Assembly: GCF_014170375.1 (NCBI RefSeq)
Contig: NZ_LZZW01000023.1
Span: forward strand, 62,001-126,000
Source: Variovorax sp. UMC13
Lineage (GTDB): Bacteria; Pseudomonadota; Gammaproteobacteria; Burkholderiales; Burkholderiaceae_C
Length of the DNA stretch: 64,000 nucleotides
Direction: 5' to 3'
Position numbers and translations under genes: made by a program. Below, in pieces: positions 1 to 64,000 of the stretch (positions within the stretch are counted from its first letter, which is position 1; each line of letters opens with the position of its first letter). The notes beneath the pieces were generated by a model, which did no database searches, had not been told where the DNA came from, and worked only from the letters and a program-made list of their open reading frames with translations.

Positions 1-51
1 TGCAACGATCACCAACAATGAAGAGGGGTCGAGCGGCCCGTCCAGGCGTGC

Positions 52-408
52 TCAGTCGTCGGCGGCCGGCGGCACGTCGCCGCCCTTCTGGCGCTCGCGG
101 AACAGCGCGGCGCGCATCAGGAAGATGGTCGTGACCGGCGCGGTGAGCGCGACGAACAGCGTGATCAGCACCGCGTGCAGGAACAGGCTGTAGCCCTGCA
201 CCGAGAAGTAGACGATGGTGGCGATGGTCAGGCACCAGACGCCCGCCGTGGCCCCCAGCGTGGGCGCGTGGATGCGGCGGAAGAAGGTGGGCAGGCGCAC
301 CAGGCCGAAGGAGCCCACGGCCGCGAAGGCGGCGCCCAGAACGGCGAAGAAGCCGGTGAGGATCTCGGCCCAGATCGGCAGCGGGCCGACGATGAAATCG
401 GGCGTCAT
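52..408 (-). CDS. mnhG: Mrp/Mnh cation-proton antiporter subunit G
   Basis: 118 aa small membrane protein with three hydrophobic segments. It carries the family pattern GxVRLPTFFxRIHAPT (about residues 29-44), typical of MnhG/PhaG. The subunit is one of the small, non-channel parts of the multi-subunit antiporter that exchanges Na+ or K+ for H+ across the inner membrane. The ATG overlaps the stop of mnhF by 4 bases (ATGA), so it is translationally coupled as the last gene of the operon. The open frame runs further upstream, but that part is out-of-frame shadow of mnhF. Only 51 bases follow it in the window and no terminator is visible there. Confidence 0.93.
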   Translation of the reverse strand: MTPDFIVGPLPIWAEILTGFFAVLGAAFAAVGSFGLVRLPTFFRRIHAPTLGATAGVWCLTIATIVYFSVQGYSLFLHAVLITLFVALTAPVTTIFLMRAALFRERQKGGDVPPAADD

Positions 409-683
409 TCGATCACCTCCCCGCGCAGCAGGAACTTGGCCAGCGCCGTCGAGCTCACGAAGCCGAACAGCGCGATCAGCATCGCGGCCTCGAAGTAGAC
501 GTTGCTGGTGTAGTTGATGCCCAGCACCAGCATCATCAGCATGCCGTTGATGTAGAGGCAGTCGAGGGCCATCACGCGGTCCTGCGCGGACGGCCCGATC
601 AGCAGGCGCCACACGGCGCACAGCATGGCGACCGCCAGCAGGAAGAGCGCGCCCTTGAGGGCCCAGAACAGGATGGGGGTCAT
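405..683 (-). CDS. mnhF: Mrp/Mnh antiporter subunit F
   Basis: 92 aa with three predicted membrane helices and the MnhF/PhaF signature GPSAQDRVMALD near residues 30-41. It is a small integral membrane subunit of the Mrp antiporter, needed for assembly rather than direct proton conduction in characterised systems. It overlaps mnhE by 4 bases on one side and mnhG by 4 on the other, as expected for this tightly packed operon. Confidence 0.94.
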   Translation of the reverse strand: MTPILFWALKGALFLLAVAMLCAVWRLLIGPSAQDRVMALDCLYINGMLMMLVLGINYTSNVYFEAAMLIALFGFVSSTALAKFLLRGEVIE

Positions 684-1174
684 GATTCGAAGATCTCCAT
701 CAGCGGCTTCTCGTAGCGGTTCTTGATGAGGTCGATGAAGGCCTGCTCGTCGAGCAGGTCGAACACGTGGATCAGCAGCGTCGAGCGGTCGAGGGCCACT
801 TCGGCCCAGGCCGTGCCGGGCGTGAGGCAGCAGATCATCGACAGCACCGCGAGCGCATTGGGGTCGCGCAGGTCCAGCGGCACCGTGACGAAGGCCGGGG
901 CCATCCCGCTGTTGCGCCGCGTGAGCAGCAGCCGGCCCACGGTCAGCGCCGAATGCAGCATGTCGCGCAGCGCCACGCCCGTCAGGCGCAGCGCCACGCC
1001 GGGCTTGCGCATGCGCACCGTGGCCGGGCGCAGGCCCTTGGTGATCAGCGGCACCACGATGGCGAGCACCGCCGCCAGCAGCACGGTGGCCAGGTGCAGC
1101 GACTGGTTGAGCAGCAGCCAGACCGCGAACAGCGCGAGCGACAGCGGCGGCGAGGGCATCCAGCGCTTGATCAT
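680..1174 (-). CDS. mnhE: Mrp/Mnh antiporter subunit E
   Basis: 164 aa. The N-terminal third is hydrophobic and the rest is a conserved cytoplasmic MnhE domain containing CCLTPGTAW and the later segment LLIHVFDL. In this family MnhE is needed for assembly of the antiporter. It overlaps mnhD and mnhF by 4 bases each. Length and gene order match MnhE/PhaE proteins of other proteobacteria. Confidence 0.94.
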   Translation of the reverse strand: MIKRWMPSPPLSLALFAVWLLLNQSLHLATVLLAAVLAIVVPLITKGLRPATVRMRKPGVALRLTGVALRDMLHSALTVGRLLLTRRNSGMAPAFVTVPLDLRDPNALAVLSMICCLTPGTAWAEVALDRSTLLIHVFDLLDEQAFIDLIKNRYEKPLMEIFES

Positions 1175-2868
1175 GGCAGGCCTCCCTTGGCCGCGGGATT
1201 GGGCACCTGCTGCGCGCCGAACACGGCGTCGCGGTAGGCGGTGGGGGCGAACAGGCCTTCGGCGGTCGCGCTGGCGTGCTGCATCACCGGGCCGGCCTCG
1301 ATGGTCAGCGCCACGCAGGCCGCGAGCAGCGCCGCCACCGGCAGCACCTCCACCGCGCGCAGGCTGGGCATGGCGCTCAGCGGCTGGGTCCAGAAATGGC
1401 GGATGCCGGTGCGGCTCAGCGCCACCAGCGTAAGGAAGCCCGAGACCAGCAGCAGCGCGAGGAAGGCCCAGCTGGCCTTGCCCACCACCGGGGCGTCGAG
1501 CAGGCCGTTGAGCATCGCGAACTTGCCGACGAAGCCCGACAGCGGCGGCAGCCCGGCCAGCAGCAGCGTGCAGCAGAGGAAGCCCAGGCCCAGGAAGGCC
1601 ACCCCGGCCGGGATGGCGCGGCCGTAGAGCGCCTGCTGCTCGTCGTCGAGGTTGACGTCGTCGAGCGCGGTCAGGTCTTCGGACAGGAAGGGCGCGTTGC
1701 CCGCGCTCTCATGCGGCGCGATGCTGGCGCCTTCGTTGCGCCAGCGCTCGACCATGTCGATCAGCAGGAAGAAGGCGCTGACGGCCAGCGTCGAGCTCAG
1801 CATGTAGTAGAGCGCGCCGGCCCAGATCGCGGGCTGGCCCAGGCCGATGGCGGTGAGCAGCGTGCCGGCCGAGATCAGCACGGTGAAGCCGGCCAGGTTC
1901 GACAGCCGCTGCGTGCCCACGATGCCGATCGCGCCGACGAACAGCGTCGACAGGCCGATGGCGATCAGCATGCCCTGGCCGAACTGCGCCGACATCCCGG
2001 TGTCGGGCGCGAACAGCACGGTCCACAGCCGCAGCAGCGTGTAGATGCCCAGCTTGGTCAGCAGCGCGAACACCGCGCTGACCGGCGACACGGCCGCGCT
2101 GTAGGCGGGCACCAGCCAGAAGTTGAGCGGCCAGGCACCGGCCTTGGCGAAGAAGGCGGTGGCGAGGATGGCGGCCGCCGCATGCACCAGGCCGCGGTCG
2201 CCCGCGTCGAGCTGCGCGATGCGCGCGCCCAGGTCGGCCATGTTGAGCGTGCCGGTCACGCCGTAGAGCAGCGCGGCGCCGATCAGGAACAGCGAGGAGG
2301 CCGCCAGGTTGATCGCGATGTAGTGCAGCCCGGCCGAGACCCGCAGCCGGCCCGAGCCGTGCAGCAGCAGGCCGTAGGACGCGGCCAGCATGACCTCGAA
2401 GAACACGAACAGGTTGAACAGGTCGCCGGTGAGGAAGGCACCGTTGAGTCCCATCAGCTGCAGCTGCAGCAGCGGATGGAAGTGCACGCCGGCCTTGTCC
2501 CAGCGCGAGGTGGAGTAGATCGAGGCCGCGAACGCCACCACGCCGGTGAGCGCGAGCATCAGCGTGGACAGCCGGTCGGCCACCAGCACGATGCCGAAGG
2601 GCGCGCGCCAGTTGCCGGCCAGGTAGACGCCGATGGAGCCGGGCCCGCTGCCGGTGTCGGCCGCGTTGACCCAGCGCAGCAGCGCCAGCGCGGCCAGCAG
2701 GCCGATCAGGCCGGAGATCACGCTCAGCGTGGACTTGAGCCGGCGCTGCTTCTCGTCGAGCAGCAGCATCAGCGCGGCCGTCAGCATGGGCACCAGGATG
2801 GGCACCGCCACCAGGTGCGGCATGGTGAACTCGAGCAGGCGGTCGAGGAAGCCGGTGAACTCGTTCAT
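1171..2868 (-). CDS. mnhD: Mrp/Mnh antiporter subunit D (NuoM/N-like proton-conducting subunit)
   Basis: 565 aa polytopic protein of the complex I antiporter-like superfamily. The first half carries the conserved block GDLFNLFVFFEVMLAASYGLL (about 125-145) with the charged Glu expected in the proton path. A second conserved stretch, KAGAWPLNFWLVPAYSAAVSPVSA, contains the conserved Lys. It works with subunit A as the ion-conducting core in the inner membrane. About 60 residues near 375-420 form a hydrophilic insertion (the SAGNAPFLSEDLTALDD area), often seen in proteobacterial PhaD. It is coupled by 4-base overlaps to mnhC and mnhE. Confidence 0.95.
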   Translation of the reverse strand: MNEFTGFLDRLLEFTMPHLVAVPILVPMLTAALMLLLDEKQRRLKSTLSVISGLIGLLAALALLRWVNAADTGSGPGSIGVYLAGNWRAPFGIVLVADRLSTLMLALTGVVAFAASIYSTSRWDKAGVHFHPLLQLQLMGLNGAFLTGDLFNLFVFFEVMLAASYGLLLHGSGRLRVSAGLHYIAINLAASSLFLIGAALLYGVTGTLNMADLGARIAQLDAGDRGLVHAAAAILATAFFAKAGAWPLNFWLVPAYSAAVSPVSAVFALLTKLGIYTLLRLWTVLFAPDTGMSAQFGQGMLIAIGLSTLFVGAIGIVGTQRLSNLAGFTVLISAGTLLTAIGLGQPAIWAGALYYMLSSTLAVSAFFLLIDMVERWRNEGASIAPHESAGNAPFLSEDLTALDDVNLDDEQQALYGRAIPAGVAFLGLGFLCCTLLLAGLPPLSGFVGKFAMLNGLLDAPVVGKASWAFLALLLVSGFLTLVALSRTGIRHFWTQPLSAMPSLRAVEVLPVAALLAACVALTIEAGPVMQHASATAEGLFAPTAYRDAVFGAQQVPNPAAKGGLP

Positions 2869-3218
2869 TCCGCGGCCTCCTTGCGCTCTTCACCGTCCAC
2901 ATGGTCGGTGCCGCTCAGGCCGCGCGAGGCCAGCATCACGACCAGGAACAGCGCGGTCATGGCGAAGCCGATCACGATGGCGGTCAGCACCAGGGCCTGC
3001 GGCATCGGGTCGGCGGTGTTGGCCAGCGTGGCCTCGAAGCCGGGGATCAGCACCGGCTCGCTGTCGACGGTGAGCCGGCCCATGCTGAAGATGAACAGGT
3101 TGACCGCATAGGAGATCAGCGTCAGGCCCATGATGACCTGGAAGGTGCGGGGACGCAGCAGCAGGTAGACGCCCGAGCCCGTCAGGATGCCGATGGCGAT
3201 GGCGAGAACGGCTTCCAT
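2865..3218 (-). CDS. mnhC: Mrp/Mnh antiporter subunit C (NuoK-like)
   Basis: 117 aa, three transmembrane helices, NuoK-like. The sequence GIGILTGSGVYLLLRPRTFQ at the N-terminus and ALVLTAIVIGFAMTALFL in the third helix are typical of MnhC/PhaC. It is a small subunit of the cation-proton antiporter. The start codon shares one base with the stop of the large mnhA gene, and it overlaps mnhD by 4. Confidence 0.94.
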   Translation of the reverse strand: MEAVLAIAIGILTGSGVYLLLRPRTFQVIMGLTLISYAVNLFIFSMGRLTVDSEPVLIPGFEATLANTADPMPQALVLTAIVIGFAMTALFLVVMLASRGLSGTDHVDGEERKEAAE

Positions 3219-6175
3219 CAGCGCGCGCCCTCCAGCACCACGGTCGAGGCGGCCGCGGCCTCGGCCTCGTTTTCCTTCTCACGCTGCTCGTCGGACCAGC
3301 GATGGCTGCGCACCGACTGGTGGGCCAGGGCCGTGAGGATCAGCATGGTGGCGCCCAGCACCAGCGCGAACACGCCCAGGTCGAAGAAGAGCGCGCTCGG
3401 GACATGGATCTCGCCGAGCAGCGGCAGGTGCAGGTGGGCGGTGTGGGTGGTCATGAAGGGGTAGCCCAGCGCGACCGCGCCGCCGCCGGTGGCGAGCGCC
3501 AGCAGCAGGCCGATCGCGATCCAGCGGCGCGGGTAGATGCGCAGGTGCTCTTCCACCCACTCGGTGCCCGAGACGATGAACTGCAGCACCAGCGCCACCG
3601 ACATCACCAGGCCCGCGACGAAGCCGCCGCCCGGCGCGTTGTGGCCGCGCATGAAGAAGTAGATCGAGACCAGTACCGCCAGCGGCAGCAGCAGGCGCAC
3701 CAGCACGGCCGGCACCATCAGGTAGCCGATCGCGCTGTCGGTGGCGCGGCGCGGGTTGAGCAGGTCGCTGCTGCCGTCGTCCTTCTGCTGGCGCTGCTGG
3801 GCCGGCAGCGCCATCGATTCGGGCGCGGGCCGGAAGCGGCGCAGCAACGCGTAGACGGTGAGCGCGACCACGCCCAGCACGGTGATCTCGCCGAAGGTGT
3901 CGAAGCCGCGGAAGTCCACCAGCATCACGTTGACCACGTTGGTGCCGCCGCCCTCGCTGAGGGCACGGTCGAGGAAGAAGGGCGAGATGCTCTGCGGGAA
4001 GTCGCGCGTCATCATGGTCCAGGCCAGCGCGGCCATGCCGGTGCCGGCGGTGGCGGCCACCAGCAGGTCGCGCCCGCGCCGGCCCCAGGGGCGGATGCGG
4101 GCCGAGGCCGGCTGCACCGCGTCCTTGCTGCGCATCGGCAGCCAGCGCAGGCCCAGCAGGATCAGCACGGTGGTGATGGCCTCCACCACCAGCTGCGTGA
4201 GCGCGAGGTCGGGCGCGGAGAACCAGATGTAGGTGATGCAGCAGACCAGGCCGGCGGCGGCGGCCAGCATCATCGAGGCCAGCCGATGGAACTTGGCCTG
4301 CCAGGCCGCGGCGAGCGCGCAGACCGCGCCGATCAGCCAGGTCATGGCGAACATCGGCGAGAAGGGCGTGAGCGCGCGCGTGCCGCGCTCGCTGGGCGTG
4401 AACCACAGCGAGGCGGCGGCACCCCCGACCGCCACCAGCACCAGGATCAGCAGCTGCGTCTGCAGGCGGCGCGTGCCGAACACGCGGCGGCTGCGCCGGC
4501 CGGCCTCGCTCAGGCGCGCCAGCAGGTTCTCGAAGATGCGCTGGCCGTCGAAGCGGTGCAGCAGCGGCGTGTGCTCCAGCCGCCCGTGTTCGCGGCCGCG
4601 GCGCTGCAGAAGGTACAGCGCGGCGCCGCCCGCGAGCGCGACGAAGCTCATCAGCAGCGGCAGGTTGAAGCCGTGCCACACGGCCAGGCTGTACTCGGGC
4701 AGCACGCCGCCCACCACCGGCAGCGCGGCCGCGGCCAGCAGCGGGCCGACCGACCAGGCCGGCGCGACGCCCACCACCAGGCAGATCAGCACCAGCAGCT
4801 CGACTGGCACGCGCATCCAGTGCGGGGGCTCGTGCGGCTGCTTGGGCACCTCGTCGCCGCACGGCGGGCCGAAGAACACGTCGAACACGAAGCGCGCCGA
4901 GTAGGCCACGCTGAAGATGCCGGCGATGGTGGCGATCACCGGCAGGCTGAAGTCGATCCAGGGCGTGGACTGGATGAACACGGTCTCGGCGAAGAACATC
5001 TCCTTCGACAGGAAGCCGTTGAGCAGCGGCACGCCGGCCATCGAGGCGCTGGCGATCACAGCCAGCGTGCCGGTGATGGGCATGAGCCGCATCAGGCCGC
5101 TGAGCTTGCGGATGTCACGCGTGCCAGTCTCGTGGTCGATGATGCCCGCGGCCATGAACAGCGAGGCCTTGAAGGTCGCGTGGTTCATGATGTGGAAGAC
5201 CGCTGCGACCGCGGCCAGCGGGCTGTTCAGGCCCAGCAGCAGCGTGATCAGGCCCAGGTGCGAGATGGTGGAGTAGGCAAGCAGGGCCTTCAGGTCGCGC
5301 TGGAACATCGCGATGAAGCCGCCCAGCAGCAGCGTGATCGCGCCCGCACCGCCGACCAGCCAGAACCACTGCTCGGTGCCCGAGAGCACCGGCCACAGCC
5401 GCGCCATCAGGAACACGCCCAGCTTCACCATGGTGGCCGAGTGCAGGTAGGCCGAGACCGGCGTGGGCGCGGCCATGGCGCGCGGCAGCCAGAAGTGGAA
5501 GGGGAACTGCGCGCTCTTGGTGAAGGCGCCGAGCAGCACCAGCACCAGCACGGCCGGGTAGAGCGCATGCGCGCGGATGATGTCGCCCGAGGCCAGCACC
5601 ACGTCGAGTTCGTAGCTGCCGACGATGCGGCCCAGCACCAGCACGCCGGCCAGCAGGCACAGCCCGCCCGCGCCGGTCACGGTGAGCGCCATGCGCGCGC
5701 CGCGGCGCGCGTCGCGGCGGTGGTGCCAGTAGCCGATCAGCAGGAAGGAGAACAGGCTGGTGAGTTCCCAGAACAGCACCATCTGGATCAGGTTGCCCGA
5801 GAGCACCACGCCCATCATCGCGCCCATGAAGGCGAGGAAGAAGGAGAAAAAGCGCGGCACCGGATCGGAGGCCGACATGTAGTAGCGCGCATACAGCACC
5901 ACCAGCGCGCCGATGCCCAGCACCAGCATGCAGAACAGCCAGGCGAAGCCGTCCATGCGGAAGGAGAGGTCGAGGCCCAGCGCGGGCAGCCACTCGAACT
6001 CCTGGCGGATCACATTGCCGTTGGCCAGCTGCGGAAACATCCAGCCGGCCTGCACGGCGCAGCCCAGGGCCACCAGTCCCGCGAGCGTCGACTCCCGGTT
6101 TCGCGCGTTGGCCGGCAACAGGGCCGCAAGAACGCTGGCAACGAAAGGGAGTGCGACGAGGAGGACAAGGGACAT
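3218..6175 (-). CDS. mnhA: Mrp/Mnh antiporter subunit A fused to subunit B
   Basis: 985 aa, first gene of the antiporter operon. Residues about 1-500 form the NuoL-like proton-conducting part, with conserved KSAQFPFHFWLPRAMAAPTPVSA and the charged helix around LFWELTSLFSFLL. Residues about 600-700 hold the extra MrpA C-terminal segment, including WFSAPDLALTQLVVEAITTVL. From about 800 to 960 is a complete MnhB domain with RGHNAPGGGFVAGL. The A-B fusion is the PhaAB arrangement known from proteobacteria; there is no separate mnhB, so the six genes give the full seven-part complex. It exchanges Na+ or K+ for H+ for pH and salt homeostasis. The 40 bases to crcB leave little room for a promoter of its own. 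Confidence 0.95.
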   Translation of the reverse strand: MSLVLLVALPFVASVLAALLPANARNRESTLAGLVALGCAVQAGWMFPQLANGNVIRQEFEWLPALGLDLSFRMDGFAWLFCMLVLGIGALVVLYARYYMSASDPVPRFFSFFLAFMGAMMGVVLSGNLIQMVLFWELTSLFSFLLIGYWHHRRDARRGARMALTVTGAGGLCLLAGVLVLGRIVGSYELDVVLASGDIIRAHALYPAVLVLVLLGAFTKSAQFPFHFWLPRAMAAPTPVSAYLHSATMVKLGVFLMARLWPVLSGTEQWFWLVGGAGAITLLLGGFIAMFQRDLKALLAYSTISHLGLITLLLGLNSPLAAVAAVFHIMNHATFKASLFMAAGIIDHETGTRDIRKLSGLMRLMPITGTLAVIASASMAGVPLLNGFLSKEMFFAETVFIQSTPWIDFSLPVIATIAGIFSVAYSARFVFDVFFGPPCGDEVPKQPHEPPHWMRVPVELLVLICLVVGVAPAWSVGPLLAAAALPVVGGVLPEYSLAVWHGFNLPLLMSFVALAGGAALYLLQRRGREHGRLEHTPLLHRFDGQRIFENLLARLSEAGRRSRRVFGTRRLQTQLLILVLVAVGGAAASLWFTPSERGTRALTPFSPMFAMTWLIGAVCALAAAWQAKFHRLASMMLAAAAGLVCCITYIWFSAPDLALTQLVVEAITTVLILLGLRWLPMRSKDAVQPASARIRPWGRRGRDLLVAATAGTGMAALAWTMMTRDFPQSISPFFLDRALSEGGGTNVVNVMLVDFRGFDTFGEITVLGVVALTVYALLRRFRPAPESMALPAQQRQQKDDGSSDLLNPRRATDSAIGYLMVPAVLVRLLLPLAVLVSIYFFMRGHNAPGGGFVAGLVMSVALVLQFIVSGTEWVEEHLRIYPRRWIAIGLLLALATGGGAVALGYPFMTTHTAHLHLPLLGEIHVPSALFFDLGVFALVLGATMLILTALAHQSVRSHRWSDEQREKENEAEAAAASTVVLEGAR

Positions 6176-6215
6176 TGCCGACGATTCTATCGGCCGTCCC
6201 TTGACTGACGGCCGA

Positions 6216-6593
6216 TTAACCCGTAAATGCCTGGACCGTTTTGAAGCCCAGCCAGGTCAGGCACAGCGAGCCGCAGACATGCAGCGCGATGGTGCCGAAG
6301 GCCAGCGCGGCGCGCCCGTTCTGCAGCATGCCCACGGTCTCGGCGGAGAAGCTGGAGAAGGTGGTGAAGGTGCCGAGGAAACCGGTGATGACCATCAGGC
6401 GCCACACCGGGTCGATCTCCGGCAGGCCGTTGAACACGCCGATCGCGATGCCGATCAGGTAGCCCCCGATCAGGTTTACCGCCAGCGTGCCCCAGGGCAG
6501 CAGGCTGCCCGGATTGAGCCACAGGGCGAAGCTCCAGCGCAGCAGCGCGCCCACACAGGCCGCGGCGCAGATGGCGATGACGTTCAACAGCAT
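6216..6593 (-). CDS. crcB: Fluoride ion exporter CrcB/Fluc
   Basis: 125 aa, four membrane helices. Family motifs are all present: GALLRW near residue 15, GTLAVNLIGGYLIG near 35-48, and GFLGTFTTFSSFSAET near 71-86, with the Phe and Thr/Ser residues that line the fluoride pore in Fluc channels. It works as a dual-topology dimer in the inner membrane to release cytoplasmic fluoride. The ATG at 6591-6593 is chosen because residues upstream in the open frame are repeat sequence. No fluoride riboswitch is recognisable upstream; the space is filled by the intergenic repeat. Confidence 0.95.
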   Translation of the reverse strand: MLLNVIAICAAACVGALLRWSFALWLNPGSLLPWGTLAVNLIGGYLIGIAIGVFNGLPEIDPVWRLMVITGFLGTFTTFSSFSAETVGMLQNGRAALAFGTIALHVCGSLCLTWLGFKTVQAFTG

Positions 6594-6633
6594 GGCCGCG
6601 ACTTTAGCCGCTCGCCTGGCCTCTTCGGCCAGA

Positions 6634-6724
6634 GACACCGCGGAACCGGCTTTGCCGGGCCGCTGGTGTCGCCCCCTGGGGGGAAGGCGAAGCGACACGG
6701 AGTGCGCGAGCCCTCGGGGGGGGG
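6634..6724. repeat. Structured intergenic repeat, copy 1
   Basis: First of two tandem near-identical units (period 95 bases) between dctM and crcB. It starts GACACC, holds the inner hairpin CCGGC-TTT-GCCGG, then GGTGTC, the palindrome CCCCCTGGGGGG, then GCGACAC, and ends in a run of nine G. GACACC can pair with GGTGTC, or GTGTCGC (6666-6672) can pair with GCGACAC (6692-6698), so two exclusive folds are possible. Confidence 0.85.
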
Positions 6725-6728
6725 CCGT

Positions 6729-6817
6729 GACACCGCGGAACCGGCTTTGCCGGGCCGCTGGTGTCGCCCCCTGGGGGGAAGGCGAAGCGACACGAAGTGC
6801 GCGAGCCCTCGGGGGGG
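6729..6817. repeat. Structured intergenic repeat, copy 2
   Basis: Second tandem unit, almost identical to copy 1 apart from one G/A difference (CACGGAG versus CACGAAG) and the length of the terminal G run (seven here). It ends three bases from the dctM stop codon, so on the minus strand it is the first thing transcribed after dctM. It could act as a transcription end or 3' mRNA stabiliser; this is inference. Confidence 0.85.
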
Positions 6818-6820
6818 AGC

Positions 6821-8134
6821 CTATTTTTCCGCGCCCATCATCAGGTCGGGCAGGATCGTGACGATGCCCGGGAAGATCGTGATCAGCGCGATGCACAGCA
6901 CCAGGCAGAAGAAGAAGGGGATCGCGGCCTTGGCGATGATGTTGCTGTCCTTGCCCGTCATGTTCTGCAGCACGAACAGGTTGAAGCCCACGGGCGGCGT
7001 GACCTCGGCGATCTCCACCAGCAGCACGATGAAGATGCCGAACCACACCAGGTCGAAGCCCGCCTTCTGGATCATCGGCAGCACCACCGCGCTGGTCAGC
7101 ACGATCATCGAGATGCCGTCGAGCGCGGTGCCCAGCACCAGGTACACCACCACCAGCGCGCTGATCAGCGCATAGGGCGACAGGTGCATGCCGTCGACCC
7201 ATTCGGCCAGCTCGCGCGGGATGCCGGTGAAGGCCATGGTCTTGGTCAGGAAGGCCGCGCCGGCCAGGATGAACATGATCATGCAGCTGGTGCGCGTCGC
7301 GCCCATCAGCGCGTCCTTGAAGTTCTTCCAGGTCAGGCTGCGGCCATAGGCCGCGATGGCCAGCGAGCCCAGCACGCCGAAGGCCGCGCATTCGGTCGCG
7401 GTGGCCCAGCCGGCGACCAGCACCCAGACGATGAACACGATCAGCAGCGCGCAGGGGATCAGGTTGCCCGACAGCCGGATCTTCTCGCGCAAGCGGGTCG
7501 GCGGGTCCGCGGGCGGCACCTTGTCGGGGTGGCGCAGGCTCCACCACGCGATGTAGCCCGAGAACAGCAGCATCAGCAGCAGACCGGGCAGGAAGCCGGC
7601 CAGGAAGATGCGGATGATCGAGGCATCGGCCGCGACCGCATAGACCACCATCGTGATCGACGGCGGGATCAGGATGCCCAGCGTGCCGGCGGTGGCCAGC
7701 GAGCCGATCGCCAGCTGTTCGTCGTAGCCGCGGCGCTTGAGCTCGGGCAGCGCGACCTTGGCGATGGTCGCGCAGGTCGCGGCCGAGGAGCCCGAGACCG
7801 AACCGAACACGCCGCAGCCCAGGATGGTGGTGTGCATCAGCCGCCCCGGGATGCGGTTGAGCCAGGGCCGCAGGCCCTCGAACATCTCTTCGCTGAGCTT
7901 GGTGCGGAACAGGATCTCGCCCATCCAGATGAACAGCGGCAGCGCCGCCAGCTCCCAGCTCGCGTTGCTCTCCCAGAAGGAGGAGAACAGGTTCTTGGCC
8001 GGCAGCGTGTGGGTGAAGAAGGCCTGGCCGACCCAGCCCACGATGGCCAGCGTCATCGCGATCCAGACACCGCCTGCCAGCAGCACCAGCATGATGACGA
8101 GCAGCAGCGCGCCCATCCACAGGGTTTCGGTCAT
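6821..8134 (-). CDS. dctM: TRAP transporter large permease (DctM family)
   Basis: 437 aa, about twelve hydrophobic segments, the size and profile of DctM proteins. It is the ion-driven membrane subunit of a tripartite ATP-independent periplasmic transporter. Conserved stretches include GSVSGSSAATCATI, GTLGILIPPSITMVVYA and the late EVTPPVGFNLFVLQ. The ATG at 8132-8134 precedes ETLWMGALLL; residues further upstream in the open frame are repeat sequence and belong to no protein. Gene order P-Q-M on the minus strand matches a standard TRAP operon. The substrate cannot be read from the sequence. Confidence 0.94.
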   Translation of the reverse strand: MTETLWMGALLLVIMLVLLAGGVWIAMTLAIVGWVGQAFFTHTLPAKNLFSSFWESNASWELAALPLFIWMGEILFRTKLSEEMFEGLRPWLNRIPGRLMHTTILGCGVFGSVSGSSAATCATIAKVALPELKRRGYDEQLAIGSLATAGTLGILIPPSITMVVYAVAADASIIRIFLAGFLPGLLLMLLFSGYIAWWSLRHPDKVPPADPPTRLREKIRLSGNLIPCALLIVFIVWVLVAGWATATECAAFGVLGSLAIAAYGRSLTWKNFKDALMGATRTSCMIMFILAGAAFLTKTMAFTGIPRELAEWVDGMHLSPYALISALVVVYLVLGTALDGISMIVLTSAVVLPMIQKAGFDLVWFGIFIVLLVEIAEVTPPVGFNLFVLQNMTGKDSNIIAKAAIPFFFCLVLCIALITIFPGIVTILPDLMMGAEK

Positions 8135-8193
8135 GTCAGCTTTCAGTCGTCGTTTACCAGGCACGTATTTCTGTTCACGGTCTCTGTTCGCGG

Positions 8194-8268
8194 GCACCCG
8201 CGGAACCGGCTTTGCCGGGCCGCCGGGTGCGCCCCCTGGGGGGAAGCGCCGAAGGCGCATCGGGGGGG
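8194..8268. repeat. Structured intergenic repeat, copy 3 (diverged)
   Basis: A diverged relative of copies 1 and 2, placed between dctQ and dctM and touching the dctQ stop codon. The outer arms are GCACCC and GGGTGC instead of GACACC and GGTGTC, so pairing is kept while both sides changed. The inner CCGGC-TTT-GCCGG hairpin and the CCCCCTGGGGGG palindrome are the same. The right half is a local hairpin GCGCC-GAA-GGCGC followed by a G run. Confidence 0.82.
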
Positions 8269-8802
8269 TCACACTTCTGAAGAGAAGTCGCCGGCCGCGT
8301 GCCGTTCTTCGACCGCCCGCTGGTAGCTCGGCTTCTCGCCGCGCACCACGCCGACCAGCTCGTCGACCATCGCGATCAACAGCAGCCAGCAGCCCACGAC
8401 GAAGGTCGCCTGCGGGATCCAGATCGGGATCACGACCAGCCCGGTCGCCATCTCTGCGAACTCGTAGCTCTCCCAGGTGAAGCTGGTGGCCGCATAGGTG
8501 AGGTAGGTCACCGAGACCGAGGCGATCAGCAGGCAGGCCACGTCGAGCACGCGCCGCACCCTGGGCGGCACGGCATCGAGCAGCAGCGTGACGCGCACGA
8601 AGTCGCCGTGCCGGAAGGCGTGCGCCATCGCGAGGAAGGCGGCCGCGGCGCAGAGCCAGGCCACCACGTCGTTGAGCCCGCTCACGTGCCAGTTCATCTG
8701 CCGGCCCACGCCGGCCAGGATCATCAGCACGAAGATCAGGAACACGCAGAAGGCGCCGAGCGCGCCGGCACCGTCGTACAGGGCGTTGAGGAAGCGGCGC
8801 AT
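8269..8802 (-). CDS. dctQ: TRAP transporter small permease (DctQ family)
   Basis: 177 aa with four hydrophobic helices, the usual DctQ layout. The region WLCAAAAFLAMAHAFRHGDFVRV (about 49-71) is the most conserved part of the family. It pairs with the large permease in the inner membrane. It starts 9 bases after dctP and is separated from dctM by a repeat copy, which may alter the ratio of the two membrane subunits. Confidence 0.92.
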   Translation of the reverse strand: MRRFLNALYDGAGALGAFCVFLIFVLMILAGVGRQMNWHVSGLNDVVAWLCAAAAFLAMAHAFRHGDFVRVTLLLDAVPPRVRRVLDVACLLIASVSVTYLTYAATSFTWESYEFAEMATGLVVIPIWIPQATFVVGCWLLLIAMVDELVGVVRGEKPSYQRAVEERHAAGDFSSEV

Positions 8803-8811
8803 GCGGCCGGC

Positions 8812-9789
8812 CTATTTTTTGTAGGCCGAGACGATCGCGGCGCCGTCGGCGCCCGCGGCCTTGAGCCAGTCGGCCTGCATGATGCTGCCGACCTGGCGCA
8901 TGTCGGCATCGAGCTTGGCCGACGGCTTGTGGATCTTCATGCCGCGCTCGGCCAGCAGCCGCTTGTACTCGGTGTTCTTCTCCTCGGCGACCTTCCAGCC
9001 GCGGGTCTCGGCGGCGCCGGCGGCCTTGAGCACGGCCTCCTTGGTGGGTGCGTCGAGCGCGTCGAAGGACTTGGCGTTGACCAGGATCGCATTCTTGGGA
9101 ATCCAGGCCTGCGTGTCGTAGAAGTTCTTCAGGCTCTCGTAGGTCTTGGTGTCGTAGCCGGTCGAGCCCGAGCTCATGTAGCTCTCGATCACGCCCGTGG
9201 CCATGGCGGCGCTGAGTTCGGCCTGCTGGATCTGCACCGGCTGCGCGCCCACCAGTTCGGCGATCTTGGCGGTGGCGGGGCTGTAGGCGCGCCACTTGAT
9301 GCCGCGCAGGTCGGCCACCGAGCTGATCTCCTTCTTGGAGTAGATGCCTTGCGGTGCCCAGGGCACCACGAACAGCACCTTGATGCCCTGCGCGGTGAGC
9401 AGCTTCTCCATGGCCGGCTTGGACGCCGTGTAGAGCTTCATCGCCTCCGGATAGGTGGTGGCCAGGAAGGGCACGCCGTCCAGGGCATAGACCGGGTTCT
9501 CGTTGGCGAAGTTGGCCAGCAGGATCTCGCCGGCCTGGGCCTGGCCGCTCTGGACGGCGCGCTTGATCTCGGGCGCCTTGAACAGCGAGGCGTTGGCATG
9601 CACCGTGATCCTGAGCTTGCCGCCGGTGGCGGCCTCCACGTCCTTGGCGAACTGCGTGATGTTCTCGGTGTGGTAGTTGGTCGCCGGGTAGGCGGTCGGC
9701 AGGTCCCACTTGGTCTGTGCGAAGCCGATGCCGCCGAAGCTGAGGGCGGCGACTGCCGCCATGGCAGCACGGGTGAACTTGTGATTCAT
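8812..9789 (-). CDS. dctP: TRAP transporter periplasmic substrate-binding protein (DctP family)
   Basis: 325 aa, signal peptide ending near FGGIGFAQ (residue 25), then a mature DctP fold. Family features are GEILLANFANENPVYALDGVPFL and, around 170, KWRAYSPATAKIAELVGAQPVQIQ, which includes the Arg that usually binds the substrate carboxylate. It captures an organic acid in the periplasm and hands it to DctQM. A purine-rich CGGAGAG lies just before the ATG. It is first in the operon, as expected for the most abundant component. Confidence 0.93.
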   Translation of the reverse strand: MNHKFTRAAMAAVAALSFGGIGFAQTKWDLPTAYPATNYHTENITQFAKDVEAATGGKLRITVHANASLFKAPEIKRAVQSGQAQAGEILLANFANENPVYALDGVPFLATTYPEAMKLYTASKPAMEKLLTAQGIKVLFVVPWAPQGIYSKKEISSVADLRGIKWRAYSPATAKIAELVGAQPVQIQQAELSAAMATGVIESYMSSGSTGYDTKTYESLKNFYDTQAWIPKNAILVNAKSFDALDAPTKEAVLKAAGAAETRGWKVAEEKNTEYKRLLAERGMKIHKPSAKLDADMRQVGSIMQADWLKAAGADGAAIVSAYKK

Positions 9790-9881
9790 GGGCTCTCCGT
9801 CGAGTGGATGGTGAAGGCGATCGCGAGCATATGAGCAAATATCGGGCCACCATGGCCGCGTTTCCCCGCACGCGCCGCCAT

Positions 9882-9911
9882 CAAAAAAACCGCCCGAGGG
9901 GCGGTTTTTTG
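9882..9911 (-). terminator. Rho-independent terminator after the ComEA-like gene
   Basis: The + strand reads AAAAAAACCGCCC-GAG-GGGCGGTTTTTT. It is a 7-8 bp GC stem with A tracts on one side and T tracts on the other, so it could work in both directions. It lies 22 bases past the stop of the minus-strand ComEA-like gene and separates it from the TRAP operon. Confidence 0.88.
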
Positions 9912-9933
9912 GGTAGGCGACGCGCGGACCGCG

Positions 9934-10284
9934 TCACTTCGCCGGGGTGGCGCCGGTCGGCGCCTTGGCCGCCCGGGGCTGGCCCTTGACCCGTTCGGGG
10001 GCGGCGGCGGCCGCTTCCTTGAAGGCCTCGCCATTGACGGTCAGGCCCTGGGCCGACAGCTTGGCGGCGGTCTTTTCCTTCACGCCCTTCACGCGCTGCA
10101 TGAAGTCGGGCCAGTCCTTGAAGGCGCCTTGCTGTCGCGCATCGACGATGCGCTTGGACATGGCGGGTCCGACCCCCTTGAGTGCGTCGAGATCGGCCGG
10201 GCTGCCTTTGTTGGCATCGACGGCGGCAAAGGACGCGCAGGCGAACAGCAAGAAGGCCGTGACGGCCAGGATTTTCTTGAACAT
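9934..10284 (-). CDS. ComEA-like exported helix-hairpin-helix protein
   Basis: 116 aa. A signal peptide ends at CASFAA (about residue 20). A helix-hairpin-helix repeat follows, with DLDALKGVGPAMSKRIVDAR and a second half RVKGVKEKTAAKLSAQGL; the tail is Ala/Pro-rich. Such proteins bind double-stranded DNA without sequence preference and serve DNA uptake across the periplasm in competent bacteria, though many Burkholderiales copies are untested. The start at MFKKIL is chosen because a GGGAGAG ribosome site sits just before it and the signal peptide then begins correctly; the open frame could start 13 codons earlier. Confidence 0.85.
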   Translation of the reverse strand: MFKKILAVTAFLLFACASFAAVDANKGSPADLDALKGVGPAMSKRIVDARQQGAFKDWPDFMQRVKGVKEKTAAKLSAQGLTVNGEAFKEAAAAAPERVKGQPRAAKAPTGATPAK

Positions 10285-10431
10285 GAACTCTCCCTGAGTT
10301 TTTGATTTGAAGAAGCACCGCACCGCCCGCGCGAGCGGGAGGTGCCGCGACAGCTTAGGTGCTCTTCGAGCCCGGGAGCAAGGCAGGGATTCCCCGCAAT
10401 GCGAATGGCCTACGGCGCGTGCCGTGGCCGT

Positions 10432-11607
10432 TCAGAGTTCCTCGACGCGGCGCGGCGGATAGCTGTCCCAGGCCTGGCAGCCCGGGCAGTGCCAGAAGTA
10501 CTGGTGCGCCTCGAAGCCGCAGGCCGCGCAGCGGTAGCGCATCAGCGGCCGGGTGGCCTGGTCGAGGGCGCGCTGCACCTGCGGGTGGAACTGCTCGTGC
10601 GCGAAGGTCTCGCCGGCCAGCCAGCGCGAAGCGGCCACCAGCGACGGCTGCCGGGCGAGGTGGGCGATGTAGCCGTCGCGCGGTTCGGCCGGCGCGTCGC
10701 CGGCGGCCTCGGCGCGCACCGGCGTGCCGCCGAGCGCGATGATGGCTTCGAGCACGTCGATCGACGGCGTCTGGGCATAGCGCGCCTGCAGCAGGGCCAG
10801 TGCATCGCCGCCGCGCTGTGCGCCCACGGCCGCCTGCTGCAGCGTGGCGGCATAGAGCGGCAGGGCCAGCGGTGCGCGCTCGCTCAGCGCGGCCAGCGTC
10901 TCGAAGGCCTGCGCCGGATCGCCGTTGCGCAGTTGCAGCGTGGCGGTGTCGATGGCCGGGCGGGGCGCCTCGGGCGCGAGCGCCACGGCCTGCCGCAGCA
11001 GCGCGCCGGCGGCGGTGGCGTCGCCCATGGCCACCTGCTCGGCCGCCTGTTCGCAGAGGTGGTGCGCGCGCCGTGTGCTGTAGCTGGCCTGCTCGGCATC
11101 GTCGAGCTTCTGCGCCACGTCGGCGGCCTGCGCCCATTCGCGCGAGCGCTCGTAGATGGCCAGCAGCGCCAGCCGCGATTCGTTCTCGTAGCGCGTGCCT
11201 TCGAGCTTCTGCAGCGCGGCTTCGGCGCGGTCGAGCAGGCCGGCGCGCAGGAAGTCCTGGGCCAGCGCATGCTGCGCGCGCTCGCGGTCGGCACGCGACA
11301 GGTCGCCGCGGCCCAGCAGGTGCTCGTGCACGCGCACCGCGCGCTGGTACTCGCCGCGGCGGCGGAACAGGTTGCCCAGCGCGAAATGCAGCTCCTGCGT
11401 GTCGGGGTCGTTCTGCACCGCCTCGATGAAGGCGTCGATGGCCTGGTCCTGCTGCTCGTTGAGCAGGAAATTGAGGCCGCGGAAGTAGGCCTTGGGGGCC
11501 TGCCGGTTCTCCAGCTTCAGCTGACGGATGTCGAAGCGCGAGGCCAGCCATCCCAGCACGAAGGCCGCGGGCAGGCTGAGCAGCAGCCAGCTGAAATCAA
11601 AGTCCAT
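10432..11607 (-). CDS. lapB: Lipopolysaccharide assembly protein LapB (TPR protein)
   Basis: 391 aa. One N-terminal membrane helix (about 5-22), a string of TPR-like helices through about residue 340, and a C-terminal rubredoxin-like knuckle with CAACGF and CPGCQAWDSY that holds a metal through four Cys. In Enterobacteria LapB (YciM) sits on the inner membrane and controls FtsH-driven turnover of LpxC, balancing LPS with phospholipid. It overlaps the end of lapA by 11 bases, the standard lapA-lapB pair. The 108 bases before the next gene hold a small CCCGC-GCGA-GCGGG hairpin but no clear terminator. Confidence 0.93.
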   Translation of the reverse strand: MDFDFSWLLLSLPAAFVLGWLASRFDIRQLKLENRQAPKAYFRGLNFLLNEQQDQAIDAFIEAVQNDPDTQELHFALGNLFRRRGEYQRAVRVHEHLLGRGDLSRADRERAQHALAQDFLRAGLLDRAEAALQKLEGTRYENESRLALLAIYERSREWAQAADVAQKLDDAEQASYSTRRAHHLCEQAAEQVAMGDATAAGALLRQAVALAPEAPRPAIDTATLQLRNGDPAQAFETLAALSERAPLALPLYAATLQQAAVGAQRGGDALALLQARYAQTPSIDVLEAIIALGGTPVRAEAAGDAPAEPRDGYIAHLARQPSLVAASRWLAGETFAHEQFHPQVQRALDQATRPLMRYRCAACGFEAHQYFWHCPGCQAWDSYPPRRVEEL

Positions 11608-11914
11608 GTTGTCTGACGGCGGGCAGGTCGGTCGGCGGGATGGCGGGGGCGGGCGCCGCGGGAACGGCGAGCGCGTCGGGGACGGCGGCAGGGCGCTGCG
11701 CGGCGGCCGCGCGGTGCTTCCACCAGCCGGGCAGCATGCCCAGCGCGCCCACCACCAGGCCGCCCGCGAAGGCGGCCAGCACCACCAGCACCAGCGGCGC
11801 GCGCCACGAGGTGCCGAAGAAGAAGTAGACGGTCGCGTCGTGCTGGTTGTTCAGCGCGAAGGCGAAGAGGGTAAAAAAAATGGCTGCCTTGAGCAGCCAC
11901 AGGAGGTATTTCAT
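11597..11914 (-). CDS. lapA: LapA family inner-membrane protein
   Basis: 105 aa with two membrane helices, the LapA (YciS, DUF1049) pattern including ALNNQHDATVYFFFGTSWRAPL between them. The C-terminal 40 residues are a low-complexity Ala/Pro tail. It partners LapB at the inner membrane in LPS assembly control. A GTG three codons upstream (11921-11923) is an alternative start; neither choice has a strong ribosome site. The gene follows ihfB, as in many gamma- and betaproteobacteria. Confidence 0.88.
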   Translation of the reverse strand: MKYLLWLLKAAIFFTLFAFALNNQHDATVYFFFGTSWRAPLVLVVLAAFAGGLVVGALGMLPGWWKHRAAAAQRPAAVPDALAVPAAPAPAIPPTDLPAVRQHGL

Positions 11915-11962
11915 GATCGTCACCGGTGGCGGGACGATTCTAGGGGGTCGTCGGGCCCGGTT

Positions 11963-12274
11963 TCAGGCCTTGTCGGCGGCATCCAGTTCGGCGGTGCGTG
12001 CATCGACCGCCTCGCGCAGGGCCTTGCCCGGCTTGAAGTGCGGCACGCGCTTTTCCGGGATCTGAACGCTTTCGCCCGATCGCGGATTGCGTCCGATGCG
12101 CGGCGGCCGCCGGTTGACCGAGAAGCTGCCGAAGCCGCGGATCTCGATGCGGTGCCCACGCACCAGCGCGTCGCCCATCGCATCGAGGATGGTCTTGACG
12201 GCGTACTCGGCATCGCGGTGCGTCAGCTGCGAGAAGCGGGCTGCGAGTTCTTCAACGAGGTCGGAACGTGTCAT
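11963..12274 (-). CDS. ihfB: Integration host factor beta subunit
   Basis: 103 aa HU/IHF family DNA-bending protein. It begins [11 protein letters not shown] as most IhfB do, and has the family core [22 protein letters not shown] with the DNA-intercalating Pro at the arm tip. IhfB pairs with IhfA and kinks DNA at specific sites in replication, recombination and sigma-54 promoters. That is relevant here, as two sigma-54 promoter candidates lie in this window. It is downstream of rpsA, the conserved order, but separated from it by a strong terminator. Confidence 0.95.
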
Positions 12275-12298
12275 GGGCCTGCGAAAAAAACGAAGACG

Positions 12299-12336
12299 AA
12301 AAAAAAGACAGAGCGGCCCGAAGGCCGGCTCTGTCT
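12299..12336 (-). terminator. Rho-independent terminator after rpsA
   Basis: On the minus strand GACAGAGC..GCTCTGTC forms an 8 bp outer stem with a further GC-rich inner stem and a TTCG-like loop, followed by eight T. It sits between rpsA and ihfB, 11 bases after the rpsA stop, so ihfB probably depends on read-through or its own promoter. Confidence 0.88.
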
Positions 12337-12347
12337 CCTGGGACAGC

Positions 12348-14033
12348 TTACTTGTCGCTGTTGTCCAGCTTGGCGCGCAGCAGGGCGCCCAGGCTCGTCG
12401 TGCCCGCGTTCTCGCGTGCCGACTGCTGGCTCAGGCTGGCCATGGCGCCTTGTTCGTCGACCATGTCCTTCTGCTTGATCGACAGCTGGATGTTGCGGGT
12501 CTTGCGATCCACGTTTACCACGACGGCCGTGACTTCGTCGCCTTCCTTGAGCACGTTGCGGGCATCTTCGACGCGGTCGCGCGAGATTTCCGAAGCACGC
12601 AGGTAGCCGATGATGTCTTCGCCGAGGTCGATCTCAGCACCACGGGCGTCCACGGTCTTGACCTTGCCGGTCACGATCTGGCCCTTGTCGTTCACGGTGG
12701 TGAACGTGGTGAAGGGGTCGCTGTCGAGCTGCTTGATGCCCAGGCTGATGCGTTCGCGGTCGACGTCGACTGCGAGCACCAGCGCCTCGACTTCCTGGCC
12801 CTTCTTGTAGTTGCGAACCGCGGCTTCGCCGGTTTCGTTCCACGAGAGGTCGGACAGGTGAACCAGGCCGTCGATGCCGGCAGCCAGACCCACGAACACG
12901 CCGAAGTCGGTGATCGACTTGATCGGGCCCTTGACGCGGTCGCCACGCTTCGTGTTCTGAGCGAACTCTTGCCACGGGTTGGCCTTGCACTGCTTCATGC
13001 CCAGGCTGATGCGGCGCTTGTCTTCGTCGATTTCCAGGACCATGACTTCGACTTCGTCGCCCAGCGAGACGATCTTGTTCGGAGCGATGTTCTTGTTGGT
13101 CCAGTCCATTTCGGAGACGTGCACCAGGCCTTCGATGCCGGGTTCGAGTTCGACGAACGCGCCGTAGTCGGCGATGTTCGTGACCTTGCCGAACAGGCGG
13201 GTCGATTGCGGGTAGCGGCGCGAAACGCCCATCCACGGGTCATCACCCATTTGCTTGAGACCCAGCGAGACACGGTTCTTTTCGGTGTCGAACTTGAGGA
13301 TCTTGGCGGTGATTTCCTGGCCGGCCTGAACGACTTCGCTCGGGTGGCGGACACGGCGCCATGCCATGTCGGTGATGTGCAGCAGGCCGTCGATGCCGCC
13401 GAGGTCCACGAACGCACCGTATTCGGTGATGTTCTTGACCACGCCGCGGACCACAGCGCCTTCCTTCAGGGTTTCCATCAGCTTGGCGCGTTCTTCGCCC
13501 ATGCTGGCTTCGACCACGGCACGGCGCGACAGCACGACGTTGTTGCGCTTGCGGTCGAGCTTGATGACCTTGAATTCCAGGGTCTTGTTCTCGTACGGGG
13601 TCAGGTCCTTGATCGGACGCGTGTCGATCAGCGAGCCCGGCAGGAAGGCGCGGATGCCGTTGACCAGGACGGTCAGGCCGCCCTTGACCTTGCCGCTGGT
13701 GGTGCCGGTGACGAAGTCGCCCGATTCCAGGGCCTTCTCGAGGGCCAGCCACGAAGCGAGGCGCTTGGCGGTGTCGCGCGAGAGGATGGTGTCGCCGTAG
13801 CCGTTTTCAACGCTGCCGATGGCAACGGAAACGAAATCGCCGGCCTGGACTTCGAGTTCGCCCTTGTCGTTCTTGAACTCTTCGATTGGCACATACGCTT
13901 CGGACTTCAGGCCGGCGTTGACCACCACGTGGTTGTGCTCGACGCGCACGACTTCGGCCGTGATGACCTCGCCGGTGCGCATTTCGGAACGCTTCAGGGA
14001 CTCTTCGAATAGGTCGGCAAAAGATTCAGACAT
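12348..14033 (-). CDS. rpsA: 30S ribosomal protein S1
   Basis: 561 aa with six S1 RNA-binding domains in a row, each about 70-85 residues and recognisable from repeats such as [35 protein letters not shown] and [19 protein letters not shown]1 binds mRNA on the small subunit and helps load messages with structured or weak leaders. Length matches the usual 557-570 aa. It follows aroA::cmk as in other proteobacteria, where cmk-rpsA is a conserved pair. The 163 bases between aroA::cmk and rpsA likely hold an rpsA promoter and leader, but I see no clear -10/-35. Confidence 0.97.
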
Positions 14034-14196
14034 GTGTCATTTCCTTCCGTCACGCAGGGTTGGCAGCGGCACGATTGCGACTGCACTGGGGTCTGGCGAC
14101 GGCGGTTGGGTTAAGGGCTTGGGGCCCGGTGGGTTGTAAAACCAGCAGATCGGTGCGCTGACGCGCGGCGGGGACCGGCTGGACGGAAAACACCCC

Positions 14197-16194
14197 TCAA
14201 GACTTCTTGAAGGGCTGTAGCGCCTGCCACCAGTCCAGTACCTGCTCGATCGATTGCGCGATCGAGAGCTGGGAGTTGTCCAGGTGGCGTGCATCCTTCG
14301 CCGGCTTCAGCGGCGCGACACTGCGGGAGGAGTCCCGGGCGTCGCGTGCTTCCAGGTCGGAGCGAAGACTGTCGAGTGTAGTCGAAATACCCTTTGAAAT
14401 CAACTGCTTATGCCGGCGCTCGGCACGCTGCGCGGCGCTGGCCGTGAGGAAGACCTTGAGCGCCGCGTCGGGGAAGATCACGGTGCCCATGTCGCGGCCG
14501 TCGGCCACCAGGCCGGGCAGCTGGCGGAAGCGCTGCTGGAGCGCCAGCAGCGCGGTCCGCACGCCGGGCAGGGCTGAGACGCGCGAGGCGTCCATGCCGG
14601 CCGCTTCGGTGCGGATCGCATCGCTCACGTCCTCGCCGTCGAGCATGGCCTTGCCCTTGACGAACTGCAGCGGCAGCGCCTGGGCCAGGGCCGCGATCTG
14701 CGCCTCGTGGGCGGGCACGGGCTCGAGCCCGGCGCGGCGCGTGACCAGCCCGGTCACGCGGTACAGGGTGCCCGAATCGAGGTAGTGGTAGCCCAGCGCA
14801 TGCGCGACTTCCACCGCCAGCGTGCCCTTGCCCGAGGCCGTCGGCCCGTCGATGCAGATCACCGGGATCCCGGTCGGCTCGATCACCTCGAACAGGGTCT
14901 CGAAGTAGTCGGGGAAGGTCTTGGCGACGCAGTGCGGATCGAGGATGCGCACCGGCAGCCCGGCTGGGTTGAAGGCGGCCAGCGAGAAGCACATCGCGAC
15001 GCGGTGGTCGTCGTAGGTCTTGATGCTGGCGGCGCGCCAGCCGGCCTTGGCCAGCGGATGCACGCGGATGAAGTCGGGGCCGTCCTCGACCGTCGCGCCC
15101 AGCTTGCGCAGTTCGCAGGCCATGGCGTCGATGCGGTCGGTTTCCTTGACGCGCCAGCTGGCGATGTTGCGCAGCGTGCTCGGGCCGTCGGCGTAGAGCG
15201 CCATCACGGCCAGCGTCATGGCCGCATCGGGGATGTGGTTGGCGTCGAGGTCGATGGCCTTGAGCGGCCAGGCGTCGCGTGCCACCCGCAGCCAGTTGGG
15301 GCCGCTCTCGACCTGGGCGCCCATCGCGCGCGCGGCCTCGACGAAGCGGATGTCGCCCTGGATCGAGTCGGCGCCAACGCCCTCGATGCGCAGGCCGTCG
15401 CCGGTGGCCGCCAGCGCGCCCAGCGCGATGAAGTAGCTGGCCGACGAGGCATCGGCCTCGACGTGGATCTCGCCCGGCGAGCGGTAGCGGCTGCCGGCCG
15501 GAATCGTGAAGTGCTGCCAGCCCTCGCGCCGCACCGCGATGCCGAAGCGCGCGAGCAGGTTGAGCGTGATCTCGATGTAGGGCTTGGAGATCAGCTCGCC
15601 GACCACGTCGATCACGATGTCGCGCGTCGCCACCAGCGGCAGCGCCAGCAGCAGCGCGGTCAGGAACTGGCTCGACACGTCGCCGCGCACGCGGATGGGG
15701 GCGTCCAGCGACAGCGTGTGGGGCGGCACCGGGTGGATGCGCAGCGGCGGATAACCCGGGTTGCCCAGGTAGTCGATGCGGCAGCCGAGCTGCGTGAGCG
15801 CGTCCACCAGGTCGCCGATCGGGCGCTCGTGCATGCGCGGCACGCCGCTGAGCTCGAAGTCGCCGCCCAGCAGCGCCAGTGCGGCGGTGAGCGGCCGCAT
15901 CGCGGTGCCGGCGTTGCCCAGGAAGAGCGCTGCCTGCGGCGTGCGCAGGCGCCCGCCCAGGCCCTCGATGCGCAGCGCGGGGCCGGTGGCGTCGACCTGG
16001 CAGCCCAGCGCCCGCAGGGCGTCGAGCATGACGCGCGTGTCGTCCGAATCCAGCAGATCGTGGACCGTGGTCGTGCCTTCGGCCAGCGCGGCCAGCAGCA
16101 GCACGCGGTTGGAGATGCTCTTGGAGCCGGGCAGCCGGACGACGCCCGAGGCGGCGACGAAGGAGGGGAGGTCGAGGAAGGGGGACGAGAACAT
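14197..16194 (-). CDS. aroA: EPSP synthase (AroA) fused to cytidylate kinase (Cmk)
   Basis: 665 aa bifunctional protein. Residues about 1-440 are 3-phosphoshikimate 1-carboxyvinyltransferase, with [10 protein letters not shown] near the start, the active-site stretch [16 protein letters not shown] and late [10 protein letters not shown]. They catalyse the sixth shikimate step. Residues from about 444 are a CMP/dCMP kinase with P-loop GPTASGKGT (about 450-458), the CMP-binding DSGTLYR and [15 protein letters not shown]. There is no stop or frameshift between the halves. In most bacteria the two enzymes are neighbouring genes; the fusion is known from Comamonadaceae. Its ATG lies 2 bases beyond the tyrA stop. 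Confidence 0.96.
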
Positions 16195-16196
16195 GT

Positions 16197-17066
16197 TCAG
16201 GAAGCCGGCGTGCGTCGCCAGTCGGAGCGGGTCTGGCGGGCCTCGGCGATGGCGTTTTCCAGCGCCTGCGCGTCGCCGGCGCCGAGCATCGCTTCAAAGG
16301 CCTGCAACTGGGCGCGAAAGGCCTGCGACTGCAGCAGCACCTGCTCGCGGTTGGCCAGCAGGATGTCGCGCCAGACGGCCGGGTCGCTGGCGGCGATGCG
16401 GGTGAAGTCGCGGAAGCCGGGGCCGGCGAGTTCGAGGAAACGGGCGCCGTCGGGCTGGGCCGCGAGGCCGTTGATGAAGGCGAAGGCCAGCATGTGGGGC
16501 AGATGGCTCACGGCCGCGAAGGCGCTGTCGTGGGCCTCGGGCGTCATGGTCAGCACCTGCGCGCCGACGCCCGTCCAGAGCTGCGAGGCGCGCTGCACGT
16601 TGGAGCGCAGCGTGGTCTTGGTGGGCGTGAGGATCACCTGGCGGCCGTCGAACAGCGAGGCCTCGGCATGCTCGACGCCCGCGACTTCCTTGCCGGCGAT
16701 CGGGTGGGCCGGCACGAAGCTCGCGAACTGCGTCTGCAGGCCGCGGCGCGCGGCCTCGATCACGTCGCCCTTGGTCGAGCCGACGTCCATCACCAGCGTG
16801 TCGGCCGAGACGCCGTGGCGGATCGCCTTGAAGGTGGCTTCCGAAGCCGCCACCGGCACCGCCACCAGCACCAGGTCGGCGCCCGAGACGGCCAGCAGCG
16901 CCGAGGGCGCCGCGACGTCGATCACGCCCAGCTGGCGCGCGCGTTCGGTGGTGGAGGGCGACTTGCTGTAGCCCACCACGCGCTTGACCAGCTTGGCGCG
17001 CTTGAGCGCGAGGGCGAAGGAGCCGCCGATCAGTCCGCAGCCGATCAGGCCGAGCTGCTCGAACAT
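16197..17066 (-). CDS. tyrA: Prephenate dehydrogenase
   Basis: 289 aa. The NAD-binding motif [12 protein letters not shown] lies at residues 6-17, and the active-site stretch [16 protein letters not shown] contains the catalytic His. It oxidises prephenate (or arogenate) to the tyrosine precursor. There is no ACT or chorismate mutase domain, so this is the short single-function type. ATG 17064-17066 is chosen because the Rossmann motif follows directly; upstream codons overlap pheA. It sits between pheA (8-base gap) and aroA::cmk, so the last steps of aromatic amino acid synthesis are co-transcribed. Confidence 0.94.
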
Positions 17067-17074
17067 CGGGCCGC

Positions 17075-18187
17075 TCACGCGGTGACGGGGTAGGCGCCCA
17101 GCACCTTGTAGAAGGCGCACAGCGTCCGCAGCTCGGCCAGCGCGGCCGCCACGTTGGGCTGCGACGGATGGCCGTCGAGGTCGATGTAGAAGTAGTACTC
17201 CCACTGGCCGGTGCGCGCGGGGCGCGACTCGAAGCGGGTCATCGAGACGTTGTTGGCCTTGAGCGGCATCAGCAGGTCGTGCACCGCGCCCGGCTGGTTG
17301 GGCACCGAGACCACCAGGCTGGTGCAGTCGCGGCCCGAGGCCGGCGGCATCGCGAGCGTCTGCGGCAGGCAGATGATGGCGAAGCGGGTGCGGTTGTAGG
17401 AGTCGTCCTGGATCGCGTGCGCCACGATGTGCAGGCCGAAGCGGGTGGCGGCGCGGTCGCTCGCCAGCGCGGCCCAGGCCGGGTTGCCCGCGGCCAGGCG
17501 CGCGCCTTCGGCGTTGCTCGAGACGGCGCGGCGCTCGGCGTTCGGCAGGTGCTTGGACAGCCAGGTCTGGCACTGTGCCAGCGCCTGCGGATGGGCCAGC
17601 ACGGCTTCGATCTCGCCCAGCGAATTGGTGGTGCGCAGCAGGTGGTGGCGCACCAGCAGGCTGACCTCGCCCACCACATGGGTCGGCGAATGCAGGAACA
17701 GGTCGAGCGAACGTGTGACCACGCCTTCGGTCGAGTTCTCGACCCCGACCACGCCGTACTGGGCGCTGCCCGCGGCGGTGGCGTGGAAGACCTCGTCGAA
17801 GCTGGCGCAGTAGACCAGGTCGGCGGCGCCGCCGAAATACTCGACCGCGGCCTGTTCGCAGAAGGTGCCCTCGGGGCCGAGCACCGCCACGCGCTGCGGC
17901 GACTCGAGCGCCAGGCAGGCCGACATGATCTCGCGCCAGATGGCCGCGATGTGCAGCCCCTTGAGCGGGCCGGTGTTGGCCTTCTGCATCTTGTCGATGA
18001 CCTGGGCCACGCGGTCGGGCCGGAAGAAGGGCGTGCCCTCGCGCTTCTTGACCTCGCCGACCAGCTCGGCCACATGGGCGCGCTGGTTCAGCAGGTCGAT
18101 CAGGCGTTGGTCGAGCGAGTCGATCTGCACGCGCAGATCGGCCAGGCTGGCGGATTGGTCGGAAGGCGAGGAGGGGGTGTCGGACAT
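17075..18187 (-). CDS. pheA: Chorismate mutase / prephenate dehydratase (P-protein)
   Basis: 370 aa. An AroQ-type chorismate mutase helix domain covers residues about 12-100 (DLRVQIDSLDQRLIDLLNQRA). The prephenate dehydratase domain follows from about 105, with GPEGTFCEQAA and GVVGVENSTEGVV. An ACT regulatory domain starts near 290, with SLVVSVPNQPGAVHDLL and the phenylalanine-sensing ESRPARTGQWEYYFYID. It makes phenylpyruvate from chorismate and is expected to be inhibited by phenylalanine. It lies 36 bases after serC. Confidence 0.96.
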   Translation of the reverse strand: MSDTPSSPSDQSASLADLRVQIDSLDQRLIDLLNQRAHVAELVGEVKKREGTPFFRPDRVAQVIDKMQKANTGPLKGLHIAAIWREIMSACLALESPQRVAVLGPEGTFCEQAAVEYFGGAADLVYCASFDEVFHATAAGSAQYGVVGVENSTEGVVTRSLDLFLHSPTHVVGEVSLLVRHHLLRTTNSLGEIEAVLAHPQALAQCQTWLSKHLPNAERRAVSSNAEGARLAAGNPAWAALASDRAATRFGLHIVAHAIQDDSYNRTRFAIICLPQTLAMPPASGRDCTSLVVSVPNQPGAVHDLLMPLKANNVSMTRFESRPARTGQWEYYFYIDLDGHPSQPNVAAALAELRTLCAFYKVLGAYPVTA

Positions 18188-18223
18188 CGTGCGAGAAAAA
18201 AAGCGGGCGGCCCTGGCACTACG

Positions 18224-19345
18224 CTAGGCGCGCGATCGCTCGAATTCTCGCATGTAGGCCACCAGCGCCTGCACGCCTTCCAGCGGCATGGCGTTGTAGA
18301 TGCTGGCGCGCATGCCGCCGACCGACTTGTGACCCTTGAGCTGCAGCAACCCGGCTTCGCGCGCACCGGCCAGGAAGGCCTCGTTGCGGCCCTCGTCGGC
18401 GAGGAAGAAGGGCACGTTCATGCGCGAGCGGCAGTCCGCGCTGATGCGGTTGGCGTAGAAGTCGGAACCGTCGATGAAGTCGTACAGCAGCGCGGCCTTG
18501 GCGGCGTTGCGGCGTTCCATCGCGGCCACGCCGGTCAGCTCGCCTTCGGTCTGCCGCAGCAGCCAGTCGAAGGTCAGGCCGGCCATGTAGATGCCCCAGG
18601 TCGGCGGGGTGTTGTACATCGACTGGTTGTCGGCCACCGTCTTGTAGTTGAAGGCGCTGGGGCAGATCTCGAGCGCATGGCCCAGCAGATCGTCGCGCAC
18701 CACCACGATGGTCAGGCCGGCCGGGCCGAGGTTCTTCTGCGCGCCGCCGAAGGCCAGGCCCACGCGCGACCAGTCGACGCTGCGCGAGGCCACGTGCGAG
18801 GAGAAGTCGATCACCAGCGGTGCGTCGGAGCCCAGCGCGGCCAGGTCGGGCAGCGTCTGGAACTCGATGCCGTTGATGGTCTCGTTGGTGCACACGTGCA
18901 CGTAGGCGGCACCGGGCGTGAGCCGCCAGGTCGACGGGTCGGGCAGCTGCGTGTGTTGGTCGTCGGCGTTGCTGGCGACGATGCGGGCGTCGCAGTAGCG
19001 CTTGGCTTCCTTGTGCGACTTGATGCTCCAGCTGCCGGTGACGACGAAATCGGCCACGCCGCCGCGCGACAGGTTCATCGGCACGATGGCGTTCTCGCCG
19101 AGGCCGCCGCCCTGCATGAACAGGATCTGGAAGTTCGACGGGACGGCGAGCAGCGCGCGCAGGTCGGCTTCGGCCTTCGCGTAGATCGCGCCGAATTCCT
19201 TGCCGCGGTGGCTCATCTCCATCACGCTCATGCCGCTGCCGTGCCAGTCGAGCATCTCGGCTGCGGCTTCGCGCAGCACCGCCTCCGGCATCGCGGCCGG
19301 ACCGGCGGAGAAGTTGTAAGGGCGCGCGCCCGCCGGCCGGGTCAC
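18224..19345 (-). CDS. serC: Phosphoserine aminotransferase
   Basis: 373 aa PLP enzyme of class V. It starts [16 protein letters not shown], the SerC hallmark, and has the phosphate-binding LFMQGGG. The Schiff-base Lys is in [17 protein letters not shown] (about residue 200). It converts 3-phosphohydroxypyruvate to phosphoserine and, in some bacteria, also serves pyridoxine synthesis. Its start overlaps the preceding DUF2059 gene by 4 bases. Confidence 0.96.
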
Positions 19346-19928
19346 TTCTTGGCGGGGGCTTTGGCCGCGGGCTTGGCCGCCGGTTGCGCTGCCGCCGGCT
19401 GGCCGTCGGTCGGGGCGCCCAGGGCCTTGGCCACGCTCACGTTGAGCGCCTGCAGCTTGGGGTCGATGGTCGGGCGAACGTCGGTCACCAGCTTCTGCGT
19501 GAGCGCGGAGCCCAGCTGCGGGTTCAGTTCGGCGAACTTCTTGTTCAGCGGCGAGCTGAGCCAGGCGATGAGCTGGCGCAGTTCGTCTTCATTGAAGTTC
19601 TGCTCCAGCAGCGGGCCCACGGTGCTGGGTGCCAGCTGCACGGCCTTGTCGCGCACGATGGGGAAGGCTTCCTGCACGTACTTCTGCACTTCGGCTTCGG
19701 CCGCCTTGCCCAGCGCTTCGCGCTTTTCCGGCGGGACCTGCGTCTGCAGGTATTCGCCGCCGGCCTGGAGGATCGGCGATACGGAGTCGTTGACCAGGAT
19801 GCGGGCCATGCCGTCGATGGCCGGGCGCTGGACCTCGAGCAGCTGCTTCACGAGCGCGGCCTTGTCTTGGGCCATGGCGATCGAACTGGCTGCCAGTGCG
19901 ACCGTCAGGACCGCAAGCTTGAATTTAT

Positions 19929-19932
<4 letters not shown>
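19342..19932 (-). CDS. Exported DUF2059-family protein
   Basis: 196 aa. A signal peptide ends at SSIAMAQ (about residue 22), followed by an all-helical DUF2059 domain with [26 protein letters not shown]. The last 25 residues are an Ala/Pro/Lys tail. The function of the family is unknown; it is periplasmic by its signal. It overlaps gyrA and serC by 4 bases each, so it is translated within the gyrA-serC transcript. This position is common in Burkholderiales. Confidence 0.86.
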
Positions 19933-22580
<2,648 letters not shown>

Positions 22581-22764
22581 GGGCAGCAGAGAGACGGCAA
22601 GGAGCGAATTTTACGCTTCTGGCGGTGTCGTGCCGCAGCAACACAAGGCCCGTATTCCGCCGCCGTCCTACGCTTCCGGCCCCTCTGGCGGGCTGTTTGC
22701 CAAAGACCCTATGGCACAATCACCTCAACGTTTTGGGTGGTGGTCACTTAAAGCGTCCTTGATT

Positions 22765-22786
22765 CGCAGCGCGGCTGCGGCTTTTT
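22765..22786 (+). promoter_or_regulatory. Terminator-like hairpin in the ompA leader
   Basis: CGCAGC-GCG-GCTGCG is a perfect 6 bp stem with a 3-base loop, followed by GGC and TTTTT, placed 16 bases before the ompA ATG. It has the shape of a weak intrinsic terminator or an RNA-stability hairpin just ahead of the AAGAGGAGAA ribosome site. Role unknown. Confidence 0.5.
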
Positions 22787-22802
22787 CCCCAAGAGGAGAA
22801 CC

Positions 22803-23465
22803 ATGAAGAAACTGAATAAAGTGGCGATGATGTTTGCAGTCGCTGCGCTCGCCACTGCCGCCGGCGCGCAGAACCGTGTCACCGCAGCAAATGGCGGTCC
22901 CGTGATCGACAACTGGCAAAACGGCACCGGCGAGCTGGTCTGGAAGAACGGCACGAACGAACTGTGCTGGCGCGATGCCAACTGGACGCCCGCAACGGCC
23001 GCCAAGGGTTGCGACGGCGCACTGGTTCCGGCTGCTGCACCTGTCGCTCCGGTCGCAACGCCTGCCACCCCGGTCGTGCCCCCGGCACCCCCGGCCCCGC
23101 CCGTTGCTTCGAAGGTGACCTTCGCTGCTGACGCATTCTTCGACTTCGACAAGTCGGTTCTGAAGCCCGAAGGCCGCGCCAAGCTCGACGACCTCGTGTC
23201 GAAGATCCGTGACGTGAACCTCGAAGTCATCATCGCCGTGGGTCACACCGACTCGATCGGTACCGATGCCTACAACCAGCGTCTGTCGGTTCGCCGCGCA
23301 GAAGCCGTCAAGGCATACCTGGTGACCAAGGGTATCGAACGCAATCGCGTCTACACCGAAGGCAAGGGCGAGAAGCAGCCAGTGGCTGACAACCGCACCA
23401 AGGAAGGCCGCGCGAAGAACCGTCGCGTGGAAATCGAAGTGGTCGGCACCCGCGCCAACCGTTGA
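22803..23465 (+). CDS. ompA: OmpA-family peptidoglycan-associated outer membrane protein
   Basis: 220 aa. A signal peptide ends near TAAGAQ (residue 23). About 60 residues of a small domain hold two Cys (LCWRDANW, AKGCDG), then a Pro/Ala/Val hinge follows. From about 105 there is an OmpA C-terminal domain with FDFDKSVLKPEG, GHTDSIGTDAYNQRLSVRRAEAV and NRRVEIEV, which binds the diaminopimelate of peptidoglycan through the conserved Asp and Arg. There is no 8-strand beta-barrel, unlike E. coli OmpA; this short form is usual in Comamonadaceae. The AGGAG ribosome site is strong, and lower GC3 in places suggests high expression. Confidence 0.93.
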   Translation: MKKLNKVAMMFAVAALATAAGAQNRVTAANGGPVIDNWQNGTGELVWKNGTNELCWRDANWTPATAAKGCDGALVPAAAPVAPVATPATPVVPPAPPAPPVASKVTFAADAFFDFDKSVLKPEGRAKLDDLVSKIRDVNLEVIIAVGHTDSIGTDAYNQRLSVRRAEAVKAYLVTKGIERNRVYTEGKGEKQPVADNRTKEGRAKNRRVEIEVVGTRANR

Positions 23466-23486
23466 TTCGAAAGAATCTTCGAATGA

Positions 23487-23511
23487 AACCCCGCCTCGGC
23501 GGGGTTTTTTT
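23487..23511 (+). terminator. Rho-independent terminator after ompA
   Basis: AACCCCGCC-TC-GGCGGGGTTTTTTT: 7 bp GC stem plus a T run, 22 bases after the ompA stop. It separates ompA from ubiG and is why the upstream ATGs in the ubiG frame (23512 and 23527) are less likely starts. Confidence 0.92.
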
Positions 23512-23535
23512 ATGGGCTCTTCCATAATGGCTTCC

Positions 23536-24246
23536 ATGACAGATCAAGTGAACGCCGACCCGGCGGAACTCGCCAAATTCTCCGAACTGGCCCACCGCTG
23601 GTGGGACCTGGAAAGCGAGTTCCGACCGCTGCACGAAATCAACCCGCTGCGCCTCGAATGGATCGAGGGCCTGGCGCCCATCGCCGGCAAGCGTGTGCTG
23701 GACGTGGGCTGCGGCGGCGGCATCCTGGCCGACTCGATGGCGCGCAAGGGCGCGGAAGTGTTGGGCATCGACCTGGCCGACAAGGCGCTCAAGGTGGCGC
23801 AGCTGCACGCGCTCGAGGCGTCCACCCAGGGCGTGAAGTACCGCGAGGTCAGCGTCGAGGCGCTGGCCGCCGAGCAGCCGGGCAGCTTCGATGTGGTGAC
23901 CTGCATGGAGATGCTGGAGCACGTGCCGCAGCCGGCCTCGGTCGTGAAGGCCTGCGCCGCGCTGGTCAAGCCGGGCGGCTGGGTGTTCTTCTCCACCATC
24001 AACCGGAATGCCAAGGCCTTCCTGCTCGCGATCGTCGGCGCCGAGTACGTGCTGGGCATGCTGCCGCGCGGCACCCATGAGTACCAGAAGATGATCCGCC
24101 CGAGCGAACTGGCCGCGCATTGCCGCGCGGCGGGGCTGGACCTGCGGCACACACGGGGCCTCGAACACAACCCGGTGACGCGGCGCTACTGGCTCAGCGC
24201 CGACACCAGCGTCAACTACATGTTCGCCACCAGGAAGCCGGCTTGA
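23536..24246 (+). CDS. ubiG: Ubiquinone biosynthesis O-methyltransferase UbiG
   Basis: 236 aa SAM-dependent methyltransferase. Family features: FSELAHRWWDLESEFRPLHEINPLRLEWI at the N-terminus, motif I VLDVGCGGGILADSMA (about 54-69), MEMLEHVPQP and the late YWLSADTSVNYMFATRK. It carries out both O-methylations in ubiquinone synthesis at the membrane face. Start set at MTDQVN; two in-frame ATGs lie just upstream (23527, 23512), but the first touches the ompA terminator. It shares one base with the gph start. Confidence 0.94.
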   Translation: MTDQVNADPAELAKFSELAHRWWDLESEFRPLHEINPLRLEWIEGLAPIAGKRVLDVGCGGGILADSMARKGAEVLGIDLADKALKVAQLHALEASTQGVKYREVSVEALAAEQPGSFDVVTCMEMLEHVPQPASVVKACAALVKPGGWVFFSTINRNAKAFLLAIVGAEYVLGMLPRGTHEYQKMIRPSELAAHCRAAGLDLRHTRGLEHNPVTRRYWLSADTSVNYMFATRKPA

Positions 24247-24914
24247 TGGCCGCCCCCGCACTCCAGGCGGTGCTCTTCGACCTGGACGGCACCCTGGTCG
24301 ACAGCGCGCCGGAGCTTGGCGCCGCCGCCGACAAGATGCGCACCGATCGCGGCTTGTCGTCCTTGCCCCTGGAGCGCTACCGGCCGATGGCCGGCGCCGG
24401 GGCCCGCGGCATGCTGGGCATCGCCTTCGACATCACGCCCCAGTCGCCGGACTTCCCGGCCCTGCGCGAGGAGTTCTTCGTGAACTACGAGGCCCGCATG
24501 CTGCTGAACACCCATGTCTTCGATGGCGTGTCGGAACTGATCGACGCCCTGGCGCAGCGCGGGCTGGCCTGGGGCATCGTGACCAACAAGTCGAAGCGCT
24601 TCACCGATCCCCTGACCCGTTCGATCCCGGTCTTTGCCAGCGCGGGTGCGGTGGTGAGCGGCGACACCACGCCCCACGCCAAGCCGCACCCGGAGCCGCT
24701 GTTCGAGGCCGCGCGCCGGCTGGGGCTGGACCCCACGCGCTGCGTGTACGTCGGAGACGACGAGCGCGACATCGTGGCGGGCCGCGCCGCGGGCATGCGG
24801 ACGGTGGCCGCCACCTACGGCTACATGGGTGCACAGGCCGATGCCGCGCTGTGGAACGCCGATGGCGCCATCGATTCTCCGATGGCGCTCTTGCAATGGC
24901 TGAATAGGGCCTAA
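24246..24914 (+). CDS. gph: Phosphoglycolate phosphatase (HAD family)
   Basis: 222 aa. HAD motif I LFDLDGTLVDSAPEL lies at 11-25, motif II is IVTNKS, motif III lies around HAKPHPEPL, and motif IV is VYVGDDERD. It dephosphorylates 2-phosphoglycolate, a by-product of DNA end repair. The ATG overlaps the ubiG TGA by one base. The ubiG-gph pair is a standard betaproteobacterial arrangement. The tmRNA promoter lies inside its last 24 bases. Confidence 0.94.
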   Translation: MAAPALQAVLFDLDGTLVDSAPELGAAADKMRTDRGLSSLPLERYRPMAGAGARGMLGIAFDITPQSPDFPALREEFFVNYEARMLLNTHVFDGVSELIDALAQRGLAWGIVTNKSKRFTDPLTRSIPVFASAGAVVSGDTTPHAKPHPEPLFEAARRLGLDPTRCVYVGDDERDIVAGRAAGMRTVAATYGYMGAQADAALWNADGAIDSPMALLQWLNRA

Positions 24915-24917
24915 AAT
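24891..24917 (+). promoter_or_regulatory. Likely ssrA promoter
   Basis: TTGCAA, a 15-base spacer, and TAAAAT, with the -10 placed 9 bases before the first base of tmRNA. It overlaps the end of gph. The match is reasonable for sigma-70, with a short spacer. Confidence 0.6.
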
Positions 24918-24926
24918 GGGAAGCTT

Positions 24927-25313
24927 GGGGCTGCACTGGTTTCGACGTGGGTTCGGAATCGCAGCGGTGCATGTCGAGCTGAATGCGCTCGTAAAACAGA
25001 TTCAAACAAACTAACTGCAAACGACGAACGTTTCGCACTCGCTGCTTAATTGCCAGTGAGCCTTGCAACAGTTGGCCGATGGGCTGGGCAAGGGGGTGAC
25101 AGAGCAATCTGACGCCTCCCGGCTGCAAGGATAATTACATGGGCTGGTCTCGATCCGGGTGCCTTGGGTCGGGACAAGAAAATAGGGCACTGGCGTCCGG
25201 TGTAGCGTGCGACTGCGCGACTCCGGAAGCGAGATCCAAATCAGACCGCTAAACATGTAGACCTGCGCGATGAAGGCTTGCGGACGGGGGTTCAAATCCC
25301 CCCAGCTCCACCA
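24927..25313 (+). ncRNA. ssrA: Transfer-messenger RNA (tmRNA)
   Basis: Begins GGGGCTGCACTGG and ends with the T-arm GGGGGTTCAAATCCCCC and CAGCTCCACCA; GGGGCTG pairs with CAGCTCC as the acceptor stem. The tag frame begins at GCA 25017 and reads A-N-D-E-R-F-A-L-A-A then TAA (25047-25049), giving the tag AANDERFALAA after the charged Ala. It rescues stalled ribosomes with SmpB. The 3' end (25286 onward) doubles as the attachment site of the neighbouring element, which restores the full gene on insertion. Confidence 0.97.
25286..25313 (+). other. attL core: ssrA 3' end
   Basis: 28-base core, GGGGG followed by TTCAAATCCCCCCAGCTCCACCA, repeated exactly at 35470-35497 in direct orientation. Near-identity continues through the following terminator to about 25378. 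It marks the left boundary of the inserted element. Confidence 0.92.
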
Positions 25314-25320
25314 CTCATGA

Positions 25321-25363
25321 CAACGCCTGCCAATGGGAGACCACTGGCAGGCGTTGTGTTTTT
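25321..25363 (+). terminator. ssrA terminator
   Basis: CAACGCCTGCCA and TGGCAGGCGTTG form a perfect 12 bp stem with a 12-base loop, followed by TGTTTTT. It lies just inside the element, so the present ssrA uses an element-supplied terminator; the host copy lies beyond attR. Confidence 0.9.
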
Positions 25364-25394
25364 CGGGCCCAGATGGTCACGTTTTGGCAGGCGT

Positions 25395-25435
25395 TTCGCA
25401 CCGATTTCGCACGCGGGACGGAGGAAATTCGCACG
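25395..25435. promoter_or_regulatory. Left arm-type integrase sites (three TTCGCAC repeats)
   Basis: TTCGCACC at 25395, TTCGCACG at 25406 and TTCGCACG at 25428, spaced 11 and 22 bases (one and two helical turns), between the att core and the integrase stop. Matching repeats lie inside the right end. This is the pattern of integrase arm-binding sites. Confidence 0.6.
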
Positions 25436-25448
25436 CGGTGCGAGGGTG

Positions 25449-26789
25449 TCAGGCCACGGCCTTGAGCCTTGGCGCCTTGGGCTTCTGGTAGTCCTCCGGG
25501 ATGAACTTCCCATAGGTCTGAAAGACCATCTGCACGTCGACGTGGCCAAGCTGCTCGGCCAGCCACCACGGGTTGGCGCCGGCCGTGAGCCTGGCACTTG
25601 CGTAGGTGTGCCTGGCTTGGTAGGGATTCCGATAGCGCACGCCGGAGCGCGCGAGCAGCGGCACCCACAGACCCTTGCGCAGCTGTGCGTCGGTCGTCCA
25701 GGGCTTGCCCGTGCGCGGGTTCAGGAAGATGTGGCCGTCGGCCGCCAAGCTGATCAGCTTCTGCGCCTCAAGCGCGGCCATGGCTAGGTCGCTGAGCTCG
25801 ACGTCGCGCACGCCGGCCTCGGTCTTCGGCCCCTTCTCCTGCCCCGCCACCTGATTCAGGTCGATCCGCACCTTGCCTGCAGCGAGGTTGGCCCGTGACC
25901 AGCGCAGCGCCTGGAGTTCCCCGGGCCGGACGCCGGTCTCCAGCCAGAACTGGACGGTGGGCCACTCGTCGGGCCGCGCCGCGGCGACCAGCTGGGCCCG
26001 CTCTGCCTCGGTGAACGGGTCGACCACGTACTTGCTGTCGGTCGCCGTTTGCTTGAGCAGCTTGGTCAAGGCAATCCGCTCGAACGGGTCGAACTTGATC
26101 AAGTCGTCGTTGAGCGCGTCCTCGAAGACGCTCCGGAAAGGCGTCAGCAGGTTGCGAGCGAACTTGGCCGTTACGGCCAGGTCGCTGATCCAGGCGCGCA
26201 GCATGCTCGGCGTCACTGAGCCGATGGCCTTGGTCCGCCAGTGCTTCATGCGCGTGCTGGTGAGCGCCTTGACGTAGCCGTCGTGCGTGCTCTGCGCCAG
26301 GGTTCCATTGGCGACCTGCGAGGCGTAGGTCTCGATCTGCTTGTCGATCAGCTTGCCAAGCAGCACGTGCTTTGGCAGCTCGTCGAACTGGGCCGCGCGC
26401 TGGCTCTCCGGAAAGTGCTCGGTGTATCGAAACTCGTCGTCAGCGATCTTGCGCTGGATCTCGGCCCGCAGGCCGGCCGCATAGGCCAGCGCGCTCTTGG
26501 TGATGCTGCAGGGCGGCAACAGCTCCCGGCACTCGACGCCGCGGAAGCTGAAGGCGATCTGGATCCGCTCCTCGGTCTTGAACTTCCGAATGCTCACGCC
26601 GCGAGGGGCTGTGAGGGCTGCGCTTGCCGTCGCACTCTTGCGGAAGAAGCAGTCGACGGTCGGCGTGATCACGACGATGTCAGAGCCGATCGCAGCCGCG
26701 GTGACGACGGCGACGCCGGCACCAGCCAGTGACAGCTTCTGCGAAGTGCCGGGCGTGGCGACCGCCAGCGTGTACTCGATGTTGTTCAT
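25449..26789 (-). CDS. Tyrosine integrase with a foreign phage-structural N-terminus
   Basis: 446 aa. Residues about 62-446 are a full phage integrase: an arm-binding N-domain (PRGVSIRKFKTEERIQIAFSF), a SAM-like core-binding domain, and a catalytic domain with Arg in TGVRPGELQALRW, RNPYQARHTYAS (Tyr in place of the usual His of HxxR, common in this family), LGH and the nucleophile Tyr426 in QTYGKF. The first 60 or so residues do not belong to integrases. They resemble a small phage head/tail protein (IVVITPTVDCFFRKSAT). The ATG overlaps the stop of the preceding phage gene by 4 bases, so the gene now starts with the structural gene's signals. The catalytic residues are intact, so it may still be active. 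Confidence 0.9.
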   Translation of the reverse strand: MNNIEYTLAVATPGTSQKLSLAGAGVAVVTAAAIGSDIVVITPTVDCFFRKSATASAALTAPRGVSIRKFKTEERIQIAFSFRGVECRELLPPCSITKSALAYAAGLRAEIQRKIADDEFRYTEHFPESQRAAQFDELPKHVLLGKLIDKQIETYASQVANGTLAQSTHDGYVKALTSTRMKHWRTKAIGSVTPSMLRAWISDLAVTAKFARNLLTPFRSVFEDALNDDLIKFDPFERIALTKLLKQTATDSKYVVDPFTEAERAQLVAAARPDEWPTVQFWLETGVRPGELQALRWSRANLAAGKVRIDLNQVAGQEKGPKTEAGVRDVELSDLAMAALEAQKLISLAADGHIFLNPRTGKPWTTDAQLRKGLWVPLLARSGVRYRNPYQARHTYASARLTAGANPWWLAEQLGHVDVQMVFQTYGKFIPEDYQKPKAPRLKAVA

Positions 26790-27247
26790 TCCGAAGCCTT
26801 TCGAATTGCGTAGAGCAAGATGTCTTGACCGTCCTTGCCGGCCTCGCGTTTCACACCCTCCAGTTCAAAGCCCAGCGACTCAGCGAACCTTGCTGCTTGG
26901 GTCCATGTCGCCAGGACGGTGCACTCGATGCGCCGCGTCGTCTGAAGCGCGTTGCCCCGGACTGTGCGGCAGAAGCGGAGAAGTTTTTTCCACGATTGGT
27001 GCGACATGGCGGGCGCCGCGACGAGCCACGCGGTCAGGGTCCATGCGTTGCTCTTCGACAGTCCTAGGATCGCCACAGGTCGGCCGCCCTGATAGAGCGA
27101 CCAGGCTGCGCCATCCGTCTGCCAGCGGTTCACCGCGAAGATTTCGGGGTCACAGAGCCCCGCGAGAGACGCGAGGCACTCACGATCCTCGTCTCTCATG
27201 CCGGCGCAAACCAGCACGGCGTCGGCGAGCGTGAGCTGCTGGAACAC
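26786..27247 (-). CDS. Phage GNAT-like (gp13-type) internal protein
   Basis: 153 aa. Weak GNAT-like features: a central AWSLYQGGRPVAILGLS strand pair and a C-terminal AARFAESLGFELEGVKREAGKDGQDILLYAI. This matches phage proteins related to T7 gp13, which are often GNAT folds without proven acetyl transfer. It is packed with 1- and 4-base overlaps between the hub-like gene and the chimeric integrase, so it belongs to the old late operon of the phage. The role in this remnant is unclear. Confidence 0.65.
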   Translation of the reverse strand: MFQQLTLADAVLVCAGMRDEDRECLASLAGLCDPEIFAVNRWQTDGAAWSLYQGGRPVAILGLSKSNAWTLTAWLVAAPAMSHQSWKKLLRFCRTVRGNALQTTRRIECTVLATWTQAARFAESLGFELEGVKREAGKDGQDILLYAIRKASE

Positions 27248-28584
27248 TACTGGGGGCCCAGAGCGAAATAGTAGATCGACAGCGCATCGAGCTCGAAAGC
27301 TTCATCGCGCGAGTGCCTGAACACCGGGGCGAACGCAGGCGCCATGACCTCGATCGGCTGCATGTCACCCGGCCGCGTGTCGCCCGTGATCGTCTGCGGC
27401 ACGGATTCCTTGGCCAGGTCGCGCGGGTCGTACTTCATCGAGAAATCCATGCTGCCCACCGCCACCAGGTCGGCGCCCCAGACCTGTTTGTTGATCCCCG
27501 GCGTCTTCGCGTCCTGGAAGGCCATCTGGATCTCGACCGGGACCAGCTGGTTCCCGTCGGTGTACTGCAGAGCGCTGACCTCGTAGAGGGTGTCGGTCGA
27601 TCGGACGTAGACCCGGCCGTCCAGCGTTGCCAGCGCGGAGATGCGAACCGGGAAGGTGTACTCGCTCCAGCAGGCGATCTTCGAAGACTTCGAGTAGGTG
27701 TAGGCCCAGACCTTGGAGTGGTCGCCCATGTCCATCACGAGCCAGTACTGGCCCAGCTGGTGGATCCAGACGCCGAACGAGTCGTAGGGGTCGGCCGCGG
27801 CATTCACTGCCGCCACGTCGGGCACCACCAGCTTGTCGATCGGGACGCCGACGTCGTTGTCGTCGATGCGGTTGGTCTGTGCCTGCACGGTCATCGTCCG
27901 CAGGCCGTAAGGAGACAGGAACATCAGATCGTTGGAGAACGGCGCGAGCGACAGAGGCGCCTGCGTGCCGACGCCGGAGATCCGCTTGCTCAGCACGTTC
28001 GCCGCGGGGTCGACCGCCACGTTCCAGATCTGCGCCTGCTCCGAGAAGAAGACGACAAGCGATTCCTGGAAGGTGCCGACCGCCGTGCATGCGCTCTTGG
28101 TGTCCGACTGAAGGCCAGCCGGCAAGAAGCCCGCATCGCTCGCCGTCGTCCAGTCGCGCGGGTCTCCGGCCTTGCAGTAGCGCACGTTCTCGCAGCCGAT
28201 GGCGAAGACCCGGCTCGCCGCCTTGGTGACGGAGTTCGACTGAGGGCAGTTTGCGTCCGTGATGGGCGTGGTCGGGTTCGCGTCGACGTAGTGGTGCCAG
28301 GTCACGCGGTTGGCATAGCGCGACACGACGTAGGGGTAGCCGTTGAACAGGTCAGCGTAGAGCACGCGGTCCAGGTCCGCGCCGGCCGCCGCCGCGGGCT
28401 TGTCGAGCTCGATCACGTCGCAGATGGAGGGCGGTACGAAGGCCGAGCCGCGGTCAACGAACAGCTTCAGCCGGCCGCTGATCGCTTCCAGGCCGTGCGA
28501 GCCCGTGAGGCCCGACACCACGGGCTTCAGCGCCGGCCGCTTGGCGATGCGCTTGCCCAGCGTGACATAGGCATTGCGCAGCAC
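27247..28584 (-). CDS. Phage tail-hub / DNA-stabilisation-like protein, probably 5'-truncated
   Basis: 445 aa, beta-rich, with repeated blocks such as FLSPYGLRTMTVQ, VYVRSTDTLYEVSALQY and NDLMFLSPYG. It looks like the head-completion or tail-hub proteins of short-tailed phages (P22 gp10 type); the fit is by general pattern, not by a firm motif. The start is a GTG (28582-28584) directly at a rearrangement joint, and the next bases belong to a gene read on the other strand. The true N-terminus may thus be missing. Confidence 0.55.
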   Translation of the reverse strand: MLRNAYVTLGKRIAKRPALKPVVSGLTGSHGLEAISGRLKLFVDRGSAFVPPSICDVIELDKPAAAAGADLDRVLYADLFNGYPYVVSRYANRVTWHHYVDANPTTPITDANCPQSNSVTKAASRVFAIGCENVRYCKAGDPRDWTTASDAGFLPAGLQSDTKSACTAVGTFQESLVVFFSEQAQIWNVAVDPAANVLSKRISGVGTQAPLSLAPFSNDLMFLSPYGLRTMTVQAQTNRIDDNDVGVPIDKLVVPDVAAVNAAADPYDSFGVWIHQLGQYWLVMDMGDHSKVWAYTYSKSSKIACWSEYTFPVRISALATLDGRVYVRSTDTLYEVSALQYTDGNQLVPVEIQMAFQDAKTPGINKQVWGADLVAVGSMDFSMKYDPRDLAKESVPQTITGDTRPGDMQPIEVMAPAFAPVFRHSRDEAFELDALSIYYFALGPQ

Positions 28585-28589
28585 CCATA

Positions 28590-28776
28590 ACCAACCAGCA
28601 GGCCAACTACCCGTGGCGCTCGGCTCATGACGGCCTGGCCCTCGACGAAGACCGCCTGATCCAGAACGGCATCGTCATCACCGACGACAAGGGCCCGACC
28701 AACGCCAGCCAGGCCGAGAAGATCCAGCTGACCAACCTGTTCGAAGAGCAGATGGAAGTGCTGCGCCTCGGCTTCC
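28590..28776 (+). pseudogene. Fragment of a phage capsid-type gene
   Basis: Reading T-N-Q-Q-A-N-Y-P-W-R from 28590, about 62 codons of a structural protein can be followed (LDEDRLIQNGIVITDD, AEKIQLTNLFEEQMEVLRLGF) before the frame is lost at 28776. There is no start codon in place at the left joint and no proper end. The segment looks like the N-terminal part of a phage coat protein. Two deletions have cut it: one at about 28585-28589 against the hub-like gene, one at about 28776 against the holin-like gene. Confidence 0.6.
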
Positions 28777-28842
28777 ACCCTGATCTTCGGCTACGCCTTT
28801 GCACCGCAGATCGCCGCGGTCGTCGCTCCCTACGTCCTGATC

Positions 28843-29136
28843 ATGGTGGCAGCTGTCGCCGGCTCGGCCATGCGCCTTGGCCAGATCGGCGCCACGCCGC
28901 GCGGCGGGTCGTTCTGGCTGGTCTTCTATTCGACCCTGATTGCGATGTGCTTCACGGTGCCCCTGGCGGCCTACAGCGCATCGAAGCTGACCGGCGTCAG
29001 CGAAGCCGGTCTCTACGGCTTCGTCTCCTTCGCTCTGGGCTACATCGGCGACCAGTGGCCACGGGTGCTCAAGTTCCTGGGCGGGCTGGTCAAGGCTGGT
29101 CTTGAGCTGGTCGTGAAGAAGGGGGCAGGGCAATGA
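28843..29136 (+). CDS. Holin-like membrane protein, 5'-truncated
   Basis: 97 aa from the first in-frame ATG, with about three hydrophobic segments and a charged C-terminus (LELVVKKGAGQ). In the same frame the reading continues upstream to 28777 with LIFGYAFAPQIAAVVAPY, which looks like the original first helix. The native start has therefore been lost at the capsid joint. Size, topology and the position ahead of an endolysin fit a holin. The stop overlaps the next start by 4 bases. Confidence 0.6.
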   Translation: MVAAVAGSAMRLGQIGATPRGGSFWLVFYSTLIAMCFTVPLAAYSASKLTGVSEAGLYGFVSFALGYIGDQWPRVLKFLGGLVKAGLELVVKKGAGQ

Positions 29137-29465
29137 GCACCGTCTACACCCTGGCCGGGCTGAACTTCATCATCTGCATCGGCATCGCGAGCTCGTGCAT
29201 CTGCCGGCTGGGCGCGGGCGACAAGCGGGTGCTGCGGCGCATCCGTGCCTTCTACCAGGCGTCGCTCGCCATCTCGATCACCGCCGCCCTCGGCCCGGTG
29301 CTTCCCATGTGGCTGCGCTTCTGGCCCGACATCGTGACCACGATCTTCGCGGGCGTCGTGTTCTTCGGCTTCCTGTGCGATGCGTACCGCTGGCGCCACG
29401 GCGCGCCGGCCGATGTGAAGAGCGATCACGCCCCGCTGTCTGAACTGCCGGAGATCAAGCCATGA
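29133..29465 (+). CDS. Second small phage membrane protein (holin/antiholin-like)
   Basis: 110 aa with three hydrophobic helices (about 5-22, 45-65, 70-88) and a hydrophilic, acidic tail. It is locked by 4-base overlaps between the first holin-like gene and the endolysin gene. A pair of small membrane proteins ahead of an endolysin is typical of a holin/antiholin set, but no specific family motif is visible. Confidence 0.65.
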   Translation: MSTVYTLAGLNFIICIGIASSCICRLGAGDKRVLRRIRAFYQASLAISITAALGPVLPMWLRFWPDIVTTIFAGVVFFGFLCDAYRWRHGAPADVKSDHAPLSELPEIKP

Positions 29466-30025
29466 AGACTCTAGTCCCTGAGGACTTCCAGCGCGCGGCC
29501 GATGCGCTGGGCGTCGATGTGCCGAGTATCAAGGCGGTGGCGCAGATCGAGGCGCCGAACGGCGGCTTCCTCTCCACTGGCGAGCCGACGATCTTGTTTG
29601 AGCGCCATGTCTTCAGCGAGCGCACGCAGGGTCGCTTTGACGCCACGCACCCGGACATCTCGAACCCCACCCCAGGCGGCTACGGGCGCACCTGGGAGCA
29701 GCATGCACGCCTCGCAGAGGCTGCGGCCCTTGACCGCACCGCAGCGCTCGAAGCAACTTCCTGGGGCAAGTTCCAGATCATGGGCTTCAACCACCAGACA
29801 GCCGGTTTCATGACACTGCAAGGTTTCATCAACGCGATGTACGCCAGCGAGGGGAAGCAGCTCGACGCATTCATCTCGTTTCTGAAGAACGACCGCGGCG
29901 GCGTGATGCAGCGCGCGCTCAAGGCGAAGGACTGGGCCACCTTCGCGAAGAACTACAACGGCCCCAGCTACGTGAAGAAAAACTACGACGAGCGACTGCG
30001 GGACGCCTACCGGGCGCTCGCATGA
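29462..30025 (+). CDS. Phage endolysin, N-acetylmuramidase (DUF3380) family
   Basis: 187 aa, a full-length single-domain muramidase. Glu30 in AVAQIEAPNGGF is the expected catalytic acid. The middle has ILFERHVFSERTQGRFDATHPDISNPTPGGYG and the later ATSWGKFQIMGFNHQTAGF, both hallmarks of this family. It would cut peptidoglycan after holin release; there is no signal peptide. Overlaps of 4 bases on both sides place it in the middle of the lysis cassette. Confidence 0.9.
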   Translation: MKTLVPEDFQRAADALGVDVPSIKAVAQIEAPNGGFLSTGEPTILFERHVFSERTQGRFDATHPDISNPTPGGYGRTWEQHARLAEAAALDRTAALEATSWGKFQIMGFNHQTAGFMTLQGFINAMYASEGKQLDAFISFLKNDRGGVMQRALKAKDWATFAKNYNGPSYVKKNYDERLRDAYRALA

Positions 30026-30420
30026 CGGCGGCCGTGCGCGCTCTGCTGGTGAACTGGAAGCTGCTGCTGATCGTCGTGCTGCTCGCCGCGGCCTTCTTCT
30101 ACGTCCAGCATCTTGAGCGATCGGCCGACTCCGCCGGCTACGCGCGATCGCAGGCCGAGTACGCCGCCGCGGCCGAGCTGCAGCGTGAGAGCAACCGCGG
30201 CCGCGCACACCAGGCCGAGGTCAAGGAAGCGGCGCAGACCGTCTACCGCGACCGCTACATCACCCGCACCGTGAAGGAGATCGAATATGTCACCCAGGAC
30301 CTTGCTGCCTGCCCTGTGCCTCCTGCTGCTGTGCGCATGCTCAACGACGCCGCCAAGTGCGCCAGCGAAGATCGACCCGCCTCCTGTGGGGCTCACGGCG
30401 GAGTGCGCTCGGCCGGCTGA
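30022..30420 (+). CDS. Rz-like inner-membrane spanin
   Basis: 132 aa. One N-terminal membrane anchor (LLLIVVLLAAAFFYV, about 14-28) is followed by a helical periplasmic part (AEYAAAAELQRESNRGRAHQAEVKEAAQTVY). This is the i-spanin layout used to fuse inner and outer membranes at lysis. A nested lipoprotein gene starts within it in another frame, which confirms the Rz/Rz1 arrangement. Confidence 0.82.
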   Translation: MTAAVRALLVNWKLLLIVVLLAAAFFYVQHLERSADSAGYARSQAEYAAAAELQRESNRGRAHQAEVKEAAQTVYRDRYITRTVKEIEYVTQDLAACPVPPAAVRMLNDAAKCASEDRPASCGAHGGVRSAG

Positions 30421-30535
30421 TCTGCGGCCACTGGCCAACGCGCAGGACCTGGCGGCCTGGGCCGTCGAATGGATCGGGGCCTACGGGTGCGAGCGCTCGA
30501 AGCGCGCTGGGCTGATCGAGGCGTGGCCCCGCTGA
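30287..30535 (+). CDS. Rz1-like outer-membrane spanin lipoprotein, nested in Rz
   Basis: 82 aa. Signal LLPALCLLLLCAC with lipobox L-C-A-C (Cys18), followed by a Pro-rich stretch (TTPPSAPAKIDPPPVG), as in Rz1 proteins. The first 134 bases overlap the Rz gene in another frame, and the gene extends 115 bases past the Rz stop. It completes a two-component spanin. Confidence 0.8.
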   Translation: MSPRTLLPALCLLLLCACSTTPPSAPAKIDPPPVGLTAECARPADLRPLANAQDLAAWAVEWIGAYGCERSKRAGLIEAWPR

Positions 30536-30629
30536 TCCTTCGTCCCATTCCCATCAGCCCCTGGCGCTTCGGTGCAGGACGGCGTGCAGGCCTATTGCAT
30601 GCATCCTTGCGCACGCGCACAGTGATCGG

Positions 30630-30851
30630 ATGAAGCAAGTGATGAGTATCCGACGAATGGTCGAGCTGTCGAACGCAGGTGGCAGTCCGTCTGCCGACGA
30701 GGCACTGGTTGTCCTCGCTGCCGTAATCGACCGTCTCGACACGAGCAGCGCCACCTATGAGGCCGATATCGAGGCGCTGATAGGCGTGGGTTCGGCGGTG
30801 TGGACGCTCAGCGGGCCGGGCAATGAACACGCTGGGTCGAGCCTTCGGTAG
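30630..30851 (+). CDS. Small hypothetical protein in the element
   Basis: 73 aa, no recognised domain. Predicted helical centre (ADEALVVLAAVIDRLDTSSATYEADIEALIGVG), which reads like a real coiled or packed helix pair. No strong ribosome site. The 94 bases before it, after the lysis cassette, show nothing definite. Confidence 0.35.
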   Translation: MKQVMSIRRMVELSNAGGSPSADEALVVLAAVIDRLDTSSATYEADIEALIGVGSAVWTLSGPGNEHAGSSLR

Positions 30852-30903
30852 CCTGGGCCCGGGAAAAAACCACACAGGCCCGGCGCAGGGAGTGAGTGAA
30901 ACG

Positions 30904-31161
30904 CTACGCGTCGATTGCCACCGGCGTGCCGTCGACAGCGATCAGCGCGCCCGGCGCTGCATCGTTGATCTCAATCGCCACACCCATGAAACGTGCTGGG
31001 TCGACCTGGGTCGCCTCGGTCTCGGTCTTCGTCATCTTCCGCCGGCGCATCAGGTCCGCGTGCTGCGAGGTCGACAGGACGAGCTTCTGCGGGTACTTGT
31101 TGTCGTGCGCTTTCCAGTGCGCAGACAGGGCCTTCGTGATCGCGTCGTAGATGTTGCTCAT
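30904..31161 (-). CDS. Small phage-type hypothetical protein
   Basis: 85 aa from MSNIYD. The sequence KALSAHWKAHDNKYPQKLVLSTSQHADLMRRRKM looks like a protein domain, with later FMGVAIEINDAAPGALIAVDG, but no family is recognised. The open frame continues 20 codons upstream with low-complexity residues, so the inner Met is preferred. No clear ribosome site. Confidence 0.45.
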   Translation of the reverse strand: MSNIYDAITKALSAHWKAHDNKYPQKLVLSTSQHADLMRRRKMTKTETEATQVDPARFMGVAIEINDAAPGALIAVDGTPVAIDA

Positions 31162-31278
31162 GCTGGCATTGTCGACGGCGCTGCTCGAGGCCTGGGACGC
31201 TGAATGCGCGCCGCTTCCCACCAGCCCCTGGCGCTTCGGCGCTGGGGGCGCTTTTTGCGTTGTGGGCCGGCTGGTCTT

Positions 31279-31494
31279 TCAGCTTTGTTCAGCGTTGACT
31301 GAATGCTCGAAGGTACGTCGCAGCTCAAGGAGCGCGCTCTCAGTCGTGTCCATCATGTCGGCCACCTCTTCGGGGGTCAGCTGAGGATACCCAGGCGTCG
31401 CGCGGAGAAAGTGATCCAGCTTTTCGCACGCAGACACCCAAGCGAGAGCAGCGACCTTCTGGTCTAGAGTGAGGTGGGGGTTGTTCTGTGGCAT
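31279..31494 (-). CDS. Small hypothetical protein
   Basis: 71 aa, helical throughout (LTLDQKVAALAWVSACEKLDHFL and LTPEEVADMMDTTESALLELRRTFEHS). The second half resembles a short helix-turn-helix, but no match to a known regulator is certain. It stands alone with 95 bases to the next gene. A GGAG lies 13 bases before the ATG. Confidence 0.45.
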   Translation of the reverse strand: MPQNNPHLTLDQKVAALAWVSACEKLDHFLRATPGYPQLTPEEVADMMDTTESALLELRRTFEHSVNAEQS

Positions 31495-31589
31495 TCCGGG
31501 ATACTAGCTCCGCGGTTGGCGGGCTAGGAAAATAGACGGCCGGTCGGAAGACGTGCCATCGCGCGAGGGTGAATGGTTGCTGCAGCCAC

Positions 31590-31841
31590 TCAGTGCTCGA
31601 ACAGCACGGCGCGAAGATGGTCCCCAACGGTGTCGTCTGGACATGATGGGTTCTCGTAGCCGTCAGCCACGCCAGCGCACAGGCTCACGACGCCGGCGCA
31701 GAGTTCCAGCACGTTCTGGTCGAGCTTGTCGCCCGGCTGGATCAGGCCACACTGCACGGCCAGGGCTGTGAACTTGGTCACCGGGTCGTGCAGGTCGTCC
31801 TGAGCTGCGCCCACGGGATCGGCGTCTTCGTTCTCGATCAT
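31590..31841 (-). CDS. Small acidic hypothetical protein
   Basis: 83 aa, acidic, with three Cys (QCGL, ELCAG, SLCAG). No recognised family. The start has a good AGGAG ribosome site five bases upstream, and the ATG overlaps the stop of the next gene by 4 bases, which supports real translation within a small minus-strand operon. Confidence 0.58.
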   Translation of the reverse strand: MIENEDADPVGAAQDDLHDPVTKFTALAVQCGLIQPGDKLDQNVLELCAGVVSLCAGVADGYENPSCPDDTVGDHLRAVLFEH

Positions 31842-32203
31842 GGTGCTCCTACGGTGGATGGAAAGGTTGTACGGTATTCATGCGGCGGAGGCGTCACTTC
31901 AACCGGCGGCGCGGGCATGCACCACCACACCTGCGGCGGGTCGGGCTGCTGGTAGCCGACTGCCTCGATGGCCCCGTAGATCAGGATGCCGCCATTCTCG
32001 ATCTTCTTGATGCTCGCGTGGATTAGGGGCTCGATGACGTCGACGCGGGTGCGCTCGGTCTCAAACAGCCTGGCGACGGCGCGTGGGTAGAACTTGCGGC
32101 GGTCGTCGCCGAAGAACAGCCAGCCCGGGTAAGGGCGGCTCTGCACTACGTCCCGCGGCAGCTTCTTGCCCGCCTCGCGCAGGACGTAGACGACGCAGTG
32201 CAT
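31838..32203 (-). CDS. Hypothetical protein
   Basis: 121 aa of unknown function, with a mixed fold suggested by PYPGWLFFGDDRRKFYPRAVARLF and HASIKKIENGGILIYGAIEAVGY. The Pro-rich tail (PPVEVTPPPH) is likely disordered. It lies 6 bases after the upstream gene and overlaps the following one by 4, so it is the middle gene of a three-gene unit. Confidence 0.55.
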   Translation of the reverse strand: MHCVVYVLREAGKKLPRDVVQSRPYPGWLFFGDDRRKFYPRAVARLFETERTRVDVIEPLIHASIKKIENGGILIYGAIEAVGYQQPDPPQVWWCMPAPPVEVTPPPHEYRTTFPSTVGAP

Positions 32204-32209
32204 GGCTGG

Positions 32210-32551
32210 TCAGAAAGGCACATCGGAGCTCGGTAGCCCGAACTCGGGAGGCGGGGCAGGCTCCTCCGCGCGCGCGGTTTCCAGCGGGTCGGCGTCATCG
32301 CCGGCATGAGCGGGATAGAGGTCGTCGTTGTACTCGCCGGCTTCTGGGTACAGACGGCGCGCGACGGCTGCAGGGTCCTCGTCTCCATGCTTCGCGGCCA
32401 CAGCCGGGCCGAAGACGTTGAAGCCCGCCATGCGCAGGTCCTCGGGGTCGTGCTCGAGCTCCTGCCAGGTGTTGGCGAACACAAAGACCCAGGCTTCCAG
32501 GTCGGATAGCTCGCGGCCGCGATACGAGATCGGGGTGGGGGATTGCCACAT
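32210..32551 (-). CDS. Hypothetical protein, first gene of a three-gene phage unit
   Basis: 113 aa, acidic, unknown family (ELSDLEAWVFVFANTWQELEHDPEDLRMAGF is the ordered part; the C-terminal half is Ala/Asp/Pro-rich). The start MWQSP is chosen because AGGAG lies 6 bases ahead; an ATG two codons earlier would sit on the ribosome site itself. Confidence 0.55.
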   Translation of the reverse strand: MWQSPTPISYRGRELSDLEAWVFVFANTWQELEHDPEDLRMAGFNVFGPAVAAKHGDEDPAAVARRLYPEAGEYNDDLYPAHAGDDADPLETARAEEPAPPPEFGLPSSDVPF

Positions 32552-32578
32552 GGTCATCTCCTGAAGTGGCCCTCCACT

Positions 32579-32590
32579 GTATCCGGATAC
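32579..32590. promoter_or_regulatory. 12 bp palindrome between divergent element genes
   Basis: GTATCCGGATAC, a perfect palindrome in the 74-base gap between the minus-strand trio (start 32551) and the plus-strand gene at 32626. The place and symmetry fit an operator controlling both directions. No repressor gene is identified in the element. Confidence 0.45.
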
Positions 32591-32625
32591 TGTACGGGCA
32601 TCCAGTAGTTTGCTACGATCGATCC

Positions 32626-32865
32626 ATGGACACCGATCGCGGAACCGGCATCCTGGACACTGTGCCCGGTCAGTTCGTGGTGCGCGCCATGTACTCGCTG
32701 CCGCCGGCGGGAGAGGTCCAGCCGCCCGAGGCGTCGCTGGAGATGTTCGTGCCCAGAGTGGGCCGCGTGCGCTTCACGTTCGAGCTCGCCGGCCCGGTTC
32801 CACACAAGCGTGCGCATTGGTGCTGGCAGGCGAAGTCCGCCGACTTGCTGCCGGGCAGGGCCTGA
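32626..32865 (+). CDS. Small hypothetical protein upstream of SRAP
   Basis: 79 aa from MDTDRG. Beta-rich look (VPGQFVVRAMYSLPPAGEV and RVGRVRFTFELAGPVPHKRAHWCWQAK). Family not recognised. It ends 13 bases before the SRAP gene and is probably co-transcribed with it from the palindrome-bearing gap. Confidence 0.5.
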   Translation: MDTDRGTGILDTVPGQFVVRAMYSLPPAGEVQPPEASLEMFVPRVGRVRFTFELAGPVPHKRAHWCWQAKSADLLPGRA

Positions 32866-32878
32866 GTAAGCTGCGGCC

Positions 32879-33562
32879 ATGTGCAATCGCTATATCCCTC
32901 CCGAGGTGGCCGAGATCGAGCGTTTCTGGAGCCTGCCCCGGGCGCATCAGCCTGACCTGTGGCCGCGCGAGATCTTCCCCCGGGCGCCGGGCCCGTTCAT
33001 TCGCCGCCGGCGGGACGCTGTGGGCTACGAGCGCGAGCTCGTCGTCGGGCAGTGGGGCCTGATCCCCTGGTTCGCCAAAGAGCCGAAGCTCAAGTTCCCC
33101 ACGAACAACGCGCGCAGCGAGGAGTTGGAGGCGAAGGCCAGCTACAAGGACCCTTGGAAGCGCGGTCAGCGCTGCATCATCCCGGCCGCCACCTTCGACG
33201 AGCCTAACTGGGAGAGCGGGAAGAACGTGTGGTGGCGCTTCCGCCGCGCGGATGGCGCGCCTTGGGGACTGGCTGGTCTGTGGAACACCTGGACCGACAA
33301 GGCCACGGGTGAGGTTCACGAGAGCTACACCATGCTCACGGTGAACGCGGACGCTGACCCGCTGATGAGCCGCATGCACAAGCCCGAGCCGAAGCTGGCG
33401 GCCGACAAGCAGGACAAGCGGAGCGTGATCCCGCTGCAGCCGGGCGACTTCGACCAGTGGCTCGAGGGGACGGTCGAGCAGACGAAGGTGCTGATGCGGT
33501 TGGCGCCGACCGAGGTGTATGGAGCCGGGCCGATGGAGCCCTTGCAGCAGGCGCTGAAGTAG
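32879..33562 (+). CDS. SRAP (YedK/HMCES-type) DNA abasic-site crosslinking protein
   Basis: 227 aa. Starts Met-Cys-Asn-Arg-Tyr; Cys2, exposed when Met is removed, forms the covalent link to abasic sites in single-stranded DNA. Other family points: TNNARSE (about 75-81), the acidic residue in FDEP (Glu108, where YedK has FYEW), and a His at 167 in RMHKPEP. The usual H-x-R-M-P is altered here. It protects broken replication forks. SRAP genes are common as accessory cargo in phages. The start is fixed by the need for Cys at position 2. Confidence 0.9.
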   Translation: MCNRYIPPEVAEIERFWSLPRAHQPDLWPREIFPRAPGPFIRRRRDAVGYERELVVGQWGLIPWFAKEPKLKFPTNNARSEELEAKASYKDPWKRGQRCIIPAATFDEPNWESGKNVWWRFRRADGAPWGLAGLWNTWTDKATGEVHESYTMLTVNADADPLMSRMHKPEPKLAADKQDKRSVIPLQPGDFDQWLEGTVEQTKVLMRLAPTEVYGAGPMEPLQQALK

Positions 33563-33637
33563 CGCGCTCTACAGCCCAGTCCAGTCGATCCACTTCGGCT
33601 CAAGCAACGAGCCCTGCCGGGCAACACCTCAGAAACA

Positions 33638-33664
33638 GAAACGGCCCGCTAAGCGGACCGTTTC
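33638..33664 (+). terminator. Possible terminator hairpin after SRAP
   Basis: GAAACGG and CCGTTTC form a 7 bp stem around CCCGCTAAGCGGA, which itself can pair partly. No T run follows, so it may be only a structured end. It lies 76 bases after the SRAP stop. Confidence 0.4.
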
Positions 33665-33730
33665 AGGGGAAATGGGTAGCTGCGTTCCTGAGTTATCCGC
33701 CGGAGCCACCGCCGTTGTGGAGCTTGAACT

Positions 33731-34888
33731 TCATAGAGGATTCCTTTCCGTGGTTGAGGGAAGCGAGGGAGTAGAGGCTATCACAGCATCCATGCCCTTG
33801 CCAGCAACTTCTGTTACGTTCTGTGGCAGCTTCGCTGGCGACCACCAGAACGCAACAGACTGGTGAGGAAGCATGCCGTTGTCTAGCGACCACTCATGTA
33901 GGGATTCGTCCCGTTTCCTGTACTTCAGCTTGGATGAGTTGTTGGCGGTTGCGTCCAGTTTCAAGCCCCCTCCGGGAACAATTACAGCGAGTTTCAGCTT
34001 CTCTGTGGGAAGCATAGAGCACCAAACCTCTGTGTCGAATAAGTTCTTCAAAAAATATGCTTCGGTCGCAACCTCAATGTTTTCACGAATTCCGAGCGTG
34101 ACCATTTTTTGAAAGACTAATGAAGTTCGATCATCTGCGCCCGCTCTAATTGCCTCGCCTGGGTTAATATGCTCCTCCCACTCGGTTTGACCCTGACGTT
34201 TAGTGGCAAACCTAGTGATTGCGCATTCTTTGTTTAATTCAGGAAGAGGGGGTAGTTCAATATATACGCCGAAGTTATGTGTTATTGACCCCATTGTTAT
34301 ATTGCATGCTTCATATCGTGACGACTGAGATACCCTTATCAACGAAGCAGAGGGGTAGTTTGGATGTTGTACGGAAGGGTTGTCGATCATCTCAAGCTTG
34401 TAGGTGACCTCGGCGTTGTCCCTTCCAACTTTTGAATCGAACAGTGAAGTCTGAAGCTCAGCGCGGACGCTTGGTGATATCTGTCGTCTAAATATCGCCA
34501 TGAAAAGATCTTTATTTATCTCTTCAATCTGAAGTTTTGTTTGCGCCTCATGACGGGCTTTCGAATACCTTTCTAGTACAAAAATCAGCACGATCGCAAC
34601 TAGGCCTGCGAAGCCCAACTCCTTGAGAACGGTGCGTATCCAATAGGGGAATTCTGAGAACCATTCGTGGTGGCTGCCAACTACAAGGATGACGGATAGC
34701 GCAAAAACTATTAGCAGATGCTCGCGTGCACTTATGCGAATTGCGTCGAGACTCATCGCGTCGGTCTTTATGTCGTTTTGTTGCCTTTTCTGTCTTACCC
34801 AGCGGTAGATTAATAGAACGAGAGCGACCACACCTACTAACGCAAGTACGACTATCGAAAGTTCGACTAGCCTCGGGAATGTTTGCAT
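33731..34888 (-). CDS. AT-rich membrane protein of unknown function (element cargo)
   Basis: 385 aa. Three likely membrane helices: about 8-28 (LSIVVLALVGVVALVLLIY), 57-73 (LLIVFALSVILVVGS) and 94-112 (LGFAGLVAIVLIFVLERY), the last one running into a charged helix (KARHEAQTKLQIEEINKDLF). A soluble, probably beta-rich domain of about 250 residues follows. No enzyme motif is seen. Base composition is clearly more AT-rich than the rest of the window, with codons such as ATA and AGA/AGG that neighbours avoid, so it came from another source. Its place near the element end, outside the phage modules, is typical of a lysogen-benefit or defence gene, but that is inference. Start at MQTFPR; an earlier non-ATG start is possible. 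Confidence 0.75.
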   Translation of the reverse strand: MQTFPRLVELSIVVLALVGVVALVLLIYRWVRQKRQQNDIKTDAMSLDAIRISAREHLLIVFALSVILVVGSHHEWFSEFPYWIRTVLKELGFAGLVAIVLIFVLERYSKARHEAQTKLQIEEINKDLFMAIFRRQISPSVRAELQTSLFDSKVGRDNAEVTYKLEMIDNPSVQHPNYPSASLIRVSQSSRYEACNITMGSITHNFGVYIELPPLPELNKECAITRFATKRQGQTEWEEHINPGEAIRAGADDRTSLVFQKMVTLGIRENIEVATEAYFLKNLFDTEVWCSMLPTEKLKLAVIVPGGGLKLDATANNSSKLKYRKRDESLHEWSLDNGMLPHQSVAFWWSPAKLPQNVTEVAGKGMDAVIASTPSLPSTTERNPL

Positions 34889-35151
34889 AGGGTTTCTCAG
34901 TTTTGTGTAGTGGCGAGGATACGCCAAATGTCTCTGCCTGTTACGTATCGGCGGGTGGCTGTGCGCTTAAAGCTTCGATCAGCCACTACCTCAAGATGGC
35001 TGCTTAGCTGAAGGGCGTGAGAACGGGCAGTTCAAGGGTGACGAAGAGAACGCGGATCCATTGGGTGAGGCATGGCGCACCGACGTAGAAATCGGTTTCA
35101 CTCGGATTGCTACGGACTACTAGGTAACGGTTTTGGCGCTAAGCTTTTGTC
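34889..35151. other. AT-richer non-coding gap
   Basis: 263 bases between the cargo membrane gene and a small plus-strand gene. It should hold the cargo promoter on the minus strand. I see no convincing -10/-35, repeat or RNA gene. Confidence 0.4.
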
Positions 35152-35388
35152 ATGACCGATTACTTCCGCTCCGTCTCTGTCCGGGTCACCGAGCCGGTGC
35201 GGGGCCGCTTCTACTGGGCCATAGTCGAAAACTTGGGCGTCGCGACCAAATTCAATGAGCTGGCGACAGCTGCTGCGCACTTCGACACCTGGGAGGCGGC
35301 GCGCCAGGCCGGCGTAGCTGAGCTGCGGCGGCGCGAGCCCGAGTTGTGGGGGACGCCGTCGGCAAGTCGGGCGCCCGATGCTGGCTAA
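35152..35388 (+). CDS. Small hypothetical protein at the element's right end
   Basis: 78 aa, probable small alpha/beta protein (GRFYWAIVENLGVATKFNELATAAAHFDTWEAARQAGVAELRRR). It resembles short phage-encoded proteins of unknown function. No strong ribosome site. Last gene before attR. Confidence 0.45.
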   Translation: MTDYFRSVSVRVTEPVRGRFYWAIVENLGVATKFNELATAAAHFDTWEAARQAGVAELRRREPELWGTPSASRAPDAG

Positions 35389-35415
35389 AAGCACAGTGGC
35401 GCGGCGCGGCTCAAA

Positions 35416-35434
35416 TTCGCACGTGATTCGCACG
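35416..35434. promoter_or_regulatory. Right arm-type integrase sites (two TTCGCACG repeats)
   Basis: TTCGCACG at 35416 and 35427, again 11 bases apart, about 36 bases before the attR core. Same octamer and spacing as at the left end. Confidence 0.6.
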
Positions 35435-35469
35435 CGCAACGCGCAGCCCACGGTATAGCTAGAGCGGAT

Positions 35470-35497
35470 GGGGGTTCAAATCCCCCCAGCTCCACCA
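35470..35497 (+). other. attR core: second copy of the ssrA 3' end
   Basis: Exact repeat of 25286-25313, in direct orientation, with near-identical flanks (GCGGAT versus GCGGAC before, TTCATGAC versus CTCATGAC after). It carries no tRNA-like body, so it is only the displaced 3' end. Confidence 0.92.
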
Positions 35498-35504
35498 TTC
35501 ATGA

Positions 35505-35547
35505 CGACGCCTGCCACTGGGAAACCACTGGCAGGCGTTGTGTTTTT
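35505..35547 (+). terminator. Displaced second copy of the ssrA terminator
   Basis: Same stem as at 25321-25363 with an ACGCCTGCCA/TGGCAGGCGT core, three base changes, and TGTTTTT after it. It was part of the att region before insertion and now has no RNA gene in front of it. Confidence 0.8.
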
Positions 35548-35604
35548 CGGGATCGGATGGTCGCTGTCGGGAAGGCGATTCGCACCGGTTTCGCCTGCGG
35601 CAAG

Positions 35605-35640
35605 GGTGACCGCCTCGAGCCGCGGCGCTCGGGGGATCTG
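35605..35640 (-). pseudogene. Remnant of a second, related integrase C-terminus
   Basis: On the minus strand this reads Q-I-P-R-A-P-R-L-E-A-V-T, against Q-K-P-K-A-P-R-L-K-A-V-A at the end of the element's integrase, with the same distance and order to the TTCGCACC repeat (35579) and the ssrA end. A stop codon lies just upstream (35644-35646), and the rest of the gene is gone. Confidence 0.55.
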
Positions 35641-35705
35641 ACATCACTTCGGGATGACCTCGATCGGGGTGCGCAGCCCTACGGCACTGCGCGGGCAGAA
35701 ACCGA

Positions 35706-35834
35706 TCAACCGATGAACGCAAGGCTGAGCAGCATGGTCAGCGCGATCACTGTGACAAACACCGCCAGTTCCTTCATGGCCGCCCGCGGTGCCTCTTCTC
35801 CAAGCCGTCTTCTTCTCGGTGACTGGGGCTTCAT
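35706..35834 (-). CDS. Tiny single-helix membrane protein
   Basis: 42 aa, too short for ordinary gene calling. The N-terminus is basic (SPRRRRLGEEAPRAA), followed by one clear membrane helix (LAVFVTVIALTMLLSLAFIG) ending at the stop. A shorter 23 aa form could start at the inner ATG (35777). Sequence character supports a real small inner-membrane protein; no function known. Confidence 0.4.
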   Translation of the reverse strand: MKPQSPRRRRLGEEAPRAAMKELAVFVTVIALTMLLSLAFIG

Positions 35835-35942
35835 GTGCAATCTTTTTACTTACCTATTTGCGATGGTAGGTAGTTTGTTGCAGCGCGTCCCTCCCATGTT
35901 CATGGGAGGTCTTCCAACCGACCGCGGCGATTCAGGCGGAAC

Positions 35943-36422
35943 TCAGCTGCAGCCGCGCGCGGCGCACTGCCGGCGCGCCTCTTCGACTTCGGCCTGAAGT
36001 TCGCGGGCGCGGGTTTCGCACCGCGTCGCCGCCGCGGCGGCTTCCGTGGCGACCGACGGCTCGAGCACGGCGCCGGCGAGATTGTGGTGGGCTCGCGCGC
36101 GGTTGGACAGGATCTCGCGCTGCTGGCGATCGCAGGAGTTCCGATGGCGGGAAAGATCCTCGATCCTGTCGCGCAGCACATCGGTCGCGTCGGTCCGAAG
36201 CCGCTCGGCTTCGGCTTCCTTGAGTGGCTGTTGCAGGGCCGGGCCCGGCGCGCCCTCGCCGGGTTTGCGCGCCTCGGCCAGGGGCTGGATGGCGGTTTGG
36301 GCCTGCGAGCGTTCGCAAGGCGCTTCCTGAAAGCTGGTCGACCCGCCGGTGCCGACGCATGGGTGGCGTGCCCATGAGGACTGGGTGGCGAGCACGAACA
36401 GGGCGGCGATCAGGTAGCGCAT
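35943..36422 (-). CDS. Exported coiled-coil protein of unknown function
   Basis: 159 aa. Signal peptide ending near SSWARH (about 19). A short N-terminal segment, HPCVGTGGSTSFQEAPC, has two Cys and the look of a DUF4124-type start. A long, charged, Cys-containing helix follows (RTDATDVLRDRIEDLSRHRNSCDRQQ, later ARELQAEVEEARRQCAARGCS). Probably periplasmic. An AGGA ribosome site precedes the ATG. It lies outside the element in a patch of small genes. Confidence 0.7.
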   Translation of the reverse strand: MRYLIAALFVLATQSSWARHPCVGTGGSTSFQEAPCERSQAQTAIQPLAEARKPGEGAPGPALQQPLKEAEAERLRTDATDVLRDRIEDLSRHRNSCDRQQREILSNRARAHHNLAGAVLEPSVATEAAAAATRCETRARELQAEVEEARRQCAARGCS

Positions 36423-36546
36423 GAAATTTCCTCGTCTTTAGGCTGCACTGTAGTGGACGCGTGCGTGCCTGCGGGCGGGCGGCCCCGTCCGCCTCCAGGC
36501 CGCCGGCGCGGCGTCGTGTCGTGTCGGACCGCGTGGCCTGCCGATG

Positions 36547-36735
36547 TCACGCCGGGTCATCGTCGCGCGCAGGCGCGGTTCGGGGCGTAACCTTCCGCTG
36601 GGCCATCAAGGCGAGCACCCCGGCGGGAACCGGCCGGCAGCCACAGTGTCTTGCATGTTCCATGTGCCAAGCCATCCGTTGCGCGACGGTTGGAGACTTG
36701 GGCATGGGATGGGCTTCGTGCCAAACGCGGTTCAT
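36547..36735 (-). CDS. Small conserved protein with Cys-x-Cys (VWHEAHPMP type)
   Basis: 62 aa from MNRVWHEAHPMPKSPTVAQRMAWHMEHARHCGCRPVP. This start pattern (W-H-E-x-H-P-M-P, then a helix ending H-C-G-C-R) recurs in small bacterial proteins of unknown function, and the His/Cys set suggests metal binding. A strong GGAGGG ribosome site sits 3 bases ahead. Confidence 0.7.
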   Translation of the reverse strand: MNRVWHEAHPMPKSPTVAQRMAWHMEHARHCGCRPVPAGVLALMAQRKVTPRTAPARDDDPA

Positions 36736-36943
36736 CTTCCCTCCAATCCTCTGGGGCGGCAGCAATGCGAGTCCAGTCTAGGTGGTCTTCGGCGTGGGGG
36801 GCTTGACGGCGGTCAATTCGATCCGCGCACCCGCAAACCCGTCCACGACGCCTGCGGACACAGGGCGCGTTCGCACGCGTAGGGCCCTTGCTGCCCGCCT
36901 TGTCGGCCTGCGCAGGGCCCGTCATGTGACGCCGGCCTACAGC

Positions 36944-36970
36944 CATTTCGTTTTCATTGAAAACAAAATG
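36944..36970. repeat. Imperfect inverted repeat before a small gene
   Basis: CATTTCGTTTTC-ATT-GAAAACAAAATG: 12-base arms with one mismatch around a 3-base centre, AT-rich in a GC-rich area, ending 5 bases before the ATG at 36976. It could be an operator or an RNA hairpin covering the start. Confidence 0.5.
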
Positions 36971-36975
36971 ACTAC

Positions 36976-37179
36976 ATGGAAATCCTGGATGACGAAGAGC
37001 TGGCCTCTGCGGCGTATGTGCTGCGGATTCGTGCCGCCCATGGCGATCGCGAGGCCTTGCGCGAAGCCGAACGGCTCGAAGGGATCCTGAAGGCCCGGCT
37101 CGGTCCCACGCCTTCGGGCCATGCGCCGCTGGAGGCCGGGCAGGGCGAGCGCAAGCCATGGTGGCGCTTTTGGTCGTGA
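36976..37179 (+). CDS. Small hypothetical protein
   Basis: 67 aa. Two helices (DDEELASAAYVLRIRAAHGDREALREAERLEGILKARL) and a C-terminal PWWRFWS. No family recognised. The AT-rich inverted repeat lies right at its 5' side and may control it. Confidence 0.45.
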   Translation: MEILDDEELASAAYVLRIRAAHGDREALREAERLEGILKARLGPTPSGHAPLEAGQGERKPWWRFWS

Positions 37180-37206
37180 TGTGTGGATGGAGCCGGAGCT
37201 AGCGCC

Positions 37207-37386
37207 ATGGATTGGGTGCCATTGGCCTGGGTCGCGTTGGGCGCCACCTTCTCCGCCAGCTGTTTGGGCCTCTACGCGCGGCTCAGCGCCGCGGCGAGGG
37301 CGTTCGACCGGGACCTGATGCTCCTTGCGGCGGTGGGTGCCTCGCTGGGAGTGCTCACGGCTTCGAGGCCGCAATGGATGTGGTGA
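37207..37386 (+). CDS. Small two-helix membrane protein
   Basis: 59 aa from MDWVPLAWVALGATFSASCLGLY, with a second hydrophobic stretch (LMLLAAVGASLGVLTA). A GGAG lies 10 bases ahead of the ATG. Unknown family; it follows the previous small gene by 27 bases and may be co-transcribed. Confidence 0.45.
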   Translation: MDWVPLAWVALGATFSASCLGLYARLSAAARAFDRDLMLLAAVGASLGVLTASRPQWMW

Positions 37387-37420
37387 GGGGGCCAGCCGCC
37401 TCAGCACGCGGGGCCGTCGC

Positions 37421-37942
37421 TCAGGGGCGCTCGGGCTGGAGCTCGCCCGCATAGCACTCGGGGCTCTGCTCGCTGCCTTGCACGCAGTCCGAGTGCCGGT
37501 AGAGCGCCTCGATCTCGAGCACCGGGACCGGCTTGCCCACCACGTGCTGCGAGCCGACCACCCGGCCTCCGATGCTCAGCAGGGTGAACGGCGCCACTAG
37601 GTTTCGGTCGTAGTCCCCCGGGCCGCAGGCGACGAAGTACTGCGGGTCGCGGGACCACTGCAGCACCTGCCGCGCATCGAAGGTGGCGTGCAGCAGCGTG
37701 AAGCATTGGCGTGCGCCTTCGCGCGCCTCGATGGTGTGGATGCCGCCGCTCCAGCGCACCCGCGTGCCCTGGGCCGAAGGCGACAGCGCCTGGGCGGGCA
37801 AGAGGTCTGCCACCGGCGCTTGCGGCTTTGTGGCGGCGATGGGGGAAGAGGGGGCGGCGCGATCGGTGGGTGTGGCGCAAGCCGCGAGCAGGACACAAGC
37901 GCCAAGGATGGCGCAGAGGCGTGGAGGTCGGTGAGGTGGCAT
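37421..37942 (-). CDS. Slp-like outer membrane lipoprotein
   Basis: 173 aa. Lipoprotein signal with lipobox LLAAC (Cys22). The mature part resembles Slp/YeaY lipoproteins: TRVRWSGGIHTIEARE, a central CFTLLHATFD, and DRNLVAPFTLLSIGGRVVGSQ. Two further Cys near the C-terminus may pair (RHSDCVQGSEQSPECY). Slp proteins sit on the outer membrane and rise in starvation or acid stress in enterobacteria; the role here is unknown. Confidence 0.7.
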   Translation of the reverse strand: MPPHRPPRLCAILGACVLLAACATPTDRAAPSSPIAATKPQAPVADLLPAQALSPSAQGTRVRWSGGIHTIEAREGARQCFTLLHATFDARQVLQWSRDPQYFVACGPGDYDRNLVAPFTLLSIGGRVVGSQHVVGKPVPVLEIEALYRHSDCVQGSEQSPECYAGELQPERP

Positions 37943-38090
37943 CGTTTCATCCTAGCGCGGCGATGACGCGCTGCTCGTGAAAGTGCACGACGCCGACGAC
38001 ATCGAATTTATAATTCGAATTACTGCTCTGAAAACCTGTAGCGCCACGCATCGGGCTCGCGCGCGGTGGCAGGAGTGCCGAAAGCAGACC

Positions 38091-38306
38091 GTGAGATTTG
38101 TCGTCATTCCCGAATCGAAGAATTGCTGGATCTGGGAGCTCCGCAGCGCGCAGGATTTCCTCGTATTGAGGAGCCCGGGCAGCTTTACCGCCAAGTTCCA
38201 GGCCGTGGCCCAGATCGAGGCCTTGCGGCGCGCCATCCACGTCGCCGGCATCTACGATCTGGTGGGCGCCCGGGTGGACGCGCAGGCGGTGCGGGTCACG
38301 TCCTAG
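38091..38306 (+). CDS. Small hypothetical protein
   Basis: 71 aa from a GTG. Compact alpha/beta pattern (RFVVIPESKNCWIWELRSAQDFLVLRSPGSFTAKFQAVAQIEALRRAIHVA), reminiscent of the short YegP/DUF1508 fold but not a firm match. The open frame extends upstream without protein character, which is why the GTG is chosen. Confidence 0.5.
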   Translation: MRFVVIPESKNCWIWELRSAQDFLVLRSPGSFTAKFQAVAQIEALRRAIHVAGIYDLVGARVDAQAVRVTS

Positions 38307-38392
38307 CACCCCGTGGTGCCCAGCCCTGGGGCAGGCGAGGGCCCGATGGCACCGAAAGGAGGCCGCCGCGCTCGTTGTTGGCGTTGCCGTTC

Positions 38393-38408
38393 AGGCACGT
38401 CGCTTGCA
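38393..38408 (+). promoter_or_regulatory. Sigma-54 promoter of the amide/urea operon
   Basis: AGGCACGTCGCTTGCA against the consensus TGGCACG-N4-TTGCA: only the first base differs. GG (38394-38395) and GC (38406-38407) are exactly 10 bases apart. It predicts a start near 38419, a 340-base leader ahead of the ABC transporter, and nitrogen (NtrC/RpoN) control. Confidence 0.75.
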
Positions 38409-38533
38409 TGAGCAGCTTGTCGCGCCGGCCATGCCGCGGTGTGCAGCTCCGCATAAACCCGGATGCGCTGCCTCACCCCGGTGTATAAAGTGCGGCATTC
38501 GATCGCGGCACCGCCCGGTTCGTGCAAGCTGAA

Positions 38534-38605
38534 GCCCCAAGGATGCGGCCGCAGCCCAGAGACATCGTCAGTCCCGCTCTCTTCTGACCGCCAACGTCGT
38601 CGGTC
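38534..38605 (+). promoter_or_regulatory. Candidate AmiR (ANTAR) RNA-binding hairpins in the leader
   Basis: Two hairpins with six-base loops that have A at loop position 1 and G at position 4, the ANTAR rule. First: GCCCC-AAGGAT-GCGGC (38534-38549). Second: GACCGCC-AACGTC-GTCGGTC (38586-38605). Each has a single mismatch at the same place, one pair in from the loop. A CCGG..CCGG hairpin and a pyrimidine-rich stretch follow (38616-38655) and could be the terminator that AmiR overrides. The 48-base distance between the loops is longer than in textbook cases. Confidence 0.45.
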
Positions 38606-38761
38606 CTTGTCTTGCCGGCATCTCGTCCGGTAACCCCCCGTCTCTCCCTCCTTCCGCGCCATGCTTGGCGCAGGCCCGCGTTCGCTTCGGCGACGCGCAT
38701 GCCTGTGCGCGTGCGCATGTGCCGGCGTCGGCAGGGGAGGCGGACACCCCAAGGAAACAAC

Positions 38762-39997
38762 ATGACTTCTTCCCGTCGCCAATTTCTAGGCACCGCCGCA
38801 TCCACCGCCTTCGCCTCCGCGCTCTCGCTGCGCGGCCTCGACGCCTTCGCCGCCGAAGACAAGATCAAGGTCGTCGGCATCTACGACCTGTCGGGCGGCC
38901 TCGACATCTATGGCAAGCCCGTGGTCGACGCGCTGCGCTTCGCCGCCGAGGAGATCAACCAGAAGGGCGGCCTGCTGGGTCGGCAGATCGACTTCATCCA
39001 CTACGACGCGCAGTCGAACATGCAGCTCTATGCGCAGTTCGCGCAGCAGGCGGCGCTCAAGAACAAGCCCGCGGTCGTGATGGCGGGCATCACCTCGGCC
39101 TCGCGCGAGGTGGTGCGGCCGGTGCTCGACCGCTTCAAGACGCTCTACTTCTACAACAACCAGTACGAAGGCGGCGTCTGCGACGGCAACTACTTCGCCG
39201 CCGGCGTGACGCCGGCGCAGACGGTGCAGAAGCTCGTGCCGCATGCGATCAGGAAGTGGGGCAAGAAGGTCTACATCGTCGCGGCCGACTACAACTACGG
39301 CCAGATCGTCTCCTCGTGGGTGAAGAAGTACGCGGCCGAGGCGGGCGGGCAGACCCTTGCGGTGGAGTTCTTCCCGCTGGACGTGACCAACTTCGGCGCC
39401 ACCATCTCCAAGATCCAGGCGGCCAAGCCGGACTTCGTGTGGTCGGCGCTGGTGGGCGGCGCCCACATGTCCTTCTACCGCCAGTGGAAGGCCGCCAACA
39501 TGGCCGGCAAGCTGCCGATCGCATCCACCACCTTCGCCGGCGGCAACGAGCACATCGTGCTGTCGCCCGAGGAGTGCAACGGCATCCTGATCTGCCAGAA
39601 CTACCTGCAGGAGCTGCCGGGCGCGGCCAACCAGGACTTCGTGGCGCGCTTCCACAAGCGCTACGGCGCCGACTACCCCTACATCACCGAGCTGGCCATG
39701 GGCGCCTACCAGGGCTTCATGCTGTGGGCCGAGGGCGTGCGGCGCGCGCAGAGCATCGACCGCGTGAAGGTGATCGCGGCGCTCGAGTCCGGCGTGGTCA
39801 TCGACGCGCCGAGCGGCAAGGTCGGCATCGATCCCGTCACCCACCACTGCACGCTCGACGTGCACATCGCCGAGGTACGCGACCGCAAGCTCAACCTGGT
39901 CGAGAGCTTCCCGCAGCAGCCGCCGGCCGACACGGCCGCGGTCTGCGACCTGCGCAAGAACCCGAACGACGCCAAGCAGTACACGATCAAGTTCTGA
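38762..39997 (+). CDS. Amide/urea-type ABC transporter substrate-binding protein (FmdD/UrtA-like)
   Basis: 411 aa. Tat-like signal SSRRQFLGTAASTAFASALSLRG at the N-terminus, then a Peripla_BP_5 fold with IKVVGIYDLSGGLDIYGKPVVDAL, YDAQSNMQLYAQFA and TLYFYNNQYEGGVCDGNYF. This is the class that binds urea or short-chain amides (UrtA, FmdD, AmiC). First gene of the operon, 13 bases ahead of the permease. The neighbouring amidase favours amides over urea. It shares its fold with the cytoplasmic AmiC encoded at the far end of the operon. Confidence 0.88.
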   Translation: MTSSRRQFLGTAASTAFASALSLRGLDAFAAEDKIKVVGIYDLSGGLDIYGKPVVDALRFAAEEINQKGGLLGRQIDFIHYDAQSNMQLYAQFAQQAALKNKPAVVMAGITSASREVVRPVLDRFKTLYFYNNQYEGGVCDGNYFAAGVTPAQTVQKLVPHAIRKWGKKVYIVAADYNYGQIVSSWVKKYAAEAGGQTLAVEFFPLDVTNFGATISKIQAAKPDFVWSALVGGAHMSFYRQWKAANMAGKLPIASTTFAGGNEHIVLSPEECNGILICQNYLQELPGAANQDFVARFHKRYGADYPYITELAMGAYQGFMLWAEGVRRAQSIDRVKVIAALESGVVIDAPSGKVGIDPVTHHCTLDVHIAEVRDRKLNLVESFPQQPPADTAAVCDLRKNPNDAKQYTIKF

Positions 39998-40010
39998 GCG
40001 CGACCGATCC

Positions 40011-40880
40011 ATGGACCTCGCAGCCATCTTTTCCATCGAGGTCGTGGGCGCCATCGCCACGCTGGTGCTCATGAGCATCGGCCTGGCGGTGGTGTTCGGG
40101 ATGATGAAGATCATCAACCTGGCCCACGGCGAATTCATGATGCTCGGCGGTTACGTCGCCATCCTTGCCACCAACCGCTTCGGCGTGCCGATCTGGCTGT
40201 CGATGCTGCTGCTCGCGCCGCTCGTCACCGGCCTGTTCGGCGTGCTCGTCGAACGGCTGCTGGTGCGGCATCTCTACGGCCGCATGATCGACACCATGCT
40301 CGCGACCTGGGGCCTGAGCCTGGCGCTCGTCGGCCTCGCGACCATGGTCTTCGGCAACACCACGGTGGGCATCTCCTCGCCCTTGCCGGGCTTCGCCATC
40401 GGACGCTTCCAGGGCAGCGGCTACACGCTGTTCGTGATCGCCGTGGCGGTGGCGGTGCTGGCCGGCCTGTGGCTGCTGTTCCGCTTCACCGACCTCGGGC
40501 TGTGCGCGCGCGCCTCGATGCAGAACGCCGCCATGGCGGCCGCGCTGGGCGCCAACCCCGGGCGCATCTACACGCTGACCTTCGGGCTCGGGGCGGCACT
40601 GTCCGGTCTGGGCGGCGCGGTGCTGGCGCCGGTGTCGGGCGTGATCCCGACCATCGGCGCGAGCTACATCGCCAAGGCCTTCATCACGGTGATCGGGGGA
40701 GGCAGCGCCGTGATCACCGGCAACCTCGCGGCCTCTGGCCTGTTCGGCGCCGTGAGCCAGGCCGTGACCTTCGCCACCACGCCGGTGTTCGGCGAGGTCG
40801 CGCTGCTGCTCGCGGCCGTGCTGCTGATCCGTCTGCTGCCGCAAGGCATCACCGGCCGCTTCTTCAAGAAATCCATCTGA
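40011..40880 (+). CDS. ABC transporter permease (LivH/UrtB-like)
   Basis: 289 aa, about eight membrane helices. Typical LivH features: KIINLAHGEFMMLGGYVA near residue 37, and TIGASYIAKAFITVIGGG near 210. It forms half of the membrane channel together with the following permease. The stop overlaps the next ATG by one base. Confidence 0.9.
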   Translation: MDLAAIFSIEVVGAIATLVLMSIGLAVVFGMMKIINLAHGEFMMLGGYVAILATNRFGVPIWLSMLLLAPLVTGLFGVLVERLLVRHLYGRMIDTMLATWGLSLALVGLATMVFGNTTVGISSPLPGFAIGRFQGSGYTLFVIAVAVAVLAGLWLLFRFTDLGLCARASMQNAAMAAALGANPGRIYTLTFGLGAALSGLGGAVLAPVSGVIPTIGASYIAKAFITVIGGGSAVITGNLAASGLFGAVSQAVTFATTPVFGEVALLLAAVLLIRLLPQGITGRFFKKSI

Positions 40881-41899
40881 TGACCCACGCTTCTTCTCTG
40901 CGATCCTGGGGACTGGCGGCTGCCGGCGCGCTGTGCGTGGCCGGCGTGCTGCTGGCCCCGCAGGTCACCGACACCTTCGCGCTGCTGGCGCTCACCGTCT
41001 ACCTGGTGATGGCGATGCTCGCGCTGAGCCTGGCCTTCGTCTGGGGCTTCGGCGGCATCCTGTGCTTCGGCCAGGCCGCCTTCTTCGGGCTCGGCGCCTA
41101 TGCCTATGCGATCGGCGCGATCAACTTCGGCCCCGGCGTGGCGGCGCTGCTGTTGTCGGTGGCGGTGCCGGCGGTGTTCGCCGCGCTGCTCGGCTACTTC
41201 ATGTTCTACGGCCGCATCAGCGATGTGTACCTGGGCGTGATCACGCTGGCCGTGACGCTGATCCTGTTCAACCTGGCCAACTCCACCTCGGGCTCGGAGT
41301 ACCGCATCGGCGAAGCGCTGCTGGGCGGCTTCAACGGCATTCCGTCGATCCCGACGCTGACGCTGCCGGGCCACGACAGCCCGCTCGAGCCCGAAGGCCT
41401 GTTCCGGCTGGTGGGGCTGCTGCTGATCGCCGCTTACGTCGGGCTGCGCCTGCTGCTGCGCACGCGCTTCGGCCAGGTGGTGGTGGCGGTGCGCGAGAAC
41501 GAGCGCCGGGCCGAACTGCTGGGCTACGACGCCCGGCTGCACAAGCTGCTGGCCTTCGCGCTCGGCGGCGCGATCGCCGGCCTGGCCGGCTGCCTGTACG
41601 CCAACTGGGGCGCCTTCGTGAACCCCGGCGTGTTCAGTCTCGCGCAGTCGGCCCAGATCATCATCTGGGTGATCGTCGGCGGCCGCGGCACGCTGATCGG
41701 TCCGATGATCGGCTGCGTCGGCATCCAGTGGATGGTGACCGCGCTCGGCGGCCAGCAGACGGTGGACACCGGGCTGGTGCTGGGCGTGGTGCTCGCGGCC
41801 TTCGTGATGCTGATCCCGCGCGGCATCGCGCCCACGGTGATGGGTTGGTTCGCGCCGCGCGCGCGGCCCGTCGCCACCGTCCCGGAGCGCGTGCGATGA
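40880..41899 (+). CDS. ABC transporter permease (LivM/UrtC-like)
   Basis: 339 aa polytopic protein. Conserved LivM blocks are SLAFVWGFGGILCFGQAAFFGLGAY and FGQVVVAVRENERRAELLGYD, with the late IIWVIVGGRGTLIGPMIG. It pairs with the LivH-like subunit. The ATG was picked at the one-base overlap with the previous stop; the longer open frame is antisense to nothing and lies inside the first permease. It overlaps the ATPase gene by 4 bases. Confidence 0.9.
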   Translation: MTHASSLRSWGLAAAGALCVAGVLLAPQVTDTFALLALTVYLVMAMLALSLAFVWGFGGILCFGQAAFFGLGAYAYAIGAINFGPGVAALLLSVAVPAVFAALLGYFMFYGRISDVYLGVITLAVTLILFNLANSTSGSEYRIGEALLGGFNGIPSIPTLTLPGHDSPLEPEGLFRLVGLLLIAAYVGLRLLLRTRFGQVVVAVRENERRAELLGYDARLHKLLAFALGGAIAGLAGCLYANWGAFVNPGVFSLAQSAQIIIWVIVGGRGTLIGPMIGCVGIQWMVTALGGQQTVDTGLVLGVVLAAFVMLIPRGIAPTVMGWFAPRARPVATVPERVR

Positions 41900-42648
41900 G
41901 CGCCCCGCTGTTGCAGACCCGGCGGCTGGGCGTGAGCTTCGGCGGCGTGCATGCGGTGCGCGAAGTGGACTTCGATCTCGCCGAAGGCGAGCTGCGCTGC
42001 CTGATCGGCCCCAACGGCGCCGGCAAGAGCACCTTCTTCAAGATGCTCAGTGGCCAGCAGCTGCCCGACCGCGGCGAGGTGTTCTTCCGCGGACGGCGCA
42101 TCTCCGGCCTGGCGGCGCACCAGATCGCGCGCCTGGGCATCGGCATCAAGACCCAGGTGCCCAGCGTGTTCGACGGCCTCGACGTGCTGCAGAACCTGCA
42201 CCTCGCGGCCCTGCGCGCGCAGCCCTCGGAACGCGCCGCGCGCGCCGAGGCGCATGCGGTGCTCGAGCGCGTCGGCCTGGCCGGGCGCGGCGATGCGCGC
42301 GTGGGGGAACTCGCGCACGGCCAGCGGCAGTGGGTCGAGCTGGGAATGATCCTGGCCTCGCGCCCGGCGCTGGTGCTGCTGGACGAACCGGCGGCCGGCA
42401 TGACGCACCACGAGGTGCGCAAGACCGCGGCGCTGATCCGCGAGATCAACCGCGCCAGCACCGTGGTGGTGGTGGAACACGACATGGCCTTCATCCGGAT
42501 GATCGCCGGCCGCGTCACGGTCTTCAACCGCGGCGAGGTGCTGGCCGAAGGCAGCTTCGACGACGTGGTGTCCGACCCGCGGGTGCGCGACGCCTATCTG
42601 GGCAACAAGCCCATCCATTCCAGCAACCAGGAGACCGACCATGCTTGA
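41896..42648 (+). CDS. ABC transporter ATP-binding protein (LivG/UrtD-like)
   Basis: 250 aa. Walker A GPNGAGKST, Walker B LVLLDEPAAGM, and an unusual signature with AHGQRQWVELGMIL instead of LSGGQ. That signature is the UrtD form, separating urea/amide transporters from amino-acid ones. The switch His is in VVVEHDM. It hydrolyses ATP together with the next subunit. Overlaps of 4 and 8 bases with its neighbours show tight coupling. Confidence 0.92.
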   Translation: MSAPLLQTRRLGVSFGGVHAVREVDFDLAEGELRCLIGPNGAGKSTFFKMLSGQQLPDRGEVFFRGRRISGLAAHQIARLGIGIKTQVPSVFDGLDVLQNLHLAALRAQPSERAARAEAHAVLERVGLAGRGDARVGELAHGQRQWVELGMILASRPALVLLDEPAAGMTHHEVRKTAALIREINRASTVVVVEHDMAFIRMIAGRVTVFNRGEVLAEGSFDDVVSDPRVRDAYLGNKPIHSSNQETDHA

Positions 42649-43345
42649 AACACGCGACCTGCGCGGCGGCTACGGCCGCGTGCCCGTGCTGCACGGCATC
42701 ACGCTGGAGGCCGGCGCCCGCGAGATCACGGGCATCCTCGGGCGCAACGGCATGGGCAAGACCACCTTGCTCAAGGCCCTGATGGGCGAGCTGCCCGCCA
42801 CCGGCGGCACGCTCGCGCTGGCCGGGCAGGACCTGACGCGCGCGCGTCCGCACGAACGCGCGCGCGCGGGCATCGGCTATGTGCCGCAGGGCCGGCAGAT
42901 CTTTCCCTTCCTCACGGTGGCGCAGAACCTGCGCATGGGCTGCGCGAAGAACTTCGCGACGGCCGAGGCCACCATCGCGCGTGTGCTGCAGCACTTCCCG
43001 CGGCTGCAGCGGCTGCTGGAACAGCCCGGCGGCAGCCTGTCGGGCGGCGAGCAGCAGCTGCTGGCGCTGGCGCGCTGCCTGTGCGGCGATCCCAAGCTGA
43101 TCCTGCTGGACGAGCCCACCGAGGGCATCCAGCCCTCGATCTGCGACGAGATCGTCGAGACCCTGCTGCAGCTGCGCGAGCGCGACGGCCTGGCGGTGGT
43201 GCTGGTCGAGCAGGACATCGAGTTCCTGTGCGCGCTGTGCGACCGGATCCTCGTCATCGACAAGGGTGTCTTCACCGGCGCCATCGATCCGCGCCAGACC
43301 TCGAGCGAAGAGATCGCGCGCCAATTCACCGACTTCCACGCCTGA
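42641..43345 (+). CDS. ABC transporter ATP-binding protein (LivF/UrtE-like)
   Basis: 234 aa. Walker A GRNGMGKTT, signature LSGGEQQLLALAR, Walker B ILLDEPTEGIQPSI; the EGIQPSI ending is diagnostic for UrtE-type proteins. It completes the five-part importer. The next gene, the amidase, begins 4 bases after it. Confidence 0.92.
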   Translation: MLETRDLRGGYGRVPVLHGITLEAGAREITGILGRNGMGKTTLLKALMGELPATGGTLALAGQDLTRARPHERARAGIGYVPQGRQIFPFLTVAQNLRMGCAKNFATAEATIARVLQHFPRLQRLLEQPGGSLSGGEQQLLALARCLCGDPKLILLDEPTEGIQPSICDEIVETLLQLRERDGLAVVLVEQDIEFLCALCDRILVIDKGVFTGAIDPRQTSSEEIARQFTDFHA

Positions 43346-43349
43346 CGAC

Positions 43350-44864
43350 ATGCCCGTTCAACGTCCCACCCTTTCCCAGCTCGACGCGACCGCCCGGTCG
43401 CTGGGCCTGGCGCTCGACAGCGCCACGCTGAGCGAATACGACGCGATCCTGCAAGCCACCTTCGACGACTACGACCAGGTCGATGCGATGCCGCCCGAAC
43501 TGCCCGCGGTGCATTACCCGCGCACGCCGGGGACCTACCCGACGGGCGCCGACAACCCGCTGGGCGCCTGGCATGTGCGGACCACCGTCGCGGGCCGCGC
43601 CGACGGCCCGCTGGCCGGCAGGACGGTGGTGCTCAAGGACAACATCTGCCTGGCCGGCGTGCCAATGATGAACGGCGCGTCGACGCTGCGGGGCTACGTG
43701 CCCGACGTCGACGCCACCGTGGCCACGCGCGTGCTGGACGCCGGCGGCACCATCGTGGGCAAGGCGCACTGCGAGTACTTCTGCGTCTCCGGCGGCAGCC
43801 ACACCAACGCGATCGGGCCGGTGCAGAACCCGCGCAAGCCGGGCCACTCGGCCGGCGGCTCGTCCTCGGGCTGCGGCGCGCTGGTGGCCGCGGGCGAGGT
43901 CGACATGGGCATCGGCACCGACCAGGGCGGCTCGGTGCGCATTCCCGCCGCCTATTCGGGCTTCGTCGGCATGAAGCCCACCTGGGGCCTCGTGCCCTAC
44001 ACCGGCATCATGCCGATCGAGATGACGCTCGACCACGCGGGCCCCATGACCGCCACGGTGGCCGACAACGCCTTGCTGCTCGAGGTGCTGGCCGGTCCCG
44101 ACGGGCTCGACCCGCGCCAGGGCGCGCCGGCGCCCGACACCCGCTACGGCGACACGCTGCGCGCGGGCTGCCAGGGCCTGCGCATCGCCGTGGTGTGCGA
44201 GGGCTTCGGCTGGCCCAACGCCGAGGCCGACGTCGACCAGGCGGTGCAGCGCGCCGCGCAGCAGTTCGAGCGGCTCGGCGCGCAGGTCGAGACGGTCTCG
44301 ATCCCGCTGCACCGACAGGGGCATGCCATCTGGACGCCGATCGCGGTGGAAGGCACGACCCAGCTGCTCAAGGGCTTCAACCACGGCTCGAACTGGAAGG
44401 GCCTGTACGTCACCAGCATGATGCGCGCGCAGCAGGACTGGCAGGCCCACAGCATGGACTTCCCGCACGACCTGCGCACCTGCCTGCTGGCCGGCGAGTA
44501 CCTTTCGCAGCGCTACGGCGGGCGCTACTACGCGCAGGCGCAGAACCAGGCGCGGCGCCTGCGCGCGGCCTACGATGCGGTCCTGTCCCGCTACGATCTG
44601 CTGCTCATGCCCACGGTCCCGATGAAGGCTCCCGCACTGCCGGCACGCGACGCGTCCGCCACCGAGTTCGTCACGCGCGCGCTCGAGATGAACGCCAACA
44701 CCGCGCCCTTCGACGTCACCGGCCATCCGGCGCTGTCGCTGCCCTGCGGCCAGTCGCAGGGCTTGCCCATCGGCCTGATGCTGGTCGGCGCCTTCCATGG
44801 CGAGGCCGCGATCTACCGCGCCGCCTACGCCTTCGAGCAGACTGGCCTGGGGAGCCCGGCGTGA
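43350..44864 (+). CDS. Amidase (amidase signature family)
   Basis: 504 aa. The Ser-cisSer-Lys triad is visible: Lys in VVLKDNICLAG, cis-Ser in GGSSSGCGALV, and the nucleophilic Ser in GTDQGGSVRIPAAYSG. The N-terminal helical extension is typical of enzymes acting on aliphatic or aryl amides, such as those next to nitrile hydratases. It turns an imported amide into ammonia and an acid. Sitting between the transporter and amiC, it marks the operon as amide scavenging. Substrate range cannot be read from the sequence. The end overlaps amiC (GTGA). Confidence 0.9.
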   Translation: MPVQRPTLSQLDATARSLGLALDSATLSEYDAILQATFDDYDQVDAMPPELPAVHYPRTPGTYPTGADNPLGAWHVRTTVAGRADGPLAGRTVVLKDNICLAGVPMMNGASTLRGYVPDVDATVATRVLDAGGTIVGKAHCEYFCVSGGSHTNAIGPVQNPRKPGHSAGGSSSGCGALVAAGEVDMGIGTDQGGSVRIPAAYSGFVGMKPTWGLVPYTGIMPIEMTLDHAGPMTATVADNALLLEVLAGPDGLDPRQGAPAPDTRYGDTLRAGCQGLRIAVVCEGFGWPNAEADVDQAVQRAAQQFERLGAQVETVSIPLHRQGHAIWTPIAVEGTTQLLKGFNHGSNWKGLYVTSMMRAQQDWQAHSMDFPHDLRTCLLAGEYLSQRYGGRYYAQAQNQARRLRAAYDAVLSRYDLLLMPTVPMKAPALPARDASATEFVTRALEMNANTAPFDVTGHPALSLPCGQSQGLPIGLMLVGAFHGEAAIYRAAYAFEQTGLGSPA

Positions 44865-46030
44865 CGCCGGCCCGCGCACCGGCGCGCGAGGGCTGGAAGG
44901 TCGGGCTGCTGTTCTCCACCACCAGCCTCACGGCGGCGGTGGAAGCGACCCAGGCCCAGGCCACGCGCCTGGCCATCGAGGAGGTGAACGCCGCCGGCGG
45001 CATCGACGGCGTGCCGCTGTTGCCGGTGGCGATCGAGGCCGGCGCAACGCCCGAGGCCTACCGCGAGGCCGCGCTGCAGCTGTGCGACCTGCACCAGGTG
45101 CCGGTGATCTTCGGCACCCACATGTCGAGCACCCGCAAGGCGGTGCTGCCGGTGGTCGAGAGCCGCCGCACGCTGCTGTTCTATCCCACGCTCTACGAGG
45201 GCTTCGAGTACTCGCCGTTCTGCATCTACACCGGCGCCGCGCCCAACCAGAACTCGGTCCCGCTCGCGCGGCACATGCTCGAGCGGCATGGCGGCCGCGT
45301 GCTCTTCGTCGGCGGCCAGTACGTCTACCCGTACGAGTCGAACCGAATCATGCGCACGCTGTTCGAGCAGGCCGGCGGCAGCGTGCTCGACGAGATCTAC
45401 CTGCCGCTGCAGAGCTCGCACGAGGACTTCATGGCGGTGATGGACCGGGTGCGCGCGCTGGCGCCCGACGCGATCTATTCCACGGTGGTGGGCAGCGACA
45501 CGCTGCGCTTCTACGAGGCCTACCAGAGCGCGGGCTTCGACCCGGCGCGGATGCCGATCGCGAGCCTGGCCACCAACGAGGCCGATGCCGCCGCGATGCG
45601 CCCCGGCGCAGCCGAAGGCCACCTCAGCGCCGCGCCCTGGTTCGCCACGCTCGACACCCCCGCCAGCCAGCGCTTCGTCGCCAGCTACGGCCAGCGCTTC
45701 GGTCCCGACGCGCCGATCACCGCGGGCGCCGAGGCCGCCTATTTCCAGGTCCACCTGTTCGCCGAAGCGGCGCGCCGCGCGGGGGGGGCGCAGCGTCCCG
45801 ATGCGCTGCTGGAGGCGCTGGGCGGGCTGGGCTTCGAGGCGCCGCAGGGCCATGTGCGCATCGATGCCGAGTCCCACCACACCTGGCTGTGGCCGCGCAT
45901 CGCGCGCATCGCGGCCAGCGGGCGCTTCGAGATCATCGCCAGCGCGAGCGAGGCCGTGCGCCCCAGCCCCTACATGATCGATCACACGCTCCAATCCGGC
46001 GTGCAGGGCGATGACAGCCAAGGCGCCTGA
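44861..46030 (+). CDS. amiC: AmiC-like cytoplasmic amide sensor
   Basis: 389 aa from a GTG that overlaps the amidase stop. Peripla_BP_5 fold without a signal peptide, so cytoplasmic: KVGLLFSTTSLTAAVEATQ, TLLFYPTLYEGFEYSPFCIYTGAAPNQN, SSHEDFMAVMDRVRALAPDAIYSTVVG, all as in Pseudomonas AmiC. There AmiC holds AmiR in an inactive complex until an amide binds. The next gene, amiR, overlaps its end by 20 bases, which supports the same pairing here. Confidence 0.9.
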   Translation: MTPARAPAREGWKVGLLFSTTSLTAAVEATQAQATRLAIEEVNAAGGIDGVPLLPVAIEAGATPEAYREAALQLCDLHQVPVIFGTHMSSTRKAVLPVVESRRTLLFYPTLYEGFEYSPFCIYTGAAPNQNSVPLARHMLERHGGRVLFVGGQYVYPYESNRIMRTLFEQAGGSVLDEIYLPLQSSHEDFMAVMDRVRALAPDAIYSTVVGSDTLRFYEAYQSAGFDPARMPIASLATNEADAAAMRPGAAEGHLSAAPWFATLDTPASQRFVASYGQRFGPDAPITAGAEAAYFQVHLFAEAARRAGGAQRPDALLEALGGLGFEAPQGHVRIDAESHHTWLWPRIARIAASGRFEIIASASEAVRPSPYMIDHTLQSGVQGDDSQGA

Positions 46031-46637
46031 GCCGCGGCCGGCACCCGCGCTGCCCGCCGTCGGGCCCCTGCTGCACGAGCTCAACGGGCTGCGCGTGGCG
46101 GTGCTGCATCCGCTCGATGCCGAGGGCAGGGTGCTGATCTCGCACCTGCAGCGCATCGGCAGCGTCGTGACCCAGCGCTGGCCCGTGCCGCCACGGCTGG
46201 ACGCGGATTTCGACGTGGTGATGCTGGCGATCGAGCTCGACCAGCGCCAGCCGACCACCGCCTTCGTCGCCTCGCGCAGCGAACTCAGCCCGCCGCTGAT
46301 CGCCATCGTCGGCTACGAGAACCCCTCGATGCTGCAGCTGGTGCTCGAGAGCGGCGCGGTCTCGGTCATCGAGCGGCCGCTGCGGCCCTTCGGCCTGCTG
46401 ACGCAACTGCTGATGGCGCGCACCCTGTGGCGCCAGCGCGCGGCCGCGCTGGCCCACATCCGCAAGCTCGAGGGCCGCTATGCCACGGTGTCCAAGCTCA
46501 CCATGGCCAAGACGCTGCTGATCGCGCGCGAAGGGCTCACCGAGCAGGAAGCGCACCGCAAGATCCAGCGCCTCGCGATGGCCGGGCGCACCACCGTCGA
46601 AGAGGTCGCCGAGACGGTGATCGCGACCTATCCCTGA
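46011..46637 (+). CDS. amiR: AmiR-like ANTAR-domain antiterminator
   Basis: 208 aa. Pseudo-receiver domain at about 25-145 (RVAVLHPLDAEGRVLISHLQRIG, without the phospho-acceptor pocket of true receivers), a coiled helix, and a C-terminal ANTAR domain (VSKLTMAKTLLIAREGLTEQEAHRKIQRLAMAGRTTVEEVAETVI) that binds twin-hairpin RNA. When released from AmiC it should stop termination in the operon leader. Last gene of the eight-gene unit. Confidence 0.92.
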   Translation: MTAKAPEPRPAPALPAVGPLLHELNGLRVAVLHPLDAEGRVLISHLQRIGSVVTQRWPVPPRLDADFDVVMLAIELDQRQPTTAFVASRSELSPPLIAIVGYENPSMLQLVLESGAVSVIERPLRPFGLLTQLLMARTLWRQRAAALAHIRKLEGRYATVSKLTMAKTLLIAREGLTEQEAHRKIQRLAMAGRTTVEEVAETVIATYP

Positions 46638-46700
46638 ACGAACACCCGCGTTCGCTCTCTTTCATTTTTCCCGACACCTTCCAACAAGGGCCTCTCATCC

Positions 46701-47855
46701 ATGTCTCCCTTCTCCTTCCAGACCGTTCCCCGCATCGTCATGCAGAGCGGTGCCGCCGCCGGCCTCGGGCCGCTGCTGGCGAGCCGCTTCGCGGTCGGCC
46801 GCGTCTGCGTGATCACCGACGCCTTCCTGCATCGCAGCGGCCTGCTCGCCCCGGCCCTCGAGAGCCTGCGGGCGCAGGGCTGGCAGGTGCAGGTGGTCGA
46901 CGACGTGCAGGCCGACCCGCCGGACCATGTCGTCGAGACCGTCACCGCCCGGGCGCGCGCATTCGGCACCCAGGTCGTGCTCGGCCTCGGCGGCGGTTCG
47001 TCGATGGACGTGGCCAAGCTGGTTGCGGTGCTGCTGGGATCGACGCAGCCCCTGGCGCAGATGTACGGCATCGACAAGGTCGAGGGCGAACGCCTGCCGC
47101 TGGTGCAGGTGCCGACGACCGCGGGCACCGGCTCGGAAGTGACGCCGATCGCGATCGTGACCACCGGCGCGACCACCAAGAGCGGCATCGTCGCGCGGCA
47201 GCTCTATGCCGACATGGCGATCCTCGATGCGACGCTGACCACCGGGCTGCCCGCGGCCATCACGGCCGCCACCGGCATCGACGCGATGGTGCATGCGATC
47301 GAGGCCTACACCAGCCGCCACCTGAAGAACCCCCTGTCGGATCACCTGGCGCTGCTCGCGCTGCGCCTGCTGGCCGACCACCTCGTGCCGGCGTGCGAAG
47401 ACGGCCGGAACCTGGCGGCGCGCGAGGCCATGCTGCTGGGCGCGATGCTCGCCGGCCAGGCCTTCGCGAACGCGCCGGTGGCAGCGGTGCATGCGCTGGC
47501 CTACCCGCTGGGCGGGCATTTCCATCTGCCGCATGGCCTGTCGAATGCGCTGGTGCTGCCGCATGTGCTGCGCTTCAACGCGGCGCACGCCGCGGCGCAC
47601 TACGCGCAGCTGGGCGAAGCCCTGCGGCCCGGCCTGCGCGGCAGCGACGGCGAGAAGACCGAGGCCTTCATCGCGCACATCGAAGGCCTGGCGGCGGCCA
47701 CGGGCCTGCCCCTGCGCCTGCGCGACCATGGCGTGGGCGAGGCCGACCTGCCGCTGCTGGCCGCCGATGCCATGAAGCAGACCCGGCTGCTGGTCAACAA
47801 CCCGCGCGAGCTGGGCGAGGCGGACGCGTTGGCGATCTACCGCCTGGCGTTCTGA
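46701..47855 (+). CDS. Iron-type (group III) alcohol dehydrogenase
   Basis: 384 aa. NAD(P)-binding GLGGGSSMDVAKL (about 94-106) and VPTTAGTGSEVTP. Metal ligands are an Asp/His set in DAMVHAIEAY and the HALAYPLGGHFHLPHG block. It is related to maleylacetate reductase, butanol dehydrogenase and other Fe-ADHs; the exact substrate is not determinable. It starts 63 bases after amiR, so it may be read from the same transcript, but it has no known place in amide use. Confidence 0.88.
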   Translation: MSPFSFQTVPRIVMQSGAAAGLGPLLASRFAVGRVCVITDAFLHRSGLLAPALESLRAQGWQVQVVDDVQADPPDHVVETVTARARAFGTQVVLGLGGGSSMDVAKLVAVLLGSTQPLAQMYGIDKVEGERLPLVQVPTTAGTGSEVTPIAIVTTGATTKSGIVARQLYADMAILDATLTTGLPAAITAATGIDAMVHAIEAYTSRHLKNPLSDHLALLALRLLADHLVPACEDGRNLAAREAMLLGAMLAGQAFANAPVAAVHALAYPLGGHFHLPHGLSNALVLPHVLRFNAAHAAAHYAQLGEALRPGLRGSDGEKTEAFIAHIEGLAAATGLPLRLRDHGVGEADLPLLAADAMKQTRLLVNNPRELGEADALAIYRLAF

Positions 47856-48004
47856 GCCGCGGCGCTCCGGCCTGGAGCCACGGCACCTGGCGCAGCGTGG
47901 GATACAGGCCGGCGCCAGGTTCGAGCGCCTATAGTCACACCAAGCCCTCGAAGCACGAGCTGCCGGCACGCCCAGATGTCTCGTCTTTGACCCAGGAGGT
48001 CTGC

Positions 48005-49132
48005 ATGCACCGTTTTCTCGCCAACAACCGCGATGAGCTCATCGCCCGGTGCAAGCTCAAGGTCGCGCAGCGTCCGCAGCGCGCGGCGACCGAAGCGCAG
48101 CTGGCCCATGGCGTGCCGATGTTCCTGGACCAGCTCACTCGCACCCTTGCGGCGGAAGACGACGACCGGCCCGAGTTGAGCATCCGGATCTCGGGGCCGT
48201 CCGGCGGGGATTCACTGGCCCTGTCCGAGATCGGCGTGAGCGCCACCGCGCACGGCAAGGAACTGCTGCATCTGGGGTACACCGTGGACCAGGTCGTGCA
48301 TGACTACGGTGACCTGTGCCAGGCGATCACCGACCTGGCGTTCGAGCGCGATGCGCCGTTTGCGGTGGGAGAGTTCCGCACGCTCAACCGCTGTCTGGAC
48401 AACGCCATCGCCGATGCGGTGACGGAGTTCAGCTCCCAGCGCGATGCGCAGATCTTTTCGCGGCAGGCGGCGGACGAAAAGCAGCGCCTGGGCTTCCTGA
48501 TCCACGAGTTGCGCAACTCGCTGGGCACGGCCACCCTGGCCGTGCGCGCGCTCGAACTGGGCAACATGGCGATCGGCGGTGCGACCGGCGCGATCCTCAA
48601 GCGCAGCCTCTCCACGCTGGGCCTGCTGATCGGCAGGGCGATCGCCGAAGTCAGCAGCACCGGCGCGGACCATGGCCAGACCTTCTCGGTCGCCTCGTTC
48701 ATCTCGGATGCCGGCCTGGCGGCCCGGCTCGATGCCAACCTGAGCGGCAGCACGCTCGATATCGGCGCGGTGGATCCTTTGCTGGCGGTCCGTGCGAACC
48801 GGGAGCTCCTGCATGCGGCGCTGGCCAACCTGCTGCAGAACGCGTTCAAGTTCACCCAGCCGAATTCGGTGGTGCGACTGAATGCCTATGCCCTGGGAGA
48901 GCAGGTCCTGATCGACGTGGAAGACCATTGCGGCGGGTTGCCTCCGGGGGGCGTCGCGCGGATGTTCGTCCCCTTCAAGGAGAACGACGACAGCAGGGCG
49001 GGCCTGGGCCTGTCCATTGCGCGGCAGAGTATCCAGGCGGAGCGCGGCACGTTGACGGTGCGGGATGTGCCGGAAACAGGTTGTGTTTTCACCATCGCGC
49101 TGCCACGCCACACGCTGGCGCCGCCGCCCTGA
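48005..49132 (+). CDS. Sensor histidine kinase (cytoplasmic)
   Basis: 375 aa. No membrane helix. The N-terminal about 150 residues are a helical RsbRD-like sensor part (FLANNRDELIARCKLKVAQRP through VDQVVHDYGDLCQAITD). An H-box FLIHELRNSLGTA follows, then an HATPase domain with LLQNAFKFTQPN (N-box), GLGLSIARQSI (G2 box) and a late TIALPRH. No response regulator gene is adjacent. The 149-base gap before it gives room for a promoter; GGAGG lies 7 bases before the ATG. Confidence 0.86.
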   Translation: MHRFLANNRDELIARCKLKVAQRPQRAATEAQLAHGVPMFLDQLTRTLAAEDDDRPELSIRISGPSGGDSLALSEIGVSATAHGKELLHLGYTVDQVVHDYGDLCQAITDLAFERDAPFAVGEFRTLNRCLDNAIADAVTEFSSQRDAQIFSRQAADEKQRLGFLIHELRNSLGTATLAVRALELGNMAIGGATGAILKRSLSTLGLLIGRAIAEVSSTGADHGQTFSVASFISDAGLAARLDANLSGSTLDIGAVDPLLAVRANRELLHAALANLLQNAFKFTQPNSVVRLNAYALGEQVLIDVEDHCGGLPPGGVARMFVPFKENDDSRAGLGLSIARQSIQAERGTLTVRDVPETGCVFTIALPRHTLAPPP

Positions 49133-49146
49133 GCAGGGAAACGTCT

Positions 49147-49335
49147 TCAGGGAGCCGCCAGCGGAAAGCGACGATGCCATGGCGCGAGCCGCATCCGACC
49201 TTCGAGTGCCTCCCGGTCCGGTCGCTGCTGGCGTCGGTCCTGTTCCCTGAGCCAGTCGACGGCCGAGGGTTGCCGCTTGCCTTCCTCGGCAGAGAGTGCC
49301 TGGATGAGGGCGATGGCCAGCTGGCGTTGATGCAT
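49147..49335 (-). CDS. Possible small basic protein
   Basis: 62 aa (MHQRQLAIALIQALSAEEGKRQPSAVDWLREQDRRQQ, then a basic tail). It lies in an otherwise empty 450-base gap between the sensor kinase and the Ala/Pro-rich protein. The helix-rich first half is plausible, but coding support is thin. Confidence 0.3.
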   Translation of the reverse strand: MHQRQLAIALIQALSAEEGKRQPSAVDWLREQDRRQQRPDREALEGRMRLAPWHRRFPLAAP

Positions 49336-49585
49336 GCGCGCAGTGTGCTGCAGCCAAGGGGCGGTCCACGTAAGCGAAGACCACGAATCAGCGGACAGGC
49401 GTTGTCCGACGTGGCGGATCGGCCTGGGCGAGGGCCGCGGCCCCCCAGAGCCTGAGCTGCATGCCTGCGCCCGCCGCAATCCCGTCCAGAAAGTGCGTAT
49501 TTCCGGCGCCGGGCCGGAGGTGGCGTTCTAGGATCGGTCCAACGTCGCGCGGTGTGCGCGGCGAAAAAATCTCCAGGACAACCTC

Positions 49586-50035
49586 ATGCGCCGCTCCATT
49601 TCCCTGCGTTCCACCGCCGCCGCCGTCATTGCCGTGACCCTCGCCTCGATGGCCATCCCGAACCTGGCCCACGCCAAGCGCATGGGCGGTGGCAAGAGCT
49701 TCGGGCGCACGGCACCGGCCGCCCCGGCCGCACGACCGGCGACGCCTGCGCCTGCAGCGCCTGCAGCGCCCGCAGCGCCTGCTGCGGCAGCACCCGCGGC
49801 AGCGGCCCCGGCGGCCGCCGCGCCGGCCGCGCGCGGTCCCGGCCTGATGGGCATCGCGGGTGCCGCCGTGGTCGGCGGCGCGGTCGGCTCCATGGCCGGC
49901 AACGCCATCGCATCGCCCCAAAAGGACGCGAAGGAGGCCGAAGCCAAGGCCGCCGAGAAGGAAGCCGCCGACCTGCAGAAGAAGGCCGACGAGGCCAAGG
50001 CGCGGGCCGACGCCGCGCGCGCCTCCACGCGCTGA
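49586..50035 (+). CDS. Exported Ala/Pro-rich protein with Tim44-like N-terminus
   Basis: 149 aa. Signal peptide to about NLAHA (residue 30), then KRMGGGKSFGR, the sequence found at the mature start of bacterial Tim44-domain proteins. A long Ala/Pro repeat follows, then a Gly-zipper-like hydrophobic patch (LMGIAGAAVVGGAVGSMAGNAIA), then a highly charged Lys/Glu/Ala helix. The Tim44 domain itself is absent. Probably periplasmic or membrane-linked; function unknown. Confidence 0.7.
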   Translation: MRRSISLRSTAAAVIAVTLASMAIPNLAHAKRMGGGKSFGRTAPAAPAARPATPAPAAPAAPAAPAAAAPAAAAPAAAAPAARGPGLMGIAGAAVVGGAVGSMAGNAIASPQKDAKEAEAKAAEKEAADLQKKADEAKARADAARASTR

Positions 50036-50083
50036 GGCCGCAGCGCGGCGGGCTCCGCCCTGCGTGTGGGTGATTTCGACTCC

Positions 50084-50096
50084 GGTCAGAATGACC
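50084..50096. promoter_or_regulatory. GGT-N7-ACC site at the norR start
   Basis: GGTCAGAATGACC, centre of a 17-base palindrome (CCGGTCA-GAA-TGACCGG), ending 6 bases before the norR ATG. It fits the GT-N7-AC rule of NorR sites and covers the place of the ribosome site, so NorR could limit its own expression. Confidence 0.55.
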
Positions 50097-50102
50097 GGGC
50101 CC

Positions 50103-51664
<1,562 letters not shown>

Positions 51665-51665
<1 letters not shown>

Positions 51666-51683
51666 GGCCGCGCCTTGCGGCCT
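51665..51683. terminator. Shared hairpin between norR and hmp ends
   Basis: AGGCCGC-GCCTT-GCGGCCT: 7 bp stem that fills the space between the two convergent stop codons. No strong T run, so it may be a weak two-way terminator. Confidence 0.5.
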
Positions 51684-52870
51684 TACTCCAGCGCCGAGGC
51701 CGGCCCGAAGAACTCGAAGCGCGACTGCGCGTCCGGCAGGCCCCAGGCACGGAGCCCGCGGCGCACCTCCCGCATGAAGGGCTTGGGCCCGAGAAAGTAG
51801 GCGTCGACGTCGCGCGTGTGCGCGGGCAGCCAGGCCTGCAGCCGCTCGCTGTCGAGCCGGCCGACCGCGTGGGGTGCGGGCGCGGCATCGGCGGCTGCCT
51901 CGTCGTAGCAGTAGAAGCGCCGCAGCTGCGGATGCCGCGCGGCGGCGGCCTCCACCTGCTCGCGGAAGGCGTGCACTTCGCCGTTGCGCGCGCAGTGGAT
52001 GAACACCACCTGCCGGCCCGTGGCCAGCGCCTGCTCGAGCATCGCCAGCGTGGGCGTGATGCCGACGCCGCCGCTGATGAGCACCAGCGGGCGTTCGCTC
52101 GCGGCCAGAACGAAGTCGCCCGACGGCGGCAGCAGGTGCAGCGTGTCACCCACCCGCACCTGGTCGTGCAGGTGGTTGGACGCCACGCCGCCGGGCTCGC
52201 GCTTCACGCTGATGCGGTAGGTCTTGCCGTTGGGCGCGGCCGACAGCGAGTAGTGGCGGCGGATGCGCTTGCCGTCCACCTCCAGCTGCAGGCCGATGTA
52301 CTGGCCGGGCGTGAAGTCCATCGGCGCGCTGCCGTCGGTGGGTGCGAAATGGAACGAGGTGATCTCGGCGCTTTCGGGCACCTTGCGCACCACGCTGAAG
52401 TCCCGCGTGCCGCGCCAGCCGCCGGGCGCTGCGGCCTGCGCGTCGTACAGCTGCTTCTCGGCACCGATGAGGATGTCGGCGAGCTGCCCATAGGCGGCGG
52501 CCCAGGCGTCGATCACCTCGTCGGTCGCCAGCTCGGCGCCTAGCACCTCGCGGATCGCGCGCAGCAGGCAGCCGCCGACGATCGGATAGTGCGCGGGCAT
52601 CACCTGCAGCGCCACGTGCTTGTGGACGATCTGCGCCGCCAGCGGGCCCATGGCCTCCAGCCGGTCGATGTTCTTCGCGTACATCAGCACACCGTTGGCC
52701 AGCGCACGCGGCTGCTCGCCACTGGCTTGGTGGGCCTCGTTGAAGAACAGGCGAAGCTCGGGATGCTCGGCCAGCAGCAGCTTGTAGAAGTGCGTGGTCA
52801 GGGCCTCGCCGCCTTGTTCGAGAAGGGGCACGGTGGACGAGACGATGGCGCGTTGGGCGGGAGTGATCAT
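51683..52870 (-). CDS. hmp: Flavohemoglobin, nitric oxide dioxygenase
   Basis: 395 aa, all three domains. Globin (1-140): Tyr in THFYKLLL (B10), Phe in LRLFFNE (CD1), and the proximal His in HKHVALQVMPAHYPIVG. FAD domain (about 150-260) with RRHYSLSAAP. NAD domain with ISGGVGITPTLAMLEQA and the end YFLGPKPFM. It oxidises NO to nitrate in the cytoplasm using O2 and NADH. A sigma-54 promoter and three NorR-type sites lie upstream, so NO induction through the neighbouring norR is expected. Confidence 0.96.
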   Translation of the reverse strand: MITPAQRAIVSSTVPLLEQGGEALTTHFYKLLLAEHPELRLFFNEAHQASGEQPRALANGVLMYAKNIDRLEAMGPLAAQIVHKHVALQVMPAHYPIVGGCLLRAIREVLGAELATDEVIDAWAAAYGQLADILIGAEKQLYDAQAAAPGGWRGTRDFSVVRKVPESAEITSFHFAPTDGSAPMDFTPGQYIGLQLEVDGKRIRRHYSLSAAPNGKTYRISVKREPGGVASNHLHDQVRVGDTLHLLPPSGDFVLAASERPLVLISGGVGITPTLAMLEQALATGRQVVFIHCARNGEVHAFREQVEAAAARHPQLRRFYCYDEAAADAAPAPHAVGRLDSERLQAWLPAHTRDVDAYFLGPKPFMREVRRGLRAWGLPDAQSRFEFFGPASALE

Positions 52871-52917
52871 GGAAGCGCGATGGGCGTTGAAGCCGTTGGA
52901 ATGGATGCCTTGTCCAT

Positions 52918-52932
52918 TGCAACGGGCGTGCC
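52918..52932 (-). promoter_or_regulatory. Sigma-54 promoter of hmp
   Basis: Minus strand reads GGCACG-CCCG-TTGCA, a full match to the core consensus, with GG and GC 10 bases apart. It lies 48 bases before the hmp ATG on the coding side. Confidence 0.78.
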
Positions 52933-52975
52933 GTGGGCCGAGCTCATTGAAATCAAGGGCTTGGAGGGTGTTCAG

Positions 52976-53030
52976 GTCGAATCGACATGGATTTTCTGCT
53001 GTCGATTCGACTTTTCACGGTCGAATCGAC
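52976..53030. promoter_or_regulatory. Three NorR enhancer sites upstream of hmp
   Basis: GTCGAATCGAC at 52976-52986, GTCGATTCGAC at 53001-53011 and GTCGAATCGAC at 53020-53030. Each is GT-N7-AC and self-complementary apart from the central base. Three sites upstream of a sigma-54 promoter is the known NorR layout. Confidence 0.75.
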
Positions 53031-53047
53031 GTGCCCTGCGTTGCAGG

Positions 53048-54181
53048 TCAGAAGACGTGCTTGACGCCCAGCATGTAGCCCATCGACGCGCCACCCGCGG
53101 TCGGTACCGGCGCGTTGACCGATCCGCTGAGGTTGGTCAGTGCCACGGTGCCCGTGCCCTTGTTGCGGAGCCGGGCCAGGTCGCCGTAGAGCTGGGTGCG
53201 CTTCGACAGGTAGTGCACATAGCCCACGCTGTACTTGTCGAAGTCGTTGCGGGTGTGGGACTGGCTGTAGCGTGCCACCTGGGCCCGCCATAGGCCCGCG
53301 CCTACCGGTGCGGTGGCGCCGATGGCCAGGGTCTCGAAGCTGAAGTCGGCCACGGCGTTGCGGCCGTCGATGCGTTCGCGTTGATAGAGGAGCATGGGCT
53401 TCACGACGCCCGCATCGAAGGACGCGCCGACGTTGGCGATCCGGTAGTCGCCGGCATAGAAGGCCGTCCCCACGCTGCGCACCGCGTCCTCGAACACGCC
53501 ATACGAGGCCGACACGTCGAAGGAACCGCGCGCGTAGCCGATGCGCCCGCCGTAGTAGTTGCCGGTGCGTTCGGTGGCCGCGTTGGCGGCGCCGCTCGAG
53601 AGGCCCGCCGCGTTGGCGACCACGGCCTTGTTCGACAGCTGTTCGCCGAAGGCGTATTGCACCGAGCCGTACAGGCCGCCCAGGTCGGCGGGCAGGAAAT
53701 AGGCGATTCCGTTGGCGGTGCGCGCATAACCGCCCACACCCGCGCGCGCGGCGCCGGTGGTCTCCACCGTGCCCAGGCCGCGCTGACCCCAGACATCGAA
53801 CTGGTTCATGTTGAGGTAGGTCGGCGCGTAGTCGCGGCCCAGCCGCAGCTCGCCGAAGCGGCCGCCGAGGCTCACCGTGGCGCGGCGTGCGAAGTCGAGT
53901 CCCGTGCCTTGCGTGGCGCCGGCCCCCACGTCGTTGTTCAGCTGGCCCTCGAGCCAGAAGCCCGCGCTGAATCCGCCGCCGAGGTCTTCGGTGCCGCGAA
54001 AGCCGAGGCGGGAGGTGCCGTTGCCGCCCGACCCCGGGCCGGTGGCGTGCGCGCCGCCCGTGGCGCTCAAGCGTGCCACGCCTGCATCGATCACGCCGAA
54101 GAGCGTTGCGGAAGAGGATTGGGCGCCTGCCACGCCGCAGGCCAGCAGTGCAAGGGCCGAGAGGATTGCATTTCTTTTCAC
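53048..54181 (-). CDS. Gram-negative trimeric porin
   Basis: 377 aa. Signal peptide KRNAILSALALLACGVAGAQ, then a beta-barrel of the Burkholderiales porin type: SSATLFGVIDAGVARLS at the start, SRLGFRGTEDLGGGFSAGFWLEGQL, RRATVSLGGRFGELRLGRDY, and a C-terminal Phe (VKHVF), as outer membrane insertion needs. It starts at the GTG with GGAG 7 bases before; an ATG ten codons upstream is possible but would disturb the signal peptide. It may serve the uptake route of the following Bug/ArgH-like genes, with which it shares strand. Confidence 0.92.
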   Translation of the reverse strand: MKRNAILSALALLACGVAGAQSSSATLFGVIDAGVARLSATGGAHATGPGSGGNGTSRLGFRGTEDLGGGFSAGFWLEGQLNNDVGAGATQGTGLDFARRATVSLGGRFGELRLGRDYAPTYLNMNQFDVWGQRGLGTVETTGAARAGVGGYARTANGIAYFLPADLGGLYGSVQYAFGEQLSNKAVVANAAGLSSGAANAATERTGNYYGGRIGYARGSFDVSASYGVFEDAVRSVGTAFYAGDYRIANVGASFDAGVVKPMLLYQRERIDGRNAVADFSFETLAIGATAPVGAGLWRAQVARYSQSHTRNDFDKYSVGYVHYLSKRTQLYGDLARLRNKGTGTVALTNLSGSVNAPVPTAGGASMGYMLGVKHVF

Positions 54182-54277
54182 CGAGTGTCTCCAATATTTT
54201 TTTTCGTGCATGGCTGCGCCATGCGCGGACCGTTCCGTCGGTCCGCGTGGCGCCGGGCGCGGATGCGTCCGCATCGA

Positions 54278-55240
54278 TCAGTTCATCTGGACGTTGGCGT
54301 GCTTGATGACCTCGGACCAACGCCTGGTTTCCTCGTTGGAGAGCCGGGCCATGTCCTCGCTGGTGCCGGGGAAGGGGCGCGCGCCGAGGTCGGCGAGGTG
54401 CGCCGCCATGGGCTTCTCGTTGGCGATGGCGAGCACCGTTTCCTGCAGCTTCTTGATGATCTTCGGATCGGTGCGCGCCGGCGCCATGACGCCGTACCAC
54501 GACTCGACGGTCGCGTCCTTGACGCCCGCTTCGGCCAGCGTCGGCACGTCCGGCATCGCCGCGTTGCGCTTGTCGCTGGCGATCGCCAGCACCCGGACCC
54601 GACCCGACTGGACGTAGGGCAGCACGTTCGGCAGGTTGGCGAACATGAGCTGCGCCTGGCCCGCGAGCAGGTCGGCCGTCGCGGGACCCGCGCCCCGGTA
54701 GGGCGTGTGCGTGAAGTTCACGCCCGTGCGCAGCATGAACAGCTCGCCCGTCAGGTGGTTCACGGAGCCGATGCCGGCCGAGGCCATGTTGAGCTTGCCG
54801 GGGTTGGCCTTGGCGTACTGCACCAGCTCTGCCACGGTCTTCGCGGGCGTGTCGGGCGACACGGCCAGCACGTTCGGCACGGTCGAGAACAGGGCGATGG
54901 GCGCGAAGTCCTTGAGCGCGTCGTAGGGCAGTTTCTTCGACAGCAGGGGTTGGATCGATTGCTGGCCCTGGGTCGCGAAGACCAGCGTGTACCCGTCCGC
55001 CGGCGCCTTGGCGACGAAGGCGGCGCCGATGCTTCCGCCGGCGCCGGCCTTGTTGTCGACGATGACGGTCTGGCCCAGCAGCTCCGACATGCGCGTCGCG
55101 AGGATGCGGCCCATCAGGTTGACGGTGCCGCCGGGCGCGAAGGGCACGACCAGCGTGATGGGCTTGGTGGGGTAGGTCTGGGCGCCGGCGCCCAGGCAGG
55201 ATCCGAGGGCGATGGCCAGCGCCGCGACATGTTTCAGCAT
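54278..55240 (-). CDS. Bug/TctC-family periplasmic binding protein
   Basis: 320 aa. Signal peptide to about LGAGAQ (22), then the Bug fold: YPTKPITLVVPFAPGG, VIVDNKAGAGGSIGAAFVAKAPADGYTLVFAT, and THTPYRGAGPATADLLAGQAQLMF. These bind small organic acids or amides in Burkholderiales, often with no membrane partner encoded nearby; none is seen here. AGGAG precedes the ATG. It is 19 bases after the ArgH-like gene, so the two form one transcript and the ligand may be that enzyme's substrate. Confidence 0.92.
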   Translation of the reverse strand: MLKHVAALAIALGSCLGAGAQTYPTKPITLVVPFAPGGTVNLMGRILATRMSELLGQTVIVDNKAGAGGSIGAAFVAKAPADGYTLVFATQGQQSIQPLLSKKLPYDALKDFAPIALFSTVPNVLAVSPDTPAKTVAELVQYAKANPGKLNMASAGIGSVNHLTGELFMLRTGVNFTHTPYRGAGPATADLLAGQAQLMFANLPNVLPYVQSGRVRVLAIASDKRNAAMPDVPTLAEAGVKDATVESWYGVMAPARTDPKIIKKLQETVLAIANEKPMAAHLADLGARPFPGTSEDMARLSNEETRRWSEVIKHANVQMN

Positions 55241-55259
55241 GGTTTGACTCCTGATGGCT

Positions 55260-56804
55260 TCAATCGGCGAGGGCGCCGAAGGTGGTGGAGAGCGTTTCGG
55301 TGCCGGATGCGGCGAGCGCATGGGCACGTCGTTGCAGGGCATCGCGGGCGGCGCCGACGCGGGCCGCGGTGGCATCGAAGCGCCCGGCCTTGTCGCCGAG
55401 TGCCAGCTTCTGCGCCTCGATGCGTCGCACGACCTGCTGCGGCGCGGGGCCGCCGGGGGACTGGCGCGCGGCGACGTTGGACACCGGATCCAGGCACTGG
55501 CTCACGTCGGCCTGCTGCAGGACCACCGGCCGTCCGAGCTGCTCGGACGCCGCCGCATTGATCATCTCGGCGTCGATCGCGTGGGCCGGGATGCCGAGGT
55601 CGAGTGCGTTGCGCACCACCGCGCCGATCACATGGTGCGCATCGCGAAACGAGATGCCGCCCTTGCGCACCAGCAGGTCCGCGAGGTCGGTGACGGCGGA
55701 GAAATCCTCGGCGGCATGGGACAACATGCGCGCGCGGTCGGGCTCGACCTGTTCCACCAGCAAACGCATGAGTTCGAGTGCCTTCAGCGCTTCCTCGCAG
55801 CTCTCCCAGCAGGTCCGGGTGCTTTCACGGCTGCTGTCGCCCGAGTGGGTGAAGTGGGTCGACTTCACGGTCGAGAAGGCGGCCGAGGTCAGCCCGATCA
55901 GGTGGCCAGTCTTGCCGCGCAGGTACTCCAGCACCACCGGATTTTTCTTCTGCGGCATGATGCTCGAGGTGCTCGCGACGCTGTCCGGAAAGGACAGGTA
56001 GCCGAACTCGGGCGTCGACCAGATGTAGAAGTCCTGCACCATGCGGCTGCAGGTGATCATCATGATCGAGAGCGTGGCGCTGAGCTCCAGCGCGAAGTCG
56101 CGCGAGGCGACGCCGTCCAGTGCGTTGGCCAGCGGCCGGGTGAAACCCAGCATCGCGCTGGTGCTGGTGCGATCGATGGGAAAGGACGTGCCCGCGAGCG
56201 CGCAGGCGCCGAGCGGCGAGCCGTCGGTCGTCTCCAGCACATGCAGCAGCCGGTCGACATCGCGCGTCCATGCATCGGTGAGCGCCGACAGGTAATAGCC
56301 GTAGGTGATGGGCTGTGCGGCCTGCATGTGGGTGTAGCCGGGCATCACGCAGTAGGCGAAGTCACCGGCACGGATCAGGGCGGCGTCGGCGAGTCCGATC
56401 AGGGCCTTGCCGATGCGCGTCGCGAAGTCCCGCGCACGCATGCGATCGATCGTGGCGCCGATGTCGTTGCGGCTGCGCGCGGTGTGCAGGCGGCCGCCCA
56501 GGTCCGGGCCGACCTGCTGGATCAGATGCGCTTCGTAGTTGAAGTAGGCCTCTTCGCGCGCCGGGTCGAGTGCGACCGCATGGGGCCCGTCGGCCTGCAT
56601 CCGGAGCAGGGCCTGCGCCAGCGGCACCGAGGCGTTCGCGTCGAGGATTTCCTGCTCGTGCAGCATGAGCAGGTGCGCCAGATTGATCTGGGTGAGCAGA
56701 TCGAAGTTGGCGAAGAACTCCCGGTTCAATCGCGGCAGGAAGATGTATTGGAGGACCTCTTTGGCAAGAGGCTGCTTCAGGCGTCGGCTGATCTTGGATT
56801 CCAT
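55260..56804 (-). CDS. ArgH-like lyase (fumarase/aspartase superfamily) of likely catabolic role
   Basis: 514 aa. Superfamily signatures: TARSRNDIGATIDRMRARD (canonical ArgH has RSRNDQ), GYTHMQAAQPITYGYY with the catalytic His, and STSSIMPQKKNPVVLEYLRGK with the catalytic Ser loop. The whole C-terminal domain is present. It is about 50 residues longer than typical ArgH and diverged around the substrate loops. It lies in a unit with a Bug protein under a divergent LysR gene, not with arginine genes. It more likely splits an N-substituted aspartate/succinate compound taken up by the Bug protein than argininosuccinate; this is inference. Confidence 0.85.
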   Translation of the reverse strand: MESKISRRLKQPLAKEVLQYIFLPRLNREFFANFDLLTQINLAHLLMLHEQEILDANASVPLAQALLRMQADGPHAVALDPAREEAYFNYEAHLIQQVGPDLGGRLHTARSRNDIGATIDRMRARDFATRIGKALIGLADAALIRAGDFAYCVMPGYTHMQAAQPITYGYYLSALTDAWTRDVDRLLHVLETTDGSPLGACALAGTSFPIDRTSTSAMLGFTRPLANALDGVASRDFALELSATLSIMMITCSRMVQDFYIWSTPEFGYLSFPDSVASTSSIMPQKKNPVVLEYLRGKTGHLIGLTSAAFSTVKSTHFTHSGDSSRESTRTCWESCEEALKALELMRLLVEQVEPDRARMLSHAAEDFSAVTDLADLLVRKGGISFRDAHHVIGAVVRNALDLGIPAHAIDAEMINAAASEQLGRPVVLQQADVSQCLDPVSNVAARQSPGGPAPQQVVRRIEAQKLALGDKAGRFDATAARVGAARDALQRRAHALAASGTETLSTTFGALAD

Positions 56805-56959
56805 GGCTCTGTCTCGTGTAGGAGCGCTCAGTCTCTCGCCGCGCCTGTCATGCGTCAAATCAGCGTCTCGGTGCGATGCATGCATTTTTGATATGCTGGC
56901 GCCGCCCGTGGAAAGCCGTGCGACGGCCTTGGGGAAAGGGCTTCAGGAGCGCGAAAGAG
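56805..56959. promoter_or_regulatory. Divergent control region, ArgH-like / LysR
   Basis: 155 bases between two divergent genes. It holds ATGCATGCAT (56876-56885), a perfect palindrome followed by TTTTTGATATGCT, which can serve as a -10 region for lysR. LysR proteins normally bind in such a gap and control both sides. Confidence 0.4.
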
Positions 56960-57853
56960 ATGAACTTCAAGCAGGTCGAGGCCTTCCGTGCCGTGATGAA
57001 GACGCGGTCCATGACCACGGCCGCGGGGCTGCTCCACACCTCGCAGCCCAACGTGAGCCGCTGGATCGCGCTGCTCGAGCGGCAGGTGGGCTTCGCGCTG
57101 TTCCAGCGCAACGGGACCCGGTTGCTGCCCACGCCCGAGGCCGAGGCCTTCTACTCCGAGGTGGAGCGCGCCTTCATCGGCCTCGAGTCGCTGGGCGTGA
57201 GCGCCGAGTCGATCCTGCAGCGCGGCACCGGCCTGTTGCGCGTGGGCGCCGTGGGATCGATCACGGAGTTCGTGCTGCCCGAGGCCATCCGCCTGTTCCG
57301 CGAGGCCTTCGCCGACGTCCGGATCGTGGTCCGGATGGGAGGCTCCGACGTCGTCGCCAAGTGGTCGGCCAGCGGCTTCTGCGACATCGGCTTCTGCTCG
57401 ATCCCCACCGACCTGCCGGGCCTGCGCTACGAGCGCATCCACACCGCGCGCGGCGTGGCGATCGTCGGCAGCGGGCACCGGCTGGCTGCGCGCAAGACGC
57501 TCAAGCCGGCCGACTTCGCCGGCGAGAACTTCATCTCCCTGCCCGCGGGCAGCTTCAACCGGGCCACCATCGATCGCCACTTCGTCGACGATGCGCGGGT
57601 GCTGTCGATCGAGACGCCCTACGCCGCGACCATCTGCGCCATGGTGGGCAAGGGGCTCGGCGTGTCGATCGTGAACCCGCTGGTGTCGCGCTCGCTGCGC
57701 ATGCCGGGCGTGCGCGAGATCCCGTTCTCGGCCAGGACCGAGTTCCACAGCTATTGCGTGAGTTCCGACCATTTCCCGGCGGGCTTCCTCGCCAGGCGGA
57801 TGGCGGATTGCGTGCGGGCCGCTTTCGAAACGCTCGGTGCATTGCGGCGTTGA
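56960..57853 (+). CDS. LysR-family transcriptional regulator
   Basis: 297 aa. N-terminal winged helix-turn-helix (NFKQVEAFRAVMKTRSMTTAAGLLHTSQPNVSRWIALLERQVGFALFQRNG), then a two-lobed effector domain. It starts at ATG 56960, since earlier in-frame Met gives a foreign-looking N-terminus. Divergent from the ArgH-like/Bug genes and expected to activate them in the presence of their substrate. Confidence 0.92.
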   Translation: MNFKQVEAFRAVMKTRSMTTAAGLLHTSQPNVSRWIALLERQVGFALFQRNGTRLLPTPEAEAFYSEVERAFIGLESLGVSAESILQRGTGLLRVGAVGSITEFVLPEAIRLFREAFADVRIVVRMGGSDVVAKWSASGFCDIGFCSIPTDLPGLRYERIHTARGVAIVGSGHRLAARKTLKPADFAGENFISLPAGSFNRATIDRHFVDDARVLSIETPYAATICAMVGKGLGVSIVNPLVSRSLRMPGVREIPFSARTEFHSYCVSSDHFPAGFLARRMADCVRAAFETLGALRR

Positions 57854-57871
57854 AGCCGCGCGCAGCGGTCC

Positions 57872-58957
57872 TCAGGTCGAATCGCGCAGGACGATCTGGA
57901 AGGGCAGTTCGAAGCCGCGTCCGGGCCGGTTCGCGTCGGGGCCGTCCAGCCGCGCGAGCAGCAGTTCGGCGGCGAAGCGGCCCATGGTCTGTTCGGAGCG
58001 CCGCACGGTGGTCAGGGTCGGATGCAGGAATTGCGCGGCCGGGATGTCGTCGAAGCCGGCCAGGGCGACGTCCTCCGGAATGCGCCGACCCGCCGTGCGC
58101 AGCGCGGCCATGGCGCCCACGGCCAGCAGGTCGTTGGCCGCGAACACGGCGCTGTGGTGAAAGTCGCCCGCGAGTTCGGCCGCCATGGCGCGCGTGCCCG
58201 CGGCTTGCGTGAAGTCGTCGGCCGCGATGATGCAGGGGCTGAGCCCGGCCTTCTTCATCGCCGCCTGAAAGCCGCGCTGGCGTTCCTTGCCGGGGCCCAT
58301 CGGGCAGGAGAGCATGGCGATGCGCTCGTGTCCCTTGTCGATCAGCAGCTGGGTCATGGCCTTCGCCGCCGCCGCGTTGTCGATGTAGACCTTGTCGATG
58401 CCCTCGGACGGCTTGCACACCTGGCTCGCGACCTGGACGATCGCGATGCCGCCGCGCGCGGCCTCCCGCACGGCCGCGTCGTCGACGTGGAAGAAGATCG
58501 CCATCACGCCGTCGACATGCCCCTGCGCGAGCCACTGGAGGGCCCTGTGCTCGCGCTCGGCGGTGCCGTCGGTGTCGAAGATCATGGTGTCGTAGCCGCC
58601 CGCATCGGCGGCCGACTGGAAGCCCCGGATCAGGGCCGGGTAGATGGGGTTGGTGATGTCCGGCACGATGCAGGCCAGCGTGCGCGTGCGCGCCGACTGG
58701 AGGTTGCGGGCCATGCGGTTGGGCACATAGCCGAGCCGTTGCGCGGTCTGCAAGATGCGTTGCTTCGCCTCTTCGGAGACCGTGCAGGGCTCCACGCGAT
58801 TGAGCACCAGGGACACGGCGGTCTGCGAGAGGCCGGTCGCGATGGCGATGTCGCGCTGGGTCGGGCGCCGCGCCGGCGCGCGCGCGGGCTGGACGTCGTC
58901 GGCGGCCCGCGGACGGGCCGCGGCGGAGGCGGGTGGACTGGTTTTTGGATTCTTCAT
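57872..58957 (-). CDS. LacI-family transcriptional repressor
   Basis: 361 aa. After a disordered Ala/Pro-rich head of about 30 residues comes the LacI helix-turn-helix and hinge (TQRDIAIATGLSQTAVSLVLNRV, then RLGYVPNRMARNLQSART). A sugar-binding-type effector domain follows (LACIVPDITNPIYPALIRG, FAANDLLAVGAMAALR, GFDDIPAAQFLHPTLTTV). The head extension is unusual in length. Divergent from a Bug gene, with a palindrome between. Convergent with lysR (18 bases between stops). Confidence 0.92.
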   Translation of the reverse strand: MKNPKTSPPASAAARPRAADDVQPARAPARRPTQRDIAIATGLSQTAVSLVLNRVEPCTVSEEAKQRILQTAQRLGYVPNRMARNLQSARTRTLACIVPDITNPIYPALIRGFQSAADAGGYDTMIFDTDGTAEREHRALQWLAQGHVDGVMAIFFHVDDAAVREAARGGIAIVQVASQVCKPSEGIDKVYIDNAAAAKAMTQLLIDKGHERIAMLSCPMGPGKERQRGFQAAMKKAGLSPCIIAADDFTQAAGTRAMAAELAGDFHHSAVFAANDLLAVGAMAALRTAGRRIPEDVALAGFDDIPAAQFLHPTLTTVRRSEQTMGRFAAELLLARLDGPDANRPGRGFELPFQIVLRDST

Positions 58958-58974
58958 GCGCGATCTCAATCCAC

Positions 58975-58984
58975 AATACGTATT
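58975..58984. promoter_or_regulatory. LacI-type operator candidate
   Basis: AATACGTATT, a perfect palindrome with central CG as in LacI-family operators, in the gap between lacI and the Bug gene. TATTAT (58981-58986), a good -10 for the plus strand, overlaps it. Confidence 0.5.
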
Positions 58985-59054
58985 ATTCTGCGCCTGACGT
59001 GGACTTCATGGCATCGGATCGGATGATGCCCGCAAAGGAGTCGAGAATTTCCCC

Positions 59055-60050
59055 ATGAACATCTCACGTCGGGCATTCGGCCTGTCGGGCGTGCGCGCGG
59101 CGTCGCTGGTGGCCGCCCCGTACCTGCCTGCCCATGCCCGCGCGGGCGCCGGCCAACTCCGCATTCTCGTGGCGCAACCCGCGGGCGGCATCACGGACGT
59201 CTTCGCGCGGGCCGTCGCGCCGGCCCTCGGGCGGGGGCTCGGGCGCGTCACGGTGGTGGAGAACGTCACCGGGGCGAGCGGCTCCATCGCGGCCCATCGG
59301 CTGCTGGCGGCCGCGCCCGATGGGACCACGCTCTTCGTGGGCTCTCCCTCCGAAGCCGTGCTGGCGCCGCTCACCCTGCGCGCGGTCCGCTACAAGCCCA
59401 CCGATTTCCGGCTGCTGGGACTGCTCAACGATTCGCCGCTGGCGCTGTACGCGCGCAGCGACCTGCCCGCGAACAATCTGGACGAACTCGTCGCCCTGTC
59501 GCGCCAGCGCGCCGGCCGGCCCTTGAGCTACGGCAGCACGGGGCAGGGATCCCTGTTCCACCTGGTAACGGCCTTGCTGCTGTCGGCCACGGGTGTGCAG
59601 GCCACCCACGTGCCTTACCGCGGCGGGCTGCCCCTGCTGACCGACCTCCAGGGCGGCGTGATCGACTTCACGATGCTGCCCGTGGACGCGCTGTTGGGCG
59701 GCATGGTCGCGGGCGGCCGGATGAAGGTGCTGGGCGTCTCGTCCGCGCATCGGCTCGGGCGCTTTCCCGCGGTCCCGACCTTCGACGAAAGCCGCGCGGC
59801 CCCCGACCTGGGGCGGCCGAGCATCTGGGTGGGCTTGCTGATCCCGTCCGCGACGAACGAGGCGCTCAGCCTGCGGCTGCACAGGATCGCCGTGGCGGCG
59901 CTCGGCGATCCGGAGGTGCGCAAGGCCATCGATGCCGCGGGCGGCAGCGTCCCGCCCCCGATGTCGCTCGCCGAGGCTGCGCATTTCTATGCGGCGGACG
60001 CTGCGAGGCTGCAGGCCCTGGCAACGGCCGCGCGCATCGAGCCGCTGTAG
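59055..60050 (+). CDS. Second Bug/TctC-family binding protein
   Basis: 331 aa. Begins NISRRAFGLSGVRAASLVAAPYLPAHARA, a Tat-type signal (SRRAFG), then the Bug core: LRILVAQPAGGITDVFARAVAPAL, VVENVTGASGSIAAHRLLAAAPDGTTLFVG, THVPYRGGLPLLTDLQGGVIDFTM. The Asp in GGITD takes the place of the more usual Thr/Ser. Likely controlled by the divergent LacI protein. No transporter membrane gene adjoins it. Confidence 0.88.
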   Translation: MNISRRAFGLSGVRAASLVAAPYLPAHARAGAGQLRILVAQPAGGITDVFARAVAPALGRGLGRVTVVENVTGASGSIAAHRLLAAAPDGTTLFVGSPSEAVLAPLTLRAVRYKPTDFRLLGLLNDSPLALYARSDLPANNLDELVALSRQRAGRPLSYGSTGQGSLFHLVTALLLSATGVQATHVPYRGGLPLLTDLQGGVIDFTMLPVDALLGGMVAGGRMKVLGVSSAHRLGRFPAVPTFDESRAAPDLGRPSIWVGLLIPSATNEALSLRLHRIAVAALGDPEVRKAIDAAGGSVPPPMSLAEAAHFYAADAARLQALATAARIEPL

Positions 60051-60069
60051 GCAGCGGGCCGCCGCGGAC

Positions 60070-60642
60070 CTACCAGCGCCGCGCACGTCTTCCCGTACGC
60101 CTCGACAGCTGGCGTTCCGCGGGATGAGCGGGGGGCACGCCCGTCTGGCGCCTTGGCGCTTCGCGCGCATCGACTGGCAGGGCCAGGGGCCGGGCCCTGT
60201 ACGCCAGCAGCGCGCGTCCCGGGCGGATGCGAGGGCGCGTCGGCCGGATCCCGATCGGCGAGGCTGGTGCCGCATGTGTCGCTTCGAAGCGCTGTTCCTT
60301 CCTGCGCAGGTAGTGCATGAGCACATGCGAGGCCATGTTGATGCCCAGGGTGCCGAAAGCCGCCGGCAGGATGTACAGCGCGATCGAGAGTTCCGAGGTG
60401 AAGACCCGGTCGTCGGCCAGCGAGGGCGTCGCCAGGGCGGCGCTCGACAGCGCGCGCAGCAGCACCAGGTCCACGCTGGCCATCGCCACCAGCAGCAGGC
60501 CGAAGACGAGCACCGTCGTCTTCGAGAACGCGCGGCGCACGAACAGCGTGAAGAAGATGGCGCTGGGCAGCAGCACCGAGAGCGAGACCAGCGCCCAGAA
60601 ACGGAACTCCGTGAAGACGGAGGCGTTCGCGCTGCTCAGCAT
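60070..60642 (-). CDS. Membrane protein of unknown function
   Basis: 190 aa from MLSSAN. Three hydrophobic helices: about 16-35 (LVSLSVLLPSAIFFTLFVRR), 40-60 (TTVLVFGLLLVAMASVDLVLL) and 85-108 (ELSIALYILPAAFGTLGINMASHVL). The last 60 residues are basic and disordered-looking. No family recognised. Tail-to-tail with the Bug gene. Confidence 0.6.
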   Translation of the reverse strand: MLSSANASVFTEFRFWALVSLSVLLPSAIFFTLFVRRAFSKTTVLVFGLLLVAMASVDLVLLRALSSAALATPSLADDRVFTSELSIALYILPAAFGTLGINMASHVLMHYLRRKEQRFEATHAAPASPIGIRPTRPRIRPGRALLAYRARPLALPVDAREAPRRQTGVPPAHPAERQLSRRTGRRARRW

Positions 60643-60877
60643 GGGCGTCTCGCCATGCCGTGTCGGAAGGCGATGCGCCACTGTGCAGGCGTACCGGGTG
60701 CGCAGGGGCTTGGGTGCATGCAGAGAGTGGGCCACCGAGCGGGTGTTCGAAGTTGTCCGCGCGGTAAATGGGCTGTAAACGAAAGCATCGGTTGGTGACG
60801 CAGCGGGCCTCGCGACGGCGGGGGGCTGCCGCTATAGTGCGCGGATTCCAGATTGATTCATTCAACGGAGGAGACCC
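60643..60877. other. Non-coding gap between divergent genes
   Basis: 235 bases separating a minus-strand membrane gene from the plus-strand methyltransferase gene; it must hold both promoters. CGGAGGAGA before 60878 is a strong ribosome site. No other signal found. Confidence 0.5.
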
Positions 60878-62473
60878 ATGCCAGACGACCTGACCGCCGT
60901 GCTCACCGACTACTACGACGCGGTGCCCTACGACTCGCATCCGTTTCCGCAAACGGCCGCGGAACACCTGGAAGCGCTGGCCTTCCTCTTCGGGCTCGAG
61001 AGCAAGCCGCCAGCGCAGGCGCGTGTGCTCGAGCTGGGGTGTGCGTCGGGCGGCAACCTGCTGCCCTTCGCCGCGCGCCATCCGCAAGGCAGCGGCCTGG
61101 GCGTGGACCTGTCCAGCGTGCAGGTGGCCCAGGGGGTGCAGGCGATCGGCCAGGCGCGGCTGGACAACGTCGAGCTGCGGGCCTTCGACATCTCGCAGAT
61201 CGACGCCTCCTTCGGCCTGTTCGACTACATCATCTGCCACGGCGTCTACAGCTGGGTGCCGCCTTCGGTGCAGGACGCGATCCTGCGCGTGTGCTCCGAG
61301 AACCTCGCGCCCCAGGGCGTGGCCTACGTGAGCTACAACGTCTACCCGGGCTGGAAGGCGCGCGAGATCGTGCGCGACGCGATGATCCTGCGCGGCGGGC
61401 CGCGCGAGCTGCCTTCGGAGAAGCTGGCCTATGCGCGCGGCATGCTCGACTTCCTCGAGGAATCGGCGCGCCCCGACAGCGTGCTCAAGAAGACGCTGGA
61501 GGAGACCCTGCCGCTGGTGCGCACCGGCAACAGCTCCTACCTGATCCACGAGTTCCTCGAGCCCTGCAACGCGCCCTGCTATTTCAAACAGTTCGTCGAG
61601 CGTGCCGGCAGCCACGGCCTGGCCTACCTGGCCGATGCCGAGCCCTCGACCATGTTCGTGCAGAACTACGGCGAAAAAGTGCGCGAGCCGCTGCTGCGCG
61701 AGTGCGGCGGCAGCCAGATCATGATCGAGCAGTACCTCGACTTCCTGGTCAACCGGACCTTCCGCCAGACGCTGCTGGTCAAGCAGGAGCGCGCTGGCGG
61801 CATCCGCTACGGCACCGAGCTCGCGCGCCTGCGCGCGCTGTCCTATGCGGGCGTGTTCCGGCCCGACGATGGTTCGGCGATCGCGCTCGACGGGCCGGAG
61901 CAGCGCTGCACCGCGATCCGCAACATCAAGGTCAGCTTGCGGGTGCCGCTGCACAAGGTGGTGGCGCAGGTGCTCGACCGGCACTATCCCGCCGCGGTGC
62001 CGCCCGAGGTGCTGGTCGCCGAGGTGTGCCGCCACACCGGTGCGCCGGCGGCCCAGGTCGAGGCGCCGGTGATGGCGCTGCTCGAGGAACTGCTGATCCT
62101 GGGCGCGGTGCGCGTGCGGCTCAGCCCGGTCGAACTGGCGGCGCAGGTGTCGGCGAAGCCGCGCGCGCTGCCCGCGGTCCGCCTGGACCCGGGCCTGCCG
62201 CTCTCCGCGGGCCCCTCGGCCTCGGCCTGCAATCTCTGGCACGAGCAGGTGGCGCTGTCGCCGATCGAACGCTGCCTGCTGCCCCTGCTCGACGGCGCGC
62301 ACGACCATGACGCGCTGGCCGAGCACCTGGCCGGCGAGGCGAGGGCGGACCGCCTGAGCTTCCATGTGGACGGCGTGCCGCTGCGCGACCCCGTCGCCCT
62401 GCGCCCCTTCGCCGACCAGCAGGTGGTGCGCGCGCTCGAAGACCTCCGGCGCAAGGGCCTGCTCACCGCCTGA
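60878..62473 (+). CDS. Class I methyltransferase with C-terminal methyltransferase-regulatory domain
   Basis: 531 aa. The N-terminal Rossmann methyltransferase has motif I VLELGCASGGNLLPFAARHP (about 50-69), an acidic residue at GVDLSSVQV, and DYIICHGVYSWVP. From about 215 there is the methyltransferase-regulatory domain (PF10119 type: SSYLIHEFLEPCNAPCYFKQFVERAGSHGLAYLADAE), then a winged-helix-like end. The target of this family is unknown. GGAGGAG precedes the ATG. It is followed by ggt after 44 bases, possibly in one transcript. Confidence 0.87.
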   Translation: MPDDLTAVLTDYYDAVPYDSHPFPQTAAEHLEALAFLFGLESKPPAQARVLELGCASGGNLLPFAARHPQGSGLGVDLSSVQVAQGVQAIGQARLDNVELRAFDISQIDASFGLFDYIICHGVYSWVPPSVQDAILRVCSENLAPQGVAYVSYNVYPGWKAREIVRDAMILRGGPRELPSEKLAYARGMLDFLEESARPDSVLKKTLEETLPLVRTGNSSYLIHEFLEPCNAPCYFKQFVERAGSHGLAYLADAEPSTMFVQNYGEKVREPLLRECGGSQIMIEQYLDFLVNRTFRQTLLVKQERAGGIRYGTELARLRALSYAGVFRPDDGSAIALDGPEQRCTAIRNIKVSLRVPLHKVVAQVLDRHYPAAVPPEVLVAEVCRHTGAPAAQVEAPVMALLEELLILGAVRVRLSPVELAAQVSAKPRALPAVRLDPGLPLSAGPSASACNLWHEQVALSPIERCLLPLLDGAHDHDALAEHLAGEARADRLSFHVDGVPLRDPVALRPFADQQVVRALEDLRRKGLLTA

Positions 62474-62517
62474 GAGGTCCCCGGTTTTTTGTGACCCACC
62501 CAGAAGGAAGAGACAAC

Positions 62518-64000
62518 ATGACGACACGCATCTGGAATTCCCCGCTGCGCCTCACGGTCGCGGCCGCGGTCGTGCTGGCCGCCGCGGCGCCGCTGCACGC
62601 GGCCTCGGTCGCGCCGGTCGCCGCGCCCAACGGCATGGTCGTGACGGCGCAGCACCTGGCCTCGCAGGTCGGTGTCGACGTGCTCCGAAAGGGCGGCAAC
62701 GCGGTCGACGCGGCGGTCGCCGTGGGCTACGCGCTGGCCGTGGTCTACCCGGCCGCGGGCAACCTGGGCGGCGGCGGCTTCATGACGCTGCAGCTGGCCG
62801 ACGGCCGCAAGACCTTCCTCGACTTCCGCGAGAAGGCGCCGCTGGCGGCCACGGCCAACATGTACCTCGACAAGGACGGCAACGTCATCAAGGGCCTGAG
62901 CACCCACGGCCACCTGGCCGTGGGCGTGCCCGGCACGGTGTCGGGCATGGAATACGCACGCGAGAAATACGGCACCCTGTCGCGCGCCGCGCTGATCGCG
63001 CCCTCGATCGCATTGGCCGAGAAGGGCTTCGCGCTCGACCAGGGCGACATCGACATGTTCCAGACTGCCACCGCCGATTTCCAGAAGGATCCGGTGTCGG
63101 GGGCGATCTTCCTCCACAAGGGCCAGCCCTTCGCGGTCGGCCAGAAGCTGGTGCAGAAGGACCTGGCCAAGACGCTGAAGGCGATCAGCGCCAAGGGCAC
63201 CGACGGCTTCTACAAGGGCTGGGTCGGCAGCGCGATCGTGGCCTCGAGCCAGGCCGGCAAGGGCATCCTCACGCAGGCCGACCTCGACCAGTACAAGACG
63301 CGCGAGCTGGCGCCGGTGGAATGCGACTACCGCGGCTACCGCGTGGTCTCGGCGCCGCCGCCGAGCTCGGGCGGCGTGGTGATCTGCGAGATGCTCAACA
63401 TCCTCGAGGGCTACCCGCTCAAAGACCTGGGCTTCCGCTCGGCGCAGTCGGTGCACTACCAGATCGAGGCCATGCGCCATGCCTATGTCGACCGCAACAG
63501 CTACCTGGGCGACCCCGACTTCGTGAAGAACCCGCTCGACCGGCTGCTCGACAAGGGCTATGCCGAGAAGATCCGCGCGGTGATCGATCCGAACAAGGCC
63601 GGCGTGTCGAAGGACATCAAGCCGGGCGTCGCGCCGCATGAGGGCAGCAACACCACCCACTATTCGATCACCGACCAGTGGGGCAACGCGGCCTCGGTGA
63701 CCTACACGCTCAACGACTGGTTCGGCGCCAAGGTCACGGCCGCCAAGACCGGCGTGCTGCTCAACAACGAGATGGACGACTTCACCTCGAAGATCGGCGT
63801 GCCCAACATGTACGGCCTGGTGCAGGGCGAGGCCAACGCCATCGCCCCGGGCAAGCGCCCGCTGAGCTCGATGAGCCCGACCATCGTGAGCAAGGACGGC
63901 AAGCCGGTGTTCGTGGTCGGCACGCCCGGCGGCAGCCGTATCATCACGGCCGTGCTGCACACCATCCTGAACGTGGTCGACTACGGCATGAACGTGCAGG
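62518..64000 (+). CDS. ggt: Gamma-glutamyltransferase (glutathione hydrolase), cut by window end
   Basis: At least 494 aa; the frame stays open at the window edge. Signal peptide to about APLHAASV (30). Large-subunit features: HLASQVGVDVLRKGGNAVDAAVAVGYALAVVYPAAGNLGGGGFM and FLDFREKAP with the substrate Arg. The self-cleavage site and N-terminal nucleophile is Thr379 in EGSNTTHYSITD. Then come LNNEMDDF and PLSSMSPTIV of the small subunit. It cleaves glutathione and other gamma-glutamyl compounds in the periplasm. About 70-80 residues of the C-terminus should lie outside the window. Confidence 0.94.
   Translation, partial: MTTRIWNSPLRLTVAAAVVLAAAAPLHAASVAPVAAPNGMVVTAQHLASQVGVDVLRKGGNAVDAAVAVGYALAVVYPAAGNLGGGGFMTLQLADGRKTFLDFREKAPLAATANMYLDKDGNVIKGLSTHGHLAVGVPGTVSGMEYAREKYGTLSRAALIAPSIALAEKGFALDQGDIDMFQTATADFQKDPVSGAIFLHKGQPFAVGQKLVQKDLAKTLKAISAKGTDGFYKGWVGSAIVASSQAGKGILTQADLDQYKTRELAPVECDYRGYRVVSAPPPSSGGVVICEMLNILEGYPLKDLGFRSAQSVHYQIEAMRHAYVDRNSYLGDPDFVKNPLDRLLDKGYAEKIRAVIDPNKAGVSKDIKPGVAPHEGSNTTHYSITDQWGNAASVTYTLNDWFGAKVTAAKTGVLLNNEMDDFTSKIGVPNMYGLVQGEANAIAPGKRPLSSMSPTIVSKDGKPVFVVGTPGGSRIITAVLHTILNVVDYGMNVQ

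Follow-up and report, generated by a model that had tools for sequence, protein, structure and literature searches.

The analysed stretch of DNA, called the window in the following, comprises 64 kb on contig C23 of a 7.14-Mb Variovorax genome (G000). It contains the tmRNA gene ssrA, followed by an integrated element of about 10.2 kb between two att cores. The features of this element and its target gene are:

24927 to 25313, plus strand: intact tmRNA gene ssrA (ARAGORN), encoding the tag ANDERFALAA and providing the attachment site with its 3' end.
25281 to 25313, plus strand: left att core, the ssrA 3' end brought by the present element; 27 nt are an exact copy of the right core, with 1 mismatch over 25281-25313.
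25314 to 25365, plus strand: terminator hairpin of the present element, now 3' of ssrA (first 62 nt fold with -30.6 kcal/mol; T5 run).
25395 to 25434, plus strand: three TTCGCAC repeats (25395, 25406, 25428), probable arm-type integrase sites, at +82, +93 and +115 as in G016, G032 and G058 (one variant word in G016).
25449 to 26789, minus strand: live tyrosine integrase of 446 aa, encoded by the present element (PF12167 Arm-DNA-bind_2, PF00589 Phage_integrase, phrog_1).
35416 to 35433, plus strand: right arm of the present element, a pair of TTCGCAC repeats spaced by 11 bp inside attR (from the sequence; nhmmer match at 35411-35441, E = 0.014).
35465 to 35497, plus strand: right att core, the displaced older ssrA 3' end; 35471-35497 is an exact copy of 25287-25313.

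Besides the integrase, the element carries genes for a muramidase-type endolysin, an Rz-like spanin, and a protein matching an internal virion protein family. We found no match to terminase, portal, or tail families among the 12 proteins of the element that were tested. Judged by its gene content, the element (25314-35464) is a reduced prophage or satellite. It also encodes an SRAP-domain protein (32879-33562). The target gene is regenerated, its displaced 3' fragment lies in the same orientation, and the integrase is located inside, which identifies the element at the sequence level as a tmRNA-gene genomic island with a tyrosine integrase and predicted mobility. The TTCGCAC repeats are putative arm-type sites that would be bound by the arm domain of the integrase. 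A scan of named genomes with this integrase found no relative, the relatives among phage records were all below 60% identity, and a plasmid search with the right flank gave no match.

The sequence to the right of attR resembles the left end of the present element. This short segment, referred to as the scar, consists of three parts, whose assignment to an older element is argued below:

35498 to 35550, plus strand: terminator hairpin of the probable older element, sharing 50 of its first 56 nt with the live hairpin (first 62 nt fold with -31.7 kcal/mol; T5 run).
35579 to 35596, plus strand: TTCGCAC repeats, one intact (35579, +82) and one damaged (35590, +93), in register with those of other elements.
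35605 to 35661, minus strand: 19 codons of what appears to be a former integrase C-terminus, with an in-frame stop and the terminal stop lost; 38 of 57 positions identical to the live gene, unique in the window.

Alignment of 25280-25520 with 35440-35720 yielded a single block that includes the att core, spans the terminator, and extends into the C-terminus of the integrase. The similarity extends over about 160 bp from the end of the core at 35497. Compared to the live left end, the scar lacks 31 bp, in gaps of 24 and 7 bp, and the third TTCGCAC repeat is part of this missing sequence. Of the repeat positions typical of the element family (+82, +93, and a third at +103 to +115), the scar thus retains an intact repeat at +82 and a damaged one at +93. 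As in intact left ends, the hairpin follows the ssrA end immediately, and the remnant of the integrase 3' end is found on the opposite strand at the same place just past the repeats. The codon stretch pairs without gaps with 25452-25508. The live integrase ends in KFIPEDYQKPKAPRLKAVA followed by its stop codon, and the scar reads EVIPK, an in-frame TGA stop, and CQIPRAPRLEAVT. Upstream of this stretch, agreement between scar and live codons is lost.

To the right of the terminator, local alignment of the two sequences (170 versus 130 nt) scored 31.5. The highest score among 3378 control stretches from the window (overlapping, both strands) was 22.0, and that among 2000 single-base shuffles was 21.0. 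When the window was scanned on both strands with the 57-nt codon stretch, 38 identities were reached by the integrase and the scar only, and nowhere else were 35 reached. An earlier note on this DNA had proposed that the similarity continues beyond the terminator, a claim that would have fallen had it stopped there; since the alignment runs on into the integrase C-terminus, it holds. The peptides were given correctly in that note, while the span of 35579-35646 has to be extended at its end, as the codon remnant reaches slightly further, to 35661.

In order to compare the scar with other left ends, we collected related elements. Within the genus, left ends with related integrases were found in G016, G032, G058, and G099. 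At E ≤ 1e-60, a search of 399 genomes of the family identified related integrases in 11, one of which is the genome studied here; nine of the other ten were used and G177 (37% identical) was omitted. An ssrA-type core with 0 to 3 mismatches lies near the integrase in all nine family loci. The words TTCGCAC, CTCGCAC, or TTCACAC occur at +81 or +82 in seven of the nine, and some loci contain further words at +92/93 and +103 to +105. G179 and G447 lack an exact word and by reading have ATCGCAC or ATCACAC in its place. Within the genus, the repeats of G016, G032, and G058 are at +82, +93, and +115, and those of G099 at +93 and +105. The ssrA elements of genus and family (G016, G032, G058, G099; G261, G421, and others) encode integrases 55-70% identical to the present one, adjoin an ssrA-type core, and share with the scar the order of hairpin, repeats, and integrase 3' end. 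Their left ends run into the integrase gene without an internal stop, except for that of G271 with one stop, whereas the scar retains 19 codons only; in G099 the contig ends inside the integrase gene.

The first 62 nt were folded for 17 left ends, that is, for these 13, the live end, the scar, and the left ends of G007 and G052 described below. All 17 form a stem. A run of at least four T is present in 11 and absent in G421, G016, G032, G058, G099, and G052, so that not all of them are textbook terminators. A test for better conservation of the terminator compared to the repeat region gave p = 0.07 for the scar versus the live end and 0.07-0.08 for the other pairs; selection on the terminator is therefore not demonstrated.

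A profile was built from the 13 left ends, leaving out this genome and G007, and was searched against the whole window together with five other flanks. Its two best places in the window were the live end (E = 3.3e-73) and the scar (35500-35594, E = 4.6e-7), followed by the inner right arm of the present element (0.014) and a further place at 0.37. Because the profile excludes this genome, the scar is recognised as an element left end independently of the live copy. The match covers terminator and repeats, and the codon remnant is identified only by comparison with the live copy in the same genome. With a smaller profile from three left ends the scar was not found (E = 7.4). Pairwise comparison of the scar with G016, G032, G058, G099, and G052 was not significant, the scores being reached by 28 to 316 of 500 controls. 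Past the terminator, the scar and G007 scored 29.5, which none of 500 controls reached. Of all left ends in the comparison, the scar is close only to the live end and to that of G007.

G007, the representative of another species, does not contain the present element. Directly 3' of its ssrA lies a left end of 86-89% similarity, with no integrase match. Both 23393-25467 and 35464-35594 of the window align to a single G007 stretch, which leads from the upstream genes through ssrA, and the parts of it that they match overlap; in G007 the site is thus seen free of the present insertion but bearing a left end of the scar type. A CI-like S24 repressor is encoded within 3.5 kb past this left end. The G007 left end agrees with the live end at 54 of 56 terminator positions and 41 of 48 positions of the repeat region, compared to 50 of 56 and 36 of 48 for the scar. 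Among 104 ungapped positions there are 12 at which only the scar deviates, 3 at which only the live end does, 3 at which only G007 does, and 3 with a different letter in each of the three sequences. In terms of sequence, this pattern fits a scar that decays faster, yet it is not decisive on whether a single insertion took place. Beyond the left end, the window and G007 sequences differ except for a stretch of 105 bp, and from 49468 to 63.0 kb they are syntenic in the same order at 85-90% identity. G007 contains an extra segment of about 7 kb ahead of the methyltransferase side.

Across the genus, ssrA was matched in 99 of 101 genomes. A second core match was obtained in 13 genomes, of which nine were accepted (G000, G016, G029, G032, G034, G041, G058, G061, G081); G056 was dropped with 4 mismatches, and G042, G045, and G048 because the core lies within a permuted tmRNA gene. 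In G016, G029, and G041, the second core and ssrA are on different contigs. G058 contains three ssrA 3' cores (contig C1; L040, L041, L042) at 4.563, 4.588, and 4.646 Mb, with distances of about 25 and 58 kb between them, and thus apparently has an array at ssrA. Cores two and three have one terminator type in common.

The permuted second tmRNA genes of G045, G048, and G042 occur besides an ordinary ssrA match and were reported by ARAGORN as tmRNA*, a mark which we take to denote a permuted tmRNA gene:

L055, 4403 to 4736, minus strand: second tmRNA gene.
L056, 1920 to 2256, plus strand: second tmRNA gene.
L057, 4995 to 5329, minus strand: second tmRNA gene.

Their tags are ANDSFYLKQA, ANDSFYLKQAT, and ANDSIYLKQA in G045, G048, and G042, respectively. 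The usual tmRNA tag ends in LAA, and the tags of these genes do not.

We read 99 downstream flanks of 1.4 to 4 kb each; those of G072, G041, G029, G050, G099, and G020 are cut by contig ends at 127 to 1351 nt. An integrase of the present element's family, or a fragment of one, is present in ten of them (G000, G016, G024, G032, G034, G058, G061, G081, G087, G099). Three of the ten are broken: G024 and G061 contain broken integrases and G087 a short fragment. Left ends with repeats but no integrase occur in G007 and G052. At least two repeat words are found in the first 200 nt of 11 of the 99 flanks compared to 5 of 1111 later control windows, and nine of these 11 flanks also contain an integrase or a piece of one. 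The broken and fragmentary integrases together with the integrase-less left ends indicate that element decay at ssrA is not rare. In G052 (L184), a hairpin and two in-register repeats lie 3' of ssrA, with no integrase found. The view that the ssrA end is a repeated entry point, put forward in the earlier note, is thus borne out for the genus by the second cores in 9 of 101 genomes and the family integrases in 10 of 99 flanks.

A flank type starting with ACATAACG was considered as the native empty site and dropped; flanks vary, and the common flank leads to the methyltransferase gene. It was also considered as a second element type, and no integrase-like ORF of at least 200 aa was seen by reading at four loci. 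A search with the flank of L044 did not locate the original flank of this genome.

From its sequence, the segment 35498-35661 is very likely a left end in decay, derived from an older integrative element at the same ssrA 3' end. The order of its parts corresponds to that of intact elements, in damaged form: att core, hairpin, repeats at fixed distance, and the integrase 3' end on the opposite strand. The decayed end of a related element adjoins the present insertion, which points to successive use of one entry point; two related mobile elements probably entered at the same ssrA site one after the other. The profile, the G007 left end, and the genus flanks thereby agree with the earlier claim that a related element once sat here and that the present one landed on its att site.

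Could the scar instead be ordinary host flank, with a native terminator and repeats captured by the element such that attP resembles attB over 160 bp? The presence of such a flank right after ssrA in both G000 and G007 could make it native to the lineage. However, the same layout beside an integrase 3' end is also found in elements of other genera, the repeat words are confined to few flanks of which most carry integrase sequence, and integrase codons would not be expected in host flank, so we regard this origin as improbable. Equally improbable is a decayed copy of the present element's own left end, arising by tandem double insertion or end duplication. Such an origin would suit the closeness of the scar to the live end and G007 and its lack of significant similarity to any further left end that was compared singly. 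Near-identity would be expected of a recent self-copy, though, and the live end shares fewer positions with the scar in both regions than with G007, a different species representative. Chance similarity past the terminator, to which the shortness of the codon stretch and the variable C-terminal tail of these integrases could be thought to lend room, is negligible in view of the profile match, the uniqueness of the 38 of 57 identities, and the score, which no control stretch or shuffle reached.

Compatible with a decayed older left end is a variant in which the scar and the G007 left end stem from separate insertions rather than from one ancestral event. Of the 104 positions, 12 group the live end with G007 to the exclusion of the scar, and only 3 group the scar with G007 to the exclusion of the live end; in addition, the sequences past the left end differ between the two genomes apart from the 105-bp stretch. 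The same place, the same element subgroup, and the synteny from 49.5 to 63.0 kb speak for a common event, and we give the variant slightly less than an even chance.

To the right of the scar, the following features were distinguished:

35662 to 38306, no strand assigned: small-gene patch with matches to other chromosomal places; membership in the older element is unsupported.
49468 to 60060, no strand assigned: accessory block of 10.6 kb with NorR, flavohaemoglobin, porin, argininosuccinate-lyase-like protein, and regulators (names from ORF reading), at the same place in G007.
60878 to 62473, plus strand: methyltransferase gene (PF10119, PF21782), a conserved flank lying at most 1.3 kb from ssrA in 16 of the 30 flanks compared.

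The earlier note had taken the small-gene patch for a possible remainder of the older insert, and this we could not support. About 2.0 of its 2.6 kb have matches in relatives or in contig C13 of the same genome, with identities of 83 and 79% to G007:C3, 80% to G007:C10, and 75-78% to C13; the part at 37.4-37.8 kb is matched in five other genomes at 76-80%. These matches sit on contigs without ssrA or about 660 kb from it (G091), while in the draft genome G099 the distance could be smaller. Five ORFs of the patch that were tested have no PHROG match and no Pfam match above the cut-off. Against this outcome stands one observation: 38092-38195 matches the ssrA interval of G007 over 105 bp at 74% in opposite orientation, which makes G007 the only one of 99 ssrA flanks matching the patch. 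We give this match little weight because it falls in a multi-copy gene (37977-38306) whose best G007 copy lies 79 kb from ssrA. Matches to this small gene number 11 in this genome and 8 in G007, yet within the genus they occur in only 7 of 101 genomes; it has no Pfam or PHROG match. The segments 35700-35909 and 38086-38278 are 75-78% similar to 53355-53562 and 53666-53858 of C13 in the same genome, and are spaced by about 2.2 kb here and by about 100 bp there.

Further right, a transporter operon begins at 38.7 kb, which the 17 best-matching genomes place on a contig without ssrA or at least 93 kb away. The NorR and flavohaemoglobin part at 50.0-54.3 kb has a match in 54 of 101 genomes at E ≤ 1e-100, and apart from G000 and G007 the places listed are on contigs without ssrA or at least 270 kb from it (G063, which has no ssrA match, is exempt from this comparison). 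The methyltransferase gene is 25.4 kb to the right of attR here and about 23 kb from ssrA in G007. Since the patch segments, the operon, and the NorR part match elsewhere and the methyltransferase flank is displaced, the interval 35.7-60 kb is, as far as these comparisons reach, accessory DNA, in which the element signatures tested for were found in the 160-bp scar only.

We propose the following course of events. The older element would have integrated at ssrA by means of its own integrase and supplied a new 3' end together with its own terminator. Most of it would then have been deleted, including the distal att and nearly all of the integrase, with the left end staying in place. Finally, the present 10.2-kb element would have recombined into the ssrA 3' end, shifting the old 3' end and the scar 10 kb to the right. 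The locus would thus preserve a time order at one integration hotspot, from an older element reduced to a 160-bp scar to a newer relative at the same place, and the hairpin that the older element placed behind ssrA would still be kept in the scar. Integrase-less left-end scars were seen in three places, namely the right flank in G000, G007, and G052. There is a slim chance that such scars are not mere dead residue: they might persist since ssrA has come to rely on the element terminator, and a scar attB with arm-type sites could favour re-entry by elements of the same integrase family.

Similar situations are known. In Dehalococcoides, passages of a study on ssrA-specific islands describe multiple tandem islands 3' of ssrA that have ssrA or a 20-bp direct repeat of it as their boundaries (PMC3146451). 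According to the same passages, the integration module adjoins attL on the reverse strand, some islands are without the module, and loss of signatures by deletion and amelioration has been proposed (PMC3146451). The islands described there use a serine recombinase (DsiB; PMC3146451), in contrast to the tyrosine integrase with arm-binding domain found here, and the older element of our window has shrunk to about 160 bp. The Islander paper states that no tRNA isoacceptor type is as strongly enriched among targets as the tmRNA gene, and it tabulates 125 tandems of two or more and 3919 islands (PMC4383910). The arrays treated there share with our locus the tmRNA target, the tyrosine integrase, the displaced 3' fragment, and several islands per gene, but each member needs its own integrase and fragment (PMC4383910). 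The older element has 19 integrase codons with a stop in place of an intact integrase, and no distal att fragment of its own: a third att core, of which the earlier note had seen none up to 38.7 kb, was not found in the 64-kb window at up to 3 mismatches, and a genome-wide ssrA search at E ≤ 0.001 listed no further core. A scar of this kind would therefore go uncounted by an Islander-like method that requires both parts, and past insertions at tmRNA genes may for this reason be undercounted. As serial entry at tmRNA genes is already known, the scar adds one more case to it, ordinary and well supported.
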